Assembly (NCBI RefSeq): GCF_035918155.1
Contig: NZ_CP109327.1
Location: 7,874,001-7,938,000, forward strand
Direction: 5' to 3'
Origin: Streptomyces sp. NBC_01591
GTDB lineage: Bacteria; Actinomycetota; Actinomycetes; Streptomycetales; Streptomycetaceae
Length of the DNA: 64,000 nt
Of this stretch, positions 1 to 64,000 are shown one piece after another; within the stretch, counting starts at the first letter, position 1, and each line of letters begins with the position of its first letter. The translations under genes and the position numbers were made by a program. Below the pieces are notes generated by a model, which was not told where the DNA came from, made no database searches, and saw only the letters and a program-made list of their open reading frames with translations.

Positions 1-150
1 TGGTCAGAAGTGCTCATGACGCGCGATCGTAATGGCTGCGGGCCGCACTGTTCACCGCTCCGGGTGATGGGCGGCGAATGTGACGCAGGTCCGGTGCGTA
101 CCCGGCCACATCCCGCCCCTCGCACCGGTGCGCCCCGGGCCCGGTCCGGG

Positions 151-675
151 TTACGGGACCGGAGGACGCAGACACGGTGCCTCGGCGGCCGCGTCGACGG
201 GCTCGGCAGACACCGCCCGTCCGTCGGCCGCGCCTCCACCCCCCGCCGCTACCCGACCGGCCAGCTCCTCGGCCCAGCCGATCAGCCCGTCGACGCCGAT
301 CCCGTACGGCCGGACCGAGGTGAACTCCGCGAGCGCCGCCGCGCCGCGCCGCAACAACCGGGCCCCGCCCGTCGCGTTGCCCCGGGCCGCATGGGTCAGC
401 CCCACGGCCAACTGCGCGAGCCCGCGCCACAACTCCCGCTCCGCCACCGGGCCCGACTTCCACGCGTCCTCGAACACCTCGTGCGCATGGAACGGCATCC
501 CCGCGTCCAGCAGCCGTTGTGCCTCCCGCACGGTCTCCTCGGGGGTGCGGACCACCCCCTCCGGCTGCCGCTCGACTCCCGGCGCCCCGTACGGAAGGGG
601 ACGCCCCAGCCCGTCACGCGGGCGCGCGTTGCGCGCCCTGCCCTCGGTGTCGCGGTCCCTGCGAGTCTCGTCCAC
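151..675 (-). CDS. DUF309 family protein
   Basis: A 174-residue protein starting at GTG. It carries the DUF309 signature FHAHEVFEDAW at about residues 62-72, followed by a helical stretch (ELWRGLAQLAVGLTHAARGN). The histidine and acidic residues of the HxHExxED motif look like a metal or catalytic site, but the family has no established biochemical role. The first 40 residues and the Ala/Gly-rich tail after residue 140 are low complexity. It is transcribed away from the ATPase gene starting at 783, so about 107 bp of intergenic DNA must hold both promoters. The family call is secure; the function is unknown. Confidence 0.85.
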   Translation of the reverse strand: MDETRRDRDTEGRARNARPRDGLGRPLPYGAPGVERQPEGVVRTPEETVREAQRLLDAGMPFHAHEVFEDAWKSGPVAERELWRGLAQLAVGLTHAARGNATGGARLLRRGAAALAEFTSVRPYGIGVDGLIGWAEELAGRVAAGGGGAADGRAVSAEPVDAAAEAPCLRPPVP

Positions 676-782
676 ACCACGATTGTGCCCCGCACCTGCG
701 GCGAACTGTCCGAACCACTGTCCGTGGACCCCCGTTCACGACTAGTGTCGAAGCCATCCGCACCACCCTGGGGAGGGTAGGC

Positions 783-3416
783 ATGAAGCCGTCCCGGCCG
801 CTGTACGAGCGCGAACCGGAACTCGCCGCCGCCGCACAAGCCGTGGACGCCCTTTGCGGCGCCCATGCCGTCGGCGGGCTGCTGATCTTCAGCGGCGAGG
901 CAGGCATCGGCAAGACAGCACTGCTCGGCGAGATCCGGACGATCGCCGACGACCGCTGCACGGTCTGGTCCGCAAGAGGCGGCGAAACGGTCACATCCGT
1001 GCCGTTCCACGTCGTACGCCAGCTGCTGCAACCCGCGCTCGACCGATTCCCGCCCGACGAGGTGCGGACCCTGTTCGGTTCCTGGTACGAGATCACCGCG
1101 CCGGCCCTCGGACTGGCCGAGCCGACCGGTCCGCAGCCGGATCCGCAAGGTGTACGGGACGGCCTCGACTTCGTCGTCGCCCGGCTCGCGTCCCGGCTGA
1201 GCGACCGTCCGCTGCTGCTCATCATCGACGACGCGCACTGGGCGGACGGCGAATCCCTCGCCTGGCTCGCCTCGTTCACCGCCCGCCTCGGCGAACTTCC
1301 CGTCCTCGTCGTCCAGGCCCACCGCCCGGAAGAGCTGGCCGCGCGGCAGAAGGAGAGCGGACCGGGCAGCGCCCACCCGTCCCAGGTCCGGGTCGCGCTG
1401 CGCGCACTCACCCCGGACGCCACCGCGGAACTGGTCCGCGCGGCCCTCGGTGAACACGCCGACGACCCGTTCTGCCGCGAGGTGTGGGCCGTCACCGGCG
1501 GCAACCCCTACGAGGCGGTAGAGCTCGTCGCCAAGGTGCAGGACCGCGAACTGGCGCCGCTGGAGGAGTCGGCCGGGCTGCTGCGCGAGCTCGGCGCCTC
1601 GGCGCGCGGCAGCGGACTCGTCGCCCGGCTCGAACGGCTCGGTACCAACGCCAACCGGTTCGCCTGGGCCGCCGCCGTCCTCGGCACGGACATCTCCCAG
1701 GACCTCGCCGCCACGCTGGCCGGAATGAGCTCGGCCGAGGCCGCCGACTGCACGGCGCGGCTGCGCGAAGCCCGTATCGTCACCGGCTTCGACCCGCTGG
1801 AGTTCGTCCACCCGCTCATCGCGAGCGCGGTGTACCGGTCCATCCCGCCGGCCACCCGCACCGCCATGCACGGCCGGGCCGCCTGGGCGATCACCCGGGC
1901 CGGGCTCGGCCCCGCCGCAGCCTCCCGGCACCTGCTCGAAGTGCACCCGGACGACGACCAGGAACTGGTCGAGCAACTCCGCGAAGCGGCCAAACAGCAC
2001 CTCGCCGTCGGCGCCCCGGAGGCAGCCCGCCGCTGCCTCGAACGCGCCCTGCAGGAACCACCGCGCCAGCGCGTGAAGGCCTCCCTGCTGTACGAACTGG
2101 GCTGCGCCACGCTGCTCAGCTCCCCGGCCACCACCGTCCAGCACCTGCGCGCCGCCCTCGACATGCCGGGACTCGACGACGGCCGGCGGGTCGACGCCAC
2201 CTACCGGCTCGCGGCCGCGCATTCGCACAACAACCAGCTCAAGGAAGCGGCGAGCGCCCTTGCCGCGGAGGCCGCACGCACCGCTCCCGGCCCCGGCCTG
2301 ATGCGGCTCCAGGCCGCCCACTTCCTCTGGGAGGGCATGCTGGCCAGCGAGGAGGACGGCCCCGGGCGCTCCGGCCGGCTCGCGCGGAACGCCGACCATC
2401 TGCACGGCCGCGACAACGCCGAGCGCGCCCTGCTCACGCTCCGCGCCTTCGATGCCATGCTGCGCGGCGAGAACTCCCAGCTCATCGTCGACCTCTGCGA
2501 ACGCGCCCTGGTCGACGGCCACCCGGCCCGGGGGCTCGGCTGGACCGATACGGAGTGGGGCTTCGAACTGCCGACCCTCGTCGGCATCACCTACGCCTTC
2601 ACCGACCAGCTCGACCGGGCCGAGGAACTCTTCGGCGAGGCCGTCCGCGCCTTCGAGATCTCCGGCTGGAGCGGTGCGCACCTCGCGTTCGCGCACACCC
2701 TGCTCGGACTGGTCCACCGCCGTCGCGGCCGGCTGGCCGAGGCCGAGGGCTTCCTGCGCGAGGGGCTGCGCCTCGCCGACCGTGTCGGCAGCGGACTCCC
2801 GGTCCACTGGGACGCGGCCTGTCTGCTCATCGACACCCTCGTCGCCCGCGGTCGTGTCACCGAGGCCCGCGAGATCGCCGACCGCTACGCCTTCGGCGCG
2901 CCCTACCCCAGTGCGATGGTGCTGCCCGACGGCCCGTGCGTACGCGGCCGGCTGCTGCTGGCCGAAGGCCGTACGAAGGAAGCGATCGTCGAACTCGAAG
3001 CGGCCGGCCAGGCCCTCGAACCCCGCGGCAGGTTCAACGGGGTGTGGGCACCCTGGGCCGGTGACCTCGCCCGCGCTCTGGCCGAGGAGGACCCGGCCCG
3101 CGCCGCCCAACTCGCCACCGCGGCCCGGGTGCACGCCGAACGCTTCGGCACGGACACCGCGATCGGTGAGGCCCTGCGCTGCGTCTCCCTCTTCGCCCGC
3201 CCCGAGGACGCCACCCACCTGCTGGCCGAGTCGGTCCGCCACCTGGAGGCGTCCCCGTCCGCGTACGAACACGCGCTGGCCCTCGTCGACTACGGCATCG
3301 CGATCCGCTCACCGCGCGAACTCGCCAGAGCCCACAAACTGGCCACCGCGTGCGGTGCGGAATCCCTGGCAAACCGCGCCCACCAGGCACGGGCGTCGAT
3401 CCGGGCCTCGGAGTGA
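783..3416 (+). CDS. LuxR/LAL-type AAA ATPase without HTH domain
   Basis: A protein of 877 residues. The ATG at 783 was chosen because GGGGAGGG lies just upstream. Residues 38-45 form a Walker A motif (GEAGIGKT), and LLLIIDDAHW near residue 150 is a Walker B motif. The rest is a long helical region of TPR type, as in large ATP-binding LuxR (LAL/MalT-like) regulators. These usually end in a LuxR helix-turn-helix of about 60 residues. Here the protein ends in ...ARASIRASE exactly where that domain would begin, so it has no visible DNA-binding part. It may be a STAND-type signalling ATPase or a regulator that lost its effector end. The tRNA gene starts 50 bp after the stop. Confidence 0.85.
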   Translation: MKPSRPLYEREPELAAAAQAVDALCGAHAVGGLLIFSGEAGIGKTALLGEIRTIADDRCTVWSARGGETVTSVPFHVVRQLLQPALDRFPPDEVRTLFGSWYEITAPALGLAEPTGPQPDPQGVRDGLDFVVARLASRLSDRPLLLIIDDAHWADGESLAWLASFTARLGELPVLVVQAHRPEELAARQKESGPGSAHPSQVRVALRALTPDATAELVRAALGEHADDPFCREVWAVTGGNPYEAVELVAKVQDRELAPLEESAGLLRELGASARGSGLVARLERLGTNANRFAWAAAVLGTDISQDLAATLAGMSSAEAADCTARLREARIVTGFDPLEFVHPLIASAVYRSIPPATRTAMHGRAAWAITRAGLGPAAASRHLLEVHPDDDQELVEQLREAAKQHLAVGAPEAARRCLERALQEPPRQRVKASLLYELGCATLLSSPATTVQHLRAALDMPGLDDGRRVDATYRLAAAHSHNNQLKEAASALAAEAARTAPGPGLMRLQAAHFLWEGMLASEEDGPGRSGRLARNADHLHGRDNAERALLTLRAFDAMLRGENSQLIVDLCERALVDGHPARGLGWTDTEWGFELPTLVGITYAFTDQLDRAEELFGEAVRAFEISGWSGAHLAFAHTLLGLVHRRRGRLAEAEGFLREGLRLADRVGSGLPVHWDAACLLIDTLVARGRVTEAREIADRYAFGAPYPSAMVLPDGPCVRGRLLLAEGRTKEAIVELEAAGQALEPRGRFNGVWAPWAGDLARALAEEDPARAAQLATAARVHAERFGTDTAIGEALRCVSLFARPEDATHLLAESVRHLEASPSAYEHALALVDYGIAIRSPRELARAHKLATACGAESLANRAHQARASIRASE

Positions 3417-3466
3417 GGTAATGTTTGTCCTGCGAAGCCGCCCGGGAACACCGGGGGGAACCGCAT

Positions 3467-3540
<74 letters not shown>

Positions 3541-3560
3541 CTGGAGACAGTCGCAGGTCA

Positions 3561-3592
3561 GGGCCGGTTTCGGAGACATCCGAAACCGGCCC
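3561..3592 (+). terminator. Hairpin terminator downstream of tRNA-Pro
   Basis: Arms of 13 bp (GGGCCGGTTTCGG and CCGAAACCGGCCC) pair perfectly around a 6-nt loop, followed by TTGGTCATT. It lies 20 bp after the tRNA and probably ends its transcript. Confidence 0.8.
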
Positions 3593-3601
3593 TTGGTCAT
3601 T

Positions 3602-3624
3602 CTTGGGGACCAGTTGGGGACCAG
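3602..3624. repeat. 23-bp repeat, left copy (two 11-bp units)
   Basis: A C followed by two tandem copies of TTGGGGACCAG. The identical 23 bp recurs at 33577-33599. This copy lies between the tRNA terminator and the integrase remnant. It may be an attachment-related or integrase-proximal sequence, but it is not the tRNA 3' end itself. Confidence 0.75.
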
Positions 3625-3638
3625 CCTCTTGACCGGCG

Positions 3639-3998
3639 TCAGCGGGTCATGACGATCGGGCCCGGCAGGGAGCGCGGTGCGCGCACCACGCTGAGGTGCG
3701 CGGACAGCGCTGCGCCGGCAGCCGTGATCTTGTGTACGTCCGGGTGAAGGTAGCGCTGGGTGGTGGTCAGTGACCCGCGGCCAGCGATTCTGCGTAGGAC
3801 GTGCACTTGGACTCCGGCGTCGGCAAACCAGGTCAGTCCGGTGTGCCGGAGGTCATGGCGGCGCAGGTGGCGGTCGACGACGCCATTAGTGATCATCCGC
3901 ACCGCTAGGTGGCCCAGAGCGGGGACCACGCGCATCCGCCACCCTGCGAAGCAGGGGTCCAGCGTTTTCAACTCAAGGCCGGGCAGGGCGAGGTCCAT
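3639..3998 (-). pseudogene. Tyrosine-type site-specific integrase, C-terminal remnant
   Basis: About 119 residues remain of a phage/ICE-type tyrosine recombinase that is normally 380-450 residues long. The segment HDLRHTGLTWFADAG carries the box II HxxR motif, and TTTQRYLHPD carries the nucleophile tyrosine region. The arm-binding and N-terminal catalytic parts, including the first catalytic arginine, are missing. The gene points towards the tRNA, the usual arrangement for a tRNA-integrating element. It is probably inactive and marks an old integration event. Confidence 0.8.
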
Positions 3999-4203
3999 GT
4001 TCGCTACGCCGTATTCGGAGCTTCATGGTGGCGAGCGTCGGGCTCAGGCCGGCCTGTGCGGCCTCGATGATGGCCTGGAGCCATTCCTGCGCTTCTTCTT
4101 CGCTGTCTTTTCCCTCGGAGCGGGGAGCTTCGGGGGACGCTGCGGCCTCCTTCTCGTGATGCGGTTCGAGGTCGGCAATTGTTGCTATCGGTTCATTGGG
4201 CAA
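3973..4203 (-). CDS. Small hypothetical protein next to integrase remnant
   Basis: A 76-residue reading frame, acidic in its first half, with a run AQEWLQAIIEAAQAGLSPTLATMKLRIRR. No family is recognised. It overlaps the 5' edge of the integrase remnant by 26 bp in another frame, so it could be part of a broken gene of the same element rather than an intact gene. Confidence 0.35.
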   Translation of the reverse strand: MPNEPIATIADLEPHHEKEAAASPEAPRSEGKDSEEEAQEWLQAIIEAAQAGLSPTLATMKLRIRRSEHGPRPARP

Positions 4204-4957
4204 GTGCGGCTATTCTCCGGGGAGTACGGAACCGGAGTACGCGCTGGCCAGCCGCGAAGTTGCCCCCGGGCAGCTGCGGCGACGGTCGACGTGTAGGGCA
4301 AGGCGCGCGTGGGGGACGGCGATCCGGCCGAGTTCGTCCGCGACGCAGGTCTTGGTCGGCCTCGTTCGCCTTCGTGCCGAACTCGGCCTGGTCCCCACGC
4401 GGCCGTGGGATGACCGCGGAGAGCGGATGTCTGGGCCGCACGGTGAGACGGGCCGAGCCCTTGGCGCCTTCGTGTCCATGGCAATCACGCGCCCGGACAT
4501 GGGGGCGGTCATGGGAAACAGTGCCCGTGGCTGCGTGGTGCCGACCGGTCGCACGGGCGCCCATCGCCCGGTCCAGGGCGTCACCATCAACAGCCCTCAA
4601 ACACACGCGCGAAGCCCGTGCCTGATCTGCTGTGCACCCCAACCAGCCAATCCCCAACCGGCTGCACAGTAAAGGAAGTTGCAACAGTCCAGGTGAACGA
4701 TGCCTCGTCGGAAAAGAATTCAGCCGTTCTCCTCCCGCCTCGCCCTCCACTCGCGACCGACGGGATCGATGAAGCAGCTACCGATCGCTCACTTGAACCT
4801 TGACCGGTGAGTAACCAGGCCACTACCTTTCAATCCGCTTCGAACACACGCTTCATATCGGCGTTCCGCGGTGGGCTTTTCCCTGCAGGAAGCCGGTGAG
4901 CCGCCTCGTCTGTACAGAACCCCCCACCGTGCAGTCTCACTCTTGATTCGGAGAACG
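4204..4957. other. Gene-poor stretch upstream of the lipid cluster
   Basis: No convincing gene is seen in about 750 bp. A weak reverse-strand match near 4370-4590 (RAVDGDAL..., then EFGTKANE) faintly recalls ISAs1-type transposases but needs several frame changes. The last 150 bp are the presumed leader and promoter of the lipid-synthase operon. Confidence 0.5.
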
Positions 4958-7900
4958 ATGAACTCCGCTGTGCGTTCCGAAGACATGATCATCGGCATCA
5001 CCCCGTTAGGTGAGCCCGATGCCGGGCTCACCTTGGCGGTCTGCCGGGCCGGTGGTCTCGGCGTGCTCGACCTCGGGCCCGGCGACCGGAGGGCCCGCGA
5101 GGCCCTCGCTCAATTGCGGCGCACGGCTTCGGGCAGGTTCGGCGTCCGGGTCGACGCGCGTTGCCGACTCACCCCGGCCGACCTGGCTCCGGACGGTCCG
5201 CACACCGTGGTTCTCGCGGTCGCAGCGGCGGCCGGGGAAGCAGGTGCAGCCTGGACGATCGCCGGGCTCGCGGCGCGTTTTCGCGTGCTCGTCGAGGTCA
5301 CCGGCCTGGAGGACGCACGGGACGCGTTACGCGCCGGGGCGCACGGTCTGATCGCTCGCGGCACCGAGTGCGGCGGCCGGATCGGCGAGTTGAGCACCTT
5401 CGTCCTGCTCCAGCGGCTCCTTGCCGCGCCCGAGGTGACCCGGCCCGTGTGGGCGTGCGGCGGCATCGGCCCGCGAACGGCCGCCGCCGCGGTGGCCGGT
5501 GGAGCGGCCGGCGTCGTCCTCGACGGCCAACTCGCGCTGCTCGCCGAGTCGGCGCTGCCCGAACCGGTCGCCGCCGCGCTGCGCACCATCGACGGCTCGG
5601 AAACCGTCGTCCGGGCCGGTCACCGTGTCCTGCTGCGGCGAGGCCCGGACGCCCCGCGCCTCGCGGAGGGTGCCGGGCCGCAGGAGGTGGCGGCGCTTCT
5701 GGGCGGGCGGGATCCGCTTACCCAACTGCTTCCGGTGGGCCAGGACGGCTTCCTCGCCGCCCGGTTCGCCGAGCGGTGGGGCGATGTGCGCCGAACGGTG
5801 CGCGCGTTGCGGGAAGCGGTGCTGGGCGCCGTCCGGGACGACACGGCCGCACGGGCGCTGCGGCCCGGGTCGCCGATGAGCCGGGCGCTCGGAACCCGGC
5901 TCCCCGTCGCCCAGGGGCCGATGACAAGGGTGAGCGACGGACCCGCTTTCGCCGCGGCGGTGGCAGCGGACGGAGCACTGCCCTTCCTCGCCCTGGCGCT
6001 GGCGGACGGCGCGCGGACGCGGACGATGCTGACCGAGGCACGGGACGCGGTGGACGGCCGGCCCTGGGGCGTGGGGGTCCTCGGCTTCGCGCCGGAGGAC
6101 GTGCGTACGGCCCAGCTCGAGGCCGTACGGGACGTGCGGCCGACTCACGCGATCATCGCCGGTGGGCGGCCGTCCCAGGCGCAGGCCCTGGAGCAGGACG
6201 GCATCCGGACGTTTCTGCACGTGCCCTCACCGGGGTTGTTGCGGCAGTTCCTCCAAGCCGGGACACGCCGGTTCGTGTTCGAGGGCTCGGAGTGCGGCGG
6301 GCATGTGGGGCCGCGCGGCAGTTTCGCGCTCTGGGAGGCCCAACTGGCCGTCCTGGAGGATTTCCTGGAGAGCCACGAGGCCGAAGACCTCGAGGTGTTC
6401 TTCGCGGGCGGAGTGCACGACGAGCGGTCGGCGGCGATGGTCGCCGCTCTGGCCGCGCCGCTGACCGCGCGCGGTGCGGCCGTCGGTGTGTTGATGGGTA
6501 CCGCGTATCTGTTCACCGAGGAGGCCGTATCCCGCGGGGCGGTCCGGCCGCTCTTCCAGCAGCAGGTCCTGGAGGCCGAGCGCACCACGCTGCTGGAGTC
6601 GGCGCCGGGGCACGCGACGCGGTGCGTGCCGAGCCCCTTCACCGCCGGCTACCGCGACCAGGAGGCCCGGCTACGCGCCGAGGGCGTGCCGGACCGGCGG
6701 ATCTGGGAGGAACTGGAGAGGCTCAACGTCGGCCGGCTGCGCATCGCCAGCAAGGGCGTCGACCGATCCGCCGACGGCTGCCTCACGCCGGTCGACGAGC
6801 GGCGCCAGTTCGCCGAGGGGATGTTCATGGCCGGCGAGGTGGCCGTGCTGCGCTCGGTGACCACGACCGTCGCGGCGCTGCACGAGTCGGTGACCACCGG
6901 CGCCGCCGAGCACCTCACCCGGCGGACGGCGCAGGCGGCCCCGACGAGCGAGGTGCGGGAGCCGGTCGCGCCCGCTCCGCTCGACGTCGCCGTCGTCGGC
7001 ATGGCGTGCATGTTCCCGCAGGCGCCCGACCTGCCTGCTTTCTGGGCGAACGTGGTCGCCGGAGTGGACGCGGTGAGCGAGGTCCCGCCCGAGCGCTGGG
7101 ACCCGGCCGTCCATCATGGTGAGTCCACCCCTTCCAAGTGGGGAGGCTTCCTGCCCCGCATCCCCTTCGACCCGCTGCGCTACGGCATCCCGCCGACCTC
7201 TCTCGGTAGCACCGAACCGGTGCAGCTGCTGTCCCTGGAGGCCGCCCGGCGCGCTCTGGAGGACGCCGGATACGGCTACGGGGGACGGGAGTTCGACCGC
7301 TCCCGCACTTCCGTGGTGTTCGGCGCCGAGGCGGGCAGCGATCTGTCGAACGCGGCCACGCTGCGGGCGGTGATGCCCTCGTACTACGGTCGCGTCCCCG
7401 CAGGTCTGGACGACCAGCTCCCGAGACTCACCGAGGACTCCTTCCCCGGCATGCTCGCCAACGTCATCTCGGGCAGGATCGCCAACCGGCTCGATCTCGG
7501 CGGCGCCAACTACACCGTCGACGCCGCCTGCGCCTCGTCACTGGCCGCAGTGGACGTCGCCTGCAAGGAACTGGCCGGCGGCACCTCCGACGTGGTGTTG
7601 TGCGGTGGCGCCGACCTGCACAACGGTATCAACGACTATGTCCTGTTCTCCTCCGTGCACGCCCTGTCTCCCACCGGCCGCTCACGCGCCTTCGACGACT
7701 CGGCGGACGGCATCGCGCTCGGCGAGGGCATCGCCTGCGTTGTCCTCAAGCGGCTCGCGGACGCAGAGCGGGACGGCGACCGGATCTACGGCGTCATCAA
7801 AGGCCTGGGCTCCTCCAGCGACGGCCGCTCACTCGGTCTGACCGCGCCCAGGCCCGAGGGCCAGCGCTCGGCTCTGGAACGCGCCTATCGCAACGCCGGC

Positions 7901-10900
7901 GTCTCACCGGCCGACGTCGGTCTCGTCGAGGCGCACGGCACCGGTACGGTCGTTGGCGACCGTACCGAACTGCGCATCCTCAGCGAGGTGTTCACCGAGG
8001 CCGGGGCAGAACCGGGCGGCTGTGCGCTCGGTTCGGTGAAGTCGCAGATCGGCCACACCAAGTGCGCTGCCGGTCTCGCCGGAATGATCAAAACGCTGCT
8101 GGCTCTGTACACCGGCGTCCGGCCGCCCACCCTGCACGTCGAGAAGCCCAACCCGGCCTGGGAGGCGGACACCAGCCCCTTCGTCTTCCACGCCGAGGCC
8201 CGGCCATGGGCGGCGCCCGCGGAGGAACGGATCGCCGGAGTGAGCGCGTTCGGCTTCGGCGGGACCAACTTCCACGTGGTGCTGGCCGCTCACGCCGGTG
8301 GCGTACCGCCCGTGCGGGGACTGGACGCCTGGCCGGCCGAACTGTTCGTGTTCCGCGGACGGGACGAGGCCGCGACCCGCCGGGCGATGGAGGAGCTCCT
8401 CACAACCGCTCAGCCCCGGGACCGGTCGTGGCGGCTTCAGGACCTTGCGCTGAGCGCGGCCCGGCGGTCGGACGCCAGCGCGGACCCGGCCCGGGTCGCC
8501 ATCGTGGCGACGGACGTGGACGACCTGGTCGAGAAGTTGCGGCGGGTTCTGGCCGACCCCGACGAGCACACTCCGACACGCGGCATCCACCGGGCCGGAA
8601 CCGGCGACTCGGGCGGCGCCAAGGTGGCATTTCTCTTCCCCGGCCAGGGCAGCCAGCGCACCGGCATGCTCGCCGACCTGTTCGTCGCTCTTCCCGAGCT
8701 GCGCCCCTATCTGGAACTCGCCCGCGTCCACGCCGACACCCTGTATCCGCCCGCCGCCTTCGACGACACCGAACGCGAGCGGCAACGGGCCGCGCTGACC
8801 GACACCCGCGTGGCACAGCCCGCCCTCGGCGTCACGGGACTCGCCGCGCACGCCGTGCTCACCGCGGCCGGCGTGCAGCCGGACATGGCCGCCGGGCACA
8901 GCTACGGCGAGCTGGTGGCACTGTGCGCGGCCGGCGCACTGACCCCCGAGACGCTGCTGGAACTGAGCGCGGAGCGAGCGGCGGCGATCCTTCAAGCCGC
9001 GCAGTCCGCCCAGGGCGACGGGGGCGATCCCGGGACCATGGCCGCAGTCTCGGCCGGCGCCGAGGACGTGGCGCAGGCGCTCAAGGCGGCGTCCGCGCCG
9101 GACAGTGTTGTCGTCGCCAATCGCAACTCGCCCGGGCAGACGGTGATCTCGGGACCGACGGACGCCGTCGACGAGGCCGTCCGGCTGCTGCGCGAGGCCG
9201 GTCACGGTGCCAAGCGCATCCCCGTCGCCTGCGCGTTCCACAGCCCGCTGGTCGCCGCCGCCTCCGACCGGTTCGCCGAGGCGCTCGCGGCCCGGCCGGT
9301 GCACGCGCCCGAATTCCCGGTGTGGTCCAACCGCACGGCCACCCCGTACGCCGCTGACGGGGACGCGGTGCGGGCCGAACTCGCCGCCCAGATCGGTGCC
9401 CCGGTCGCCTTCGTCGAGCAGATCGAGGCGATGTACGAAGCCGGGGCACGCGTCTTCGTCGAAGCCGGCCCCGGCTCGGTTCTGACCCGGCTGGTCGGGC
9501 AGATCCTCAGCGATCGCCCGCACCGCACGGTGGCCTGCGAACCCCGTCCGGGCAGCGGCCTGCGCGGCTGGCTCGACGCTCTGGCCGAGCTCGCCGTCGC
9601 GGGGCTGCCGGTGCGCGCCGGGTGGCTGCTGCGCGGCCGGGACGCGGTGGACGCGGCACGTACCCCGGCGCCGAAGATCCCCGGATGGACGGTCGACGGA
9701 CAACTGGTCCGCACCGCCGACGGCGCCCTCCTCACCGGTGCGCTCGCACCGGCCCGACGAGTCACGGAGACCCTGGAGACGACTGTGACGACGAATTCCC
9801 CGCACAGTGCCCCCTCCGACCAGGACACGCTCATCTCCGAATTCCTGCGCACCAGCCGGGAGATGATCGCCGCCCAACGGGACGTGCTGCTCACCTACCT
9901 CGGATCCGCCCCGGGCGCGCAGTCCGTCCCGTCCCAGGCGGCCCCGCAGGTGATCCAGGCCGTGCCGCAACTCCCCCCGGCGCAGCCGCCGATGAAGGAC
10001 CCGGAACAGGGCACGCCGGCCACCGCCGTGGAGCCGGCAGCCGTGGAGGCCGCCGGAGCGGCCGACGTCCAGCGGGTCGTTCTGGAAATCATCAGCGAGC
10101 GCACCGGCTACCCCGTCGACATGATCGAGCCCGACCTCGACCTGGAGGCGGACCTCAGCATCGACTCCATCAAGCGGGCAGAGATCGCGGGCGAACTGGC
10201 CCGGCGCCTTGGTGCCGGGGCCGGCTCCGACCTCGCCGCGCTGGACGACGACGCGCTGGAGGAGCTGGCGAAGGCGCGGACGGCCGCCGCGGTGACCGAC
10301 TGGCTGACCGCGCGGATGGGCGGGCCGGCCGAGCGGCCCGCCGTCCCGGCGGCGGTGGAGCCCGGACCGGACGCGGTCACCGCCGACCCCCCCGGACGGC
10401 ACCTCCTGCGCCCGGTCCTCCTCGACGAACGGGCCGACGCCCGCACCGACCCGTCGTCCGCTCTCGCGGGCACCCGCTGGATCCTGCTCGGCGACGCCCC
10501 CGAGGTCGCCGCCCGCCTGGCGTCCCACGGCGCCGAAGTCGGCGCACGGGCCCGGGACCACGTCCTGACGGAGACCGACGGCCCGGTGGACGGCGTGCTG
10601 TGGTTGGGGGCCCTCGCGGGCACCGACGACTTGCCCTTGCTGCCCGCCTCGTTCCCCGTGCTGAAGGCCGCCCTGGCACGCGCCCCGCGATGGCTGCTGG
10701 CCGTCCGGCCCGCCGACGCTGAGGCGCCCGACCCCCGGACCGCGGGGCTGCGAGGTCTGTTCCGGACCGTGGTGCACGAGTATCCACAGACGGTGGCCCG
10801 GATCGTCGAGGTCGCCGACGCCTCGCCGTCCGCGCTCGCGCACGCCGTGGTCGCCGAGGCCGTCGCGTCGGACCGGACGCCGGTCGTGCTGCGGACGGCG

Positions 10901-11854
10901 GCAGGCCGGCACGGGTTCGAACTGGTGGCGGCGCCGCTCGGCGTGCTCGGCAGCACGGGCGCCGGACCGGCCGGGGCGGGCACCTCGGAGGCCACGGCGC
11001 TCGGCCTGGACCAGGACTCGGTGGTGCTGCTGGCCGGAGGGGCGCGAGGCATCACCGCACAGTTCGCCGCCGTGCTCGCCGGCACCGCACGCTGCCGTCT
11101 GGAACTGCTCGGCCGCACTCCCGCCCCGGACGGTCCGGAGGCCGAGGACACCGCGTCCGCGCGTACCCCGGCCGAGCTGCGCGCTGCACTCGCCGCCCGC
11201 GGCGGACTGAAGCCGGCCGAGATCAACCGCGCCGCCGAACTGTTGCTTGCCCAGCGGGAGATCACGGCCACCCTGACCGAAATCACCGCATTGGGCGGCC
11301 GGGCCCGCTACCGATCGGTCGACTTCCGCGAACCGGACGCGGTACTGCAGGCGGTGAAGGAGATCCATGCCGAGCACGGCCGGCTCGACGGCGTGGTGCA
11401 CGCGGCCGGTGTGATCGAGGACCGGCTCATCGCCGAGAAGAGCACGGAGTCCTTCCGACGTGTCTACGCCACGAAGGCGACCGGCGCCGACGCCCTGCTC
11501 ACCGCATTGGAGGAACTGCCCGCACCGCCCGCGTTCACCGTGCTGTTCGGCTCGATATCGGCCGTCCTGGGAAATCGCGGCCAGGTGGACTACGCGGCCG
11601 CCAACGACGCGCTGGAGACCCTCGGCGCGGCGTTCGCCGCCCGCACCGGACGGCGCGCGGTGACTGTGCACTGGGGCCCCTGGGCGCCCTCGGCCGATCA
11701 CACCGGCATGATCGGGGCCGAGCTGGCCCGGGAGTACGCCCGGCGCGGCATCCGGCTGATCGATCCGGAGGAGGGGACCGCGGCGCTGCTGCGGGAGCTC
11801 GCCTGGGGCGAGGAGTCCGCCACCGCCGTTGTCTACACCGCCTCGGGCTGGTGA
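4958..11854 (+). CDS. Multidomain lipid/polyketide synthase: NMO-NMO-KS-AT-ACP-KR
   Basis: A protein of 2298 residues. The ATG at 4958 is used because GGAG lies 4 nt upstream. Two nitronate-monooxygenase-like (PfaD/enoylreductase-type) segments come first: about 10-225, with GTECGG and WACGGIGPRTA, and about 315-650, with GSECGGHVGP and VFFAGGVHD. A ketosynthase follows at about 675-1110 (Cys858 in DAACASSL, then EAHGTGT and IGHTKCAAG). An acyltransferase (Ser1315 in GHSYGE), one ACP (Ser1737 in SIDSIKR) and a C-terminal ketoreductase (GGARGI near 2022, catalytic SIS and DYAAAN) complete it. The domain types match PUFA/heterocyst-glycolipid-like iterative synthases rather than modular type I PKS. 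TTA codons stand at residues 17 and 124, implying dependence on the bldA tRNA. The gene overlaps the next one by 4 bp. Confidence 0.92.
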   Translation: MNSAVRSEDMIIGITPLGEPDAGLTLAVCRAGGLGVLDLGPGDRRAREALAQLRRTASGRFGVRVDARCRLTPADLAPDGPHTVVLAVAAAAGEAGAAWTIAGLAARFRVLVEVTGLEDARDALRAGAHGLIARGTECGGRIGELSTFVLLQRLLAAPEVTRPVWACGGIGPRTAAAAVAGGAAGVVLDGQLALLAESALPEPVAAALRTIDGSETVVRAGHRVLLRRGPDAPRLAEGAGPQEVAALLGGRDPLTQLLPVGQDGFLAARFAERWGDVRRTVRALREAVLGAVRDDTAARALRPGSPMSRALGTRLPVAQGPMTRVSDGPAFAAAVAADGALPFLALALADGARTRTMLTEARDAVDGRPWGVGVLGFAPEDVRTAQLEAVRDVRPTHAIIAGGRPSQAQALEQDGIRTFLHVPSPGLLRQFLQAGTRRFVFEGSECGGHVGPRGSFALWEAQLAVLEDFLESHEAEDLEVFFAGGVHDERSAAMVAALAAPLTARGAAVGVLMGTAYLFTEEAVSRGAVRPLFQQQVLEAERTTLLESAPGHATRCVPSPFTAGYRDQEARLRAEGVPDRRIWEELERLNVGRLRIASKGVDRSADGCLTPVDERRQFAEGMFMAGEVAVLRSVTTTVAALHESVTTGAAEHLTRRTAQAAPTSEVREPVAPAPLDVAVVGMACMFPQAPDLPAFWANVVAGVDAVSEVPPERWDPAVHHGESTPSKWGGFLPRIPFDPLRYGIPPTSLGSTEPVQLLSLEAARRALEDAGYGYGGREFDRSRTSVVFGAEAGSDLSNAATLRAVMPSYYGRVPAGLDDQLPRLTEDSFPGMLANVISGRIANRLDLGGANYTVDAACASSLAAVDVACKELAGGTSDVVLCGGADLHNGINDYVLFSSVHALSPTGRSRAFDDSADGIALGEGIACVVLKRLADAERDGDRIYGVIKGLGSSSDGRSLGLTAPRPEGQRSALERAYRNAGVSPADVGLVEAHGTGTVVGDRTELRILSEVFTEAGAEPGGCALGSVKSQIGHTKCAAGLAGMIKTLLALYTGVRPPTLHVEKPNPAWEADTSPFVFHAEARPWAAPAEERIAGVSAFGFGGTNFHVVLAAHAGGVPPVRGLDAWPAELFVFRGRDEAATRRAMEELLTTAQPRDRSWRLQDLALSAARRSDASADPARVAIVATDVDDLVEKLRRVLADPDEHTPTRGIHRAGTGDSGGAKVAFLFPGQGSQRTGMLADLFVALPELRPYLELARVHADTLYPPAAFDDTERERQRAALTDTRVAQPALGVTGLAAHAVLTAAGVQPDMAAGHSYGELVALCAAGALTPETLLELSAERAAAILQAAQSAQGDGGDPGTMAAVSAGAEDVAQALKAASAPDSVVVANRNSPGQTVISGPTDAVDEAVRLLREAGHGAKRIPVACAFHSPLVAAASDRFAEALAARPVHAPEFPVWSNRTATPYAADGDAVRAELAAQIGAPVAFVEQIEAMYEAGARVFVEAGPGSVLTRLVGQILSDRPHRTVACEPRPGSGLRGWLDALAELAVAGLPVRAGWLLRGRDAVDAARTPAPKIPGWTVDGQLVRTADGALLTGALAPARRVTETLETTVTTNSPHSAPSDQDTLISEFLRTSREMIAAQRDVLLTYLGSAPGAQSVPSQAAPQVIQAVPQLPPAQPPMKDPEQGTPATAVEPAAVEAAGAADVQRVVLEIISERTGYPVDMIEPDLDLEADLSIDSIKRAEIAGELARRLGAGAGSDLAALDDDALEELAKARTAAAVTDWLTARMGGPAERPAVPAAVEPGPDAVTADPPGRHLLRPVLLDERADARTDPSSALAGTRWILLGDAPEVAARLASHGAEVGARARDHVLTETDGPVDGVLWLGALAGTDDLPLLPASFPVLKAALARAPRWLLAVRPADAEAPDPRTAGLRGLFRTVVHEYPQTVARIVEVADASPSALAHAVVAEAVASDRTPVVLRTAAGRHGFELVAAPLGVLGSTGAGPAGAGTSEATALGLDQDSVVLLAGGARGITAQFAAVLAGTARCRLELLGRTPAPDGPEAEDTASARTPAELRAALAARGGLKPAEINRAAELLLAQREITATLTEITALGGRARYRSVDFREPDAVLQAVKEIHAEHGRLDGVVHAAGVIEDRLIAEKSTESFRRVYATKATGADALLTALEELPAPPAFTVLFGSISAVLGNRGQVDYAAANDALETLGAAFAARTGRRAVTVHWGPWAPSADHTGMIGAELAREYARRGIRLIDPEEGTAALLRELAWGEESATAVVYTASGW

Positions 11855-14800
11855 CGGTCGTGGTGGCGCCGCCCCGACACGGTCTCAGCACCCAGGTCAT
11901 GGCCGCACGACAAGTGCCGGTGGCCATCGTCGGGATGGCGGTGCTGCTGCCGGGCGCTGCGGACCTGGATGCCTACTGGCGCAACCTGCGCGACGGCGTG
12001 GACGCGATCGGCGCGGTACCGGACGGGCGTTGGGACGCCGAGTACTACCACCCGGGCACCGCTTCCGACCCGGCCGTCGCGAACCAGGTCTACGCCCGCC
12101 GCGGCGGGTTCGTGGACGGGCTCGCGCAGGTGGAGGTCACCCGGTTCGGGATCATGCCGAACTCGGTGGCCGGTACCGAACCCGACCAGCTCATCGCCCT
12201 GCACGTGGCTTCGGCCGCCCTCGATGACGCGGGCGGCACGGATCGCCTTCCCGACCGGGGCCGGGTCGGCGTCGTTCTGGGCAGGGGCGGCTATCTCACG
12301 CCCGGCCTGGTCCGGCTCGATCAGCGAGTCCGCACGGCCAGCCAACTGCTCCGCACACTGGCGGAGTTGCTCCCGGACCTGACGGGAGACCAACTCGGAA
12401 GAGTGCGCCAGGCGTTCACCGAGCGTCTCGGTCCGGACAGCCCCGAGTCCGCGATCGGCCTGGTGCCCAATCTCGCCGCCTCCCGGGTCGCCAACCGGCT
12501 CGATCTACGCGGGCCCGCGTACACGGTGGACGCCGCCTGCGCCTCCTCACTGGTCGCCGTGGACCAGGCCGTGGGCGAACTCGCCTCCGGGCGGTGCGAC
12601 GTGATGCTCGCCGGCGGCGTCCACCACTGCCACGACATCACGCTGTGGAGCGTCTTTTCCCAGCTGCGCGCACTCTCCCCCAGCCAGCGCATCCGGCCCT
12701 TCCACCGGGACGCCGACGGCATCCTGATCGGTGAGGGGACGGGCGTTGTCGTCCTCAAGCGGCTGGCCGACGCCGAGCGTGCCGGAGACCGGATCTACGC
12801 CGTGGTCCGGGGTACCGGCGTGGCGAGCGACGGACGGGTGGCCGGTCTCATGAACCCCGAGCCCGGTGGTCAGGCGCAGGCGGTACGGCAGGCGTGGCGG
12901 GCGGCCGGACTCGACCCCGCCGAGCCGGGCTCGGTCGGCCTGCTGGAGGCGCACGGCACCGCGACCCCGGCAGGCGACAGCGCCGAACTCGCCACACTCG
13001 CCGAGGTGTTCGGCCCTGGAGACGGTGACGCGGTACTGGGTTCGGTCAAGTCGATGATCGGGCATGCCATGCCGGCCGCCGGGGTCGCCGGTCTGGTCAA
13101 GGCCGCGCTCGCCGTCCACCACCGCACACTCCTTCCGACATTGCACTGCGACGACCCGCACCCCGCCCTGGCCCGCACCCGGTTCCGCACACTGGAGAAG
13201 GCCGCCGACTGGGAGACCACCGCGCACAGGCCCGTTCGCCGGGCCGCGGTCAACGCGTTCGGCTTCGGCGGGATCAACGCGCATGTGGTGCTGGAGGAGG
13301 CCCCGGGCGTGCGCAGGTCCCGCGCGAGCATGCCGGCCCGCCCGGTCCTTGAGGTCGCCGAACCCGAGCACGTCCTGCTGCTCGCGGCCGACTCCCCGGC
13401 GCGCCTCGCCGCCCTGCTGGACGCCGACGACGACACCGTACGGGCTGCCGGCCTCGCCCCCGGCCACCCGCACCCGGAGGCGGGCCCCGCCCGTATCGGC
13501 ATCGTCGACCCGACCGCCAAACGGCTCGCTCTGGCCCGCCGCGCGGTCGCCCGGCAGCGAGGATGGCACGGACGCGGTGACGTCTGGTTCCGGCCGAACC
13601 CCCTCCTGGGCGCCGGCCACGGCGGACTGGCATTCCTGTTCCCGGGTCTGGAGGGCGAGTTCACCCCGCAGGTCGACGACGTGGCCGCCCGTTTCGGTCT
13701 GCGTGCCCCCGCAGTCGACGGAAACCGGACCGGCGACGTGGGCCGGCACGGTTTCGGCGTGGTCGCCGTCGGCCGCCTCCTCGACGCGGCGCTGCGCCGC
13801 AGTGGGATCGTGCCGGACGCGGTCGCCGGACACAGCGTCGGCGAGTGGACGGCCATGGCGGCGGCCGGGCTGTATTCCGGGGACGAGGTCGACGCGTTCA
13901 TGGCCGCCTTCGACCCCGCCTCGGTGACGGTCCCCGGTCTCGCCTTCGGCGCGATCGGCGCCTCCGCCGAGCACGTCCTGGCCGCCCTGCGCGACGAGGG
14001 CGGGAGCCGGGCGGGCCTGGTCCTCTCCCACGACAACTCACCCGGTCAGTCGATGGTGTGCGGTCCGCAGGCGGCGGTGGAGGACTTCGTACGGGCGCGT
14101 CGCGCCCAGGGCGTCCTCAGCCAGGTTCTGCCGTTTCGCTCAGGCTTCCACACGCCGATGCTGCGCCCCCATCTCGGACCGATCGAGGAGGCCGCCCGCC
14201 GGTTCCGGCTGCATCCGCCGCACACCCCGCTCTGGTCGGGCACGACCGCCGCGCCGTTCCCCGAGGACGAGACGGGGATCCGGGCTCTTTTCGTCCGGCA
14301 TCTGCTGGAACCCGTGCGGTTCCGGCAGCTGACCGAGGCCCTGAACGCGGCCGGTCACCGGGTGTTCGTCCAGGTCGGGCCCGGTCAGCTCGGCTCCCTC
14401 GTGAGCGACACCCTGGGCGGTCGCGACCACCTGGTGGTCGCCGCCAACTCGCCCCACCGCACCGGCCTCGCCCAGTTGCGCCGGGTGGCCACCGCGCTGT
14501 GGACGGCGGGTTCGACGGTGGCGCCCTCCTTGCAACCCGTCGAGGCGGCGACCACGTATCGACGGCCACCGGTGCGACTGGACTTGAGCGGTGCTCTGGT
14601 GTCCCTCTCGCCCCAGCGGCTCCCCGCGCTGCGGGCCGAGCTGCGGGCGCCCGCGTGTGCGCCGGTCCCGGTCGGCTCGTCGCCCCTGGACTCACTCGCC
14701 GAGAGCTCCCCGGTGGCCGCCGAACTGAGCGCCCTGCTGAGCGAGACTGCGGACACGGCAGCCGCCCTCATGTCCGCGAGGGCGAGGACGTCTGAGCCGG

Positions 14801-16377
14801 CCCCGTCCGCCGGGTCGCGGCACACGACCGTCCACGTCTCGACCGACACCATGCCCTACCTCCTGGACCACTGCTTCTTCCCTCAGCGGCCAGGCTGGCC
14901 CGAAGTCGCCGACCGGTGGCCGGTCGTCCCGGCCACGACGATCGTGCAGCACATCGTGGACGCCGCGCAGAAGACGGTCCCCGGCGGGCTGCCGGTCGCC
15001 GTGCACGGCGCGCGGTTCGACGAGTGGCTCACCGCCACCCCGGCCGTCGACGTGCCCGTGACCGTGACGCCGAAGGGCGCGGGCCTTCTCGCCGTCTCCT
15101 TCGGCCCGCGGGCCCGCGCCACCGTGGAGCTCGCCGCCGCGTACCCCGCCCCGCCCCCCGCTCCATGGGCCACCGATCCCGGAACCGAGCACGCCCCCGA
15201 CCACACCGCTGCCCAGCTCTACGCCGAGCGCTGGATGTTCCACGGCCCGGCGTTCCAGGGCGTCAGCGAACTCACCGCGATCGGCGACCGCCATGTGCGC
15301 GGACGTCTCACCACCCCTTCCGCGCCCGGCGCGCTGCTGGACAACGTCGGCCAGATCCTCGGCTACTGGATCATGGCGACCCGTTCCGAGCGCACTGTCG
15401 TGTTCCCGGTCGGGATGCGGGAGATGCGGTTCTACGGGCCGCATCCGGCGCCGGGCACAGAGGTGGAATGTCTGGTGCGCGTCACCTCGCTCACCGACGC
15501 CTTTCTGGAGGCCGACGTACAGCTGAGGGCCGGGGGCACCGTGTGGGCGGAGCTGTACGGCTGGCAGGACCGCCGCTTCGACAACGACCCGCAGACCCGG
15601 CCCGTCGAGCGCTTCCCGGATCGCAACACCCTGTCCGAGCCGCGCCCCGGCGGCTGGCGGCTGCTGCACGAGAGGTGGCCGGACCTGGCGTCCCGGGAGC
15701 TGATCATGCGTAACTCCCTGGGCAGTGCGGAGCGCGCGGAGTACGCGCGGCACGCGCCACGCGGGCGCCGGCAGTGGCTGCTGGGGCGCATCGCGGTCAA
15801 GGACTCGGTGCGGCAGTGGCTGTGGGACCACGGCGAGGGCCCCGTCTTCCCGGCGGAACTGCGGGTGCACAACGACGAGACGGGCCGTCCGTACGTCACC
15901 GGCGTGCACGGGCGGGTCCTGCCCCCGTTGGACGTCTCGCTGGCCCACTGCGCGGAGGCGGCCGTCGCGATCGTCCGACCGCACCGGACCGGCCCCGGCC
16001 CCGGCATCGACATCGAGGAGGTCACCGATCGCACCCCGCAGGCCCTCGCCGCCGTCCTCGACGGGGACGAGCTGCGGCTGCTGCACCGCCTGTCGGCCGA
16101 CACCGGCGAGAGCGAGGCCCTGTGGTTCACCCGTTTCTGGGCGGCCAAGGAGTCCGTCGCGAAGGCGGAGGGCACCGGATTCGGCGGCCGGCCACGGGAC
16201 TTCACCGTGCTCGACGCGACACCGGCCGGCGACCGGCTGACCGTCGCGGGCCGCCTGGAACGCGCCTACACCGTGCACTGCGTGCCGGCCACCAACCCGC
16301 CCCGGCTGCCGGAGCGCGCGTACGCAGTGGCATGGACGACCGGAAACCTGACCGCTAAGGAGTACGACGCCCGATGA
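11851..16377 (+). CDS. Multidomain synthase: KS-AT-DH-phosphopantetheinyl transferase
   Basis: A protein of 1508 residues, starting at the GTG inside the GTGA overlap with the previous gene. A ketosynthase comes first (Cys230 in DAACASSL, EAHGTAT, IGHAMPAAG), so it looks catalytic rather than a chain-length factor. An acyltransferase follows (Ser662 in GHSVGEW), then a hotdog dehydratase region with LLDHCFF (His1007) and a later GALLDN aspartate. At the C-terminus sits a Sfp-type 4'-phosphopantetheinyl transferase (DIEEV near 1387 and WAAKESVAKA near 1430). The PPTase can be expected to prime the ACP of the first protein and the free ACP that follows. The arrangement recalls PfaC/PfaE functions merged in one chain. 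The 3' end overlaps the ACP gene by 4 bp. Confidence 0.92.
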   Translation: MTVVVAPPRHGLSTQVMAARQVPVAIVGMAVLLPGAADLDAYWRNLRDGVDAIGAVPDGRWDAEYYHPGTASDPAVANQVYARRGGFVDGLAQVEVTRFGIMPNSVAGTEPDQLIALHVASAALDDAGGTDRLPDRGRVGVVLGRGGYLTPGLVRLDQRVRTASQLLRTLAELLPDLTGDQLGRVRQAFTERLGPDSPESAIGLVPNLAASRVANRLDLRGPAYTVDAACASSLVAVDQAVGELASGRCDVMLAGGVHHCHDITLWSVFSQLRALSPSQRIRPFHRDADGILIGEGTGVVVLKRLADAERAGDRIYAVVRGTGVASDGRVAGLMNPEPGGQAQAVRQAWRAAGLDPAEPGSVGLLEAHGTATPAGDSAELATLAEVFGPGDGDAVLGSVKSMIGHAMPAAGVAGLVKAALAVHHRTLLPTLHCDDPHPALARTRFRTLEKAADWETTAHRPVRRAAVNAFGFGGINAHVVLEEAPGVRRSRASMPARPVLEVAEPEHVLLLAADSPARLAALLDADDDTVRAAGLAPGHPHPEAGPARIGIVDPTAKRLALARRAVARQRGWHGRGDVWFRPNPLLGAGHGGLAFLFPGLEGEFTPQVDDVAARFGLRAPAVDGNRTGDVGRHGFGVVAVGRLLDAALRRSGIVPDAVAGHSVGEWTAMAAAGLYSGDEVDAFMAAFDPASVTVPGLAFGAIGASAEHVLAALRDEGGSRAGLVLSHDNSPGQSMVCGPQAAVEDFVRARRAQGVLSQVLPFRSGFHTPMLRPHLGPIEEAARRFRLHPPHTPLWSGTTAAPFPEDETGIRALFVRHLLEPVRFRQLTEALNAAGHRVFVQVGPGQLGSLVSDTLGGRDHLVVAANSPHRTGLAQLRRVATALWTAGSTVAPSLQPVEAATTYRRPPVRLDLSGALVSLSPQRLPALRAELRAPACAPVPVGSSPLDSLAESSPVAAELSALLSETADTAAALMSARARTSEPAPSAGSRHTTVHVSTDTMPYLLDHCFFPQRPGWPEVADRWPVVPATTIVQHIVDAAQKTVPGGLPVAVHGARFDEWLTATPAVDVPVTVTPKGAGLLAVSFGPRARATVELAAAYPAPPPAPWATDPGTEHAPDHTAAQLYAERWMFHGPAFQGVSELTAIGDRHVRGRLTTPSAPGALLDNVGQILGYWIMATRSERTVVFPVGMREMRFYGPHPAPGTEVECLVRVTSLTDAFLEADVQLRAGGTVWAELYGWQDRRFDNDPQTRPVERFPDRNTLSEPRPGGWRLLHERWPDLASRELIMRNSLGSAERAEYARHAPRGRRQWLLGRIAVKDSVRQWLWDHGEGPVFPAELRVHNDETGRPYVTGVHGRVLPPLDVSLAHCAEAAVAIVRPHRTGPGPGIDIEEVTDRTPQALAAVLDGDELRLLHRLSADTGESEALWFTRFWAAKESVAKAEGTGFGGRPRDFTVLDATPAGDRLTVAGRLERAYTVHCVPATNPPRLPERAYAVAWTTGNLTAKEYDAR

Positions 16378-16700
16378 CAGCTCCCACCCCCCGTATCCCC
16401 GTCACCGCCGACGAGGAGTCCGTCCTCGCCGACCTCACCGGCATGCTGGCGCGGCTCCTGGAGGACGAGTACGGCCTCGACGACGTCGAGATCGGCATGA
16501 GGACGACCTTCAACCGTGACCTGGAGCTGGAGAGCATCGACCTCGTCACCCTGGCCGGGCTGCTCCAGGAGCGGTACGGGGACCGGGTCAACTTCGCAGA
16601 GTTCCTGGCCGGTATGGAGTTCGACGAGATCATCGAGCTGACCGTCGGACGGCTGGTCGAGTACGTCGTGACCAGTCTGAAGGCCGGGGAGGCGAGCTGA
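16374..16700 (+). CDS. Free-standing acyl carrier protein
   Basis: A 108-residue acidic carrier protein. Ser54 in LELESIDLV is the predicted phosphopantetheine site, and the surrounding helices match PP-binding domains. The start ATG overlaps the previous stop (ATGA), so it is translationally coupled to the PPTase-bearing synthase that probably activates it. It may hold a starter unit or pass the finished acyl chain to a tailoring enzyme. Confidence 0.9.
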   Translation: MTAPTPRIPVTADEESVLADLTGMLARLLEDEYGLDDVEIGMRTTFNRDLELESIDLVTLAGLLQERYGDRVNFAEFLAGMEFDEIIELTVGRLVEYVVTSLKAGEAS

Positions 16701-16703
16701 GCC

Positions 16704-17531
16704 ATGGTGATGGTCGACACCGGCGCCGTCCGGTTGCACGTACAGCGGATCGGTCCCCGGGAGGGCCGGCCGGCCATCGCCACCGTGGTGCTGGTGCACG
16801 GTCTGCTCACCGACAGCCTGGCCAGCTACTACTTCACCGTCGCGCCCGCGTTCGCGGCCGCCGGTCTCGATGTCGTCATGTACGACCTGCGCGGCCACGG
16901 GCGCAGTGAACGCCCTGCCGAGGGCTACACGGTCGAGCACAACATCGACGACCTGGAGGCGCTGCTCGACCGGCTGGCGGTGACCGGTCCGGTGCATCTG
17001 GTCGGCAACTCCTTCGGTGGCACGATCGCGTTCGGCTTCGCGGCCCGGCGCCCCGAGCGGGCGGCGAGCGTCAGTCTCATCGAGTCCGAACCGGCCACCG
17101 CCGCCTGGGCGGAGAAGCTGGGGGGCATCCTGGACCGCGTCGTGACCCAGCTCGCCCACAACGAGCCCGACGCGATCGCCTGGATCAGCACCCACCGCGG
17201 GCACAACACCGCGCGCCTGGCCAAGGGTGCGGCCCGACTGGCCCGTGACACCACCCTCGGCCGGGACATCCCGGCCAGCAGCGCCCTGACGGCCGGCCAG
17301 ATCGCGGCAGTGCGCTGTCCGGTGCTCGGCCTGTACGGCGGCGACTCCGATCTCGCCGAACTCGCGCCCTGGCTGGCGTCAGCGCTTCCGGACTGCCGGA
17401 CCGTGGTGATCCCGGGGCACGAGCACTCGGTCCTGGTGGAGGCCTCCGGGACGGTCGGCGGGCACATCCTGGCGCTCGTCGAGGAGGCCGGCCGCACCAC
17501 AGGGCGGGTGGCGGCGGAGGTGGCCGGGTGA
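16704..17531 (+). CDS. Alpha/beta hydrolase of the lipid cluster
   Basis: A 275-residue alpha/beta hydrolase. The oxyanion segment is VLVHGLLTD, the nucleophile elbow is GNSFGG, a late acid lies in YGGDSDL, and the catalytic histidine lies in PGHEHSVL. A strong GGGGAGG lies upstream of the ATG; a second ATG two codons later is also possible. Neither synthase has a thioesterase domain, so chain release or editing is the likely role, though that is inference. It overlaps the glycosyltransferase start by 4 bp. Confidence 0.85.
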   Translation: MVMVDTGAVRLHVQRIGPREGRPAIATVVLVHGLLTDSLASYYFTVAPAFAAAGLDVVMYDLRGHGRSERPAEGYTVEHNIDDLEALLDRLAVTGPVHLVGNSFGGTIAFGFAARRPERAASVSLIESEPATAAWAEKLGGILDRVVTQLAHNEPDAIAWISTHRGHNTARLAKGAARLARDTTLGRDIPASSALTAGQIAAVRCPVLGLYGGDSDLAELAPWLASALPDCRTVVIPGHEHSVLVEASGTVGGHILALVEEAGRTTGRVAAEVAG

Positions 17532-18724
17532 GCCGCTTCCTCTTCGTCGTTCCGCCCCTGGTCGGGCACATCAACCCGACCGTCGGTGTCGCCGCCGAAC
17601 TCGTCGCGTCAGGACATGCGGTGGCGTGGGTGTGTCCCGATCCGGCGCTGGTCAGCCGACTCGCGGGCCCCGGGGCCGGGCCCGTCATGGCGTGCGCCGG
17701 GGCGCCGCAAGGTGAGCGGCCGGCGGAGCTGCGCGGTCCGGAGGCGCTGAAGTTCCTGTGGGAGCGGTATCTGCTGCCGCTGGCCGAGGCGATGGCCCCG
17801 GGTGTCCGGGCCGCTGTCGAGGCGTTCCGGCCGGACGTCGTCGTCGCCGACCAGCAGGCATTCGCGGGCGCGCTGATCGCGGAGCGGCTGGGCCTGCCGT
17901 GGGCGACCTCGGCGACCACGTCGGCCGAGTTCACCGACCCCCTCGCCGGGCTTCCCAAGGTCGGCCAGTGGTTGCAGCGGCGGCTGGGCGCGCTCCGGGA
18001 GGCCGTCGGGGATCCGGCGGGCACGGCCGACCCCCGCTTCTCACCGCATCTCGTCCTCGCTTTCAGCACACCTGAGTTGGCGGGTTCGGCGCACGACGGG
18101 GTCTGCTGGGTCGGTCCGTCGATCACGGCGCGTCCGTCCACCGCCGCCTTCCCGTGGGAATGGATCGACGCCGGCCGCACCACCGTCCTGGTCACATTGG
18201 GCACGGCGAACACCGATGTCGGCGGCCGGTTCCTCGACGTGTGCCGGAGCGCGCTGCGGGAGCGGGCCGACCGGGTGCAGGCGGTGATCGTCGATCCCGG
18301 TGGCGTGCTCTCGGCGCGGGACGGCGACAAGGATGTGCTGATCGTGCCGTCCGTGCCGCAACTCTCCCTTCTGGAAAGAGGCGTTGGCGCAGTCGTCTGC
18401 CATGCCGGCCACAACAGTGTGTGCGAGGCGCTGTGGCACGGGGTTCCACTTGTGGTGGCTCCCATCCGCGATGACCAGCCGGTGGTGGCCGGACAGGTCG
18501 TGGACGCCGGGGCAGGGGTGCGGGTGCGGTTCGGGCGGGTCACGGTCCAGAAGCTGGTCTCGGCGGTCGACTCCGTCCTGGACGACACCGGATACCGCGT
18601 CGAGGCCCACCGGATCCGTACGGCGTTCCGTTCCGCGGGCGGGGCCCGTGCCGCCGCGCTCCGGCTCGGCGAACTGGACGAGTCCTTCCGGAAGCCTGCG
18701 GGCATGAAGGGAGGATGCTCGTGA
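17528..18724 (+). CDS. UGT/MGT-type glycosyltransferase (GT1-like)
   Basis: A 398-residue protein with the GT-B fold pattern of macrolide-type and UDP-type glycosyltransferases. The N-terminal strand and turn FLFVVPPLVGHINPT begin the acceptor domain. The donor-binding signature near residue 300 reads HAGHNSVCEALWHGVPLV, followed by PIRDDQPVVAGQV. It starts at the GTG of a GTGA overlap with the hydrolase gene, so it is part of the same translation unit. Context suggests it attaches a sugar to the lipid made by the two synthases, giving a glycolipid or hydroxy-lipid glycoside. Confidence 0.88.
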   Translation: MSRFLFVVPPLVGHINPTVGVAAELVASGHAVAWVCPDPALVSRLAGPGAGPVMACAGAPQGERPAELRGPEALKFLWERYLLPLAEAMAPGVRAAVEAFRPDVVVADQQAFAGALIAERLGLPWATSATTSAEFTDPLAGLPKVGQWLQRRLGALREAVGDPAGTADPRFSPHLVLAFSTPELAGSAHDGVCWVGPSITARPSTAAFPWEWIDAGRTTVLVTLGTANTDVGGRFLDVCRSALRERADRVQAVIVDPGGVLSARDGDKDVLIVPSVPQLSLLERGVGAVVCHAGHNSVCEALWHGVPLVVAPIRDDQPVVAGQVVDAGAGVRVRFGRVTVQKLVSAVDSVLDDTGYRVEAHRIRTAFRSAGGARAAALRLGELDESFRKPAGMKGGCS

Positions 18725-18727
18725 TCA

Positions 18728-18928
18728 TCTGTGACGGCGAAGCCGGACACCACGGCGACCGCACTCCACAGCCCAGCCGGTCGTCGTCGAGCACTTCCGC
18801 CTCGAACCCGAAGATCTCCTCGACCGCGTACTCACCGGCCCAGTCGCCCACCCTCCGCAGCGGGGCGCGCGCGGTCAGCCGGTTGGCCCTCAGTGTCTCG
18901 ACGATCTCGCTGTGCGTCAGGTGAGCAA
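18728..18928 (-). other. Coding-like patch on the reverse strand
   Basis: Between the glycosyltransferase and methyltransferase genes, the reverse strand reads without stops with clean GC3-rich codons (for example IVETLRANRLTARAPLRR, then DWAGEYAVEEIFGFEAEVLD). No family is recognised and no start or end can be fixed. It may be a fragment of an inverted gene. The forward strand has no convincing reading here. Confidence 0.35.
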
Positions 18929-19052
18929 TGTCGCGGCCCGGGAAGGCTCCGCCATCTCCCACCCGAGCGGCCACGACTTCGACAGACACTCTCGCGCACT
19001 GCGAATCAGCCGATGCAACGCCACGACGTACGGCAACAGCCAGGGAGTTCAG

Positions 19053-20120
19053 ATGAGCGAAGATACCGAGTCCGCTGTCCGGATCGCCCGGCTGCGGCCC
19101 GCCTATCAGGCGGACATCGCCGCCGGCTGGGAGAGCCTCTTCGAGCCGCGCCGCACCAACTGCCCATGGTGCGGTTCGCAGGAGCTGACCACCCGGCTGC
19201 GCACCACCGACCTGCTCCAGCACAAGCCGGGCCGTTTCGTTCTCGACCGCTGCGAGGGCTGTGGTCACACCTTTCAGAACCCTCGACTGAACGCGCAGGG
19301 ACTGGATTTCTACTATCGGGACTTCTACGACGGGCTCGGCGAGAAGAAACTCGGTGACACCTTCGGGGGCCGTACCAAGATGTACCGGGGGCGGGCTGAG
19401 TCGATGCTGCCGTACGACTCCGCGCCGAAGAGATGGCTGGACGTCGGGACCGGGCACGGCCACTTCTGCGAGGCTGCGCGGGTGGTGCTGCCCCACACCG
19501 TATTCGACGGCCTTGACTTCACCGACGGCGTCGAACTGGCTGAGCGGGAGGGCCGGGTGGACCGTGGTCACCGAGGCAGTTTTCCCGACCTCGCACCCGA
19601 ACTGGGCAGCCACTACGACGTGGTGAGCATGTTTCACTACCTGGAGCACAGTACTGAGCCCGATCGTGAACTGCGCGCCGCATGGGAGACGGTACGGCCC
19701 GGCGGGCATCTCCTCATCGAGGTGCCGGACCCTGAGAGCCGCTGTGCGAGGCTGCTGGGCCGTTGGTGGCTGCCCTGGCTCCAGCCGCAGCACCTGCACT
19801 TCGTCCCGGTGGCCAATCTGCGGGAGCGGCTCACGGAGATGGGCTTCACAGTGGTCGCCGAGCAGCATGCCGAGCCGCACGACCCGGTCGACCTGCTGGC
19901 CGCCGTATGGCTGGCGCTGAACCATGTGGCACCGCGCGACGATGTGCCGTGGCTGCCCGAGCCACCGAGTCGGCTGCGCCGCACGCTGCGCGGGGTGCTG
20001 CTGGTCGCCGGCATTCCGGCGCTGGTGGTGGGCACCCTGCTCGACCGGTTCGTGGTGCGGCCGCTGTCGTACCGGCTTCGGGTGTCGAACGCGTATCGGA
20101 TCGTGGCCCGGCGCAACTGA
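19053..20120 (+). CDS. Class I SAM methyltransferase with zinc ribbon
   Basis: A 355-residue protein. The ATG at 19053 is preferred because GGGAG precedes it; an in-frame ATG at 18912 would add 47 residues of poor composition. An N-terminal zinc ribbon has CPWC and CEGC pairs at about 35-70. A methyltransferase domain follows, with LDVGTGHGHF as the SAM motif and FHYLEHSTEP after it. The C-terminal GVLLVAGIPALVVGTLLD is a likely membrane segment. This pattern occurs in methyltransferases that act on saccharide or lipid-linked substrates. Its position after the glycosyltransferase suggests methylation of the sugar or the lipid. Confidence 0.82.
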   Translation: MSEDTESAVRIARLRPAYQADIAAGWESLFEPRRTNCPWCGSQELTTRLRTTDLLQHKPGRFVLDRCEGCGHTFQNPRLNAQGLDFYYRDFYDGLGEKKLGDTFGGRTKMYRGRAESMLPYDSAPKRWLDVGTGHGHFCEAARVVLPHTVFDGLDFTDGVELAEREGRVDRGHRGSFPDLAPELGSHYDVVSMFHYLEHSTEPDRELRAAWETVRPGGHLLIEVPDPESRCARLLGRWWLPWLQPQHLHFVPVANLRERLTEMGFTVVAEQHAEPHDPVDLLAAVWLALNHVAPRDDVPWLPEPPSRLRRTLRGVLLVAGIPALVVGTLLDRFVVRPLSYRLRVSNAYRIVARRN

Positions 20121-20488
20121 CGGGCGGGGCGAGGTGTCGTCTCGACCCCGGCTGCTCGGCGCAGTTCCCCGAACTGACGGCCCTATAGAAGAAGAGGCCC
20201 GCGACCTGCGAGGATGTGAGCGTCGCGGTCATATGCGGTGCAGGGGAAAGGGGCGAGACGCCTGAGGCCAGATTTCGCGCTGGGCATGTCCCAGCCCGCC
20301 AGCACGGCCCACTTGGCACCGGTCACCGACAACGGCGGACTCGTCGGATTTGGACGGCTCGCGCCAAACCAACGACGTACCTCCGACTCAGGCCACTGGT
20401 ATGCCAGAGGTACTTCGTCAAGGGCCTCATCGGCGGAGCCACTCAGGGTGAGCCCCACCGCCGCCGGACGAAGCCCAGGCTCCCTTGA
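20121..20488. other. Intergenic stretch between convergent genes
   Basis: No secure gene in about 370 bp. Both strands have short open frames with mixed codon quality. It separates the end of the lipid cluster from the convergent nickel/cobalt transporter gene. Confidence 0.5.
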
Positions 20489-21790
20489 TCACGTTGCCAG
20501 GACGCGTCCGGCGGCGATGGCTGATGCGACGGTGCCGCCGATGACGACGGCCCAGGCGGCGATGACCGGGATGCGGGTGCTCCAGGTGCGCAGCACGGGC
20601 GAGTTCGAGGCTCGGGCGAGGAAGGCATCGCGACCGCGCAGTACCACGAGGCCGACGCCGGTCAGGGTCAGTGCCATGCCGGCGCCGAACGCCACCACCA
20701 TGGCGATCGCCGTGCCGATCCGGCCGGTCAGCAGTCCGCTGAGGAGGACGAGGAACGCCGACGGGGAGGGGAGCAGGCCGCCGGACGTGCCGAGCAGCAG
20801 GATGCCGCGCCAGGTGAGCAGAGACGTGGACGTCGGGATGTGGTGGCTGTGGCTGTGGCCGTGGTGGTGTTCGTGGTCATGCCCGTGGTCGTGGTGGTGT
20901 CCATGGCTGTGGCCGTGCTTGCGGTTGGTCAGGTGGCGCCGGAGCAGGCCGATGCCCACGGCGACGACGATCAGGGCTGCGGTCAGCTGAAGCCAGTTGG
21001 TCACCGCTGCGACGTCCGGTGCTTGCTGGGCGGCGAGCCACCAGCCCACGGCGAGTGCGGTGACCGATGCGGTGTGCATGACGGCCACGATGGCGCCGAG
21101 CCACACCGCGTCCCGCGCTCTGCCCTGGCCGCCTACGAGGTATCCGGCCGCGAGTGACTTCCCGTGGCCGGGGGCGCAGGCGTGGAAGGCGCCCACTGCT
21201 GCCGAGATGAGAAGGGCCAGCGGCAGTACGACGCCGTGGTCCAGCAGTGCTTCAAGGTCCGTGGTCCACACGGTCGTCGGCGCCGTGGATGCGGTGGCGG
21301 CGGAGCCGGCTCCGCCGAGGGCGAGGGTAAGGGTGGGGTCGCTTGCTGTGTGCAGGCCGCCGCCGCCCTTCTTTGTCACGGAGATCGTGCGATAGGCCGG
21401 GTTGACGTCGGTCAGTGCGGTGATGGTCAGGGCGACCGTGTCCACGGGTTCGGGGCAGGTGTAGTGGATCAGGGCGCCCTTGCTCGCGAGCCGTGCAGTG
21501 TCCACCGCCCCGAACCGGCATGCGCGGCCGTCCTGGTGCACGGTGATGTGCGAGCCGAGGTAGGCCGCCTCGTTCCCCTTGGCTGCCTGGTGCAGGACGT
21601 CCAGGTCGTCCTGCTGGGCCGACCAGGTGATGTCGACGGTGCGGCCTTCGGCCCTGACCTGGGCGACCGGCGGTGTGCCGAAGGGGTGCGCCCCGGCCGT
21701 GCCTGCGGCGCCGAGCAGCGCCAGTGCGGCGGCCAGGCCGATCAGCACGAGACGGGCGGCGTGGGTGAGGGTGGTGTGGAGGGTGTGCAC
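20489..21790 (-). CDS. NicO-type nickel/cobalt transporter with His-rich loop
   Basis: About 433 residues, using a GTG at 21790; an ATG at 21850 would add 20 residues. An N-terminal signal or anchor leads to a periplasmic-side domain beginning AHPFG, typical of actinobacterial members. The membrane part has the family motif GAFHACAPGHGKSL and GAIVAVMHTASV, then a cytoplasmic loop packed with His and Asp (HGHSHGHHHDHGHDHEHHHG near residue 300) and further transmembrane helices. NicO/RcnA-like proteins move Ni2+ or Co2+, in most studied cases outward. The preceding gene on the same strand encodes the large phosphoesterase. Confidence 0.88.
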   Translation of the reverse strand: MHTLHTTLTHAARLVLIGLAAALALLGAAGTAGAHPFGTPPVAQVRAEGRTVDITWSAQQDDLDVLHQAAKGNEAAYLGSHITVHQDGRACRFGAVDTARLASKGALIHYTCPEPVDTVALTITALTDVNPAYRTISVTKKGGGGLHTASDPTLTLALGGAGSAATASTAPTTVWTTDLEALLDHGVVLPLALLISAAVGAFHACAPGHGKSLAAGYLVGGQGRARDAVWLGAIVAVMHTASVTALAVGWWLAAQQAPDVAAVTNWLQLTAALIVVAVGIGLLRRHLTNRKHGHSHGHHHDHGHDHEHHHGHSHSHHIPTSTSLLTWRGILLLGTSGGLLPSPSAFLVLLSGLLTGRIGTAIAMVVAFGAGMALTLTGVGLVVLRGRDAFLARASNSPVLRTWSTRIPVIAAWAVVIGGTVASAIAAGRVLAT

Positions 21791-21973
21791 AGCGGTGGTC
21801 CCGTCGGGAGTGGAACGCCGCGCGTTGCCTCCCCGGGCGGGGAGAGGCAACGCGCGGACGGTGGGTCAACGGCCGTTACCGCACAGGTGGCGGGCGGCCA
21901 GTGCACATCACCCTCGGCTTGACAGTCCTTCGGTCTGCCACGAGCCCGACCTGAGGTCTACGTGTGCCGAGGA

Positions 21974-21989
21974 TGATGTGCGCACATCA
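21974..21989. promoter_or_regulatory. Perfect 16-bp palindrome upstream of the metal transporter
   Basis: TGATGTGCGCACATCA is a perfect palindrome lying about 185 bp upstream of the chosen transporter start. A related half site, GTGCACATCA, sits at 21901-21910. It may bind a metal-responsive repressor, but no regulator gene is adjacent. Confidence 0.55.
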
Positions 21990-22066
21990 CTGGTGGAAAC
22001 CGGATCCGACTCACGCGGCGGCATGTGGCCAACCGCGCGGGTGAGATCGGACCAGCGGCGGGTGGC

Positions 22067-25000
22067 TCAGTCGCAGACCACCCGGGCGTCGGCCCAGTCG
22101 GCGTGGTCGGAGCCGTTGCCGTCACCGCCGTCGTTGACCTTCAGTGTCAGTACCCTGACCCCTGTCACGTCGGCATCGACGGTGCGGGCACTGTCGGGGC
22201 CGCGGACGGCAGGGGTGTCGGCGATCTGCTTGCCATCGCCGAGCACCTGATACGCCACCGATCCACTCTGACCCGTCTCGTCATCGACACCGACCTCGGC
22301 ATGGAAGGTGCGACAAGCACTGCCGAGCCAGACGGTGACCTCGCTGGCCGCGTGCGCCCCGATGCCCTTGGCGTACGTCTTCCCGTCCAGGGTCAGCGCT
22401 GCGCCATCGCCGGCGCCGTTGTCACCGTTGGACTTGTCGCGCTCGGCCGGGCCCCACCCGTTGGACTCGCTCAGGAACGGCCGGTCGCTGAGATAGGCGG
22501 TTCCGCTCGGGGAGGGCGGCGGCACGAACACCCGGACTGTCTTCTCCACCCGCATCGGGTGGTCCAGCGGATCACTGGGGAAACGGAAATGGTAGGTGGC
22601 TGCGACCGGCACGTCGTAATACTTGGAGGCAGTCTGCTCCGGCGGCGTGACGGCCCACCGGCCCTTGATGGACGAGCCGTCCTGCATGGACGCCTTTGAC
22701 ACCGTTCCGCCGTCGACCTTCCACCCGGAGGGCGGCGTCACGCTGAGCTCCACGTCGCTGACCGGCCCATTCGCCGACAGATTGAGCGTGCCGCTCACGT
22801 CGATGGCGTGGCCCGGTTGCGCATCCGCCGTCGTCTCGGTCGGGGTCACCGTGAGGGACGTCTTCGGCCGCTGGCGGCCGTTGCTGGCCAGCGCGTGGAT
22901 CGACCCGTCGTCGGTGAGGGCGATCACCCAGTCACCGCTGACGGACAGTGCCGAGGCCACCGCGCCGCCGAGGTTGTACTCGTTCACCCGCGCGCCGGTG
23001 GCGCGGTCCAGGACGAGCAGACGCCCGTCCCGGGTGCCCGCGTACACCAGGTCCTTGGTCACCAGGGTGTGCGCCGCAGGGGATCCGGGCCTGCTGTTGC
23101 TGTCGCAGCCCATCCACGTGTCGGCCGAGGGGGTCTCCCCGGGCAGGTAGCCAACGGGGGTTTCCCACAGCGGCTTGGACGGGTCGGCCGCCTTGGTGTC
23201 GAAGGCGCGGATGACACCTTCGCCACTCGCGACGTAGGCGATATCGCCCCAGACAGCGGGGCTCGTCACCGGTGCCGGGCCGCCCTCGCATTTCCAGACG
23301 TCGCCCGCGGCGGCCTTCCACAGGACCTTACCGGTCTTGAGGTCGTACCCGCGCACACCGCCCCAGGTCGCCGTCACCAGTTGCGGGTCGCCCTCGGCGG
23401 GGTCGGTGAGGGCTGGGGAGGAGTGGCTCCAGATGTCGCCTCCGCTGTCCTGTTCCCACAGCCGCGTGCAGGTCGCCAGGTCCATGGCGACCAGCGTGCT
23501 GCTGGCACCGGTGTGCAGGTAGGCGGTGTTGGAGCCGGGCTGGCGGATCGCCGTGCTGTGCATCTGGCCCCAGCCGAACGAGCCGCCGAAGCCGCCGGGC
23601 AGCATCTTGCCGGTCGCGCCGTCACGACAGCGAATGTTGTACGCGTCCTGGTAGACGGCGACCGAACGGTGGTCCTCGCCCGCAAGCGCAAAGACGCTGA
23701 CCGGTCCGCCCGCGCGACCGTAGCGGCGCACGGTGTCGCCGTGCTGCTCCTCACGGTCGATCGACTGCCACACGACGTGACCGTCCCCCGCGTCGAGAGA
23801 GTAGATCCGGCCGACGCCGGTGGTCAGGTAGACCTTGCCGTCGTGCAGGGTCGGCGCCGACTCGGCGTCGCCGTCCAGGTAGGTGCGCCAGATCTCACGG
23901 CCGGACTTGAGGTCGTAGGCGAGCATCATGCTGTACGGGGAGTCGAACGCCCGGGAGGAGACGATCACCTTGCCGTCGGCGATCACCGATCCGTTGAGGT
24001 TGAACTGCTCACCGGTGTTGGCGGCCCAGCGCAGGTCGAGCTCGCTGCCCGGATTGTCCGTGCTCGCGGAGCGCCCTTCCTCGTCGCGGCCCTGACGGGT
24101 CCAGTCCTGGCCACTCTTGGCCTTGTGCAACTCGCTGTCAGGCACCACCTGGAAGGTGTTGGTGATGGTGGGCCACGCCTTGCCCTTGGTGTCGACGGCG
24201 GTCATCTTCGCCGTGTACGTTCCCGGGGCCAGACCCTCAATGCGGTCACTGACCCGCGTCCAGGAGATCCGCGCGTCCGGACAGGGCTCCGGCTTGCCGC
24301 CGGGCGCCGTGTAACAGTTCTCGATGCCCGTACGGCGGTTGCTCACGCCGAACTTCAGGCGGCTGTGCTTTCGCACCGCATGGCCGTGGCTGTCGCGGAT
24401 GGTGAAGGTCGCGGTGGCCGGGGTACGGCCGTCGTCCTCGGCATACAGCTCGACCGGGATCTTGGCGCCGGCAGCGTGGACGCTGCCCTGCGCGGGGCTG
24501 ACCAGTGCGGCATCGTCGTCGACGTCCCACGCCCGGTGCGTACCCGTGACGAGGCCGGTGTCTTCGTTGCGCTCGGTGCGCGGGTCGTCGGTGATGTCCT
24601 TGAAGTCAAGGATCTTGTAGTCCGGTTGGGAGCCGTCGATGCCGTACTTGCCCTGGTTGTTGATCTCGACCGAGCGCTTGAAGGCGCCACGGCGGAACTC
24701 CGCCTGCTGGTTGTGGCCCGCGGCGAACAACCGCACGTCGTACTTTGCCAGTTCGTCGACGGTCGGCTGCATGCCGGCGCCGGGTCCCCACTGGGTGAAC
24801 AGCGACCGGTGCGCGAAGACCAGCACCTGCTTACCGACTGCGTGGCGCTTGAGGTCCTCACGCAGCCACTCCAGCTGCGGCTTCAGACCGCTGGAGTCGT
24901 AGTTGTCCTCAAGCACGACGACGTGCCGCCCGTCGCGGTCGAAGCTGTACCACTCCGGGCCCAGGTTGCGGCGCCAGTACTCCATGCTGCCGCCATAGCC

Positions 25001-26254
25001 GCGGGAGTTGGCAGCGCCGCCGAAGTCATGGTTGCCCATCACCGGGTAGAAGGGCATGCCGAGTTTGCCGTCGGTCAGGCCCTTGCGCAGGCCGTCGTAA
25101 TTGCGCTGCCGGCCCGACTCCGCGGTCCCGTCGGTGACCGTCAGGTCACCCGTCGTCATCACCATCGACGCGCCGTCCACCTCGGACATCGCATTGACGT
25201 GGCCGGTCCACTCCCGGCCGCCGTCCGTCTCGGTGTCGGAGACCATCAACCACTTCTTGGTGGGGTCGGCGGCGTTCTTGTCCTTGACGAGGGCGAAGTC
25301 GATACCGGTACTCGGACCGCCCTCGGGCACCTTGTGGAAGTACTCCGGAACGTAGTCGTCGCGCAGATGGGGGGTGTAGCCGTTCGGGGAGACGATGCTG
25401 ATGAGGTCGGTCTCCCGGCGGGCCGGGTCCATCTGCAGGCTGTACGAGCCGTCGGAGCCGGTCGTCGTCCAGCCGGCGCCGTCCGTGACGTCGACCCCGG
25501 CCATCGGAGCCTCGCCCGCGTCGCGCTTGCCGTTGCCGTTGGCGTCCTTGAAGACCGTGCCCGTGACCGTGTTCGCCGCTGCCCCCTCGGCGAGCGGCGC
25601 CGCCGCTGCCATCTGGGGAGCCAGGCAGGACAGCGTCAGCGCGCCGACAGCGGCCACCTTGATCCGCCCGCGGCCGGCGCGCACCCTGGCGACCAGCTGG
25701 GCGACCTGGAGGCGCCCGGTGCGGATCTGCCACACCGCGAGCAGCAGCGCGGCGGCCGCCGCGATGCCGAGCGCCACCTCAGCCCACGGGAAGGTGGGAA
25801 GCGCGTGGGCACCCAAGGCGTCGATGACGGGGGTCTGCGCGTTGGCGTTGACCGTGGTGCCGTCGAACTCGGCGATGACCTGGGTCAGCCCGGCCTGCTT
25901 CAGCATCGCGCTCAGGTCGAGCCTGTCGACGTGGCAGCTCCACGCGAGTTCGACCACCACACCACCGGGGACTCCGCCGCTGTCCCCGGCGACGCCGGAG
26001 CCGGTGGCAGGGCACGCCGCGCTCAGCAGGTGCGACGCCCAGGCACCCGCCTTCTGCGGTGACACCACATCACGATGGACGATCAGCCGTCCACTGGTGA
26101 CGTTTTCCTTGGCCGTGATGACGAGTTCGGCGTGCTCCGGTGAGACATGCGCAGAAGCGGGCTGTGCGCCGAAGCCCAGGAGGAGCAGGAACAGCGTGAT
26201 GCCCAGACCTGCTGCTCTGCGGAGGATCTGGTAGTAGCTCTTGTTCTTCATCAT
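22067..26254 (-). CDS. Giant exported metallophosphoesterase with PQQ propeller and NPCBM-like domain
   Basis: About 1395 residues from the tandem ATGs at 26254/26251; the start has no clear ribosome site. Order: signal peptide ending ASAHVSPEH (1-35), a small extracytoplasmic domain to about 150, a transmembrane helix (about 160-180), a second export-like hydrophobic segment ([17 protein letters not shown], about 205-222), an SdrD-B-like domain ([11 protein letters not shown] near 231), a calcineurin-like phosphoesterase (VSDTETDG near 335, GDLTV, GNHDFGG near 405, FAHRS, AGHNQQ near 510), a PQQ-type beta-propeller (about 740-1130) and an NPCBM-like carbohydrate-binding domain (about 1255-1395). 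The usual GHxH metal motif is GHNQ here. The first 200 residues look like a separate membrane protein fused to a complete secreted enzyme. Confidence 0.85.
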
Positions 26255-27126
26255 GACCACGACCACGTGGTCGAGTCGGGGAACAGCGCCGTGGCAGCCA
26301 GGGGGCCGGCCACCCCGGCACATGCTGGAGCGGTCGGCACGGCGGCCGCCGACACGGCACCGGTGACAGCCGTGGGTGAGTGCAGTACCGAAGCCACCGG
26401 GCCTCGGATGGGTCGACGCAGTCTGCACATCAACTGACCTCTTTCTGATCGTGGTCCAGATTCATCTGATCGCTCGTATTCCGGAGGGAACCGCCCGCAA
26501 ACAGGATCATTTCCGGAGTCCGGGCTCGGAACGGGGACGGTGAGATCCGTCCGCAGCGCCACGTCAATCGAATTCCTGCCGCGCAGGGCGAGAACCTCGA
26601 GTAACCATTGAATTCCCACACAGAGATGGCACACCGGGCGTCGCCCGCATCAAATCGGGTCGCCCCCGGTGAGCCACACGGAAACATAGAGGAAGAAATT
26701 GCCGCCGCAGAGATCCATCAGATGAACGTTTGCCCAACGAGAGTCGTCCTGCCAATTCTCCAGACGATAAAGAAAACACGCGCAGGGCGCCGACCGTAAT
26801 TACTGGTCGACCCCCTTACTGGATCTCCATGCCGCCCAGCGAACGGCACTGCTGACCACATTGCCACGCTGATACGAGACGTGACGATCCAGGCCACCAC
26901 GGACTGACCTGCAGCTAAGCCACTCTCCGATCGACTCCGCGCCAAGACCACTTGCGGGCGACCGAGCCCGTTGCGGCCGCGCCCCATGTCAACGTCGAGG
27001 CATATCGTCACTGACAATTCGGCCGCAGGGCATGGCGTATATTCCGATGGCCACACGCCCAGGCCGGTGATCACATATTTCCGAAAGACCATGCCGATAC
27101 GGAGACGTCATTCGGTTTGGGGTGAA
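26255..27126. other. Gene-free, comparatively AT-rich stretch
   Basis: Nearly 900 bp with lower GC and no supported gene on either strand. Short open frames have poor codon quality. The part near 26255-26450 is the leader of the phosphoesterase gene. The remainder looks like decayed or foreign DNA. Confidence 0.5.
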
Positions 27127-27167
27127 ATCCCGGCAGGGCGGGCATAATGCCTGCGCCCTGCCGGGAT
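27127..27167 (-). terminator. Hairpin terminator after GH35 remnant
   Basis: Perfect 14-bp arms ATCCCGGCAGGGCG and CGCCCTGCCGGGAT flank a 13-nt loop that can itself pair further (GGCA...TGCC). It lies 12 bp past the stop of the reverse-strand GH35 fragment, so the fragment has kept its terminator. Confidence 0.8.
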
Positions 27168-27178
27168 GGGTCGTGTCG

Positions 27179-27328
27179 TCAGTCGTCGGCCAGACCGACG
27201 TTGTAGATCTCGACGGTGTCGCACCCCATGGCCCGCAGCCGCGCAAGCCGGTCGTGCCGCAGGTCGGGGTGGATGCGGAAGTAGTGCAGGGCGGCCGAGA
27301 CCACGCGGTGCTCGCGGCCGCCGCGCCT
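27179..27328 (-). pseudogene. GH35 beta-galactosidase N-terminal fragment
   Basis: About 49 residues, including SAALHYFRIHPDLRHDRLAR and LRAMGCDTVEIYN, match the extreme N-terminal strand of family 35 glycoside hydrolases (typically SGALHYFRvhPxxWxDRLxxLrAlGlNTVetY). Full-length enzymes have 580 residues or more; here a stop follows almost at once. Upstream residues show no homology. It is a relic of sugar-degradation capacity. Confidence 0.7.
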
Positions 27329-27449
27329 GTTTCGATTTGTTGGGCAGGGTGTGGGCAGGCGGGAGGTCCGTCTGTCACGTCGTAGGGGCGCCGCGTTCCA
27401 CGGTTCCGGTCGGGGTGCTGGTGTCGTAGGGGTGGGACGTTGCTGCTGG

Positions 27450-27557
27450 TCAGCCGGGGGCGGGGAGTGCGTTGAGCCGTTCGATCGCATCGGTGATCAC
27501 GTCGGTCCATGGCCAGTGGGCTGCGAGTCTCAGATGCCGTCGGCGAGCGGTGGTCTC
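27450..27557 (-). pseudogene. IS1380-like transposase C-terminal scrap
   Basis: The reverse strand encodes ETTARRRHLRLAAHWPWTD followed by about 16 residues and a stop. The HLRL...HWPW pattern is typical of the last residues of IS1380-family transposases. The rest of the element and its ends are not visible, so this is a remnant only. Confidence 0.5.
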
Positions 27558-27718
27558 ATTCTCACTGGGCAGGGGCAATTTCTGCTTTCCGGACCACCTG
27601 TCAGACAACCCGCCTCATGAAGGCGCGAGGCTAGGTCGGCCTCGTCGACGCGCGGGACCGTGGTCCTGACGGCAACGGCCCCAGAAGCAGACTGACCTCG
27701 CGCCGGTGCCGGTCCGGC

Positions 27719-27753
27719 GGCCGGACAGCTGCTTGGCAGGCAGCTGTCCGGCC
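27719..27753 (-). terminator. Hairpin terminator of the GH92 gene
   Basis: Perfect 14-bp arms GGCCGGACAGCTGC and GCAGCTGTCCGGCC around a 7-nt loop, 5 bp beyond the GH92 stop codon. Confidence 0.85.
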
Positions 27754-27758
27754 GGTCC

Positions 27759-30557
27759 TCAGCTGGTGGCGAAGACGCCGAATTCCTTGAGGCCCCAGCC
27801 GTATCCGTTGGCTGGTGTGCCGGTCTTGGCGGAGACCCAGCTGTTGACGCTCAGGAGCGCGTAGCGGGCTTTCACCTTGGGGAAGGTGTACGAGTGCGGC
27901 TGGCCGCATTTCTGGACGCCGTGGGCGGCGCAGTCGGTGGTGCCGCCTGAGTCGGCTTCGCCGGCGACGGTTGTCCAGTTGGTGCCGTCCTGCGAGACCT
28001 TGAGGTCATAGCTTGTCGGGTAGTTCTCCCAGTCGGGGTTGACCTCCATCCGGCGGACCGTGGTGCTGGCGCCAAGGTCGACCTTCAGGCTCCAGGGATC
28101 GCTGGTGGTCGCCTGCGCCATGGTCGCGAGATTGCCGTCGACGGCGTTCTCGGCGGGCTTGCCCCAGGCGGTCGCCGGGGTGCCGTTGATCATCGTGATC
28201 GGCTTGTGGGCGGCGAGATTCACGGGTTTCGCGGGCGGCGGGGTGGTCGAAGCGCCCCAGCTCTGCGGCGCCGCGTCCATGGTGAACTTGAGGTTTCCAC
28301 CGCCGGTGAGGTCGGAGTGGCTCAGGAACGGCTTGGTGATGCGCTTGCCGTTGAGGCTGAGTCCCTTCACGTACGGCTTGAGTTCTGCGCCCTTGGATTT
28401 GATCACCAGCGGTTTCTTGGTCCCGGGCAGCCGAAGCGTGACCTTGTCGAACATGGGGCTGCCCACCGCGTACTCACCGGAGGCCGGGTTGACGGGGTAG
28501 AAGCCCATCGCGGAGAACAGGTACCAGGCGGACATCTGGCCGCAGTCGTCGTTGCCGGAGAGACCGTCGGGGGCGGCGTGGTAGTTCTCGTCGGCGATCT
28601 GGCGGACCAGTTCCTGGGTCTTCCATGGCCGGCCGGCGTAGTTGTACAGGTAGGGAGAGTGGTGGCTGGGCTCGTTGGTCTGGTTGTTGTGTCCGCCGTC
28701 GAAGTAGCTGTCGAGCCACTCGGTGAACTTGGCGTCGCCGCCCTTGAGGGCGATCAGGCCAAGGACGTCATGCATGACATCGTTGGTGTATACCCACTTG
28801 TCGCCCTCGGTCCAGCCGCCGTTGTTCCAGGAGCCGTCGAAGTTGCGGGCCTGCATGAAGCCCGTCGTGGGGTTGTACAGGTTCTTGTAGTTCTTGCTGC
28901 GGTCCAGGAAGAACGTGGCGTCGTCGGTGTTGCCGGCGGCCTTGGCGACCTGTGCGACGGCCCAGTCCTCGTAGGCGTAGTCAAGAGTGCGGCTGCCTGC
29001 TTCCGCGGTGCGGTCGGCGGCGACCCAGCCGTTCTGCTTGTACGTCGTGAGGCCTGCGCGCGCCTCGGCGGGCGTGCCCTGCTGCCGGTCGCCCCACCAC
29101 AGCTCGGTGTCCTTGTCGGGAGGTGTCATCGCGTTCTTGCGGACGGCCTCGTAGGCGAGGTCCAGGTCGAACCGGTCGAAGCCCTTGGCGATGGCCTCCG
29201 CGATGATCGAGTCGGCGTTCGTGCCCACCATGATGTTGGTCTCGGCGAAGTTCTTCCACATGGGAAGCCAGCCGCTTTGCTTGTAGTCCTGAAGCATCGA
29301 GGTGACCATGTCGTCGATGCGTTCCGGAGCGAAGAGGGTGAGGAAAGCGTTCTGCGCCCGGAAGGTGTCCCAGAGCGAGTATCCGGTGTAGCTGACCCCG
29401 TCATGGACCTTGTCGTCGTAGGCGCTGTAGTAGCGGCCCTGCTCGGACATCTCCGAGGGGTACTGCAACGCGTGGTACATGCTGGTGTAGAAGGTGGTGC
29501 GCTCATCGGGCGTGGCGCCGGAGATGTCGACACGGTCGAGCTTGTCGGCCCAGGCGGCCCTGGTCTTGGCCGCGGTCGCATCGAAACTCTGGCCGTCGGG
29601 AACCTCTGCATCGAGGTTGGCCCGCGCCTGGTCCACCGAGATGAACGAGGTCGCGATCCGGACGTTGACCGTCTCGCTGCCGGCGGGGAACCGGACGTAG
29701 CCTGCGAGGTCCTGGTCCGTACGGTCGGCCTCCCCGTCGAACTGGGTCGCACCCTTGGCCGTGCCGTAGCTGTCGAAGGCGGTGTCGAACCGCGCGACGA
29801 AGTACCCCTTGAAGCCGGGCGCCTTGGACGGGCCGAGCTTGCTGTCCTGGCGATCGGGGTTGTAACCGGTGATCTCCTTCTTGGCCGGGTCGATGTGCAC
29901 GTTCCCCGTGATGCCGGACCGGGTGGCCTGCATCACGAAGTTCGTCGCGGCCCCCTGGGGGTAGGTCAGCCGCAGGTGCCCGACCCGGGAGGTTCCGGTG
30001 AGTTCGGCCTTGAGCGTCTGCCCGGGCGCTGGGGTCATGTTCACCGTGTACTTGTCCGGCGCGGCAGTCTCATCGGCGTGGGTGAAGGGCAGGCCTCGAT
30101 CCGCCTCGGCCGTCTTGACTGCGCCGATTCCGGGCATGCCCACCACATAGCCGGAGTCGCCCATCCAGATCGCCGGCTGATGAGTGCCGATGAACCCGGT
30201 GATCTTCGTGTCGTTGTGGTGGTAGGGCAGCCTGCTGACGTAGTTGGTGCGGGTCATCGGCGACCATCGGGTCATCGCGAACGGGGGCGCCGTACTGGGG
30301 ATCATGCCCCCGTACTCGGTGCTGTTGGCGCCCGTCGTCCCGATGAGGGGATCGACATGCTCGACGTTGGACGCCGCAGTCACCTCGGACGGCGCTGCGG
30401 CCGCCGGGCCAGTCGCACCGATCCACGGGACCAACGCGGCCAGCAGTCCGCCCGCGATCAGGGCGGCCAGCCCCCTGGGGGCCGACTTCGCGCGTCTCGC
30501 GAGCGAAGTGCGGGCCGGGGCTCTCCCCGGACTGTCCGTATACCGACTAGCGATCAC
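27759..30557 (-). CDS. Secreted GH92 alpha-mannosidase with C-terminal F5/8-type domain
   Basis: 932 residues from GTG at 30557, which has GGAGG 5 nt upstream; a TTG one codon earlier would leave only 2 nt. Arg-rich residues and a hydrophobic stretch (GLAALIAGGLLAALVPWIGA, about 30-50) form an export signal, possibly Tat-like. Family 92 hallmarks follow: VDPLIGTTGANSTEYGGMIP near residue 70, SGYSLWDTFR-type sequence (YTGYSLWDTFRAQN), GTNADSIIAEA, and LSGNDDCGQMSAWY with the catalytic acidic region. From about 790 an F5/8 type C (CBM32-like) domain begins (NLAAHKP). GH92 enzymes are calcium-dependent exo-alpha-mannosidases that release mannose from mannans or N-glycans. It is intact, unlike the sugar-use genes around it. 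Confidence 0.92.
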   Translation of the reverse strand: MIASRYTDSPGRAPARTSLARRAKSAPRGLAALIAGGLLAALVPWIGATGPAAAAPSEVTAASNVEHVDPLIGTTGANSTEYGGMIPSTAPPFAMTRWSPMTRTNYVSRLPYHHNDTKITGFIGTHQPAIWMGDSGYVVGMPGIGAVKTAEADRGLPFTHADETAAPDKYTVNMTPAPGQTLKAELTGTSRVGHLRLTYPQGAATNFVMQATRSGITGNVHIDPAKKEITGYNPDRQDSKLGPSKAPGFKGYFVARFDTAFDSYGTAKGATQFDGEADRTDQDLAGYVRFPAGSETVNVRIATSFISVDQARANLDAEVPDGQSFDATAAKTRAAWADKLDRVDISGATPDERTTFYTSMYHALQYPSEMSEQGRYYSAYDDKVHDGVSYTGYSLWDTFRAQNAFLTLFAPERIDDMVTSMLQDYKQSGWLPMWKNFAETNIMVGTNADSIIAEAIAKGFDRFDLDLAYEAVRKNAMTPPDKDTELWWGDRQQGTPAEARAGLTTYKQNGWVAADRTAEAGSRTLDYAYEDWAVAQVAKAAGNTDDATFFLDRSKNYKNLYNPTTGFMQARNFDGSWNNGGWTEGDKWVYTNDVMHDVLGLIALKGGDAKFTEWLDSYFDGGHNNQTNEPSHHSPYLYNYAGRPWKTQELVRQIADENYHAAPDGLSGNDDCGQMSAWYLFSAMGFYPVNPASGEYAVGSPMFDKVTLRLPGTKKPLVIKSKGAELKPYVKGLSLNGKRITKPFLSHSDLTGGGNLKFTMDAAPQSWGASTTPPPAKPVNLAAHKPITMINGTPATAWGKPAENAVDGNLATMAQATTSDPWSLKVDLGASTTVRRMEVNPDWENYPTSYDLKVSQDGTNWTTVAGEADSGGTTDCAAHGVQKCGQPHSYTFPKVKARYALLSVNSWVSAKTGTPANGYGWGLKEFGVFATS

Positions 30558-30583
30558 CAATGCCTCCAGAGTGGAAATCGATA

Positions 30584-30595
30584 GACAACGTTGTC
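30584..30595. promoter_or_regulatory. LacI-type operator upstream of GH92
   Basis: The palindrome GACAACGTTGTC lies 27 bp before the GH92 start. The CG-centred shape is typical of LacI-family operators controlling sugar genes in actinobacteria. No LacI gene is in the window. Confidence 0.65.
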
Positions 30596-30770
30596 AAGAG
30601 CGCGAGCCGGAGGAGATCCAAAAGGTGCTTGCCGCAGGCCCCCGGTCGTGCCGGTCGACCGACCGGCCGCCGCGGTAGGTGGCCACAGCGACCGCCCAGG
30701 CACCCGAGCAATTGCCCACATCTAACTGGCCAGGCGCATACTGAGCAAGGCCTTGCTGCAAGAAAAATGC

Positions 30771-30793
30771 GTGATCATGGTTTGTTTGATCAC
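30771..30793. promoter_or_regulatory. Inverted repeat GTGATCA-N9-TGATCAC
   Basis: Perfect 7-bp arms separated by 9 nt, within an AT-richer patch between the GH92 gene and the manA remnant. TGC before and GCA shortly after the arms extend the symmetry loosely. It may be an operator or part of a leftover promoter. Confidence 0.45.
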
Positions 30794-30939
30794 ATGCACG
30801 CATTCCTCATGCGAAACATGCACGGATGGCTCTCGCGATCAGGCCATTGCCGAGCAGGACCGCATCGAACATCGTCGGGCCCTCCCTGACACCTGACCTT
30901 GTCCAACTCGTGGCGGGATGGGATGGTGGTGAGTGCTGA

Positions 30940-31713
30940 TCAGGAGGGTACTGCGGCACGGAATGCGAGCCCGGTTCCGCCCACACGCAGTGGTCCGCCC
31001 GCGGCGGGGATGAACATCGCCTCGCCCCGGCGCAGGGCATCGCGGGCCGGCCCGCGTTCGACAGTCAGCTCGCCCTCGACACACAGCAGCGCGCCTGGGC
31101 CGGGGGCGTCGATCTCGACATCGCGGCGGATTCGGGTGAGCTGGAACTGGGCCGCCGGAGTCGGGTAGAGGTCCTCCCCGTTGGCCAGGTCCACGGCCCG
31201 CACCAGTTCGGCCGTGGAGGGGGTGAAGTCGGTGACGGCCAGGAACTCGGCGAGGTCGATGTGCTTGGCCGTCAGCCCGCCGCGCAGGACGTTGTCGGAG
31301 TTCGCCATGATCTCCACACCGGTACCGCGGAGGTAGGCGTGGAGGGTGCGGGGTCGGGCGAACAGCGCCTGGCCGGGTGCCAACGTCACCAGGTTCATCA
31401 GCAGCGCGGTGGCGACGCCCGGGTCGTCGGGGTACAGCTCGGCCAGCCGCCGGGCCCACACCAGTTCCGGGACGTCCGCGCGGCTCGCGCGCACCTCGTT
31501 CACCAACGTGGTGCGGTCGTCCTCGGGCCAGCGGCCCAGCAGGGTGACCGCCGCGCGTGGCCCGCCACCGATCAGCGCGTCGGCCACCCTGCGCAGCCGG
31601 GCGCCACCGGTCGAGGCCAGCAGGTCCGCAGCCCGTGCGGGCTCGGCGAACCCGCACAGCGCCTCGAACGTGGTGAGCGCGTAGATGAGTTCGGGCTTGG
31701 GCCAGGAGTCGTG
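30940..31713 (-). pseudogene. manA: Mannose-6-phosphate isomerase, C-terminal part
   Basis: The sequence from DSWPKPELIYAL through MNLVTLAPGQALFA, FARPRTLHAYLRGTGVEIMA and NSDNVLRGGLTAKHIDL is the type I phosphomannose isomerase C-terminal two-thirds. A complete enzyme has about 390 residues; only about 257 are left. An in-frame TAG at 31714-31716 ends the neighbouring fragment directly upstream. The N-terminal zinc-site residues are gone, so it should be inactive. Metabolically it would have fed mannose released by GH92 into glycolysis. Confidence 0.85.
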
Positions 31714-32115
31714 CTAGTTGCGCTCGGGGTCGCCAGGCGCGAGTCCTGTGCGCTCGTCACGCTCGTACCCGACGCGGGCATCGGTCGCACCGATGACGAT
31801 GACCTTCGCGCCCTTGGTGACCATGGCGGAGATCTGGGCCTGCTGGTCAGCGACGGTGGTCGAGGCGCCCGCGTACTGCACGTCGGACTTGAAACCCGCC
31901 TTCTTGAGCCCGTCGGTGAACAGGTCGCCGGCCAGGACCCAGTTCTCCGAGGTCTTGGACGGCAGAGCGACACCGATGAGGGAGTCGGCCGCGAAGCCCT
32001 TCGCGGCCTTGTTTCCGCCGCTTTGGGCATCGCGTTCGCTGGAGCAGGCTGTGGCGCCGAGTGCCAGCACGGCCACGGCACCGACCGCTACTGCCTTCGA
32101 GAAGATTTTGCGCAT
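31714..32115 (-). pseudogene. ChvE-type sugar-binding lipoprotein, truncated
   Basis: A good start is preserved: AAGGAAACCCACC before ATG, a signal peptide and the lipobox LGATACSS. Binding-protein homology follows (GVALPSKTSENWVLAGDLF and MVTKGAKVIVIGATDA). Homology stops after about residue 113; about 20 unrelated residues then run to a TAG. Complete proteins of this periplasmic-binding family have about 360 residues. The 3' part was lost in the join to the manA remnant. Confidence 0.85.
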
Positions 32116-32190
32116 GGTGGGTTTCCTTTCGTGGCCTGTCGCGGCAGGTGAATGCCGCGGGGGATCCGCCGGGGCGGGGTGTTGGATGTG

Positions 32191-33235
32191 TCAGCCGACG
32201 GCCGGGGCCTTGTCGGTGTCGCGGGGTGAGCCGGGGGCCGCGATGCGTGGCAGCCCCTCGCGGTGGAACGGACGCGTGATCGACTCGATGACCGAGAAGC
32301 GGCCCTGGCTCTTGTTGTAGACATCGAGCGCGACGGCGAGCAGCAGCACCATGCCCTTGATGATCTGCACCAGGTCGACGCCGACGCCCATGAGCTGCAG
32401 GCCGTTGTTGAGCAGGGCCATGACCAGGCCGCCGACGATCGAGCTGCTGATGGTGCCCAGGCCGCCGGAGACCGCCGCGCCGCCGATGAACACCGCCGCG
32501 ATCGCGTCGAGTTCCCAGCTCAGTCCGTCCTGCGGGCCGGAGGCGGCCGACCGCGCCACGAAGATCATGCCCGCCAGCGCGGCGAGGACCGACATGTTCA
32601 TCATGACGAAGAAGTTGACCCGCTTGAGCTTCACGCCGGACAACTCGGCAGCGCGCGCGTTGCCGCCCACCGCGTAGATGTGCCTGCCGCCAACGGCGTT
32701 GCGTGTGTAGAAGGAGTAGGCGAGCACGAGGACGCCCAGGATGATGCCCGACACCGGCAGGCTCGTGCCGACCCGTCCGCCCGCGAAGCGCAGCGTGGCG
32801 AAGACGATGACGCCCGCCATCACGGCCAGGCGCACACCGGAGAGCCACAACGGCGCGGGCCGGGCGCCCATCTCCCGCCGGGTGCGCCGGGCACTCCACT
32901 CCCGCCACACCACCGCGACGCAGGCGACGAGGCCGAGCAACAGGGTCAGGTTGTTGTAGCCGGTGTCGGGGCCGACCTCGGGCAGATAGCCGGCGCCGAT
33001 CGTGCGGAAGCCCTCGGGAACCGGGACGGTGTCGGCGTTGCCGATGAACTGGTTGCCGCCGCGGAACAGCAGCATGCCCGCCAGCGTGACGATGAAGGCA
33101 GGGACGCCGACATAGGCCACCCAGAAGCCCTGCCACGCGCCGATGACCGCACCGACCAGCAGGCCGAACACGATGGCCAGCGGCCACGGCAGGTGGAAGT
33201 CCTGCATCGCCTTGGCGACGACGATCCCGACTTCG
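32191..33235 (-). pseudogene. MmsB/GguB-type sugar ABC permease, N-terminally truncated
   Basis: Homology to multiple-monosaccharide ABC permeases runs from VVAKAMQDFHLPWPLAIVFG to the stop, with FWVAYVGVPAFIVTLAGMLL and FIGGAAVSGGLGTISSSIVG as hallmarks and eight or so membrane segments. The first 70-80 residues, with two transmembrane helices and the start codon, are missing. The reading frame is replaced near 33235 by sequence from a different gene on the other strand. The ATPase partner is absent. Confidence 0.85.
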
Positions 33236-33537
33236 ACTGGTGCAGCAAGTGTGGTGGCTACGCCATACGCAGACTCACCGACTCGCAGCTGTCCTACTAC
33301 CGTGCGGCTCACCGATTGCACGACATCAAATGGCGACTCGACGGCAAGAGCGGAATTCCCGACACCGACACCTGCACGGTGATCCCCCGCCTGGAGGAAC
33401 TGGCGGCCTGGCAGCCAGTCGATGAGGAACAGTGGTGCAGCAGTGGTTCCTGGCAATGGCAGGACACCATCCGCGAGCTCGGGCGCAGGGCCGCGAGGTC
33501 TCACGCCGTGACGGGCCCTGGTGAGCCGGCCTCTTGA
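33228..33537 (+). pseudogene. Fragment of an unidentified mobile-element-type gene
   Basis: About 103 codons (DFDWCSKCGGYAIRRLTDSQ onward to TGA at 33537), with more A/T-ending codons than neighbouring genes and a CxxC pair. No start codon is visible because the 5' end abuts the truncated permease. Codon use and position beside the right copy of the 23-bp repeat suggest it came from an integrated element. Function unknown. Confidence 0.5.
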
Positions 33538-33576
33538 TCCGGCGGCGGCCCTTGGACGTGCGTCACGGACATGCCC

Positions 33577-33599
33577 CTTGGGGACCAGTTGGGGACCAG
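33577..33599. repeat. 23-bp repeat, right copy
   Basis: Identical to 3602-3624: a C and two tandem TTGGGGACCAG units, in the same orientation, 30 kb away. Read on the reverse strand it encodes LVPNWSP-like residues, as the left copy does. Confidence 0.75.
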
Positions 33600-33701
33600 A
33601 CGGTGTCCGTGCACCTGAATGGCACGCACGGCACCGCGCGCTGTGCACCCTGATCTCCAGCCGTATGCGTAGACAAAAGGGATAACCCCTACTCCTGGGC
33701 G

Positions 33702-33734
33702 GAAGCGCACCTTGACCTGGTCAAGGTGCGCTTC
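33702..33734 (-). terminator. Terminator of the catabolic operon
   Basis: Perfect 15-bp arms GAAGCGCACCTTGAC and GTCAAGGTGCGCTTC with a 3-nt loop, 37 bp beyond the stop of the Rieske oxygenase gene, the last gene of the operon. Confidence 0.85.
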
Positions 33735-33771
33735 GAGCAGCCGGGCTGTGGCCTGGGGCGGTCCGATCTAC

Positions 33772-34788
33772 TCAGGCGCCCGCCGACGACTGGGCTTCCG
33801 CCGCCGCCCGGTACAGGCGGCGGAGGCGGACGACGCCCAGGTCGTGCTGGTAGAGGTTTTCCTGCTGGTCCGCGTCCACGGGCATGGACTCCAGCATCAC
33901 GCGGTCCTGTTCGAGGACGTCCCAGTGCCGCTTCTCGATCAGCGTCCTGTACAGGAAGCGCCAGGAGGCGCGCTGCCAGTCCTCGACCCGGCGGTAGCGC
34001 CAGAAGAAGACGCCCGTGCGCTGCTCGTCGACCGGGCAGGCCATGCCCACGATGCCGAACGGACCGCCGGGGCCGGCCGACGGCGGGTAGGGGATGGACA
34101 GGTCGACCCAGTCCACACCGGTGCGGCACAGCTCCACCCAGTCGAAGTTGACACCACGCTGGTCGGTCTTCTCGAAGAAGTAGCCGCGAGCGGTCTCCCG
34201 GATGCGGAACTTGGCCGTCGTGTCGCCGTCGGACATCGTGTGCGACTCGTGGTGCAGGAAGGCGCCGTGCATCGGGTCGAGGAGGTTCTCCACCGCGTAC
34301 CGCCACGGCACGTTCCATTCGGCGTAGCAGAGGAACGCGCTCACCTCGGGGTCCGTCAGCGGTTCGGGCAGCGTCAGCGCGGCCGGCTCGGGGTGCTCCT
34401 CGTCGCCGAAGTAGGCGAGGATCGCGCCCGCGACCTCGCGCACCGGCAGCGAGGTGACCAGCTTCTTGCCCTCCAGGCTGCAGCCGGGGAGCCCGGGGAC
34501 GGAGGAGACCGTGCCGTCGGTCTCGACCTCGACGCCGTGGTACCAGCAGGCGACCCGGTCACCGAGGTGCTTGCCGAGCGAGAGCGGCGCTCCGCGGTGG
34601 GGGCAGCGGTCGGCGAGCATCGACAGGGTGCCGTCGGAGCGGCGGAACAGAAGCCACTGCTCGCCGAGGACCGTGACCTTGCGCATGGCACCGGGGGCGA
34701 CGAAGTGGGAGGGGACGACGGCGTGCCACTGGTTGCGCAGCCCTGTGGCGTAGATGTGGTCCGCGGTGGCGGAGGTGGATAGCGTCAT
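33772..34788 (-). CDS. Rieske non-haem iron oxygenase, alpha subunit
   Basis: 338 residues from ATG at 34788, with GGGAG upstream. The Rieske [2Fe-2S] ligands are Cys62, His64, Cys81 and His84 (CPHRG...CWYHG). The mononuclear iron site lies in ENLLDPMHGAFLHH (His174 and His179/180, with Asp171 in the bridging position). The length fits single-component-type oxygenases of the vanillate demethylase/phthalate group, which work with a PDR-type reductase; that reductase is encoded two genes upstream. It should hydroxylate or O/N-dealkylate an aromatic or heteroaromatic acid. The substrate cannot be read from the sequence. Confidence 0.9.
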   Translation of the reverse strand: MTLSTSATADHIYATGLRNQWHAVVPSHFVAPGAMRKVTVLGEQWLLFRRSDGTLSMLADRCPHRGAPLSLGKHLGDRVACWYHGVEVETDGTVSSVPGLPGCSLEGKKLVTSLPVREVAGAILAYFGDEEHPEPAALTLPEPLTDPEVSAFLCYAEWNVPWRYAVENLLDPMHGAFLHHESHTMSDGDTTAKFRIRETARGYFFEKTDQRGVNFDWVELCRTGVDWVDLSIPYPPSAGPGGPFGIVGMACPVDEQRTGVFFWRYRRVEDWQRASWRFLYRTLIEKRHWDVLEQDRVMLESMPVDADQQENLYQHDLGVVRLRRLYRAAAEAQSSAGA

Positions 34789-34790
34789 GG

Positions 34791-35015
34791 TCAGGCTCCC
34801 AGCCGGTTCATCTCGGCGCGGAAGGACTCCTCGGTCCACGGGGTGCCGTCGGCGGCGTGGACCTGGCGGGAGGTGAGACCGCGGACCACGTCGGCCAGCT
34901 CGTGGCCCTCCTCGGTGAAGACCTCCTCAAGGGTCGCGGCGAGCTTGTGCTCGTACGGGGTCGGCTCGTGCGTACGGGACTGGTGGACGTCCAGGTACGG
35001 CCAGGTGTCGGTCAC
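34791..35015 (-). CDS. Small recombinase-like HTH protein of Rieske clusters
   Basis: A 74-residue protein ending 2 bp before the Rieske start. The C-terminal half, DVVRGLTSRQVHAADGTPWT followed by EESFRAEMNRLG, resembles the recombinase-domain helices of serine recombinases, but there is no catalytic domain. The N-terminal DVHQSRTHEPTPYEHKLA is a distinct conserved-looking block. Its tight placement between reductase and oxygenase suggests an accessory role in oxygenase assembly or function rather than DNA recombination; this is inference. Confidence 0.7.
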   Translation of the reverse strand: MTDTWPYLDVHQSRTHEPTPYEHKLAATLEEVFTEEGHELADVVRGLTSRQVHAADGTPWTEESFRAEMNRLGA

Positions 35016-35043
35016 GGTGTCTCCTGAAAGGGTGGGGAAGGTG

Positions 35044-35979
35044 TCACAGGTCGAGGACGAGCCGGCCGGAGGCGCACCGCGAGACGCAGATCATCATCGT
35101 GGCGCCGGCGGCGTGTTCGGCCTCGCTGAGCAGGAAGTCGCGGTGGTCGGGGGTGCCGTCGAGCACCCGGGTCTCGCAGGACCCGCAGATCCCGTCGCGG
35201 CACGAGCTCTGCACGCTCAGCCCGGTGCTCTCCACGGCCTCGAGGATCGAGGTGTCCGCGCCGACGGTGAGCGTCACCCCGGAGGCGCGGCACTCGACCT
35301 CGAACGCCTCGTCGTCACCGGTGTGTTCCACGACCGGTGCGGCGAACCGCTCCAGCCGCAGCCGGTCCTCGAAGCAGCGCTCCTCGACGGCGGTGAGCAG
35401 CGGTTCGGGGCCGCAGGAGTACACCAGTGTGCCGTCGGGCAGCTCCGCGAGCGCGGTGTCCAGGTCGATGTGGCCCAGCTCGTCCTGCGGGACGAGCGTG
35501 ACGTCACCGCCGAGTGCGGCGAGTTCCGAGGTGAACGCCATCGAGGCCCGGCCCCTGCCGCCGTAGACCATCCGCCAGGGGGTTCCCCGGCGGGCGGCCT
35601 CCCGGGCCATCGCCAGCAGCGGGGTGATCCCGATGCCCCCGGCGACGAACACATAGGCGTCGGCGTCCTCCAGCGCGAAGTGGTTACGCGGTTCGGAGAC
35701 CGTGACCGGCTGCCCGGGGCGCAGCTGTGTGTGCACGTATCGCGAACCGCCGCGCGAGGCGGGTTCGTTGAGCACGCCGATGCGGTAGACGTCCGGTGTG
35801 TGCGGGTCTCCGCACAGGCTGTACTGGCGGACCTGGCCGCCGACATGGACATCGAGGTGCGCGCCGGGCGTCCAGGCGGGCAGGGGTTTGCCGTCGGGGT
35901 GGGTCAGTTCGACGGACAGTACGCCATCGGCCTCCCATGTCATACGACGGACGATCAGCTGCAGCGAGTTCTCGCTCAT
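35044..35979 (-). CDS. PDR/VanB-family ferredoxin reductase
   Basis: 311 residues from ATG at 35979 (GGAGG 9 nt upstream). FAD/FMN-binding region (RQYSLCGDP), NAD-binding region (VFVAGGIGITPLLAMA and YSCGPEPLL) and a C-terminal plant-type [2Fe-2S] ferredoxin with CRDGICGSC and a distant fourth cysteine (ICVSRC). It would pass electrons from NAD(P)H to the Rieske oxygenase. It is transcribed in the same direction as that gene, with only the 74-residue protein between. Confidence 0.92.
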   Translation of the reverse strand: MSENSLQLIVRRMTWEADGVLSVELTHPDGKPLPAWTPGAHLDVHVGGQVRQYSLCGDPHTPDVYRIGVLNEPASRGGSRYVHTQLRPGQPVTVSEPRNHFALEDADAYVFVAGGIGITPLLAMAREAARRGTPWRMVYGGRGRASMAFTSELAALGGDVTLVPQDELGHIDLDTALAELPDGTLVYSCGPEPLLTAVEERCFEDRLRLERFAAPVVEHTGDDEAFEVECRASGVTLTVGADTSILEAVESTGLSVQSSCRDGICGSCETRVLDGTPDHRDFLLSEAEHAAGATMMICVSRCASGRLVLDL

Positions 35980-36017
35980 GGCCTGTTGCCTCCTTACCGG
36001 CAGTACGGGCGGCCGGG

Positions 36018-37643
36018 CTACTGGCCCGGGATCCTCACGGGTGGGGTGAACGGGTTCTTCATCGGGCCCAGTGCCGTCAGATCGACTTCGACGAGGGTCG
36101 GTCCGCCCGAGGCGACTGCCTCGTCGAGCACCGGTCCGGCGTGCTCCTCGGCAGCGATCCGCAGATACGGCAGCCCACAGGCGCGCGCGAGCAGTTCGAA
36201 GTCGGGGGTGACGAGATCCACCCCGGACCGGTGTGCGCTGTAACGGTCCTGCATGTTGCGCAGTACGCCGTAGCCGCCGTCGTTGAAGACGATCAGGGTC
36301 AGGCGGGGCCGCTCCTGGGCGAGGGTGAGGAGTTCGCCGAGGTGGACGGCGAGTCCGCCGTCGCCGGCGATCACGACGGTGGGCGCGTCGGGCCGGGCGA
36401 GCGCCGCGCCGATGCCCATGCCGAGCCCCTGCCCGATGCCGCCGCCGCGCGGGAAGACGTTGTCGCACGGGCCGTACATCTCCAGCAGCCGGTTGCCCCA
36501 GCTGCTGGACGGGATGGTGACGTCGCGCGCCACGACCGCCTCGCGGGGAAGCGCGGCGCGGATCGCGTCACAGATCGCGGCCTGCGGGCCGATGCTGTCG
36601 TGCAGGGCCGCCCGCACCTCGGTGCGTACGGCGGCGACGCGGCCGGTCCAGCCGGACTCGGCGGGCCGGGCGTGCGGCAGCAGACCGGTCAGGGTGGCGG
36701 CCGCATCGCCGTGCAGGGTGTGGGTGGCCGGGTACACGCGGCCGAGTGCGGCCTCGTCGATGTCGATCTGGACGTGCGCCCGGGGGAGCTCCAGCGTGTA
36801 GTCGGCGGTCTCGTTCGAGCGGAAGTGCGTGCCGATCGTGAGCAGGACGTCCGCGTCGGCGAGCAGGGCACGGACAGCTGGGGTGGTGGCGAAGTTACCG
36901 ATGACCTGCTCGTGGTCCTCGGGCACTGCTCCGCGCCCGGAGTTCGAGGTGAGCAGTCCTGCTCCGGTCGCCTCCAGCAGTTGGGCCAGTTCGCCGCGGG
37001 CGGTGACGGCGCCGCCACCGGCCCAGATCAGCGGACGGTGCGCCGACGCCAGGAGGGCCCCGGCGGCGGCAAGTTCACTTTCCGCGGGCGTGGGGACGGC
37101 GGGCGCGGACAGCTCGGTGGGTTCGTCGGTCTGCGTCGCGTACTGGAGGTCGATCGGCCACTCCACGCTCGCCGGGCCGCCCGGCGCGGTCAGCGTGGCG
37201 TGGGCCGCCTCGCGCAGGATCCTGCCCGCCTGCTCCGCGTCCGGCACACTCGCCGCGTACGCCGAGACGGCGGTCAGCATGCCGAGCTGGTCCTTGGTCT
37301 CGTGGATGAAGCCCCGGCCGCTGCCCAGGAACTCGCTCTCCACCTGACCGGTGATGTGCAGCACGGAGCTGCCCGCGCTCAGGGACTCGATCAGTGATCC
37401 GGCCGCGTTTCCCGCACCCGTGCCGGTCGAGGTCAGTGCGCAGCCAAGGGTCCCGCGGGCCCGCCCGTAGGCGTCGGCGGCGTTCACGGCGGATGCCTCG
37501 TGCCGGACGGGGACGAACCGCAGTTCGCGGTCGACGGCCTCGACGAGCGGCAGGTTGTGCACACTGACGATGCCGAAGACGGTGTCGATTCCGAGTTCGC
37601 GGAGGACGGCGACGAGGAGATCGCCTCCGTTGTCGTAACGCAT
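36018..37643 (-). CDS. Thiamine-diphosphate-dependent decarboxylase/acetolactate-synthase-like enzyme
   Basis: 541 residues. The activating glutamate lies in VRHEASAVNAADAYGR. The ThDP/Mg motif GDGGLAVHLGELLTL ends with FNDGGYG about 30 residues after GDG. PYR, central and PP domains follow the order of the acetolactate synthase/benzoylformate decarboxylase family. In this operon the likely job is decarboxylation of a 2-oxo acid to an aldehyde, which the upstream aldehyde dehydrogenase could oxidise, or a carboligation. It starts MRYDNGGDL and lies 10 bp after an SDR gene. Confidence 0.88.
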   Translation of the reverse strand: MRYDNGGDLLVAVLRELGIDTVFGIVSVHNLPLVEAVDRELRFVPVRHEASAVNAADAYGRARGTLGCALTSTGTGAGNAAGSLIESLSAGSSVLHITGQVESEFLGSGRGFIHETKDQLGMLTAVSAYAASVPDAEQAGRILREAAHATLTAPGGPASVEWPIDLQYATQTDEPTELSAPAVPTPAESELAAAGALLASAHRPLIWAGGGAVTARGELAQLLEATGAGLLTSNSGRGAVPEDHEQVIGNFATTPAVRALLADADVLLTIGTHFRSNETADYTLELPRAHVQIDIDEAALGRVYPATHTLHGDAAATLTGLLPHARPAESGWTGRVAAVRTEVRAALHDSIGPQAAICDAIRAALPREAVVARDVTIPSSSWGNRLLEMYGPCDNVFPRGGGIGQGLGMGIGAALARPDAPTVVIAGDGGLAVHLGELLTLAQERPRLTLIVFNDGGYGVLRNMQDRYSAHRSGVDLVTPDFELLARACGLPYLRIAAEEHAGPVLDEAVASGGPTLVEVDLTALGPMKNPFTPPVRIPGQ

Positions 37644-37652
37644 GGTGTCTCC

Positions 37653-38441
37653 TCAGAGGATGGAGCGGCCGACTCCGCCGCAGACGTCGACGCTGGTGCC
37701 GGTGATGTACGAGGCGAGGGGGGAGAGAAGGGTGACGACCGTGTACGCGACCTCCTCGGCCCGGCCGAGACGGCCCAGCGCGATACCCCGGTCGGCGGCC
37801 AGTTCCGCCTGCCAGTCCTCGTAGGTCATGCCGGAGTCCGCGGCCGCGTGGCGTCGGGTCCACTGGCCGGTGTCGATGAGTCCCAGGCAGACGGAGTTGA
37901 CCCGGATGCCTTCGCCGGCCAGTTCGACCGACAGGGATTTGGAGAGATTGAGAATGCCGGCGCGGGCGGCGCTCGTCGTGATCAGCCGGGTCTCCGGCTG
38001 CTTGGCGAGCACCGCGTTGATGTTGACGACGCTCGCCGTGCCGGAGGCGGTGAGGTAGGGGCGAGCCGCCTGCAGAGGGTTCAGCACCCCGGCGAACTTC
38101 AGCTCCAGCTCGTCGCGCCAGTCGTCGGCGGTGGAGTCGTCGAGACCCTTCATCCGGGACTGTCCGGCGTTGTTGACGAGTCCGTCGATGCCGTCGAACT
38201 CTTCGGCGGTGCGACGGACGAAGTCGCGCACCGCATCGGCGTCCCGTACGTCGCACACGCCGGTCAGCAGGCGGTCACGTCCGGCGCCGAGCCGGGCGGC
38301 CACCTTGGCCAGCCGGTCGGCGTCGCGGCCGCAGGTGGCGACGCGGGCGCCTTCGTCGAGGAGGGCGCGGACCGTGGCCAGGCCGACGCCCGAGCTGCCG
38401 CCGGTGACCACGATGGTGCGGTCGGCGAGGCCCAGATCCAT
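37653..38441 (-). CDS. SDR-family protein with altered catalytic residues
   Basis: 262 residues with AGGAG before the ATG. The cofactor motif TGGSSGVG (residues 13-20) and NNAG (90-93) are normal. The active-site region is not: by alignment with the usual Tyr-x-x-x-Lys, the sequence TSAAR puts Thr156 in place of Tyr and Arg160 in place of Lys, and the preceding Ser position reads Asn142/Ala143. The C-terminal SPLASYITGTSVDVCGG matches classical SDRs. It may bind NAD(P) and ligand without normal dehydrogenase chemistry, or use a different mechanism. Confidence 0.85.
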   Translation of the reverse strand: MDLGLADRTIVVTGGSSGVGLATVRALLDEGARVATCGRDADRLAKVAARLGAGRDRLLTGVCDVRDADAVRDFVRRTAEEFDGIDGLVNNAGQSRMKGLDDSTADDWRDELELKFAGVLNPLQAARPYLTASGTASVVNINAVLAKQPETRLITTSAARAGILNLSKSLSVELAGEGIRVNSVCLGLIDTGQWTRRHAAADSGMTYEDWQAELAADRGIALGRLGRAEEVAYTVVTLLSPLASYITGTSVDVCGGVGRSIL

Positions 38442-38460
38442 AACTGGTTTCTCCTGCAGT

Positions 38461-39225
38461 TCAGTTCATGGTGAAGCCGCCGTTGACGGCGATCACCTGG
38501 CCGGTCAGATAGCGGGACTCCTCGCCGAGCAGGAAGGAGACGATCCCCGTGAGGTCGTCGGGCTGCTGCGGCCGGGAGATGGCCCGGTTCATGCGGTAGA
38601 GGTCGTGCCGCTCGGTGGGCACGGTCTCGGTCGCCTCGCACTCGGTGAGTCCGGGGGCGACCGCGTTCACGGTGATCCCCTTGTCGCCGAGCTCGCGGGC
38701 CATGGCCCGGGTCAGCGCGATGACCGCGCCCTTGGAGGCGATGTAGTGGGCGAGGCGCGGGGATCCGTACAGTGCGGCGTCCGAGGCGATGTTGACGATC
38801 CGGCCCGGGGCTGCGAAGAGCGGGTACAGCGCCTTCGACACCAGCCAGGGGCTGCGGGCGTTGACCGTCATCAGGCGGTCCCACACCTCGACGTCGATGT
38901 CCTGGAACTCCTTGCCGCCCACGCCGTTGGCGAGCGCCGCGTTGTTGACCAGGCCGTACAGCGGGCCCAGCTCGCGCACGGTGCCGGCCAGTGCGTCCAC
39001 CGAGGAGGGGTCGGCGACATCGCAGCGTACGAAGTGGGCGTCGATGCCCTCCGCGCGCAGCTGCGCGACAGCGTGCTCGCCCCGCTCCCGTTCCAGCTCG
39101 GCGACGACGACTCGGAAGCCGTCGGCGCCCGCCCGGCGGGCCATGGCCAGTCCCAGGCCACGGCCCGCGCCGGTGACGACGACGGTGCGTGCGTCGGCCG
39201 GGGGCTGGTCAGCCACGGGTGACAC
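38461..39225 (-). CDS. Classical SDR oxidoreductase
   Basis: 254 residues. Cofactor motif TGAGRGLG, NNAA, catalytic serine in NIASDAAL, and intact YIASK. It begins at a GTG that overlaps the cupin gene by 17 bp; a second GTG three codons later would also fit. It is a NAD(P)-dependent alcohol or diol dehydrogenase, possibly rearomatising a cis-diol or oxidising a side-chain alcohol. It contrasts with the next SDR gene, whose catalytic residues are replaced. Confidence 0.87.
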   Translation of the reverse strand: MSPVADQPPADARTVVVTGAGRGLGLAMARRAGADGFRVVVAELERERGEHAVAQLRAEGIDAHFVRCDVADPSSVDALAGTVRELGPLYGLVNNAALANGVGGKEFQDIDVEVWDRLMTVNARSPWLVSKALYPLFAAPGRIVNIASDAALYGSPRLAHYIASKGAVIALTRAMARELGDKGITVNAVAPGLTECEATETVPTERHDLYRMNRAISRPQQPDDLTGIVSFLLGEESRYLTGQVIAVNGGFTMN

Positions 39226-39730
39226 CGTGCATCGGCGAGTACTCGGGGTAGGTGGGCACCTGCGGCTTCTGCGTACCGATGACGACGCAGAACAGGGCGT
39301 CGGTGTCGCCCTCGTTCTTGAGCGATCGGGTCACGCCGGCCGGGACGACGATCATGTCTCGGTAGCCGAGAGTGCGGTACTCGGCCTCGTCGGGACCGCG
39401 GTGGATGCCGACCTTGACCTCTCCCTCCAGGACGAAGAAGGCCTCCTCGACATCGTGGTGGGTGTGGGCCGGGCCCTCGGCGCCGGGCGGCAGCAGCATG
39501 TTGGAGAAGGTGAAGCCGCCGGACGGGATGATGCGGCTGTCGCTCTCGTGGTTGCCGGTGGCGCCCGAGCCGACATACCGGATCTGGCCTCGGCGGAACT
39601 GCGAGCCGGCCTTCTCCTGGAAGGAGAGGGTGTCGAAGTCCGCCACACGGGAGTTCTTGGTGGCGATGAGGGAGTCGGTGTATGCGGAGAGGTCGCCGCC
39701 GTTGTCGTACTCGGTGGTGGTCAGAGGCAT
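39209..39730 (-). CDS. Cupin-domain protein
   Basis: 173 residues with one cupin barrel. Motif 1 reads HTHHDVEEAFFVLEGEVKVG (His, His, Glu metal ligands) and motif 2 lies around YRDMIVVPAGVTRSLKN. The N-terminal DNGGDL resembles the start of the ThDP enzyme by chance or by shared ancestry of the leader. Cupins in such operons may be dioxygenases, isomerases or dehalogenase-like enzymes. The role here is not determined. Confidence 0.85.
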   Translation of the reverse strand: MPLTTTEYDNGGDLSAYTDSLIATKNSRVADFDTLSFQEKAGSQFRRGQIRYVGSGATGNHESDSRIIPSGGFTFSNMLLPPGAEGPAHTHHDVEEAFFVLEGEVKVGIHRGPDEAEYRTLGYRDMIVVPAGVTRSLKNEGDTDALFCVVIGTQKPQVPTYPEYSPMHGVTRG

Positions 39731-39742
39731 GGGGAACAGCTC

Positions 39743-40531
39743 CTATTCGGGAATGGATGCGGTGATGCGGAGGTGGGAGAGCACCCAGGCGTTGAAGTGC
39801 CCGGGCTGCTCCTGGTTGGCCAGGTGACCGGCGTCCTTGACGATCACGTAGGCGGTTCTGTGAACGGCCCCGGCGATGGCCTGGCTCGCCTCGATGCCGG
39901 TGACCTTGTCCTGGTCGCCGCAGAGCACGAGCGTGGGCGCGGCGATCGAGGGGAGTTCGGCGCGCAGATCGGCCGCGGCCATGGACTCGGCGGCGTACGC
40001 GTAGCCTGGCAGCCGCACCGATTCCGCCATGGTCCGCACGACCCGCCGCACCAGATCGTCCGGAGCGCCCGGCGACACCAGCCGCGGTCCGCGCGCCTCG
40101 GCGAAGGCGCGCGGACCGAGCTCGGCGAGCTCGACCGCCCTTGCTCGCATGCCCTCGGCCTTCGCTTCGTCCGTGCCCGAGCCGGGGCTGGAGTCGGCGA
40201 TGATGAGTGAGGCGACGAGCTCCGGGTGGCGAGTGGCGAGCCGCAGCGCGATCACACCGCCCCAGGAGACGCCGAGCACATGCGCGGTCGTGGCACGCTC
40301 GCGAATGAGAGCGGCCGCCGTGTCCGCGAAGTCGTCGAGGGTGAGCGGCTCCTCGGGGTCGGGGGACTTGGCGTAGCCGGGGGCGTCCCAGGCCACGACC
40401 CTTACGTACGAGGAGAGTTCGGCGAGCTGCGGGGCGAACGCGGCCGACGACGAGCCGATGCCGTGCAGGCACAGCAGCAGCGGACCCCGCTCGCCGTCCT
40501 CCTCCACATGGACGTCGGCGCCGGCGCTCAA
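39743..40531 (-). CDS. Alpha/beta hydrolase, meta-cleavage-product-hydrolase-like
   Basis: 262 residues. The start is taken as TTG at 40531, which overlaps the stop of the previous gene (TTGA). Oxyanion loop LLCLHGIGSSSAAF, nucleophile GVSWGG, acid CGDQDKV and histidine DAGHLANQEQ form a complete triad. In a pathway with an extradiol dioxygenase the natural proposal is C-C bond hydrolysis of the ring-fission product, as in BphD/MhpC-type enzymes. Ester or lactone hydrolysis remains possible. Confidence 0.85.
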   Translation of the reverse strand: MSAGADVHVEEDGERGPLLLCLHGIGSSSAAFAPQLAELSSYVRVVAWDAPGYAKSPDPEEPLTLDDFADTAAALIRERATTAHVLGVSWGGVIALRLATRHPELVASLIIADSSPGSGTDEAKAEGMRARAVELAELGPRAFAEARGPRLVSPGAPDDLVRRVVRTMAESVRLPGYAYAAESMAAADLRAELPSIAAPTLVLCGDQDKVTGIEASQAIAGAVHRTAYVIVKDAGHLANQEQPGHFNAWVLSHLRITASIPE

Positions 40532-41325
40532 AGGATTTGCCCCGTCCGTCCGGCGAGCGCCGCGAGGCTGCGCAGGACCGCGTACGGCACGACCTGGCTG
40601 GTCGCCGGATTGCCCGGGTCGGGGAGATGCGCGACCTCGAAGCGGTATGCACCGTGCGGGCCGGACGCCTCGATCACATGCCGGGTGTGGTGTGCCGCCG
40701 GGTCGGCGACGACCTGGACCCGCACAGCGTCCAGGTCGCCGACGGCCAGCGCGACCGACGCGGCCACGTTCGTCGACTTGGGGAACTTCACCGGAACCTC
40801 GCGGGCGGTGCCGGACATGACCTCGACCGGTCCGGTTGCCGTCCGCATCCGGGTCAGCAACTCCTCGTCCATCCAGGGCTGTTCGAGGGTCGATGGCAGC
40901 TTGGTGGTGGTAAGGCGGACCTCGTCCAGCGGGCCGAGCGAGCGTGCCGCCTGGAGCAGGTCGAGACCGCCGACGGCGCCGCCCGTGAAGTACACCCGGC
41001 CCGGTCCCGCCGCGAGCAGCCGCTTCGCCAGCTCGTCGTCGGTCAGCGCCCCGCTGGAGGCGATCAGCAGATCGGTGCCGGAGGCCAGCACCCGCTCTCC
41101 CCACTCCCGCACGACGCCCTGGCCCGCGGCCTCGACGATCAGGTCGCAGAGTTCCAGGGCCTCCTCGAAGGTGACCTGACGCGCGGGCGCGGCTTCACCG
41201 AGGGGCCGGTTGTCGACGACGCACACCAGCTCGGCGCCGCCCACCTGCCCATCGGCGAGGGCGGTGCCGACGACCCGGCCGATCGCACCCCAGCCGACCA
41301 CGCCAACTTTGCGTACGGTGCTCAT
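40528..41325 (-). CDS. Aspartate-dehydrogenase-like (NadX/DUF108) protein
   Basis: 265 residues. The Rossmann motif GVVGWGAIGRVVG begins at residue 8. SSGALTDDELAKRLL and FTGGAVGGLDLLQAA and the block PVKFPKSTNVAASVALAVGD match the L-aspartate dehydrogenase family. GGAGG precedes the ATG. The operon has no NAD-biosynthesis genes, so it probably works on an amino-acid-like or imine intermediate, hinting that the substrate may contain nitrogen. The 5' end overlaps the extradiol dioxygenase stop by 4 bp. Confidence 0.85.
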   Translation of the reverse strand: MSTVRKVGVVGWGAIGRVVGTALADGQVGGAELVCVVDNRPLGEAAPARQVTFEEALELCDLIVEAAGQGVVREWGERVLASGTDLLIASSGALTDDELAKRLLAAGPGRVYFTGGAVGGLDLLQAARSLGPLDEVRLTTTKLPSTLEQPWMDEELLTRMRTATGPVEVMSGTAREVPVKFPKSTNVAASVALAVGDLDAVRVQVVADPAAHHTRHVIEASGPHGAYRFEVAHLPDPGNPATSQVVPYAVLRSLAALAGRTGQIL

Positions 41326-42266
41326 GCGGTGGCCTCCTGGGCGTCGAGGGGAGCGAGTGGGCCGGAGTCCGGCGTGCCCGCCATGTGGCAGCGGATCTCC
41401 TTCGACGGCGGACCGGCCGTGCCCCACAGGTCGGACAGGTCCGGCACCCGCCGCCACACCCGGGCGATCCAGGCGTCCTCGACGATCTGGGCGACCTCGG
41501 AGGTGTACTCGCAGACCAGCCCGGACGGGTCGGTGAAGTAGGAGAAGGTGTTGTTCCCGGGACCGTGCCGGCCGGGGCCCCACTGGGGAGTGATGCCGTG
41601 GTGGCGCAGCCGGCCGAGGCCCCGCATGAAGTGGTCGACCGAGGTCATCTCGTACGCCACGTGGTTGAGCGAGGTCCACTCGGCCTGGTTGAAGGCGATG
41701 CAGTGGTGGTCGGCGTTGCAGCGCAGGAATGCCATCTGGTGCTCGGACCAGTCGGAGACGCGCAGACCGAGCACCTCGCAGTAGAAGGCGACGGCGGCGT
41801 CGATGTCGGTGGTGTTGAGCACGGCGTGCGTGACCCCGACGGGCACGGCGCCGTCCCGGCCGCGCGGGACGACCGCCTCGACCTGGGCGCTGATCTCGAT
41901 GAGGCGTCCCTCGGGGTCGGTGAACCGCAGCCCGTAGCCGCCGCCGGCCTGTTCCAGCGGGCCGGGCCCGAAGACGGGAACGATGGAGCGTGCTTCGAGC
42001 CGCCGGGCGGCCTCGTCGACCTCGGCGGGGGTCGCGACAGCGAACGCGACCCGGCCGAGGCCGACCCGCTCCCGCTCGGTCAGGTGGAGGACATGGTGCT
42101 CGTCGCCCGTGCCGCGCAGCCAGCGGGCGCCGGCGTCGGACTCGACGGTCTGAAGGCCCCAGACCTCCTCGTAGAAGTCGGCGGCCTCGGTGAAGGCCGG
42201 CGTGTGCAGCTCGACGTAGCGCAGCGAGCGGAGCCGGGCGATCGGACCGGGCGGTGGTTGGTGCAT
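41322..42266 (-). CDS. VOC-superfamily extradiol (type I) dioxygenase
   Basis: 314 residues with two glyoxalase-like modules. The C-terminal, catalytic module shows the expected Fe(II) ligands: His in GVTHAVLNT, His in SLNHVAYEM and Glu in VCEYTSE, with a further His in ADHHCIAFN. This is the 2,3-dihydroxybiphenyl/catechol 2,3-dioxygenase pattern of two His and one Glu. It would open a catecholic ring next to the diol. GGAGA precedes the ATG. Confidence 0.88.
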   Translation of the reverse strand: MHQPPPGPIARLRSLRYVELHTPAFTEAADFYEEVWGLQTVESDAGARWLRGTGDEHHVLHLTERERVGLGRVAFAVATPAEVDEAARRLEARSIVPVFGPGPLEQAGGGYGLRFTDPEGRLIEISAQVEAVVPRGRDGAVPVGVTHAVLNTTDIDAAVAFYCEVLGLRVSDWSEHQMAFLRCNADHHCIAFNQAEWTSLNHVAYEMTSVDHFMRGLGRLRHHGITPQWGPGRHGPGNNTFSYFTDPSGLVCEYTSEVAQIVEDAWIARVWRRVPDLSDLWGTAGPPSKEIRCHMAGTPDSGPLAPLDAQEATA

Positions 42267-42297
42267 GAGTCTCTCCAAGACGGGCAGGCGTGCCGGG

Positions 42298-43782
42298 TCA
42301 GTTGGCCCAGGGGAGCGGGAGGTCGGAGGTGCCCCAGTACAGGGACTTCTGGCGCTGGTAGGCGCGGATCGCGTCGCGGCCCTTCTCCGTACCGAGGCCG
42401 CTGTCCTTCCATCCGCTGAACGGGGTGGAGGCGCTGAACTGCTTGTAGGTGTTGATCCAGACGGTGCCGGCCTCGATACGGCGGGCGATCCGCCACGCGG
42501 CCCGAAGGTCGCGGGTCCAGATGCCGCAGGCCAGCCCGTAGACCGAGTCGTTGGCCTGGCGGACCAGATCGTCCTCGTCGTCGTAGGGCAGGGCGACCAG
42601 CACCGGTCCGAAGATCTCCTCCTGGCAGGTGCGGGAGGTGTTCGGCAGCCCGTCGAGGACGGTCGGCAGGTAGTACGCGCCGTCCTGGTACCGCTCGCCC
42701 TCGGGGGCGGACCCGCCGCACAGCACCCGCGCGCCTTCGGAGCGGGCGAGGTCCACATAGGCGGCGACGGAGTCGCGGTGGCGGTGGTGCACGAGCGGGC
42801 CGACCTGGGTGCTCGGTTCGGTGCCGGGGCCGACGCGCAACTTGCGGACGCGCTCGACGAGTTCACCGACGAACGAGTCGTAGATCTCGCGTGCGACGAA
42901 GAGCCGGGAACCGGCAATGCAGGACTGGCCGCTGGACGAGAAGATCCCGAACAGCACGCCGACCAGAGCCTGTTCGACGTCCGCGTCGGCGCGCACGATC
43001 GTTGGCGACTTGCCGCCCAGTTCCAGCGAGGCGGGGACGAGCTTCTCCGCCGCGATCGCGGCGATGGACCGGCCGGTCTCCGTGCCGCCGGTGAATCCGA
43101 TGCGGGCGACGAGGGGATGGCGTACGACGGCGTCCCCGATCACCCGGCCGCTGCCGGGCAGTACCGACAGCAGGGCCGTGGGCAACCGGAAGTCGTCCAG
43201 TGCCCGGGTGATCAGACGGCCGAGGGCGAGGGATACCAGGGGGGTCCAGGCTGCGGGCTTGAGAAGGACCGCGTTCCCGGCCGCGAGCGCGGGGGCGATC
43301 TTCTGCGCGTCGCTGGCGACGGGGGAGTTCCAGGGGTTGATCGCGCCGACGACGCCGATCGGTTCGTACACGCTCATCGTGACGTACGGGCCACGGGACG
43401 GTGTGACCGTGTCCTCTGCCGTCTCCAGGGAGGCCGCCATGTAGCGGAAGGTGCCCGCCGCGCTGAGCGCGAGAGCCCGGGTCTCGGTGAGGGGCTTGCC
43501 GGTGTCGGCGGTCTGCAGGGCCGAGAGCTCGTCGGCGGCCCCTTCGGTCAGTTCGGCGATCCGGTGCAGCAGCCGGGCGCGCTCGTGGGGGAGCAGGTCC
43601 CGCCACGACGGGGCCGCGGCTGCCTTCGCCGCGGCCTCGGCCGCTTCGGCGACCTCGTCCGCCGATGCGGAGTGGACGGTGGCGAGAACGCGGCCGGTTG
43701 CCGGGTCGACGGTGTCGAGGGGCTCACCCGCGCCGCGTCGCCACTGGCCCGCGATCAGGATGTCGGTGGGGAAGTGCGGCAC
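42298..43782 (-). CDS. NAD(P)-dependent aldehyde dehydrogenase
   Basis: 494 residues from GTG at 43782 with GGAGG 8 nt upstream. It is the first gene of the catabolic operon. Substrate and cofactor motifs: NPWNSP, GFTGGTETG, LELGGKSP with the general-base glutamate, and SSGQSCIAGSR with the catalytic cysteine; EEIFGPVL lies near the C-terminus. It belongs to the broad betaine/aromatic aldehyde dehydrogenase group. It could oxidise the aldehyde from the ThDP decarboxylase or a ring-fission semialdehyde. Confidence 0.92.
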   Translation of the reverse strand: MPHFPTDILIAGQWRRGAGEPLDTVDPATGRVLATVHSASADEVAEAAEAAAKAAAAPSWRDLLPHERARLLHRIAELTEGAADELSALQTADTGKPLTETRALALSAAGTFRYMAASLETAEDTVTPSRGPYVTMSVYEPIGVVGAINPWNSPVASDAQKIAPALAAGNAVLLKPAAWTPLVSLALGRLITRALDDFRLPTALLSVLPGSGRVIGDAVVRHPLVARIGFTGGTETGRSIAAIAAEKLVPASLELGGKSPTIVRADADVEQALVGVLFGIFSSSGQSCIAGSRLFVAREIYDSFVGELVERVRKLRVGPGTEPSTQVGPLVHHRHRDSVAAYVDLARSEGARVLCGGSAPEGERYQDGAYYLPTVLDGLPNTSRTCQEEIFGPVLVALPYDDEDDLVRQANDSVYGLACGIWTRDLRAAWRIARRIEAGTVWINTYKQFSASTPFSGWKDSGLGTEKGRDAIRAYQRQKSLYWGTSDLPLPWAN

Positions 43783-43890
43783 GGGGGTACCTCCGGGCGA
43801 GGCGGCGGAATGGGGGTGAACTTCGGGTGCGGATGCGTTCGGCGCGAGACCGGAGCGGTTGGGTTACCTGCACTGTCGAAGTGCTTGAAA

Positions 43891-43905
43891 TCTAAGGGCT
43901 TAACT
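43891..43905. promoter_or_regulatory. Operator TCTAAG-GG-CTTAACT
   Basis: A TAAGNNCTTA dyad, 109 bp upstream of the aldehyde dehydrogenase start. The same 15-bp pattern, differing only in the two central bases, recurs at 44005-44019 in the same intergenic region. Confidence 0.7.
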
Positions 43906-44004
43906 TTCTTCGCGCAAGACCCGAGTTGAAATCGGTATCGAGGGGGCCTTGAGCATGAGATCTGGGGCGGCGAGGATGGCTCGCGAGTGGACGGACGTCA
44001 GGTT

Positions 44005-44033
44005 TCTAAGCTCTTAACTATTGACCGCTTAGA
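44005..44033. promoter_or_regulatory. Operator TCTAAG-CT-CTTAACT plus CTTAGA half site
   Basis: The second TAAGNNCTTA dyad (44005-44019) is followed by an opposing half site CTTAGA at 44028-44033. The block overlaps the -35 region of the MFS promoter, which fits repression by a MarR-type protein such as the one encoded at 46422-46958. Confidence 0.7.
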
Positions 44034-44049
44034 TATGGGTCCCTACTGT
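44021..44049 (+). promoter_or_regulatory. Predicted sigma-70-like promoter of the MFS gene
   Basis: TTGACC (44021-44026) and TACTGT (44044-44049) are separated by 17 nt, about 37 bp before the start codon. Its -35 box lies within the operator region. Confidence 0.55.
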
Positions 44050-44085
44050 CTCCGCAACCCCTCTGCCCGCGGAAGGACCCCCTCC

Positions 44086-45450
44086 ATGACGACTGTGGCC
44101 GGCAAGCCAGCCCTTGGCTCCATAGCCGCGAGACTTGAACGACTGCCGCACTCGCGCTGGCACGTCAAGGTCCGATTCCTGATCGGCGCCGTCACCTTCT
44201 TCGAGGCGTTCGACCAGCTGTTGGCCGCCTCCGCACTGCCCGTCCTGATGAAGGAATGGCACCTGACCACCGGGCAGGCCACCTTCGCCGTGACCTCCGC
44301 CTCCATCGGCATGCTGCTCGGCGCACTGGCCGCCGGCTGGTTGGGTGACCAGATCGGCCGCGTGCGCACCGTCGCCCTGGGTGTCGCCGTCACCGGTCTC
44401 GCCAGCCTGGCCGTCGCCTTCTCCGGCAGCATCGAGACCTTCTCGCTCTTCCGGTTCGTCCAGGGTCTCGGCATCGGCGGTGTCGTGCCCGTCGCGGCCA
44501 CCTACATCAACGAGATCGCCCGTTCCGACAAACGGGGCCGCTTCGTCCTGCTGTACGAGATGATCTTCCCGGCGGGACTCGCCGTGGCCACCCTGGTCGC
44601 CGTATGGGTGGTCCCCAACTTCGGCTGGCGCGCGATGTTCGTCGTCGGCACCCTCCCGGTGCTGATCGCCGCCCTGCTGCCCCGCCACGTCACCGAGTCC
44701 CCGCGCTGGCTGCTGTCCCGTGGCCGTACGGAGGAAGCCGAGGAGGCCCTCGCCCGTATCGAGGCGGAGGTCGCCCAGGCCACCGCCGAGCCGCTGCCCG
44801 CACCCGTCGCGACCCTGCCCGACGAGACCTCCCAGGGCCGCCTGAGCGATTTGTTCCGGGGCCGCTATCTGCGCCGCACGGCCGTGCTGTCGGGTCTGTG
44901 GTTCGTCGCGTACTACGTCAACCACGGCATCTCCACCTGGCTGCCGTCGCTGTACACGAAGCAGTTCGGGCTGGATCTGACCACCGCGCTCGTCTACACC
45001 CTGCTCAGCAACGTCACCGGCCTGCTCGGCACGCTCGTCGTGGCCCTGCTGATCGACCGGATCGGCCGCAGGCCGGCGCTCGTCGGCGCGCTCGTCGGCA
45101 CCGTGCTCTCGCTGGGCGTCCTCGCACTGGCCGGTGCGACCTCGGGCGGTCAGGTCGCCGTCTTCGCCTCCTGCACGACCTTCTTCCTCTACGCGATCAA
45201 CGCGGGGCTCTACCTGTACTCGCCCGAGCTGTATCCCACGTTCAACCGGGCCAAGGGCGCCGCCTTCGGCGGTCTGTGGAACCGCATCGGCGTCATCCTC
45301 GGCCCGGTGACCGTCGGCGCGATCATCGGAGCGGGCGGCAGTCTGGCCATCGTCTTCGCGCAGCTCGCCGTCGTGGCCGCGGTGGGCGCCGTGATCGCGT
45401 GGTTCGCCGTCGAGACCAAGGGCAGGACGCTGGAGGAACTCAACTCCTGA
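44086..45450 (+). CDS. MFS transporter, aromatic-acid/metabolite type
   Basis: 454 residues. ATG at 44086 with GGAAGGA 8 nt upstream; an earlier ATG at 43987 would run through the operator. Twelve membrane helices are apparent. Loop motifs AGWLGDQIGRVRTV (between helices 2 and 3) and LLIDRIGRRPAL (between 8 and 9) and PESPRWLL-like TESPRWLLSRGR after helix 6 mark the sugar/aromatic-acid-proton symporter group. Divergent from the catabolic operon and probably co-regulated with it. It is the likely importer of the pathway substrate. Confidence 0.9.
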   Translation: MTTVAGKPALGSIAARLERLPHSRWHVKVRFLIGAVTFFEAFDQLLAASALPVLMKEWHLTTGQATFAVTSASIGMLLGALAAGWLGDQIGRVRTVALGVAVTGLASLAVAFSGSIETFSLFRFVQGLGIGGVVPVAATYINEIARSDKRGRFVLLYEMIFPAGLAVATLVAVWVVPNFGWRAMFVVGTLPVLIAALLPRHVTESPRWLLSRGRTEEAEEALARIEAEVAQATAEPLPAPVATLPDETSQGRLSDLFRGRYLRRTAVLSGLWFVAYYVNHGISTWLPSLYTKQFGLDLTTALVYTLLSNVTGLLGTLVVALLIDRIGRRPALVGALVGTVLSLGVLALAGATSGGQVAVFASCTTFFLYAINAGLYLYSPELYPTFNRAKGAAFGGLWNRIGVILGPVTVGAIIGAGGSLAIVFAQLAVVAAVGAVIAWFAVETKGRTLEELNS

Positions 45451-45471
45451 GGCGACCGGACGTCCCGGTGC

Positions 45472-45519
45472 GGGGCCGGTGCACCGGAGCAGTGATCACT
45501 GCTCCGGCACACCGGCCCC
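45472..45519 (+). terminator. Terminator of the MFS gene
   Basis: Nested dyads: GGGGCCGGTG (45472-45481) pairs with CACCGGCCCC (45510-45519), and the core GGAGCAGTGATCACTGCTCC is a perfect palindrome. It lies 22 bp after the MFS stop. Confidence 0.85.
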
Positions 45520-45633
45520 CAGCGTTTGCCCCAGGGTGCCGAGCAGCCCGGAGAGCCGGCGCCGGTCTGCCGCGCCCAGCCCGGTGAGCAGCTCCCGCTC
45601 CTGGGCCGACCGTACGGCGAAGACCCGGTTGGC
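45496..45633 (-). pseudogene. MarR-family regulator, C-terminal fragment
   Basis: About 45 residues ending VFAVRSAQERELLTGLGAAD followed by RRRLSGLLGTLGQTLG and a stop resemble the last helices of MarR regulators. The DNA-binding part is missing. The fragment runs into the CoxS fragment head to head at about 45634, a likely deletion junction. Confidence 0.6.
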
Positions 45634-45634
45634 C

Positions 45635-45784
45635 ATGACGGCGACCGCTCTGACCGAGCAATCCGAGCGTCCCGACGAGGAACAGGTCGCCGACGCGCTC
45701 AGCGGGCATCTGTGCCGGTGCACCGGCTACCGCAACATCCGCCGTGCCGTCTGCCAGGCACTCGACGAGCGATTCGGGGAGTGA
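45635..45784 (+). pseudogene. CoxS-type [2Fe-2S] subunit, C-terminal fragment
   Basis: 49 residues match the last third of the small subunit of xanthine/CO dehydrogenase-type enzymes: MTATALTEQ, then ALSGHLCRCTGYRNI with the CRC cluster cysteines. Full subunits have about 160 residues. The plant-type cluster and linker are missing. The next gene fragment overlaps by GTGA. Confidence 0.85.
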
Positions 45785-46322
45785 CCCGCGTGTCCCACGA
45801 TTCCGACCGGCCCAAGCCCGGCAACGGCCGCTGGATCGGCCGTTCCGTCCCGCGCGTCGAGGACGACCGGCTACTGCGTGGCAACGGCCGCTCCGTCGAC
45901 GACATCGCCCTCCACGGCGCCGTCGAGGCCGCCTTCCTGCGCAGCCCGCACGCCCACGCCCGTATCGAGTCGGTCGACGTGACCGCGTCCCTGGCCGCAC
46001 CGGGCGTCGTCGCCGTGTGGCCCGGCGACGACGTGGCGGACCTGCCCGCGATGCTGAGCGGGGAAGAACTGCGTACCCCGCCGAGCCTCGCCGAGCTTCT
46101 GGACCCGCTGGTCCGGATGACTCCCATGCCGCTGCTCGCCCGGGAGAAGGTCGTCTACGTCGGCCGGCCCGTCGCCGTCGTCCTCGCCGAGAACCGCTAC
46201 CTCGCCGAGGACGCCCTGGAAATCGTGAGGTGCGGTACGCCCCGCTGCCCGTGCTCGTCGACCCAGAACACGCCCTCACCGTGGTGGTCGTCCAGCTGCC
46301 GAGGCGGCGTTCTTGCAGGTGA
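45781..46322 (+). pseudogene. CoxL/XdhA-type molybdopterin subunit, frameshifted N-terminal fragment
   Basis: Homology runs from IGRSVPRVEDDRLLRGNGR through YVGRPVAVVLAENRYLAEDA. At about 46227 one base appears to be missing: the sequence continues in another frame as VRYAPLPVLVDPEHALT and then stops. Full subunits have about 780 residues; fewer than 180 remain and the molybdenum-cofactor domain is absent. Confidence 0.85.
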
Positions 46323-46421
46323 GACCCTACGGCGCCAGCTCTCGCGGTCTGGCCTCTTCCCTTCACCGGTAAGATTCTCAGGACCGTGAGAAGTCCGCGG
46401 GAGCCGTGCGAGGGGTTGAGG

Positions 46422-46958
46422 ATGGCTGGATCGAAGTCGGGGAATCAGGACGCCGTAGCGAAGGTGATCGAGGATTGGGCGCGCGAGCGGCCGGGGCTGG
46501 ACACCAGCCCGCTGGAGGTCCTCGCGCAGCTCCACCGCTCGTTCCTGCGCTACAACACCAGGCTCACCACGTCGATCGAACGGCACGGTCTGTCGGTGGC
46601 GGGCTTCGACGTGCTGACCGCACTGCGGCGATCGGGGGAGCCGTTCCGGCTGACGGCCGGCCAGCTGGCTGACTCCGGACTGGTGTCGTCGGCGGGCGTG
46701 ACCCTCCGGATCGACCGTCTGGAGAAGGATGGGCTGATCGTCCGCGAACGCGACGCCGACGACCGCAGGGTCGTCTACTCGCGCCTCACGGACAAGGGAC
46801 TCGCGACGGTGGACACCGTGTTCGCGAAGCACCTCGACAACGAGCGCGACATGCTCGCCGGGATGTCGCCGTCCGAACGCCGACAGCTCGCACGGCTGCT
46901 GAGGAAGCTGGAGTACTCGATCCTCGATTCCGACGAGGAACTGGCCGACGCCCCGTAG
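46422..46958 (+). CDS. MarR-family transcriptional regulator
   Basis: 178 residues from ATG at 46422. Winged-helix core: FDVLTALRRSG, LTAGQLADSGLVSSAGVTLR as recognition region, IDRLEKDGLIVRERDADDRR as the wing with the conserved DxRxxxVxLT-like block (VVYSRLTDKG). MarR proteins bind short dyads and respond to aromatic ligands. It is the nearest intact regulator to the TAAGNNCTTA sites at 43.9-44.0 kb and so the best candidate for their ligand-responsive repressor. No such site is seen before its own gene. Confidence 0.9.
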   Translation: MAGSKSGNQDAVAKVIEDWARERPGLDTSPLEVLAQLHRSFLRYNTRLTTSIERHGLSVAGFDVLTALRRSGEPFRLTAGQLADSGLVSSAGVTLRIDRLEKDGLIVRERDADDRRVVYSRLTDKGLATVDTVFAKHLDNERDMLAGMSPSERRQLARLLRKLEYSILDSDEELADAP

Positions 46959-47066
46959 TAGAGAGGGTTTGACCACGGCCTTGATCTGCCGAACGCCTTG
47001 CGTGCCGTGCGGAGTCCCCGAAACGAACATGCGCCCAGCGGCCGTAGAGGCGGCCGGGCGCCCGCC

Positions 47067-47196
47067 GACACCCCGCTGACCACCCTCGTCCGCCTGGCCA
47101 AGCTCCGCTGGCGCATCGAGCACGACTACCGAGAGATGAAACAGGCCCTGGGACTTGCCCACTTCGAGGGCCGCACCTTCAACGGCCGGCACCACG
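47067..47196 (+). pseudogene. IS701-like transposase C-terminal fragment
   Basis: About 44 codons including RLAKLRWRIEHDYREMKQAL and GLAHFEGRTFNGRHHD match the YREMK region of IS4/IS701-family transposases. No inverted repeats or upstream DDE segment are found. It runs directly into an MFS fragment at about 47197. Confidence 0.75.
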
Positions 47197-47723
47197 ATGA
47201 GCGCCGGCTTCTTCGGCTCGTCGTTCCTCGCCGGGAAGATCGCCGCGCGCATCGGCAACCAGGTCATCTCCCTGGGCGCCGTGCTGGTCGCCGTCGGCTA
47301 CGGAACGGTCGGGCTGATCGTCGCGCAGCTCGGCATCGACGGCACGGCCGGCTGGACCGCGCCCGGACTGCTGGTCGCCGGCTCAGGCATGGGGCTGGTC
47401 GCCGCGCCGCTGCCCGCCGCGGCCATGGCGGGCGTCGGCCCGAAGCACGTTTCCTCGGCCTCCGGCGTGCTGTCCACGGCGATGGAGGGCGGCGCGGCGC
47501 TCGGTGTCTCGCTCGTCGGGCTGGTCTTCTTCGGCACGCTCGGGGACTCGCCCGCGCCGGACAACTACCCGAAGGTGTTCTGCCTCGGCATCGCGGTCGT
47601 CGTGGCGTTCCCGGTCATCGTCGCCCTGCTCGTCCAGGCACTGCCGAAGTCGGCCCCGGCCGCTGCGTGCGAGAGCCGGGGGAGGCGGAGGAAGCCGGCG
47701 CGGTGGAGCAGCCGGTGCGCTGA
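47197..47723 (+). pseudogene. DHA2-type MFS efflux protein, C-terminal fragment with frameshift
   Basis: SAGFFGSSFLAGKIAARIGN to ALLVQALPKSAP is the last third of a 14-helix drug:H+ antiporter (five membrane segments left). Near 47665 the frame changes: the natural tail EPGEAEEAGAVEQPVR and stop at 47723 lie in another frame. With its first 300 residues gone it cannot function. Confidence 0.75.
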
Positions 47724-47812
47724 CCCGGACCCCCTGCGCGTCCTTGCAGCGCTTAGCGGCCGCATCTGCCGGAAGCCGACATGACGGCACTCGGACAGGG
47801 CACGATCGGCAC

Positions 47813-48379
47813 ATGGAGAATCGGCCGAGAACCTTGCCCACCGCCCCCGTTCGCCTGGCCGGACGGAGGATTGTGCTCAGGGAGTGGGAGGAGGAAGACA
47901 TCCCCGCGTTGATCGAGATGTACGACGATCCGGAGATCGGCCGTTGGACGCCCGTACCCTCGCCGTTCGACGCGGACGCCGCTCGCGAGTATCTCGGACG
48001 GGCCCGCAAGGCCCGGGGTGAAGGCCGTTGTATGCAACTGGCCATCACGGCCGACGGCGGGCAGCCGCAGGGCGAGGTGCTGCTTTTCCAGGACGACCTG
48101 GACGACAGGGACATCGAGCTCGCCTACGGCGTCGGGCCGCGGCACCGGCGTCGGGGACTGGCGTCCGAAGCGGTCATGGTCGCCACCGAATACGCCGTCC
48201 ATCACCTGGATGCGAGGCGAGTGCTTCTCCGGATAGAAGCCGACAACGCCCCGAGTGCCGCCGTGGCGCGGTCGGCCGGATTCCGGCCGGCCGCGGACGA
48301 GCTCGTCCCGAGGGAGTCGAAGGGGTGGCGGGTGCTGCTGCGGACCTGGTGCCACCGGAACGGCGAACCGGCATCCTGA
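47813..48379 (+). CDS. GNAT acetyltransferase
   Basis: 188 residues, RimJ/RimL-like. RLAGRRIVLREWEEEDIPAL opens the fold, GVGPRHRRRGLASEAV is the acetyl-CoA loop (RRRGLA), and DNAPSAAVARSAGF is the typical late helix. It would acetylate an amine on a protein N-terminus or small molecule. Single gene between the scar zone and the P450 gene. Confidence 0.88.
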   Translation: MENRPRTLPTAPVRLAGRRIVLREWEEEDIPALIEMYDDPEIGRWTPVPSPFDADAAREYLGRARKARGEGRCMQLAITADGGQPQGEVLLFQDDLDDRDIELAYGVGPRHRRRGLASEAVMVATEYAVHHLDARRVLLRIEADNAPSAAVARSAGFRPAADELVPRESKGWRVLLRTWCHRNGEPAS

Positions 48380-48520
48380 CCGGCCGGGTCCGCACCGCGC
48401 CTCGCACTCGCACCCGGGGCCGCCTCGGGCCTCTCGGGCCCACTACGCTGGTACGAAGCAGGTCAAATGGGCTGGTAGCGTACAAATCTGCGCGAAGAGG
48501 CGCGGTGGCCCCCGGGAGGC

Positions 48521-49750
48521 ATGATGAGCCAGCAGCCGGTCCTTCTTCCCTACGCCGATCCGGCCTTCGTGGCGGACCCCTTTCCGGTCTACCGACAACT
48601 GCGCGAGGACGGCCCGGTACGGCGTGCCATCATCGCCGGTGGCCTGGAAGCGTGGCTGGTCACACGGTACGAGGACGGCCTCGCGGCGCTGTCCGACCCG
48701 CGGCTGAGCAGCGACGTCCGCGATGCGTCCGACCCCCGGCTCATCGAGCGGCTGCCCGCCACGGACCGCGAGTCCGTACTGCGCAACATGCTCCGCACCG
48801 ATCCCCCCGACCACACCCGACTGCGCCGCCTGGTGTCCAAGGCGTTCACCGCGCGCAGGGTGGCGGAGCTGCGGCCCCGCGTCCAGGAGATCGCCGACCG
48901 GCTGCTCGACGAGATCGGGCCGGACGGCCGTGCCGACCTCGTCGGGAGCTTCGCGCTGCCGCTCCCGGTCACCGTGATCAGTGAACTGCTCGGCGTGCCC
49001 GTGACGGACCGGCGTGAATTCCAGCGGTGGACCGACGACCTGGTCCTGCAGGGGGCCGAGCCGCCGGACCCGGCCCGGACGGACGAGGCGTGGCGGCACA
49101 TGCGCGGGTACCTGACCGGGCTCATCGGGGTGAAGCGGGCCCGGCCCGGGGACGATCTGCTCAGCGCCCTGGTGACCGCCCGGGACGAGGAGCAGAGGCT
49201 GGACGAGGACGAGCTGATCGCCATGGCCTTCCTGCTGCTGGCGGCCGGATACGTCACCACGGTCAACCTGATCGGCAGCGGTGTCGCGGCGCTGCTCGCC
49301 CACCCCGACCAGCTCCGGATGCTGCGGGACGAGCCGGAACTGCTGCCGGGCGCGATCGAGGAATTCCTGCGCTACGACGGGCCGGTCAACCCCGGCATCG
49401 CCCGGTTCGCGCGCGAGGACGTCACCATCGCGGGCGTGCACATCCCGCGCGGCGCGACCGTGCTCGTGGCATCCGCCATCGCCGACCGGGACCCGGACCA
49501 CTTCCCCGAAGCCGACCGCCTGGACATCTCCCGGCAGGACAACGCCCACCTCGCGTTCGGACACGGCATCCACTACTGCCTCGGGGCGCCGCTGGCCCGG
49601 CTCGAGGGGCAGATCGCCATCGGCACCGTTCTCCGCCGCCTCCACCACCTCGCCCTGGCCGTGCCGCCCGACGAACTGCGGTGGCGACCGGGAGGGCTGC
49701 GCGGCCCCGAACGACTGCCCGTCACCTTCACCGCCGACGCCCCGGCCTGA
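48521..49750 (+). CDS. Cytochrome P450 with unusual I-helix
   Basis: 409 residues, soluble bacterial class. The haem ligand is Cys353 in AFGHGIHYCLGAPLARLE; the ExxR pair lies in IEEFLRYDGP. The I-helix oxygen-activation motif, usually AGxET or AGxDT, reads AGYVTT (242-247), with Val245 at the acidic position while Thr246 is kept. No ferredoxin gene is adjacent, so it would use partners from elsewhere. It converges on the FBP-protein gene. Substrate unknown. Confidence 0.92.
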   Translation: MMSQQPVLLPYADPAFVADPFPVYRQLREDGPVRRAIIAGGLEAWLVTRYEDGLAALSDPRLSSDVRDASDPRLIERLPATDRESVLRNMLRTDPPDHTRLRRLVSKAFTARRVAELRPRVQEIADRLLDEIGPDGRADLVGSFALPLPVTVISELLGVPVTDRREFQRWTDDLVLQGAEPPDPARTDEAWRHMRGYLTGLIGVKRARPGDDLLSALVTARDEEQRLDEDELIAMAFLLLAAGYVTTVNLIGSGVAALLAHPDQLRMLRDEPELLPGAIEEFLRYDGPVNPGIARFAREDVTIAGVHIPRGATVLVASAIADRDPDHFPEADRLDISRQDNAHLAFGHGIHYCLGAPLARLEGQIAIGTVLRRLHHLALAVPPDELRWRPGGLRGPERLPVTFTADAPA

Positions 49751-49771
49751 AGACGTGCACCAGCCGCCGGC

Positions 49772-50266
49772 TCAGCCGAAGAGCTTGCCCAGGAACGCGT
49801 CGAGGTTGGTCCTGGTCCGCTCCACCTGCTCCTCCAGCGTCAGGGTCTCCTTGAAACGGCCGCCGGATGCCGGGGTCTTCCTGCCCCGGACATACAGCGA
49901 ACAGGCGAGGTCGGTGCAGATGTAGAGACCCACCGAGTTGCCCTCGCGTCCCGCCGCGCCGGTCTTGCGGGCGGTCATCAGCGAGACGCCGTTCCCCGGG
50001 TGCGTGGTGAGGCACAGGGAGCACATGCTCCGGTGGAGGAAGCCGCGTTGCCGGGAGGGGAAGCGGAGCGTCACGCCGATGAGTTCGCCGTCGCGTTCGG
50101 TGACGATGTAGCTGCGTCCGGGGGCGGAGAGGTCCCGCCACCCCAGGAAGTCCAGATCGTCCCAGGGCAGCTCGTCGAGGTCGCGGGGCAGTGGCAGACG
50201 CTTGGCCTCCCCTTTCGAGCAATTGATGAACGATGTGCGGATGTCCTGCTCACTCACGGCCTTCAT
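49772..50266 (-). CDS. FBP/FusB-like EF-G-binding protein
   Basis: 164 residues with a four-cysteine treble-clef zinc finger: MCSLC near residue 81 and CTDLAC about 36 residues later. This C4 domain defines the FBP (FusB/FusC-like) family, whose studied members bind elongation factor G and free it from the ribosome in fusidic-acid resistance. The actinobacterial versions are chromosomal and their normal role is unsettled. A dyad sits 18 bp upstream of the start. Confidence 0.85.
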   Translation of the reverse strand: MKAVSEQDIRTSFINCSKGEAKRLPLPRDLDELPWDDLDFLGWRDLSAPGRSYIVTERDGELIGVTLRFPSRQRGFLHRSMCSLCLTTHPGNGVSLMTARKTGAAGREGNSVGLYICTDLACSLYVRGRKTPASGGRFKETLTLEEQVERTRTNLDAFLGKLFG

Positions 50267-50283
50267 GCGAGGGACGCTAACTC

Positions 50284-50302
50284 TGCCTAGGATTACTAGG
50301 CA
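50284..50302. promoter_or_regulatory. Dyad TGCCTAG-N5-CTAGGCA
   Basis: Perfect 7-bp arms around GATTA, 18 bp upstream of the FBP-protein start codon, in the 55-bp gap after the NUDIX gene. Position fits an operator overlapping the promoter. Confidence 0.6.
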
Positions 50303-50321
50303 AACGGTTAATGAGGCAAGG

Positions 50322-50840
50322 TTATGCGCCCTCGGTGTCCTCAGCGCCGTCTGCGCCCTCCGCGATCATCAGCCGGTGCGCGGGCGGGTGCTCGATCGAG
50401 AGATCCGGGCGCCAGGCCGCGAGCACCTGGGCGGAGGGGCCGAACAACGGCTCCGGCAGGGCGTCGATTCCGGTCCACTGCCAGGCACTGATCAGATGGG
50501 GTTCGGTCACCCGCGGGCTTCCCGACCGCACGGTCACCGCGGCGGCCATCGACACCCGGTTGATCCCCCCGACCACGTCGTGGAGCATGGCGAAGACGCG
50601 CACGCTCGCAGCGTCGACCTCCAGGCCCGTCTCCTCCCGGAGCTCACGGACGGCCGCCTCGGCGATGGACTCATGCGTCGGGTCGACCTTGCCGCCGGGC
50701 AGCTCCCAGGTTCCGCCGTGGTGCCTGCCGAGGAGGACACGCCCCTGACCGTCCTGCACGATGACGCCCACACCGAGCGCCGCCTGCGCCTTCGGCGGAC
50801 GGGTGTTGCGGGAGGAGGTGTCCGCGGGCGTGGTCGTCAT
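50322..50840 (-). CDS. NUDIX hydrolase
   Basis: 172 residues with a full Nudix box: GGKVDPTHESIAEAAVRELR followed by EETGLE. This magnesium-binding helix-loop-helix cleaves nucleoside-diphosphate-linked substrates. The GRHHGGTWELPGGK lead-in is typical of MutT/ADP-ribose-type members. It precedes the FBP gene on the same strand, with a probable separate promoter between them. Confidence 0.9.
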   Translation of the reverse strand: MTTTPADTSSRNTRPPKAQAALGVGVIVQDGQGRVLLGRHHGGTWELPGGKVDPTHESIAEAAVRELREETGLEVDAASVRVFAMLHDVVGGINRVSMAAAVTVRSGSPRVTEPHLISAWQWTGIDALPEPLFGPSAQVLAAWRPDLSIEHPPAHRLMIAEGADGAEDTEGA

Positions 50841-50975
50841 TGGTGCTCCCTGTGTTCCTCGCAGCTGGGGAGTGCCGCGGGCACGGGGCCCGGCACTCCG
50901 GTCGTACGTGGCAGCCTACGGACAACCGCATCGCCGCCCGGTGCGCGTCCGTAGGTCGGTCAGGCGGTCGGACAC

Positions 50976-51875
50976 TCAGACAGTGAGCCGCAGCGAAGTC
51001 GCCGAGACGCCGAGCCGCACCGTCTGACCCCAGGTCAGTTCCAGTGCGTCCGTCTCCATCCCGTCGCCGAAGACCACGACCCGGTCGGACTCCACGGTGA
51101 GCCTCAGCCCCTGCCCGCGCCCCAGCTCGCCCGCGACCTGCGAGGTGCCGGTCGCGGGGGACGGCCAGGCCTCGCGGACGAACCAGAGGAGACGTGGGTC
51201 GGTGGGCGCCGGGAGACGGAGCTCGCTGCGGCGTTCCTGCCACAGCGAGCGGAGCCAGCCCGTGGCGCCGGTGCCGGTGCCGACGAGGACGCCGGAGGAG
51301 GCCTGCGCTTCGGCGGGGCCGTCGGCGGTGTCCGGGCCGAGCCGGTAGCGGGCGGTCTGATGGCCGGGCGGGCCGAGATAGATCTCGTTGAGGGCGAGGA
51401 GGCGCTGGGTGTCGTCGGACACCGCCTCGACCATGGTGAGTTCGTCCGCCGCGCCGCCGGGGGACGCGGCCGCCCGGAGCAGGGCGGCCGCGTCGCGGGG
51501 CCGGTGGCGGACGAGCACACCCGGATTGCGTCCGGGGTCGGTGTCGATGCCCACGACGGGCTGACCGGAGAGGTACTTGGCGGCGTTGGCGACCAGCCCG
51601 TCCTGTCCGACGACGACCGCCACGTCCTCCGGCCCGAACAGGAAACGGTCGAGGTCCGCGCGCTCAACCCGCGACTGACGCCACTGGAGCGGTACGGCTG
51701 CCGCCACATCGGCGAGCGCCTGCTGGGTCTGCCGGTGCCGCCGCGCCACCTCGTCGATGGACCGGCCGCGGCTGGAGAGGAAGAAGGCGGCCTGCCCGTG
51801 CGTGCCGTGCCGGGCCAGCAACTCCTCGTACTCGGTGGTGCGGTGGACCAGTACCGCGCGCGGGGCGAGGCTCAT
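50976..51875 (-). CDS. NAD-kinase-like protein coupled to SPFH protein
   Basis: 299 residues with the NAD/diacylglycerol-kinase-type fold. The nucleotide motif, canonically GGDG, reads VVVGQDGLVANAAKYL; the NE motif reads LNEIYLG; and the third motif reads GTGTGATGW, near the usual TPTGSTAY. The changes suggest an altered substrate. The gene begins inside the last codons of the SPFH gene (4-bp overlap), so both products are made together. It is not the housekeeping NAD kinase by sequence. Confidence 0.8.
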   Translation of the reverse strand: MSLAPRAVLVHRTTEYEELLARHGTHGQAAFFLSSRGRSIDEVARRHRQTQQALADVAAAVPLQWRQSRVERADLDRFLFGPEDVAVVVGQDGLVANAAKYLSGQPVVGIDTDPGRNPGVLVRHRPRDAAALLRAAASPGGAADELTMVEAVSDDTQRLLALNEIYLGPPGHQTARYRLGPDTADGPAEAQASSGVLVGTGTGATGWLRSLWQERRSELRLPAPTDPRLLWFVREAWPSPATGTSQVAGELGRGQGLRLTVESDRVVVFGDGMETDALELTWGQTVRLGVSATSLRLTV

Positions 51876-52885
51876 GCCCGGGTCTCCGGGCCGGTGCTGC
51901 CGAGCTTGCTGAGCAGGCCGGTGAGCACGTCGGGGGAGAGGGTGAGGCTGTCGATGCGCGGCAAGTTCTCGGCGAGCCTGGTCGCTGCCAGGGCGTGCAG
52001 GGTCGCGGCGTCCACCTCTCCGTGCACCCGCAGCCAGGCCGCCTGGGACTCGGCCCGCGCGGCGCCGACCTCACGGGCGGCCTCGGCCTCGGCCCGGGCC
52101 AGCCGCACCTTGCGTGCCGCCTCGGCCTCGGCGCGTACCCCGTCGGCCGCCGCGTTCTCCTCGGCCTCGCGGCGGGTGTTGGTGCCGCGCTGCTCGACCA
52201 ACTGCTCTTCCCGACGGGCCAGTTCGATCTGGCTGGCGAGCTCGTTCTCGGCGATGGCCCGTTCCCGTTCCACCGCCACGGCGCGGCGCTCGTAGGTGGC
52301 CCGGTCGGCCTCCTGCTGGATCTGCTCCCGGGCGGGGGTGCGCAGGGCGCGCTCCACCTCGGCCTCGGGGCGGATGGCCACCACCCGCACCGCGACCACG
52401 TCGATGCCGGTGGCGGGCAGCCGTGGTTCGGCGGCGAGCCCCGCGGCGACCCGGTCCCGTACCGACGCGACACCGTCGACCAATGCCTCGGCCAGCGCCG
52501 TCCTGGCCAGTACGTCCAGGGTGTGCTGCTGGGCGGTCTCGGTCAGCAGTGTGGCGATCTGCTCCAGCGGCGCGCCGCGCCAGACCCCGGTGTCCGGGTC
52601 GATCGAGAAGTCCAGCCGGGCGGCGGCCTCGGCCGGGTCGCTGATCCGGTACGTCACGGTGGCCTGCACGGTCACGTCCTGGAAGTCGGAGGTGCGGGCG
52701 TGGAACGCCATCGCCAACTCCCGGTCGTTCACCGGGACTTCCGAGAGAGCGGCGCTCAGCGAGCGGTACCAGAAGCTCAGCCCCGGCCCGTCGTGGGCGA
52801 GCCGGCCGCGCTTGTGGTGGCGGATGTGCGCGGTGGGCGCGGAGCGCAGATGGCGCCAGCCGAAGCGCCTGGTGATGTCGGCCAT
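51872..52885 (-). CDS. SPFH/band-7 domain protein
   Basis: 337 residues. An SPFH domain spans about 20-190 (FHARTSDFQDVTVQATVTYR), followed by a charged coiled coil (about 190-280) rich in Glu, Arg and Ala, and a short C-terminal region. Unlike flotillins there is no clear N-terminal membrane hairpin. Such proteins oligomerise as scaffolds. It heads a two-gene unit with the NAD-kinase-like gene. Confidence 0.88.
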   Translation of the reverse strand: MADITRRFGWRHLRSAPTAHIRHHKRGRLAHDGPGLSFWYRSLSAALSEVPVNDRELAMAFHARTSDFQDVTVQATVTYRISDPAEAAARLDFSIDPDTGVWRGAPLEQIATLLTETAQQHTLDVLARTALAEALVDGVASVRDRVAAGLAAEPRLPATGIDVVAVRVVAIRPEAEVERALRTPAREQIQQEADRATYERRAVAVERERAIAENELASQIELARREEQLVEQRGTNTRREAEENAAADGVRAEAEAARKVRLARAEAEAAREVGAARAESQAAWLRVHGEVDAATLHALAATRLAENLPRIDSLTLSPDVLTGLLSKLGSTGPETRA

Positions 52886-52903
52886 GTCGGGACCCCTTTA
52901 TTC

Positions 52904-52952
52904 TCGTCATGGAGACGATAAGGAGGAGTGGTGGCTATCGTCAAGGGGACGA
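52904..52952. promoter_or_regulatory. Paired TCGTC-N5-GACGA operators
   Basis: Two dyads, 52904-52918 and 52938-52952, each TCGTC-N5-GACGA, begin 34 bp apart. The pair forms a larger symmetry centred on 52928, with TTCTCGTC at the left edge and GACGAGAA at the right. They lie 19-67 bp upstream of the SPFH start codon. Confidence 0.7.
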
Positions 52953-52975
52953 GAAAAGGTGTTGCTTCGCTTCGG

Positions 52976-53794
52976 TCATTGCGGTCCTTGTGGTCCGGGT
53001 TCCCCGGCCGGGCCGCCGTGTCCGCCCTTCGCCACGAGGAATCTGGCCGGCACCTCGCCCCCGCCGTGCACCGCCAGGTCGGCGCCGTTGACGTACGCGG
53101 CCAGACCGCCCGCCAGGTACAGGCAGGCGCGCGCCACATCGTCCGGCGCGGCCATCCGCCGCATCGGGATGACCCCGGCCACGGCGGCGCCACCGTCCTC
53201 GCCGTAGACCGGTGCCGCGCTCTGTGTGCGGACGAGTCCGGTCGTGATGTGGTTGACGCGCACCTTCGGCGCCCACTCCAGGGCCAGCGCCCGGGTCAGC
53301 GCCAGCAGTCCGGCCTTCGCTGCCGTGTACGCGGCTGTGCCGGGCTGCGGGGTGTGCGCGGAGACGCTGCCGATGTTGACGACCGAGCCTCCGTCGCGCT
53401 GCCCCTGCATGACCCGGTTGGCGGCCTGTGACACATAGAACGGGGCCAGCAGGTTGAGGGCGACGATCTTCTCGACGAAACGCGGTGACACGGTGGCCGC
53501 GTCGGCGTCGGGGGAGCCGCCGGCGTTGTTGACGACCACATCCAGCCGTCCGAACCGTTGCACCGCCGCGTCGACCAGTGCGGCGGCCGCCGCCGGGTCG
53601 CGGACGTCGGCCGACCGGAAGTGTGCCCGGCGTGTGCCGCTCCCGGGCAGCTCCGGCGGTTCACCGCGACCGCAGACCAGCACCTCCGCACCGGAGGCGA
53701 GAAACGCCTCGGCGATCGCGGCGCCGATGCCCTTCGTGCCGCCGGTGACGATCACGGCTCGCCCCGTGAAGTCGATGGGATTGCCGATATCCAT
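52976..53794 (-). CDS. SDR-family oxidoreductase
   Basis: 272 residues from ATG at 53794; an ATG 10 codons earlier is less likely. TGGTKGIG cofactor motif, NNAG, catalytic Ser in NIGSVSAH and YTAAK. Classical short-chain dehydrogenase of unknown substrate. The C-terminal Gly/Pro-rich tail (GGHGGPAGEPGPQGPQ) is unusual. Transcribed towards the SPFH gene, separated by its operators. Confidence 0.88.
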   Translation of the reverse strand: MDIGNPIDFTGRAVIVTGGTKGIGAAIAEAFLASGAEVLVCGRGEPPELPGSGTRRAHFRSADVRDPAAAAALVDAAVQRFGRLDVVVNNAGGSPDADAATVSPRFVEKIVALNLLAPFYVSQAANRVMQGQRDGGSVVNIGSVSAHTPQPGTAAYTAAKAGLLALTRALALEWAPKVRVNHITTGLVRTQSAAPVYGEDGGAAVAGVIPMRRMAAPDDVARACLYLAGGLAAYVNGADLAVHGGGEVPARFLVAKGGHGGPAGEPGPQGPQ

Positions 53795-53838
53795 GGGTCC
53801 GCCCCGCCGTCTTCCGTCATGCACGGTCGGGTAAATCT

Positions 53839-53856
53839 ACCAACTGTTTGTTTGGT
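53839..53856. promoter_or_regulatory. Dyad ACCAAC-tgtttg-TTTGGT upstream of SDR
   Basis: An imperfect inverted repeat of the TetR-operator kind, 45 bp before the SDR start, in an AT-rich patch. Confidence 0.45.
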
Positions 53857-53873
53857 GGAACAGGTGTGAACCG

Positions 53874-53913
53874 CGGGCGGCCGGTGACTCCCCAAGGGGT
53901 CACCGGCCGCCCG
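53874..53913. terminator. Long GC hairpin between SDR and TetR genes
   Basis: Perfect 15-bp arms CGGGCGGCCGGTGAC and GTCACCGGCCGCCCG around a 10-nt loop. With the next hairpin it makes two consecutive barriers to transcription from the TetR gene. Confidence 0.65.
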
Positions 53914-53994
53914 GATGGTGCGCCGCCCCCGTCCCCACGGTGCGGCGCCGGCGGGCCGTCGTCATCCGCTCCGGCAACGGCCCACGTCTGTCGG

Positions 53995-54038
53995 CCCTAG
54001 GGTCTGTCCGGCGGATCAGGGCCGGACAGACCCTAGGG
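53995..54038 (-). terminator. Terminator overlapping the TetR stop codon
   Basis: Perfect 18-bp arms (CCCTAGGGTCTGTCCGGC and its complement) with an 8-nt loop. The TetR stop codon lies inside the arm. Confidence 0.8.
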
Positions 54039-54656
54039 CTGTGTCGCGCCCAGTCCGAGTGAGGGAAGGACCGCGTTCTCCACGAAGCGGGTGAGATATA
54101 CCTCGTCCGCGTACTTTCCCTCCAGTAGCGGCCGGGCGCGCATCACGCCCAGGAGCTGCGCGGAGACGAACTCCGCCGCCGGGTTGTCCGCCGGGATCTC
54201 GCCGCGCTCCACCCCACGCCGGACCATGTCGTCGATCGCCGCGAGTCCGGGCACGATCAGAGCCTCGCGCAGCGCGCACAGCAGCTCGGGGCTCTGCAGC
54301 GCGGCATGGCTGAGCGCGTGCATCAGCGGGGTGTCGCGCCCCGAGCCTGCACCGATCGCCCGCGCCGCCTCGCGCAGATCCCCCGCGAGCGTGCCGGTGT
54401 CGATGTGCGGAAGCAGCGCCTGCCGGGTGCCGTGCAGCGCGGCCACGACCAGTTCGGGCTTGGAGCCCCACTGCCGGTAGAGCGTGGACTTGCCGCAGCG
54501 GGTCCGCGAGGCGACCCCCTCCATGGTGAGGGCCTCATAACCGGACTCTCTCAGCATGTCGAGCACGGCCGCGTAGAACTCCTGCGCCCGCTCCGGCGTG
54601 ATCTTCGAGCGACGTGGTGTGTGTGCCGGTTCCTGCGCGGCTTCCTGCGGCGACAT
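54033..54656 (-). CDS. TetR-family regulator
   Basis: 207 residues. The N-terminal HTH is SGYEALTMEGVASRTRCGKS followed by TLYRQWGSKPELV. The C-terminal half resembles the TetR_C_16-like ligand domain. It is divergent from the PAP2 gene and the gap contains three repeated operator cores. It probably represses both itself and the PAP2-EamA unit. Confidence 0.92.
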   Translation of the reverse strand: MSPQEAAQEPAHTPRRSKITPERAQEFYAAVLDMLRESGYEALTMEGVASRTRCGKSTLYRQWGSKPELVVAALHGTRQALLPHIDTGTLAGDLREAARAIGAGSGRDTPLMHALSHAALQSPELLCALREALIVPGLAAIDDMVRRGVERGEIPADNPAAEFVSAQLLGVMRARPLLEGKYADEVYLTRFVENAVLPSLGLGATQP

Positions 54657-54692
54657 GTGGCATCCCTCTCAGCGACTCTGCGACGAGGTCCT

Positions 54693-54760
54693 TCGATACG
54701 CCAGTGTACCGATACGCGCGTGTACCGATACGTTCGCGTATCGGTACACTGGCGTATCGA
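54693..54760. promoter_or_regulatory. Operator array: 26-bp inverted repeat with three evenly spaced cores
   Basis: Perfect 26-bp arms (54693-54718 and 54735-54760) flank a 16-bp centre. Near-palindromic cores GTACCGATAC (54706-54715 and 54722-54731) and GTATCGGTAC (54738-54747) repeat exactly every 16 bp. CGATACG and CGTATCG half sites lie at the edges. It sits between the divergent TetR and PAP2 genes. Confidence 0.85.
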
Positions 54761-54821
54761 TACGGCATGGACTGGACCATGCCGCCGTAACACCGCTTCG
54801 TCAGCAAAGGGGCACCGGGTG

Positions 54822-55667
54822 ATGTACGCCGGTAGCGAGCCAGCAGATCGGGAGCCGGACAGTACTGCCCGACCGCCCCTCGTCCGCGAACTGCTTCTGG
54901 TCGTGGGGCTCTTCGTGATCTACAAACTCGGCCGGCAGGCCGCGAACGGTCACGTCGACGAGGCGTATCGCAACGCCGGACACGTCTGGGACTTCGAGCG
55001 CTCCGTGCACCTGCCCGGCGAGGGCACGGTGCAGAGCCTGCTGCTGCACAACGAGACGCTGATCCACCTCGCGAACACCTACTACGCGACCGTGCACTTC
55101 CCGGCCACGCTGCTCTTCCTCATGTGGCTCTACTGGCGCCGTCCCCGTCACTACGTCTGGTCGCGCCGCATCCTCGCCGCACTCACCGGCGCCGCGCTCG
55201 CCCTCCACCTGCTCTTCCCGCTCGCCCCGCCGCGGCTGCTGGCCGCCGCCGGACTGGTCGACACCGGCCAGGTGTACGGACCGACGGTGTACGGGGCGAC
55301 GCCGGCGACCGACTCGATGGCGAACCAGTTCGCCGCTATGCCCTCGCTGCACTTCGGCTGGGCGGTGATGGTCGCCGTCGGGCTGATCGTCGCGACGCGG
55401 AGCCGGTGGCGCTGGCTGTGGCTGCTGCATCCGCTCGTCACCCTGCTGGTGATAGTCGGCACGGCCAACCACTACTGGCTCGATTCGATCGTGGTCTCCG
55501 CGCTGCTCGCGGTGGCCTTCGCGGCCCTGCGGCTGCCGCGCACGCAGCCGGTCCGGGCGCATCTCCCGTGGCCGTCCGCGGCGGGCGAACCCGCTCCGTC
55601 GGCCGTGTCGTACGCCGCCGAGCCTGCTGTCCCGGCCGCGTACGCCTCGACCGGAGTGCGACGGTGA
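54822..55667 (+). CDS. PAP2-family membrane phosphatase/inositol-phosphotransferase-like
   Basis: 281 residues with about six membrane helices. Motifs AAMPSLHFGWAVM and ANHYWLD are the PAP2 histidine-containing motifs of the AUR1/inositol phosphorylceramide-synthase-like branch. DFERSVHLPGEGTVQ precedes the second helix. It may hydrolyse or transfer a lipid phosphate head group. The C-terminal 50 residues are Ala/Pro-rich. It overlaps the next gene by GTGA. Confidence 0.88.
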   Translation: MYAGSEPADREPDSTARPPLVRELLLVVGLFVIYKLGRQAANGHVDEAYRNAGHVWDFERSVHLPGEGTVQSLLLHNETLIHLANTYYATVHFPATLLFLMWLYWRRPRHYVWSRRILAALTGAALALHLLFPLAPPRLLAAAGLVDTGQVYGPTVYGATPATDSMANQFAAMPSLHFGWAVMVAVGLIVATRSRWRWLWLLHPLVTLLVIVGTANHYWLDSIVVSALLAVAFAALRLPRTQPVRAHLPWPSAAGEPAPSAVSYAAEPAVPAAYASTGVRR

Positions 55668-56629
55668 ACGCCACCCTGATCGCCGTCGCGCTGTCCCTGG
55701 TCTCCGCCGCCGCCTACGCGTCGGCCGCGGTGGCGCAGGCCCGGCTCGCCGGGCGGACCGAACCGGACGCCGGGGTGCTGCGGCTGCTCGGGCGAGGCGC
55801 CTGGTGGTCGGCGGTCGCGCTGAACGCCGGCGGCGCGCTGCTGCACGTCGCGGCGCTCAAGTACGGCCCGCTCACCCTCGTCCAGCCGCTCGGCGCCCTT
55901 ACCCTGGTCGCCGCCGTCCCGCTGGGCGCCAGGGCCGCCGGCCGCCGGGTCACCAGGATCGAGTGGCGCGGCACGATCCTCACCCTGCTCGGTCTCGGCG
56001 CCCTGCTGATGACCGCGGGCGCCGCCGCCCCGCACGAAACGCTCAGCCTGCCCGAGGCCCTGGCCGTCGGGGCCGGGACCATGGCCGTCGTCGCCGGACT
56101 CAGCAGGCCGGGAGCACGCCCCGGCCTGCGGCACGCCGCCGCGTCCGGCATCACCTCCGGGGTCGCGTCCGCGCTCACTCAGACCCTGACCGTCTCCGTC
56201 ACCGACCACACCGGTCCGCTGTTCAGCTGGCGCCTGGTCGTCGTCGCGCTGCTGGTCTCCGCGTTCGCGATGAGCGGGCTGCTGCTCTCCCAGACCGCCT
56301 ACCGGGACGGCCTGGGCGCACCGCTGGCGGTCGTCACGCTCGCCAATCCGGTGGCCGCGGCGGCGATCGGCCTGGCCCTGCTCGGCGAACGCCTCCAGGG
56401 CGGTACGACCAGCCTGCTCCTCGCCCTGCTCGGGACGGCGGCGGCGGTACGGGGCGTGATCCTGCTCAGCCGTGCCCAGTCGGAGACCCCTGCCGTCGCC
56501 GGTCCGGCCGGGGCAGAACCGAAACCCGGGGCCGGGCCGCCGTCACGGGTCGTCATCGCAAGCCGGGGGCCGTTGGACCAGCCGACGCTTCGACCGGACC
56601 TTGGCCGGGCACCGGTGGGCGGTTCGTAA
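55664..56629 (+). CDS. DMT/EamA-like membrane transporter
   Basis: 321 residues with nine or ten membrane helices in two similar halves. It starts at a GTG overlapping the PAP2 stop. GPLTLVQPLGALTLVAAVPL and GAPLAVVTLANPVAAAAIGL are the paired motifs of drug/metabolite transporters (magnesium-transporter NIPA-like branch also possible). Coupled to PAP2 and so likely under the same TetR control. A 70-residue charged tail lacks membrane segments. Confidence 0.82.
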   Translation: MNATLIAVALSLVSAAAYASAAVAQARLAGRTEPDAGVLRLLGRGAWWSAVALNAGGALLHVAALKYGPLTLVQPLGALTLVAAVPLGARAAGRRVTRIEWRGTILTLLGLGALLMTAGAAAPHETLSLPEALAVGAGTMAVVAGLSRPGARPGLRHAAASGITSGVASALTQTLTVSVTDHTGPLFSWRLVVVALLVSAFAMSGLLLSQTAYRDGLGAPLAVVTLANPVAAAAIGLALLGERLQGGTTSLLLALLGTAAAVRGVILLSRAQSETPAVAGPAGAEPKPGAGPPSRVVIASRGPLDQPTLRPDLGRAPVGGS

Positions 56630-56716
56630 CGCGTGGACGCGATGCCTGCCGGCCGGTGGTGTGTCGCGGGAACGTGACATCCGCCTGCCGAACTGTCACG
56701 TACAGAAACAACCCAC

Positions 56717-57256
56717 CTACGGACTCGGCTTCTCGTCCTGATCCAGTGCCCGCGTCAGCCAGCCGATCCAGAAGTTCTCCAGATCGATGCCGCCGCGCAG
56801 GACCAGATGCCGCAGCCGGTCCTCCGCAGAGTTCCGCTCGGGCGGGAAGTCCCGCTCCTCGATCTCCAGATACTCCGCCAACTGCCGGCGATGCAGCCCC
56901 AGGTGGCGGCGGAGTTCCGCATCCAGGCCCGGTGCACCGACGACTGCCGCGGCCCGCATGCGCAGCAGCAGCGGATCCCGGACCTGCTTGGGGTCCTCGG
57001 AGCGGGCCACCCATGCGGAGAGCGCCTCACGGCCCGCAGGCAGCACCTCGTACTCCTTCTTCTGTCCACGGGCGGGCTGCTCCGACGGCAGCGCCCGGAT
57101 CTGCCCGGCCTGCTCCAGCTTCCCCAGCTCCCGGTAGATCTGCTGATGCGTGGCGGACCAGAAGTAGCCGATCGACCGGTCGAACCTGCGGGTCAGCTCC
57201 AGCCCCGACGACGGCTTCTCGAGCAGGGCGGTGAGGATCGCATGCGGGAGTGACAT
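56717..57256 (-). CDS. PadR-family regulator
   Basis: 179 residues. Winged helix: PHAILTALLEKPSSGLELTR and SATHQQIYRELGKLEQAGQI; the C-terminal helical domain mediates dimerisation (VirR-like PadR group). The gene converges on the EamA gene and is divergent from nothing close; fadH is upstream on the same strand, separated by a terminator. Targets unknown. Confidence 0.9.
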   Translation of the reverse strand: MSLPHAILTALLEKPSSGLELTRRFDRSIGYFWSATHQQIYRELGKLEQAGQIRALPSEQPARGQKKEYEVLPAGREALSAWVARSEDPKQVRDPLLLRMRAAAVVGAPGLDAELRRHLGLHRRQLAEYLEIEERDFPPERNSAEDRLRHLVLRGGIDLENFWIGWLTRALDQDEKPSP

Positions 57257-57314
57257 GGGTGCATCCTATGGACGGCCGGCCATGGCCCGGTGGCGCAGTG
57301 GCCTCATGGGCAGT

Positions 57315-57354
57315 GGCCTCGTGGCGCAGGGGACGGTCCCCGCGCCACGAGGCC
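57315..57354 (-). terminator. Terminator of the dienoyl-CoA reductase gene
   Basis: Perfect 13-bp arms GGCCTCGTGGCGC and GCGCCACGAGGCC, with further GGGGAC/GTCCCC pairing inside, 6 bp after the stop. Confidence 0.85.
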
Positions 57355-57360
57355 CGTACG

Positions 57361-60213
<2,853 letters not shown>

Positions 60214-60234
60214 CTACTCGCCGAAGGCCGGCGA

Positions 60235-60312
60235 CTACTTGCGGAAGGTCACCGACGCGGCCGGCGAGGCGTTCCCGTACGCGTCGACGGCGACGACCCG
60301 GCGCCACGTCTA
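60235..60312 (-). pseudogene. C-terminal scrap of a secreted Fn3/Ig-like domain protein
   Basis: The reverse strand reads RRVVAVDAYGNASPAASVTF followed by RK and a stop, the usual last strands of an Fn3- or Ig-like domain at the end of secreted hydrolases. Homology ends at about 60312 in AT-richer sequence. The terminator next to it could have belonged to this gene as well. Confidence 0.45.
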
Positions 60313-60484
60313 GCAAGCTGTTAGACGGAACGTATAGCAAGAGTGGCGTGCGGGCCTACCCCTCGTGGCGAATCCGCTCGATCGATCTCCGGTGCGGCGG
60401 TCGTCCGCCGTCCGCCGTCCGAACGCCGGGACCACCGTGCTGTACTGGTGCCCCATCCGACCCACCCGTCACCGGAGGCCGCCC

Positions 60485-61006
60485 GTGGCACGGCTCCACA
60501 TCCGTTCCGGCGTCAACCCCGACGAGCCCGACGTGCCCGTTGTGACGCTCCGCGTCGACCCGGAGGGCTCACCCGGTGAGCGCGCCGTCGCCCGGCTCGG
60601 TGACCACTGCTACGAGGGCGACGGTGTCCTGTTCCTGTCGCAGACCGACGGCTGGGCCGAGCACACCCTCGACGGCCATCGCCTGACGGTCGACATCGCC
60701 GTGTTCCCGTCCGCGCTGGGGCGGACAGGCGCGGACCCCGAGGCGTTCCCCGACCGCTCGACCGCCGACCCGGAGGCGGTGCTGATCCTGCGCGCGGAGA
60801 CCGAGGTGGAACCGGAGCTGTATGCGCGGGCGGTGCCCGCGACCGCGGTGTTCACCGGGACCCCGGATCGCGCGCTCGACGACACGCTCGCCGCCGATGA
60901 CGGCTGGCCGGTGCTCCTGGGCCCCCGCCCGAGGAGTGAGGCGGCCGCCGGCCGCGCGGTTCGGCCGGTCGAGCCCGTGGCCCGGGAAATCGCCCTTGAG
61001 CGGTAG
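60485..61006 (+). CDS. Conserved hypothetical protein
   Basis: 173 residues. The GTG at 60485 was chosen because GGAGG stands 6 nt before it; an earlier ATG at 60365 would add 40 low-quality residues. It begins LHIRSGVNPDEPDVPVVTLR and contains GDHCYEGDGVLFLSQTDGW, with acidic character throughout and no membrane segment or signal peptide. No family recognised. It lies 61 bp before a hydrolase gene with its own ribosome site. Confidence 0.6.
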   Translation: MARLHIRSGVNPDEPDVPVVTLRVDPEGSPGERAVARLGDHCYEGDGVLFLSQTDGWAEHTLDGHRLTVDIAVFPSALGRTGADPEAFPDRSTADPEAVLILRAETEVEPELYARAVPATAVFTGTPDRALDDTLAADDGWPVLLGPRPRSEAAAGRAVRPVEPVAREIALER

Positions 61007-61066
61007 CACCCGGGCCTTCCGGATTTCATGGATCAACCCTTGTCCGAAGGCCGTTGGAGGCTCACG

Positions 61067-61669
61067 GTGACCGAAGTGTTCCTGTTTCATCATGCCCAGG
61101 GGCTGACCCCCGGTGTGATCGCTTTCGCCGACGTACTGCGCGGCGAAGGGCACACCGTGCATACCCCCGATCTGTACGAGGGCCACACCTTCGGCACCCT
61201 GGACGAGGGATTGGCGTATGCGGAGAGGACCGGCTTCGACGAGCTGCTCGATCGCGGCGTCCGGGCGGTGGCGGACGCACCGGACTCACCGGAAGAGCTG
61301 GTCTACATCGGGTTCTCCCTCGGCGTGCTGCCGGCCCAGAAACTGGCCCAGACCCGACCGGGCGCACGCGGTGCCGTGTTCGTCCACTCATGCGTTCCGA
61401 GCTCGGCCTTCGGGCGATGGCCGTCGCGACTCCCGGTCCGCATCCACGCCATGGAGGCGGACCGCCTGTTCACCGACGAGGGCGACGCGGACGCCGCCCG
61501 CGCCCTTGTCGACGATGCCGACGATGCCGAACTGCACCTCTATCCCGGCGACCAGCACCTGTTCGCCGACAACTCGCTGCCGTCCTACGACGCCGAGGCC
61601 GCTGCGCTGCTGCTCGACCGCACGCTGATGTTCCTCCGATCCCGGGACGTCGGCCATCACGACGCATGA
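61067..61669 (+). CDS. Dienelactone-hydrolase-family protein
   Basis: 200 residues from GTG at 61067 (GGAGG 6 nt upstream); an ATG at 61028 is also in frame. Alpha/beta fold with nucleophile elbow IGFSLGVLPAQ and late histidine in PGDQHLFAD; classical dienelactone hydrolases have Cys at the nucleophile position, here Ser. HTPDLYEGHTF matches the family. Substrate unknown. Confidence 0.85.
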   Translation: MTEVFLFHHAQGLTPGVIAFADVLRGEGHTVHTPDLYEGHTFGTLDEGLAYAERTGFDELLDRGVRAVADAPDSPEELVYIGFSLGVLPAQKLAQTRPGARGAVFVHSCVPSSAFGRWPSRLPVRIHAMEADRLFTDEGDADAARALVDDADDAELHLYPGDQHLFADNSLPSYDAEAAALLLDRTLMFLRSRDVGHHDA

Positions 61670-62036
61670 CACGGCGTCGGTCCCGTGTCGCGAAAGGCCG
61701 GGACTGCGTCGGTGCCCGTCTCCCGGCGCTCAAAGGCTCTGCGGGACCATCGCCCCTTCGACCGACAGTACGTCCCGGATCTCGACGAAGAGCACCGTGA
61801 CCCTGCCCGCCACGGGCAGCGAGCTCGTCCGGACCGACTGCATCGGCCGTGCGACCCGGATACCGGTCTCCGGCAAGCGGGCAGTCGTCCAACTGGACGG
61901 CGCAGCAAGTCTGTTCACCGGACTGAGCCAGGGCGCCCTGCGTCGAACGGCATCGCGCGGACGCTGACTGCCCGGTCGACGGCGGGCCGGCGCTGCCACC
62001 CCGGACCGGGGCATCCGGCCACCGTCGCGCCGGGGT
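61670..62036. other. Gene-free stretch with possible hydrolase tail remnant
   Basis: No intact gene. The forward strand at about 61794-61920 reads TVTLPATGSELVRTDCIGRA and TRIPVSGKRAVVQLDGAASL, resembling the C-terminal beta-sandwich of secreted glycoside hydrolases, with no start or end. Confidence 0.3.
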
Positions 62037-62930
62037 TCACAGCCCGAATTCGCTGAGGCGGGACTCGTACCGGATGGTGAGGTCTTCGGCCTCATCATCC
62101 GGCTCGTCCCAGAGGGAGTCCAGTTCGGAGCGCACCGCGGCGGGCAGGGCCTCGTACCGTTCGGTCCAGGTCTCGGCATCCGGCACCCAGTAGCCGACGA
62201 CCTTGAAGCGTTCCACGGGGAGCTTCAGATCCTTGCGCAGGTAACGGCGCACGGAGCGAAGGGAGTTGGTCTGGCCCGCGACCCATACGTATCCGCCCGT
62301 CAGATCCGTGCCGGGCGGGATCGCGGCGCTCACGAGCTCGGCCAGGCGGCTGGGGCCGTGGCCGTTGCCACCGTGCACCCAGGTCGTCCTGATGCCGGGC
62401 CGGTCCGGGAGCGACTGGACGGAGGACGGCCCGGGCACCTCGATGACCGCCCGGGTCGTGACCTGGTCCGAGGTCTCTTCGAGAAGGCGCGTGACGGCGG
62501 GCAGACCGGTCAGATCGGTGATCAGCACCTGCCAGGAGAGATCGGCGGGGGGACTGTAGAGCCCGGTGGGGGAGCTGAGGCCGATGACATCGCCGGGGCG
62601 GGCGGCGGCGGCCCAGCCGGACGCCACACCGTGGTCGTGCAGCACGAAATCGATGTCGATCTCGCCGGCCTCCGGGCGCACTGCCCGGATGGTGTAGCTG
62701 CGCATGGGGGCGACGGGACGCCCTTCGGGGGTCTGCCAGCCGCCGTTGTCCGTGGTCTCGGGCAAGGAGACGTCCCCGCGGTCGGGGCCGTGGGGGAGGA
62801 AGAGGCGTACGTACTCGTCGCCGATACCCGTCGAGGTGAACGTGGCGAGGCCTGCGCCGTCGAAGGTGATGCGGGTCATGGTCCCGGTGAGGGGCTGGAC
62901 TCGGGCGACGACGGCTCGGTGGATCGTCAT
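62037..62930 (-). CDS. Siderophore-interacting protein (SIP, ferric-siderophore reductase)
   Basis: 297 residues with FAD-binding domain (MRSYTIR, HDHGVASGWAAAARPGD) and SIP domain (YVWVAGQTNSLRSVRRYLRK followed by GYWVPDAE). SIP reductases release iron from imported ferric siderophores at the inner membrane face using NAD(P)H. It is next to a half ABC transporter on the same strand, 73 bp apart. Confidence 0.92.
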   Translation of the reverse strand: MTIHRAVVARVQPLTGTMTRITFDGAGLATFTSTGIGDEYVRLFLPHGPDRGDVSLPETTDNGGWQTPEGRPVAPMRSYTIRAVRPEAGEIDIDFVLHDHGVASGWAAAARPGDVIGLSSPTGLYSPPADLSWQVLITDLTGLPAVTRLLEETSDQVTTRAVIEVPGPSSVQSLPDRPGIRTTWVHGGNGHGPSRLAELVSAAIPPGTDLTGGYVWVAGQTNSLRSVRRYLRKDLKLPVERFKVVGYWVPDAETWTERYEALPAAVRSELDSLWDEPDDEAEDLTIRYESRLSEFGL

Positions 62931-63003
62931 GGGTGCTGCTCCTTCGTACGGGGGTGGCTCCCCCTGGACGTGCGGGTGTCGGGTGGTGACTTCCGGACAG
63001 GTG

Positions 63004-64000
63004 CTACAGCGCGACCGGGTCCGGTGGCTGGGTCGTGCGGGTGTATGCCTGCCAGAGGGCGGCGTACTCCCCTCCCCGGGACAGCAGTTCGGCGTGTGTG
63101 CCGTGCTCGGCGGCCTCGCTGCGGTTGAGGATGAGGACGCGGTCCGCGTCGCGTGCCTGCTCCAGGCGGTGTGCGACGATCACGCTGGTCCGCCCCCGGA
63201 CGACCCGCGCGAGAGCCGTCCGCAGGAGGGCGCGGGTCTGCGTACCGGATTCGGCGGTGGCCTCGTCGAGGATGACGACGGGCGGGTCGGCGAGCAGGAC
63301 GCGGGCCAGGGCGAGGTGCTGGACCGCCCCGTCGTCCAGTGGTGTCCCGCCGGGGCCGAGGACGGTGTCGAGCCCGGATTCCAGGCCCAGTGCCCAGTCG
63401 GCCCCGACCTCGCGCAGGCATCGGCGGAGTTCGGTGTCGGTGGCACCGGGCCGGGCGATCCTCAGATTGTCCGCGAGGGTGCCGCCGAACAGATGGACTT
63501 CCTGGGTGACCAGATAGCGGGTGGGGGAGCCGGGGCCCGCGGCGTCCCCGACGGTGATCCGTCCCTCGGACGGCTCGTCGAGGCCCGCGATCAGGCGGGC
63601 CAGGGTGCTCTTGCCCGAGCCGCTGGCGCCGACGAGCGCGACGCTGGTGCACGCGGGTACGTGCAGGGAGACATCACGGAGCACCGGACGCGTCCCGTCG
63701 TACGAGTACGAGACACCCCGCACCTCGATCTCCGCTCCGCACGACGTCCCGTCCCGGCCGCCCGGTGCGCTGCCGGGGCGGTCGCCCAGGTCGGTGATCC
63801 CGACGAGACGCGCCAGTCCCACGGTGGCTCGCTGGACGTCGTCCAGACTGCCCAGGAGAGCTCCTACCGGACCGAACAGTCGGTGGAAGTAGAGGGCCGC
63901 GGCGGTTGCCGCGCCCAGCGAGATCGTCCCGGAGCGTAGCAGCGCGAAGCCGGTCATGAGTACGGCGGCGAGGCCGAGGAACTCCGCCGCGTTGAGCAGC
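63004..64000 (-). CDS. ABC transporter half-molecule (permease-ATPase), 5' end beyond window
   Basis: The visible 330 residues hold the end of a membrane domain and a full ATPase domain: Walker A ALVGASGSGKST, Walker B VVILDEATAESG, H-loop IVAHRLEQA. The signature position reads LDDGAVQHLALA rather than LSGGQ. Similar degenerate signatures occur in siderophore-linked IrtAB-type heterodimers. Together with SIP it suggests ferric-siderophore import or siderophore export. The frame is open to the window edge. Confidence 0.88.
   Translation of the reverse strand, partial: LLNAAEFLGLAAVLMTGFALLRSGTISLGAATAAALYFHRLFGPVGALLGSLDDVQRATVGLARLVGITDLGDRPGSAPGGRDGTSCGAEIEVRGVSYSYDGTRPVLRDVSLHVPACTSVALVGASGSGKSTLARLIAGLDEPSEGRITVGDAAGPGSPTRYLVTQEVHLFGGTLADNLRIARPGATDTELRRCLREVGADWALGLESGLDTVLGPGGTPLDDGAVQHLALARVLLADPPVVILDEATAESGTQTRALLRTALARVVRGRTSVIVAHRLEQARDADRVLILNRSEAAEHGTHAELLSRGGEYAALWQAYTRTTQPPDPVAL

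Follow-up and report, generated by a model that had tools for sequence, protein, structure and literature searches.

A conserved six-gene cassette around a secondary-lipid synthase in Streptomyces sp. NBC_01591, with a methylated glycolipid as its predicted product

In this study, we show that positions 4958-20120 of the window, the whole stretch of 64,000 nucleotides of Streptomyces sp. NBC_01591 that was analysed, hold six plus-strand genes encoding synthase subunit A (4958..11854), synthase subunit B (11851..16377), a free acyl carrier protein (16374..16700), an alpha/beta hydrolase (16704..17531), a GT1 glycosyltransferase (17528..18724) and a class I methyltransferase (19053..20120). Pfam and NCBIfam profile scans recovered every domain named in a preliminary description of the sequence, in the order given there: NMO1-NMO2-KS-AT-ACP-KR in subunit A (41 orthologues aligned), KS-AT-DH-PPTase in subunit B (38 aligned), PF00550 in the free ACP, whose LESIDL serine is present in 21/21 orthologues, PF00561/PF12146 in the hydrolase, PF00201 and TIGR01426 (the macrolide-glycosyltransferase or MGT subfamily) in the glycosyltransferase, and PF13489 in the methyltransferase. 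The four close or overlapping junctions it had listed were confirmed from the ORF coordinates as 4-bp overlaps between genes 1 and 2 (11851-11854), between gene 2 and the ACP gene (16374-16377) and between the hydrolase and glycosyltransferase genes (17528-17531), and as a 3-bp gap between the ACP and hydrolase genes (16700/16704). The orthologue alignments contain 21 to 41 rows from 54 loci, after rows with less than 75% coverage, less than 35% identity or short ORFs were dropped. Subunit A starts at ATG 4958, in a frame open from GTG 4871. The methyltransferase most likely starts at ATG 19053 rather than at GTG 18912, because nearly all of the 120 listed relatives are some 345-380 residues long, with a coverage of 86-93% relative to the 402-residue frame (97% for one, P0173), and because both copies on the two linear megaplasmids that hold all six genes are annotated at 355 residues. 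With this start the gap between the glycosyltransferase and methyltransferase genes is 328 bp here; on both megaplasmids the two genes overlap by 4 bp.

Subunit A begins with two FabK-type domains that differ at the flavin site. In NMO1 (4961..5863), which has the FabK fold, the His of the GGH motif is replaced by Arg (codon 5378-5380). NMO2 (5870..6946), the enoyl reductase domain and best TIGR03151 stretch, keeps the motif intact (codon 6302-6304), and its His is present in all 41 aligned orthologues; among the fold matches listed, NMO2 can be aligned to the enoyl reductase domains of MlnA and DfnA, and also to PfaD. From these features NMO2 is likely to be an active enoyl reductase domain, and NMO1 would more likely be its structural or regulatory partner than a second reductase. 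These are followed by a KS (6983..8287) with an intact Cys-His-His triad and an AT (8621..9511) with the motifs GHSYGE and AFHS, which we take to be of malonyl type; the former was assigned by Pfam, the latter by Pfam/NCBIfam, and both by orthologue alignment. A single PF00550 stretch (10076..10231) contains the ACP motif DSIK, with its Ser in 41/41 orthologues, and no second ACP was detected in subunit A by the PF00550 scan. The KR (11021..11686, PF08659) has its Ser and Tyr intact in 39/41 orthologues, the other two being gapped at these positions.

Subunit B is one frame of 1508 residues in which DH-PPTase is fused to KS-AT. Its KS (11917..13296) has Cys-His-His intact in 38/38 orthologues, and it is therefore not a chain-length factor. 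The AT (13765..14406, PF00698) carries GHSVGE, with Ser and His in 38/38, and the hot-dog dehydratase (PS-DH; 14827..15594, PF14765; low end taken from the Beijerinckia alignment) has its catalytic His and Asp in 38/38. The PPTase core of the ACPS superfamily (16003..16224, PF01648) was examined with a motif test. The window's TGRP and VSLAH correspond to the x(G/D)xP and hShxH motifs, and neither hRxhLS nor (F/S)NxSH was found in a search of the PPTase region. Among the 38 orthologues, x(G/D)xP, a loose pattern that was sought anywhere in the PPTase region, occurs in 38, hShxH in 33, hRxhLS in 1 and (F/S)NxSH in 0.

The view that this is a secondary-lipid synthase cluster was borne out, as TIGR02813 is the best NCBIfam match of both subunits, with 899.9 bits for A and 462.2 bits for B; the highest-scoring PKS found elsewhere in this genome reached 307.6 vs 693.3 bits. 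Since TIGR02813 is the PfaA family model, and since S. coelicolor SCO0126-0127 are named EPA genes in passages of PMC5932044 and PMC6414726, a pfa-type PUFA synthase making cis-polyunsaturated fatty acids had to be weighed. We regard it as highly improbable, and the PUFA/EPA reading was rejected on five tested features that set the window apart from pfaABCDE (Types A/B), with which it shares a PfaA-family KS-AT-ACP-KR core. The 899.9 bits lie below the PfaA cut-off of 1010.1 bits. One synthase ACP was detected vs the 4-6 tandem ACPs of PUFA synthases, and the same library found five ACPs in the S. globosus plasmid synthase. There is no CLF, as each subunit has one KS and its Cys is conserved (41/41 in A, 38/38 in B). 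Pfam and NCBIfam scans detected only PS-DH/PKS_DH_N and no FabA-type dehydratase/isomerase. Finally, the PfaD model TIGR02814 has no match at the window, although the NMO2 fold is still alignable to PfaD.

The preliminary description had named PUFA and heterocyst glycolipid synthases as the known relatives. Apart from the PUFA-defining features that are missing here, the nearest relatives we found are instead the Type P synthases of the phenolic-lipid type, a placement based on identity (53 vs 49%) and on the NMO-NMO layout rather than on the tree. The KSs of A, B, Beijerinckia, Methylosinus and S. globosus split from six PKS KSs of the same genome (100/99; the outside set had seven own-genome loci, one of which, L060, had no usable KS), and the branching order among S. 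globosus, Type P and A is not resolved in this tree. The A-type KS has 53% identity to Beijerinckia and Methylosinus, and the window KSs have 36-40% identity to the own-genome PKSs. The Type P synthase of Beijerinckia indica (pBIND02) shares the NMO-NMO-KS-AT-ACP-KR order, with 44.5% identity over 1633 residues, and the first NMO of Type P likewise lacks the GGH His, which is Gln in Beijerinckia and Arg in Methylosinus. Beijerinckia also has a PS-DH+PPTase protein homologous to the end of B (28-30%), but there the DH-PPTase is a separate protein whereas in the window it is fused to KS-AT, and Beijerinckia has two ACP matches where subunit A has one. Moreover, Type P genes lie beside type III PKS genes (the Beijerinckia record has proteins with a KAS III C-terminal domain), whereas a domain scan found none among the six genes and the two genes flanking them; the window has instead a second KS-AT before DH-PPTase, and the hydrolase, glycosyltransferase and methyltransferase genes. 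It is the Azotobacter vinelandii arsABCD system for which the Type P product is proven, the sequence compared here being that of Beijerinckia. According to passages of PMC3098273, Type P in Azotobacter makes C22-26 phenolic-lipid chains, and a passage of PMC4824345 gives C23-25 acids for ArsA.

Architecture brings a second class into the comparison. Type M synthases, whose product is uncharacterised, are given by Shulse and Allen (2011; PMC3098273) for S. avermitilis, Frankia, Actinosynnema and Renibacterium, and a passage of PMC13291983 describes the Renibacterium synthase as fused ER-PfaA-like and PfaBC-PPTase-like subunits; with Type M defined by these two passages, the same arrangement is found here, a pfaD-like ER being fused to the pfaA-like subunit and the PPTase lying on the pfaBC-like subunit. 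The actinobacterial hosts and the PPTase motif pattern of Types M-T are further likenesses. The fused architecture and the PPTase motifs fit Type M, beside which we set the window on the basis of published descriptions, and the passages concerned (PMC3098273, PMC13291983) mention no glycosyltransferase, hydrolase or methyltransferase genes. In contrast, SCO0124-0129 of S. coelicolor, the Type L cluster annotated for "eicosapentaenoic acid", is set apart by its description in PMC3098273, where the PfaD homologue lies at the 5' end and one subunit has the order KS-CLF-DH2-AT. It resembles the window in being a secondary-lipid synthase from Streptomyces for which no product has been proven. The hgl systems (Type F; antiSMASH class hglE-KS) resemble the window as secondary-lipid synthases with a very long, glycosylated chain, but they have KS-CLF-AT (hglC) where the window has no CLF, and their PPTase motifs fall in Types A-L where those of the window fall in M-T. 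Heterocyst glycolipid synthases produce C26-32 hydroxyl/ketone chains that are glycosylated.

This set of genes is found again across many actinobacteria. Of 54 loci, 45 were usable; in the other nine the available sequence was too short or the B end was missing. The ACP, hydrolase and glycosyltransferase genes are kept together in 44/45, and the glycosyltransferase and methyltransferase in 44/45 and 40/45, respectively, in agreement with the earlier view that both transferases are part of the cluster; the methyltransferase, last in the gene order, is absent from five. All four genes after gene 2 occur in order in 40/45, with subunit A upstream in 39/40 loci. Because 40/45 usable loci keep this order and the catalytic residues are conserved, the order is not due to chance. 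Clustering of flanking ORFs with typical codon-position GC, which small or odd genes may escape, gave as the largest further family F0, an antisense frame over the glycosyltransferase gene in 12/54 loci. Apart from antisense frames, no further family occurs in more than 9/54 loci; F1, hydrolase-like by eye, is found in nine, and the others, some LacI-type-regulator-like, in at most eight. It follows that no oxygenase, regulator or exporter runs throughout with the cassette, and we kept the cassette at six genes as the flanking families are found in few loci.

The tailoring genes bear on what is made. The hydrolase nucleophile is Ser in 29/33 and Cys in 4/33 orthologues, with His in 33/33, and the protein is a candidate release thioesterase or transferase. 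The best solved relatives of the glycosyltransferase are the oleandomycin glycosyltransferase (2iya) and YjiC-type enzymes, and its relatives mostly have 386-459 residues. Its macrolide-GT subfamily and its NCBIfam match to the OleI self-immunity model would suit an enediyne-PKS-like synthase of a conjugated polyene or of a polyketide antibiotic, with the glycosyltransferase serving self-protection or the decoration of a diffusible compound; KS-AT-ACP-KR and DH-PPTase occur in enediyne PKSs too. We consider this improbable in view of the two domains of enoyl reductase fold, one of them intact throughout the orthologues, and of the greater identity of the A-type KS to Beijerinckia and Methylosinus than of the window KSs to own-genome PKSs. 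The lack of a constant oxygenase, regulator or exporter over the 54 loci is also against it, the case being judged on domain content, the KS identities named and the gene neighbourhood.

The methyltransferase has an N-terminal ribbon with four Cys, conserved in 22/22 orthologues, and a hydrophobic, helical C-terminal part. Its AF2 model has a pTM of 0.84; the alignments used for structure prediction in this study comprised 31 and 16 sequences. Among the matches listed, MtmC, KijD1 and TcaB9 are the best folds, leading both rankings, and among the 50 listed rows no others have an alignment that starts before residue 36, where the first Cys pair is found. The model is thus closest to Zn-containing sugar methyltransferases and fits a methylated sugar. 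A different target is conceivable, since the C-terminal part looks suited to a membrane or lipid substrate, Rv2258c and UbiG are also among the fold matches listed, and the gene is the last one and is missing from some loci: the same long-chain lipid could be methylated on its chain, or at an aglycone carboxyl or hydroxyl, giving a glycosylated methyl-branched or O-methyl lipid and not a methyl-sugar lipid. With the three sugar methyltransferase folds at the top of both rankings and alone, among the rows listed, in covering the first Cys pair, we find methylation of the chain or aglycone rather unlikely.

We think it probable, with some reserve, that the six genes are one cassette for a methylated glycolipid, in which an iterative synthase makes a very long, mostly saturated chain that is then glycosylated and methylated. 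There is good support for the class of synthase; the product chemistry is what we infer from it and the tailoring genes, and the methylated glycolipid is a prediction. Subunits A and B would jointly act as an iterative fatty-acid-type synthase, in which AT-A loads malonyl units, both KS domains elongate on ACP, and KR, DH and NMO2 reduce in most rounds, the ACPs being activated by the PPTase. The chain would have C20 or more and be largely saturated, with some hydroxyl or keto positions where rounds were skipped. Handover and release of the chain may fall to AT-B, the free ACP and the hydrolase, after which the GT1 enzyme could place a sugar from the common pool onto a hydroxyl or carboxyl group. 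The methyltransferase would then methylate this product, in the simplest case at its sugar.

The synthase appears to be of a known kind, and its deeply conserved tailoring set was not found reported. That the cluster is not a described Streptomyces pathway, as first proposed, stands in part: a Type M synthase is listed for S. avermitilis in a passage of PMC3098273, and among the matches listed in a literature search that covered a minority of subscription papers, neither the product nor the glycosyltransferase/methyltransferase set was found described. The secondary lipids identified so far are few, according to a passage of PMC13291983, and a widespread orphan gene set could here be linked to a lipid. 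At stake is whether Streptomyces makes an envelope lipid of the cyst or heterocyst type. It is a tentative and rather doubtful further proposal that the product is a methylated glycolipid with a very long chain, of a class that is unreported and spread throughout the actinobacteria. Such a lipid would be the Streptomyces equivalent of the cyst lipids of Azotobacter and of heterocyst glycolipids, with a possible link to spores or aerial hyphae; the tandem enoyl reductase would set its chain pattern, the first copy having become a non-reducing gate through loss of its flavin-site His. The conserved, dead-looking first reductase domain poses a concrete enzymology question, which includes the Type P relatives.

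With regard to the genomic setting, the remnant of an integrase and a tRNA-Pro were noticed upstream, and a mobile island was not adopted as an explanation, no att repeat having been shown to enclose the cassette alone. When 40 relatives were sampled and searched for subunit B, it was found in 9/24 other genomes of the same genus and in 7/15 genomes of the same order.

We show here that the secondary-lipid synthase genes of the window belong to a gene set that behaves as a six-gene cassette, since gene order is kept across loci in which the window's flanking genes were not found and other families recur in few. With subunit B as query against named genome contigs, 54 loci were obtained from Streptomyces, Kitasatospora, Actinacidiphila, Amycolatopsis, Actinomadura, Thermomonospora and a few other hosts; 45 were usable (end of B present and at least 5.5 kb past it) and 9 were left out. 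The acyl carrier protein (ACP), hydrolase and glycosyltransferase (GT) lie downstream of B in 44 of the usable loci and the methyltransferase (MT) in 40, all four being present with order and strand kept in 40/45. Of the 40 loci with sufficient upstream sequence, 39 have subunit A there. The genes flanking the cassette in the window (a regulator, 519-3416; a permease, 20489-21850; and a gene at 22067-26428) had no match (E 1e-5) at any of the 54 loci, whose flanks extend about 2-3 kb upstream of gene 1 and at most 10 kb downstream of gene 2. Antisense frames excepted, no extra gene family stands beside the cassette in more than 9/54 loci. The cassette also occurs on two linear megaplasmids (869 and 846 kb). 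Loci L031, L032 and L035 (Actinomadura and an Actinomycetes MAG) carry it with two hydrolase genes of its family, not one.

The preliminary description of six genes at 4958-20120 was borne out: all are on the plus strand, and the proposed domain order was recovered in gene 1 (subunit A, NMO-NMO-KS-AT-ACP-KR, ATG 4958 to 11854) and gene 2 (subunit B, KS-AT-DH-PPTase, 11851-16377), after which come the free ACP at 16374-16700, the alpha/beta hydrolase at 16704-17531, a glycosyltransferase of the GT1 family at 17528-18724 and a methyltransferase of class I (preferred start ATG 19053). The four close or overlapping junctions were also recovered, as 4-bp overlaps at three of five junctions and a 3-bp gap at one. 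Both NMO stretches of gene 1 are real: the first alone matches the FabK model (E 4.5e-15) and the two halves match each other in a profile comparison (E 2.2e-9). The least expected detail of the cluster is its first NMO domain, conserved in a non-His form.

The PUFA and heterocyst-glycolipid (hgl) synthases previously named as relatives are not the nearest ones found. Against the PUFA label, a single synthase ACP was detected, both KSs are active, without a chain-length factor (CLF), the dehydratase is PS-DH and not FabA-type, and TIGR02814 (PfaD) had no match at the window; the missing KS-CLF speaks against the hgl label. TIGR02813 (PfaA) is the top NCBIfam match for both subunits, under its cut-off, and scores 693.3 bits at the window versus at most 307.6 elsewhere in the genome. 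In a KS tree of 19 rows, both window KSs group with those of Beijerinckia, Methylosinus and two from an S. globosus plasmid, apart from six PKS KSs of the window's own genome (100/99); inside the group, A, the Type P KSs and those of S. globosus branch without a resolved order. A-type KS identity is 53% for Beijerinckia and Methylosinus and 49% for S. globosus; the PKS KSs share 36-40% with the closer of A or B. Such loci would presumably be labelled hglE-KS or PKS-like by antiSMASH.

The window PPTase contains x(G/D)xP and hShxH (the latter in 33/38 orthologues) and lacks hRxhLS and (F/S)NxSH, which is the pattern of Types M-T (PMC3098273). The Renibacterium synthase is described with the same fused ER-PfaA and PfaBC-PPTase layout (PMC13291983), and Type M, whose product is uncharacterised, is listed for Renibacterium, Frankia, Actinosynnema and S. 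avermitilis (PMC3098273). By PPTase motifs and described layout, the window synthase is likely a Type M member.

Type P, listed for two organisms, one being Beijerinckia indica ATCC 9039 (PMC3098273), was compared through Beijerinckia and Methylosinus. The Beijerinckia protein (two NMO stretches, KS, AT, two ACP stretches, KR) is 44.5% identical to subunit A over 1633 residues, and a nearby PS-DH+PPTase protein is 28% identical to the end of subunit B. The Type P product is the C22-26 phenolic-lipid chains of Azotobacter, with phenolic-lipid production by Beijerinckia itself not found so far (PMC3098273); ArsA makes C23-25 acids, and its genes show 200-fold induction in encystment conditions (PMC4824345).

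The earlier remark that this was not recognised as a described Streptomyces pathway stands in that searches of the open literature found neither a characterised product of the cluster nor any reference to the hydrolase-GT-MT set; it fails in that the synthase class has been known since 2011, with S. avermitilis in Type M. What this well-conserved member offers is an uncharacterised product, not a new principle, and the cluster deserves an experiment.

ATG 19053 appears to be the better placed MT start because nearly all of 120 listed relatives have about 345-380 residues, spanning 86-93% of the window's 402-residue frame. From this start, the GT stop lies 328 bp away; on two Streptomyces megaplasmids the two genes share 4 bp. 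The interval (18700-19052 region) includes a stretch absent from locus L002. The GT frame has 431 residues, reaching the MT start, in L002 and both megaplasmids, and 398 in the window and in S. atratus (L001).

Searched alone, subunit B was found at E <= 1e-200 in 16/40 relatives, the source genome not counted (same genus 9/24, same order 7/15, same class 0/1); in five of the 16 (G007, G012, G021, G030 and G037) only part of B fell within that threshold.

Beside the cassette lie a tRNA-Pro (ggg; 3467-3541) and, after it, the remnant of an integrase C-terminus (3639-3998, minus strand), a site that is likely an integration hot spot; a second tRNA-Pro (ggg) copy lies 57 kb upstream (G000:C1:7820363-7820500, 98% identity over 138 bp). 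A 23-bp perfect repeat (3602-3624 and 33577-33599, 30 kb apart) encloses the cassette and might delimit an old island; both copies, read by eye, fall within a possible integrase-gene tail. Named by reading the sequence, a secreted phosphoesterase/PQQ-repeat-like protein and a GH92-type alpha-mannosidase lookalike (27759-30560) lie downstream, in the region 22067-33500. Elsewhere, a 562-kb S. globosus plasmid (L080, NZ_CP030864.1) carries a different secondary-lipid or PUFA-like cluster (a KS-AT-5xACP-KR-DH protein, a second KS protein, acyl-CoA carboxylase, ACP and thioesterase), and unannotated large-plasmid sites in Persicobacter pPP1 (L078) and Rhodococcus opacus pRho-G13 (L081) are about 40% identical to the gene 1 KS-AT.
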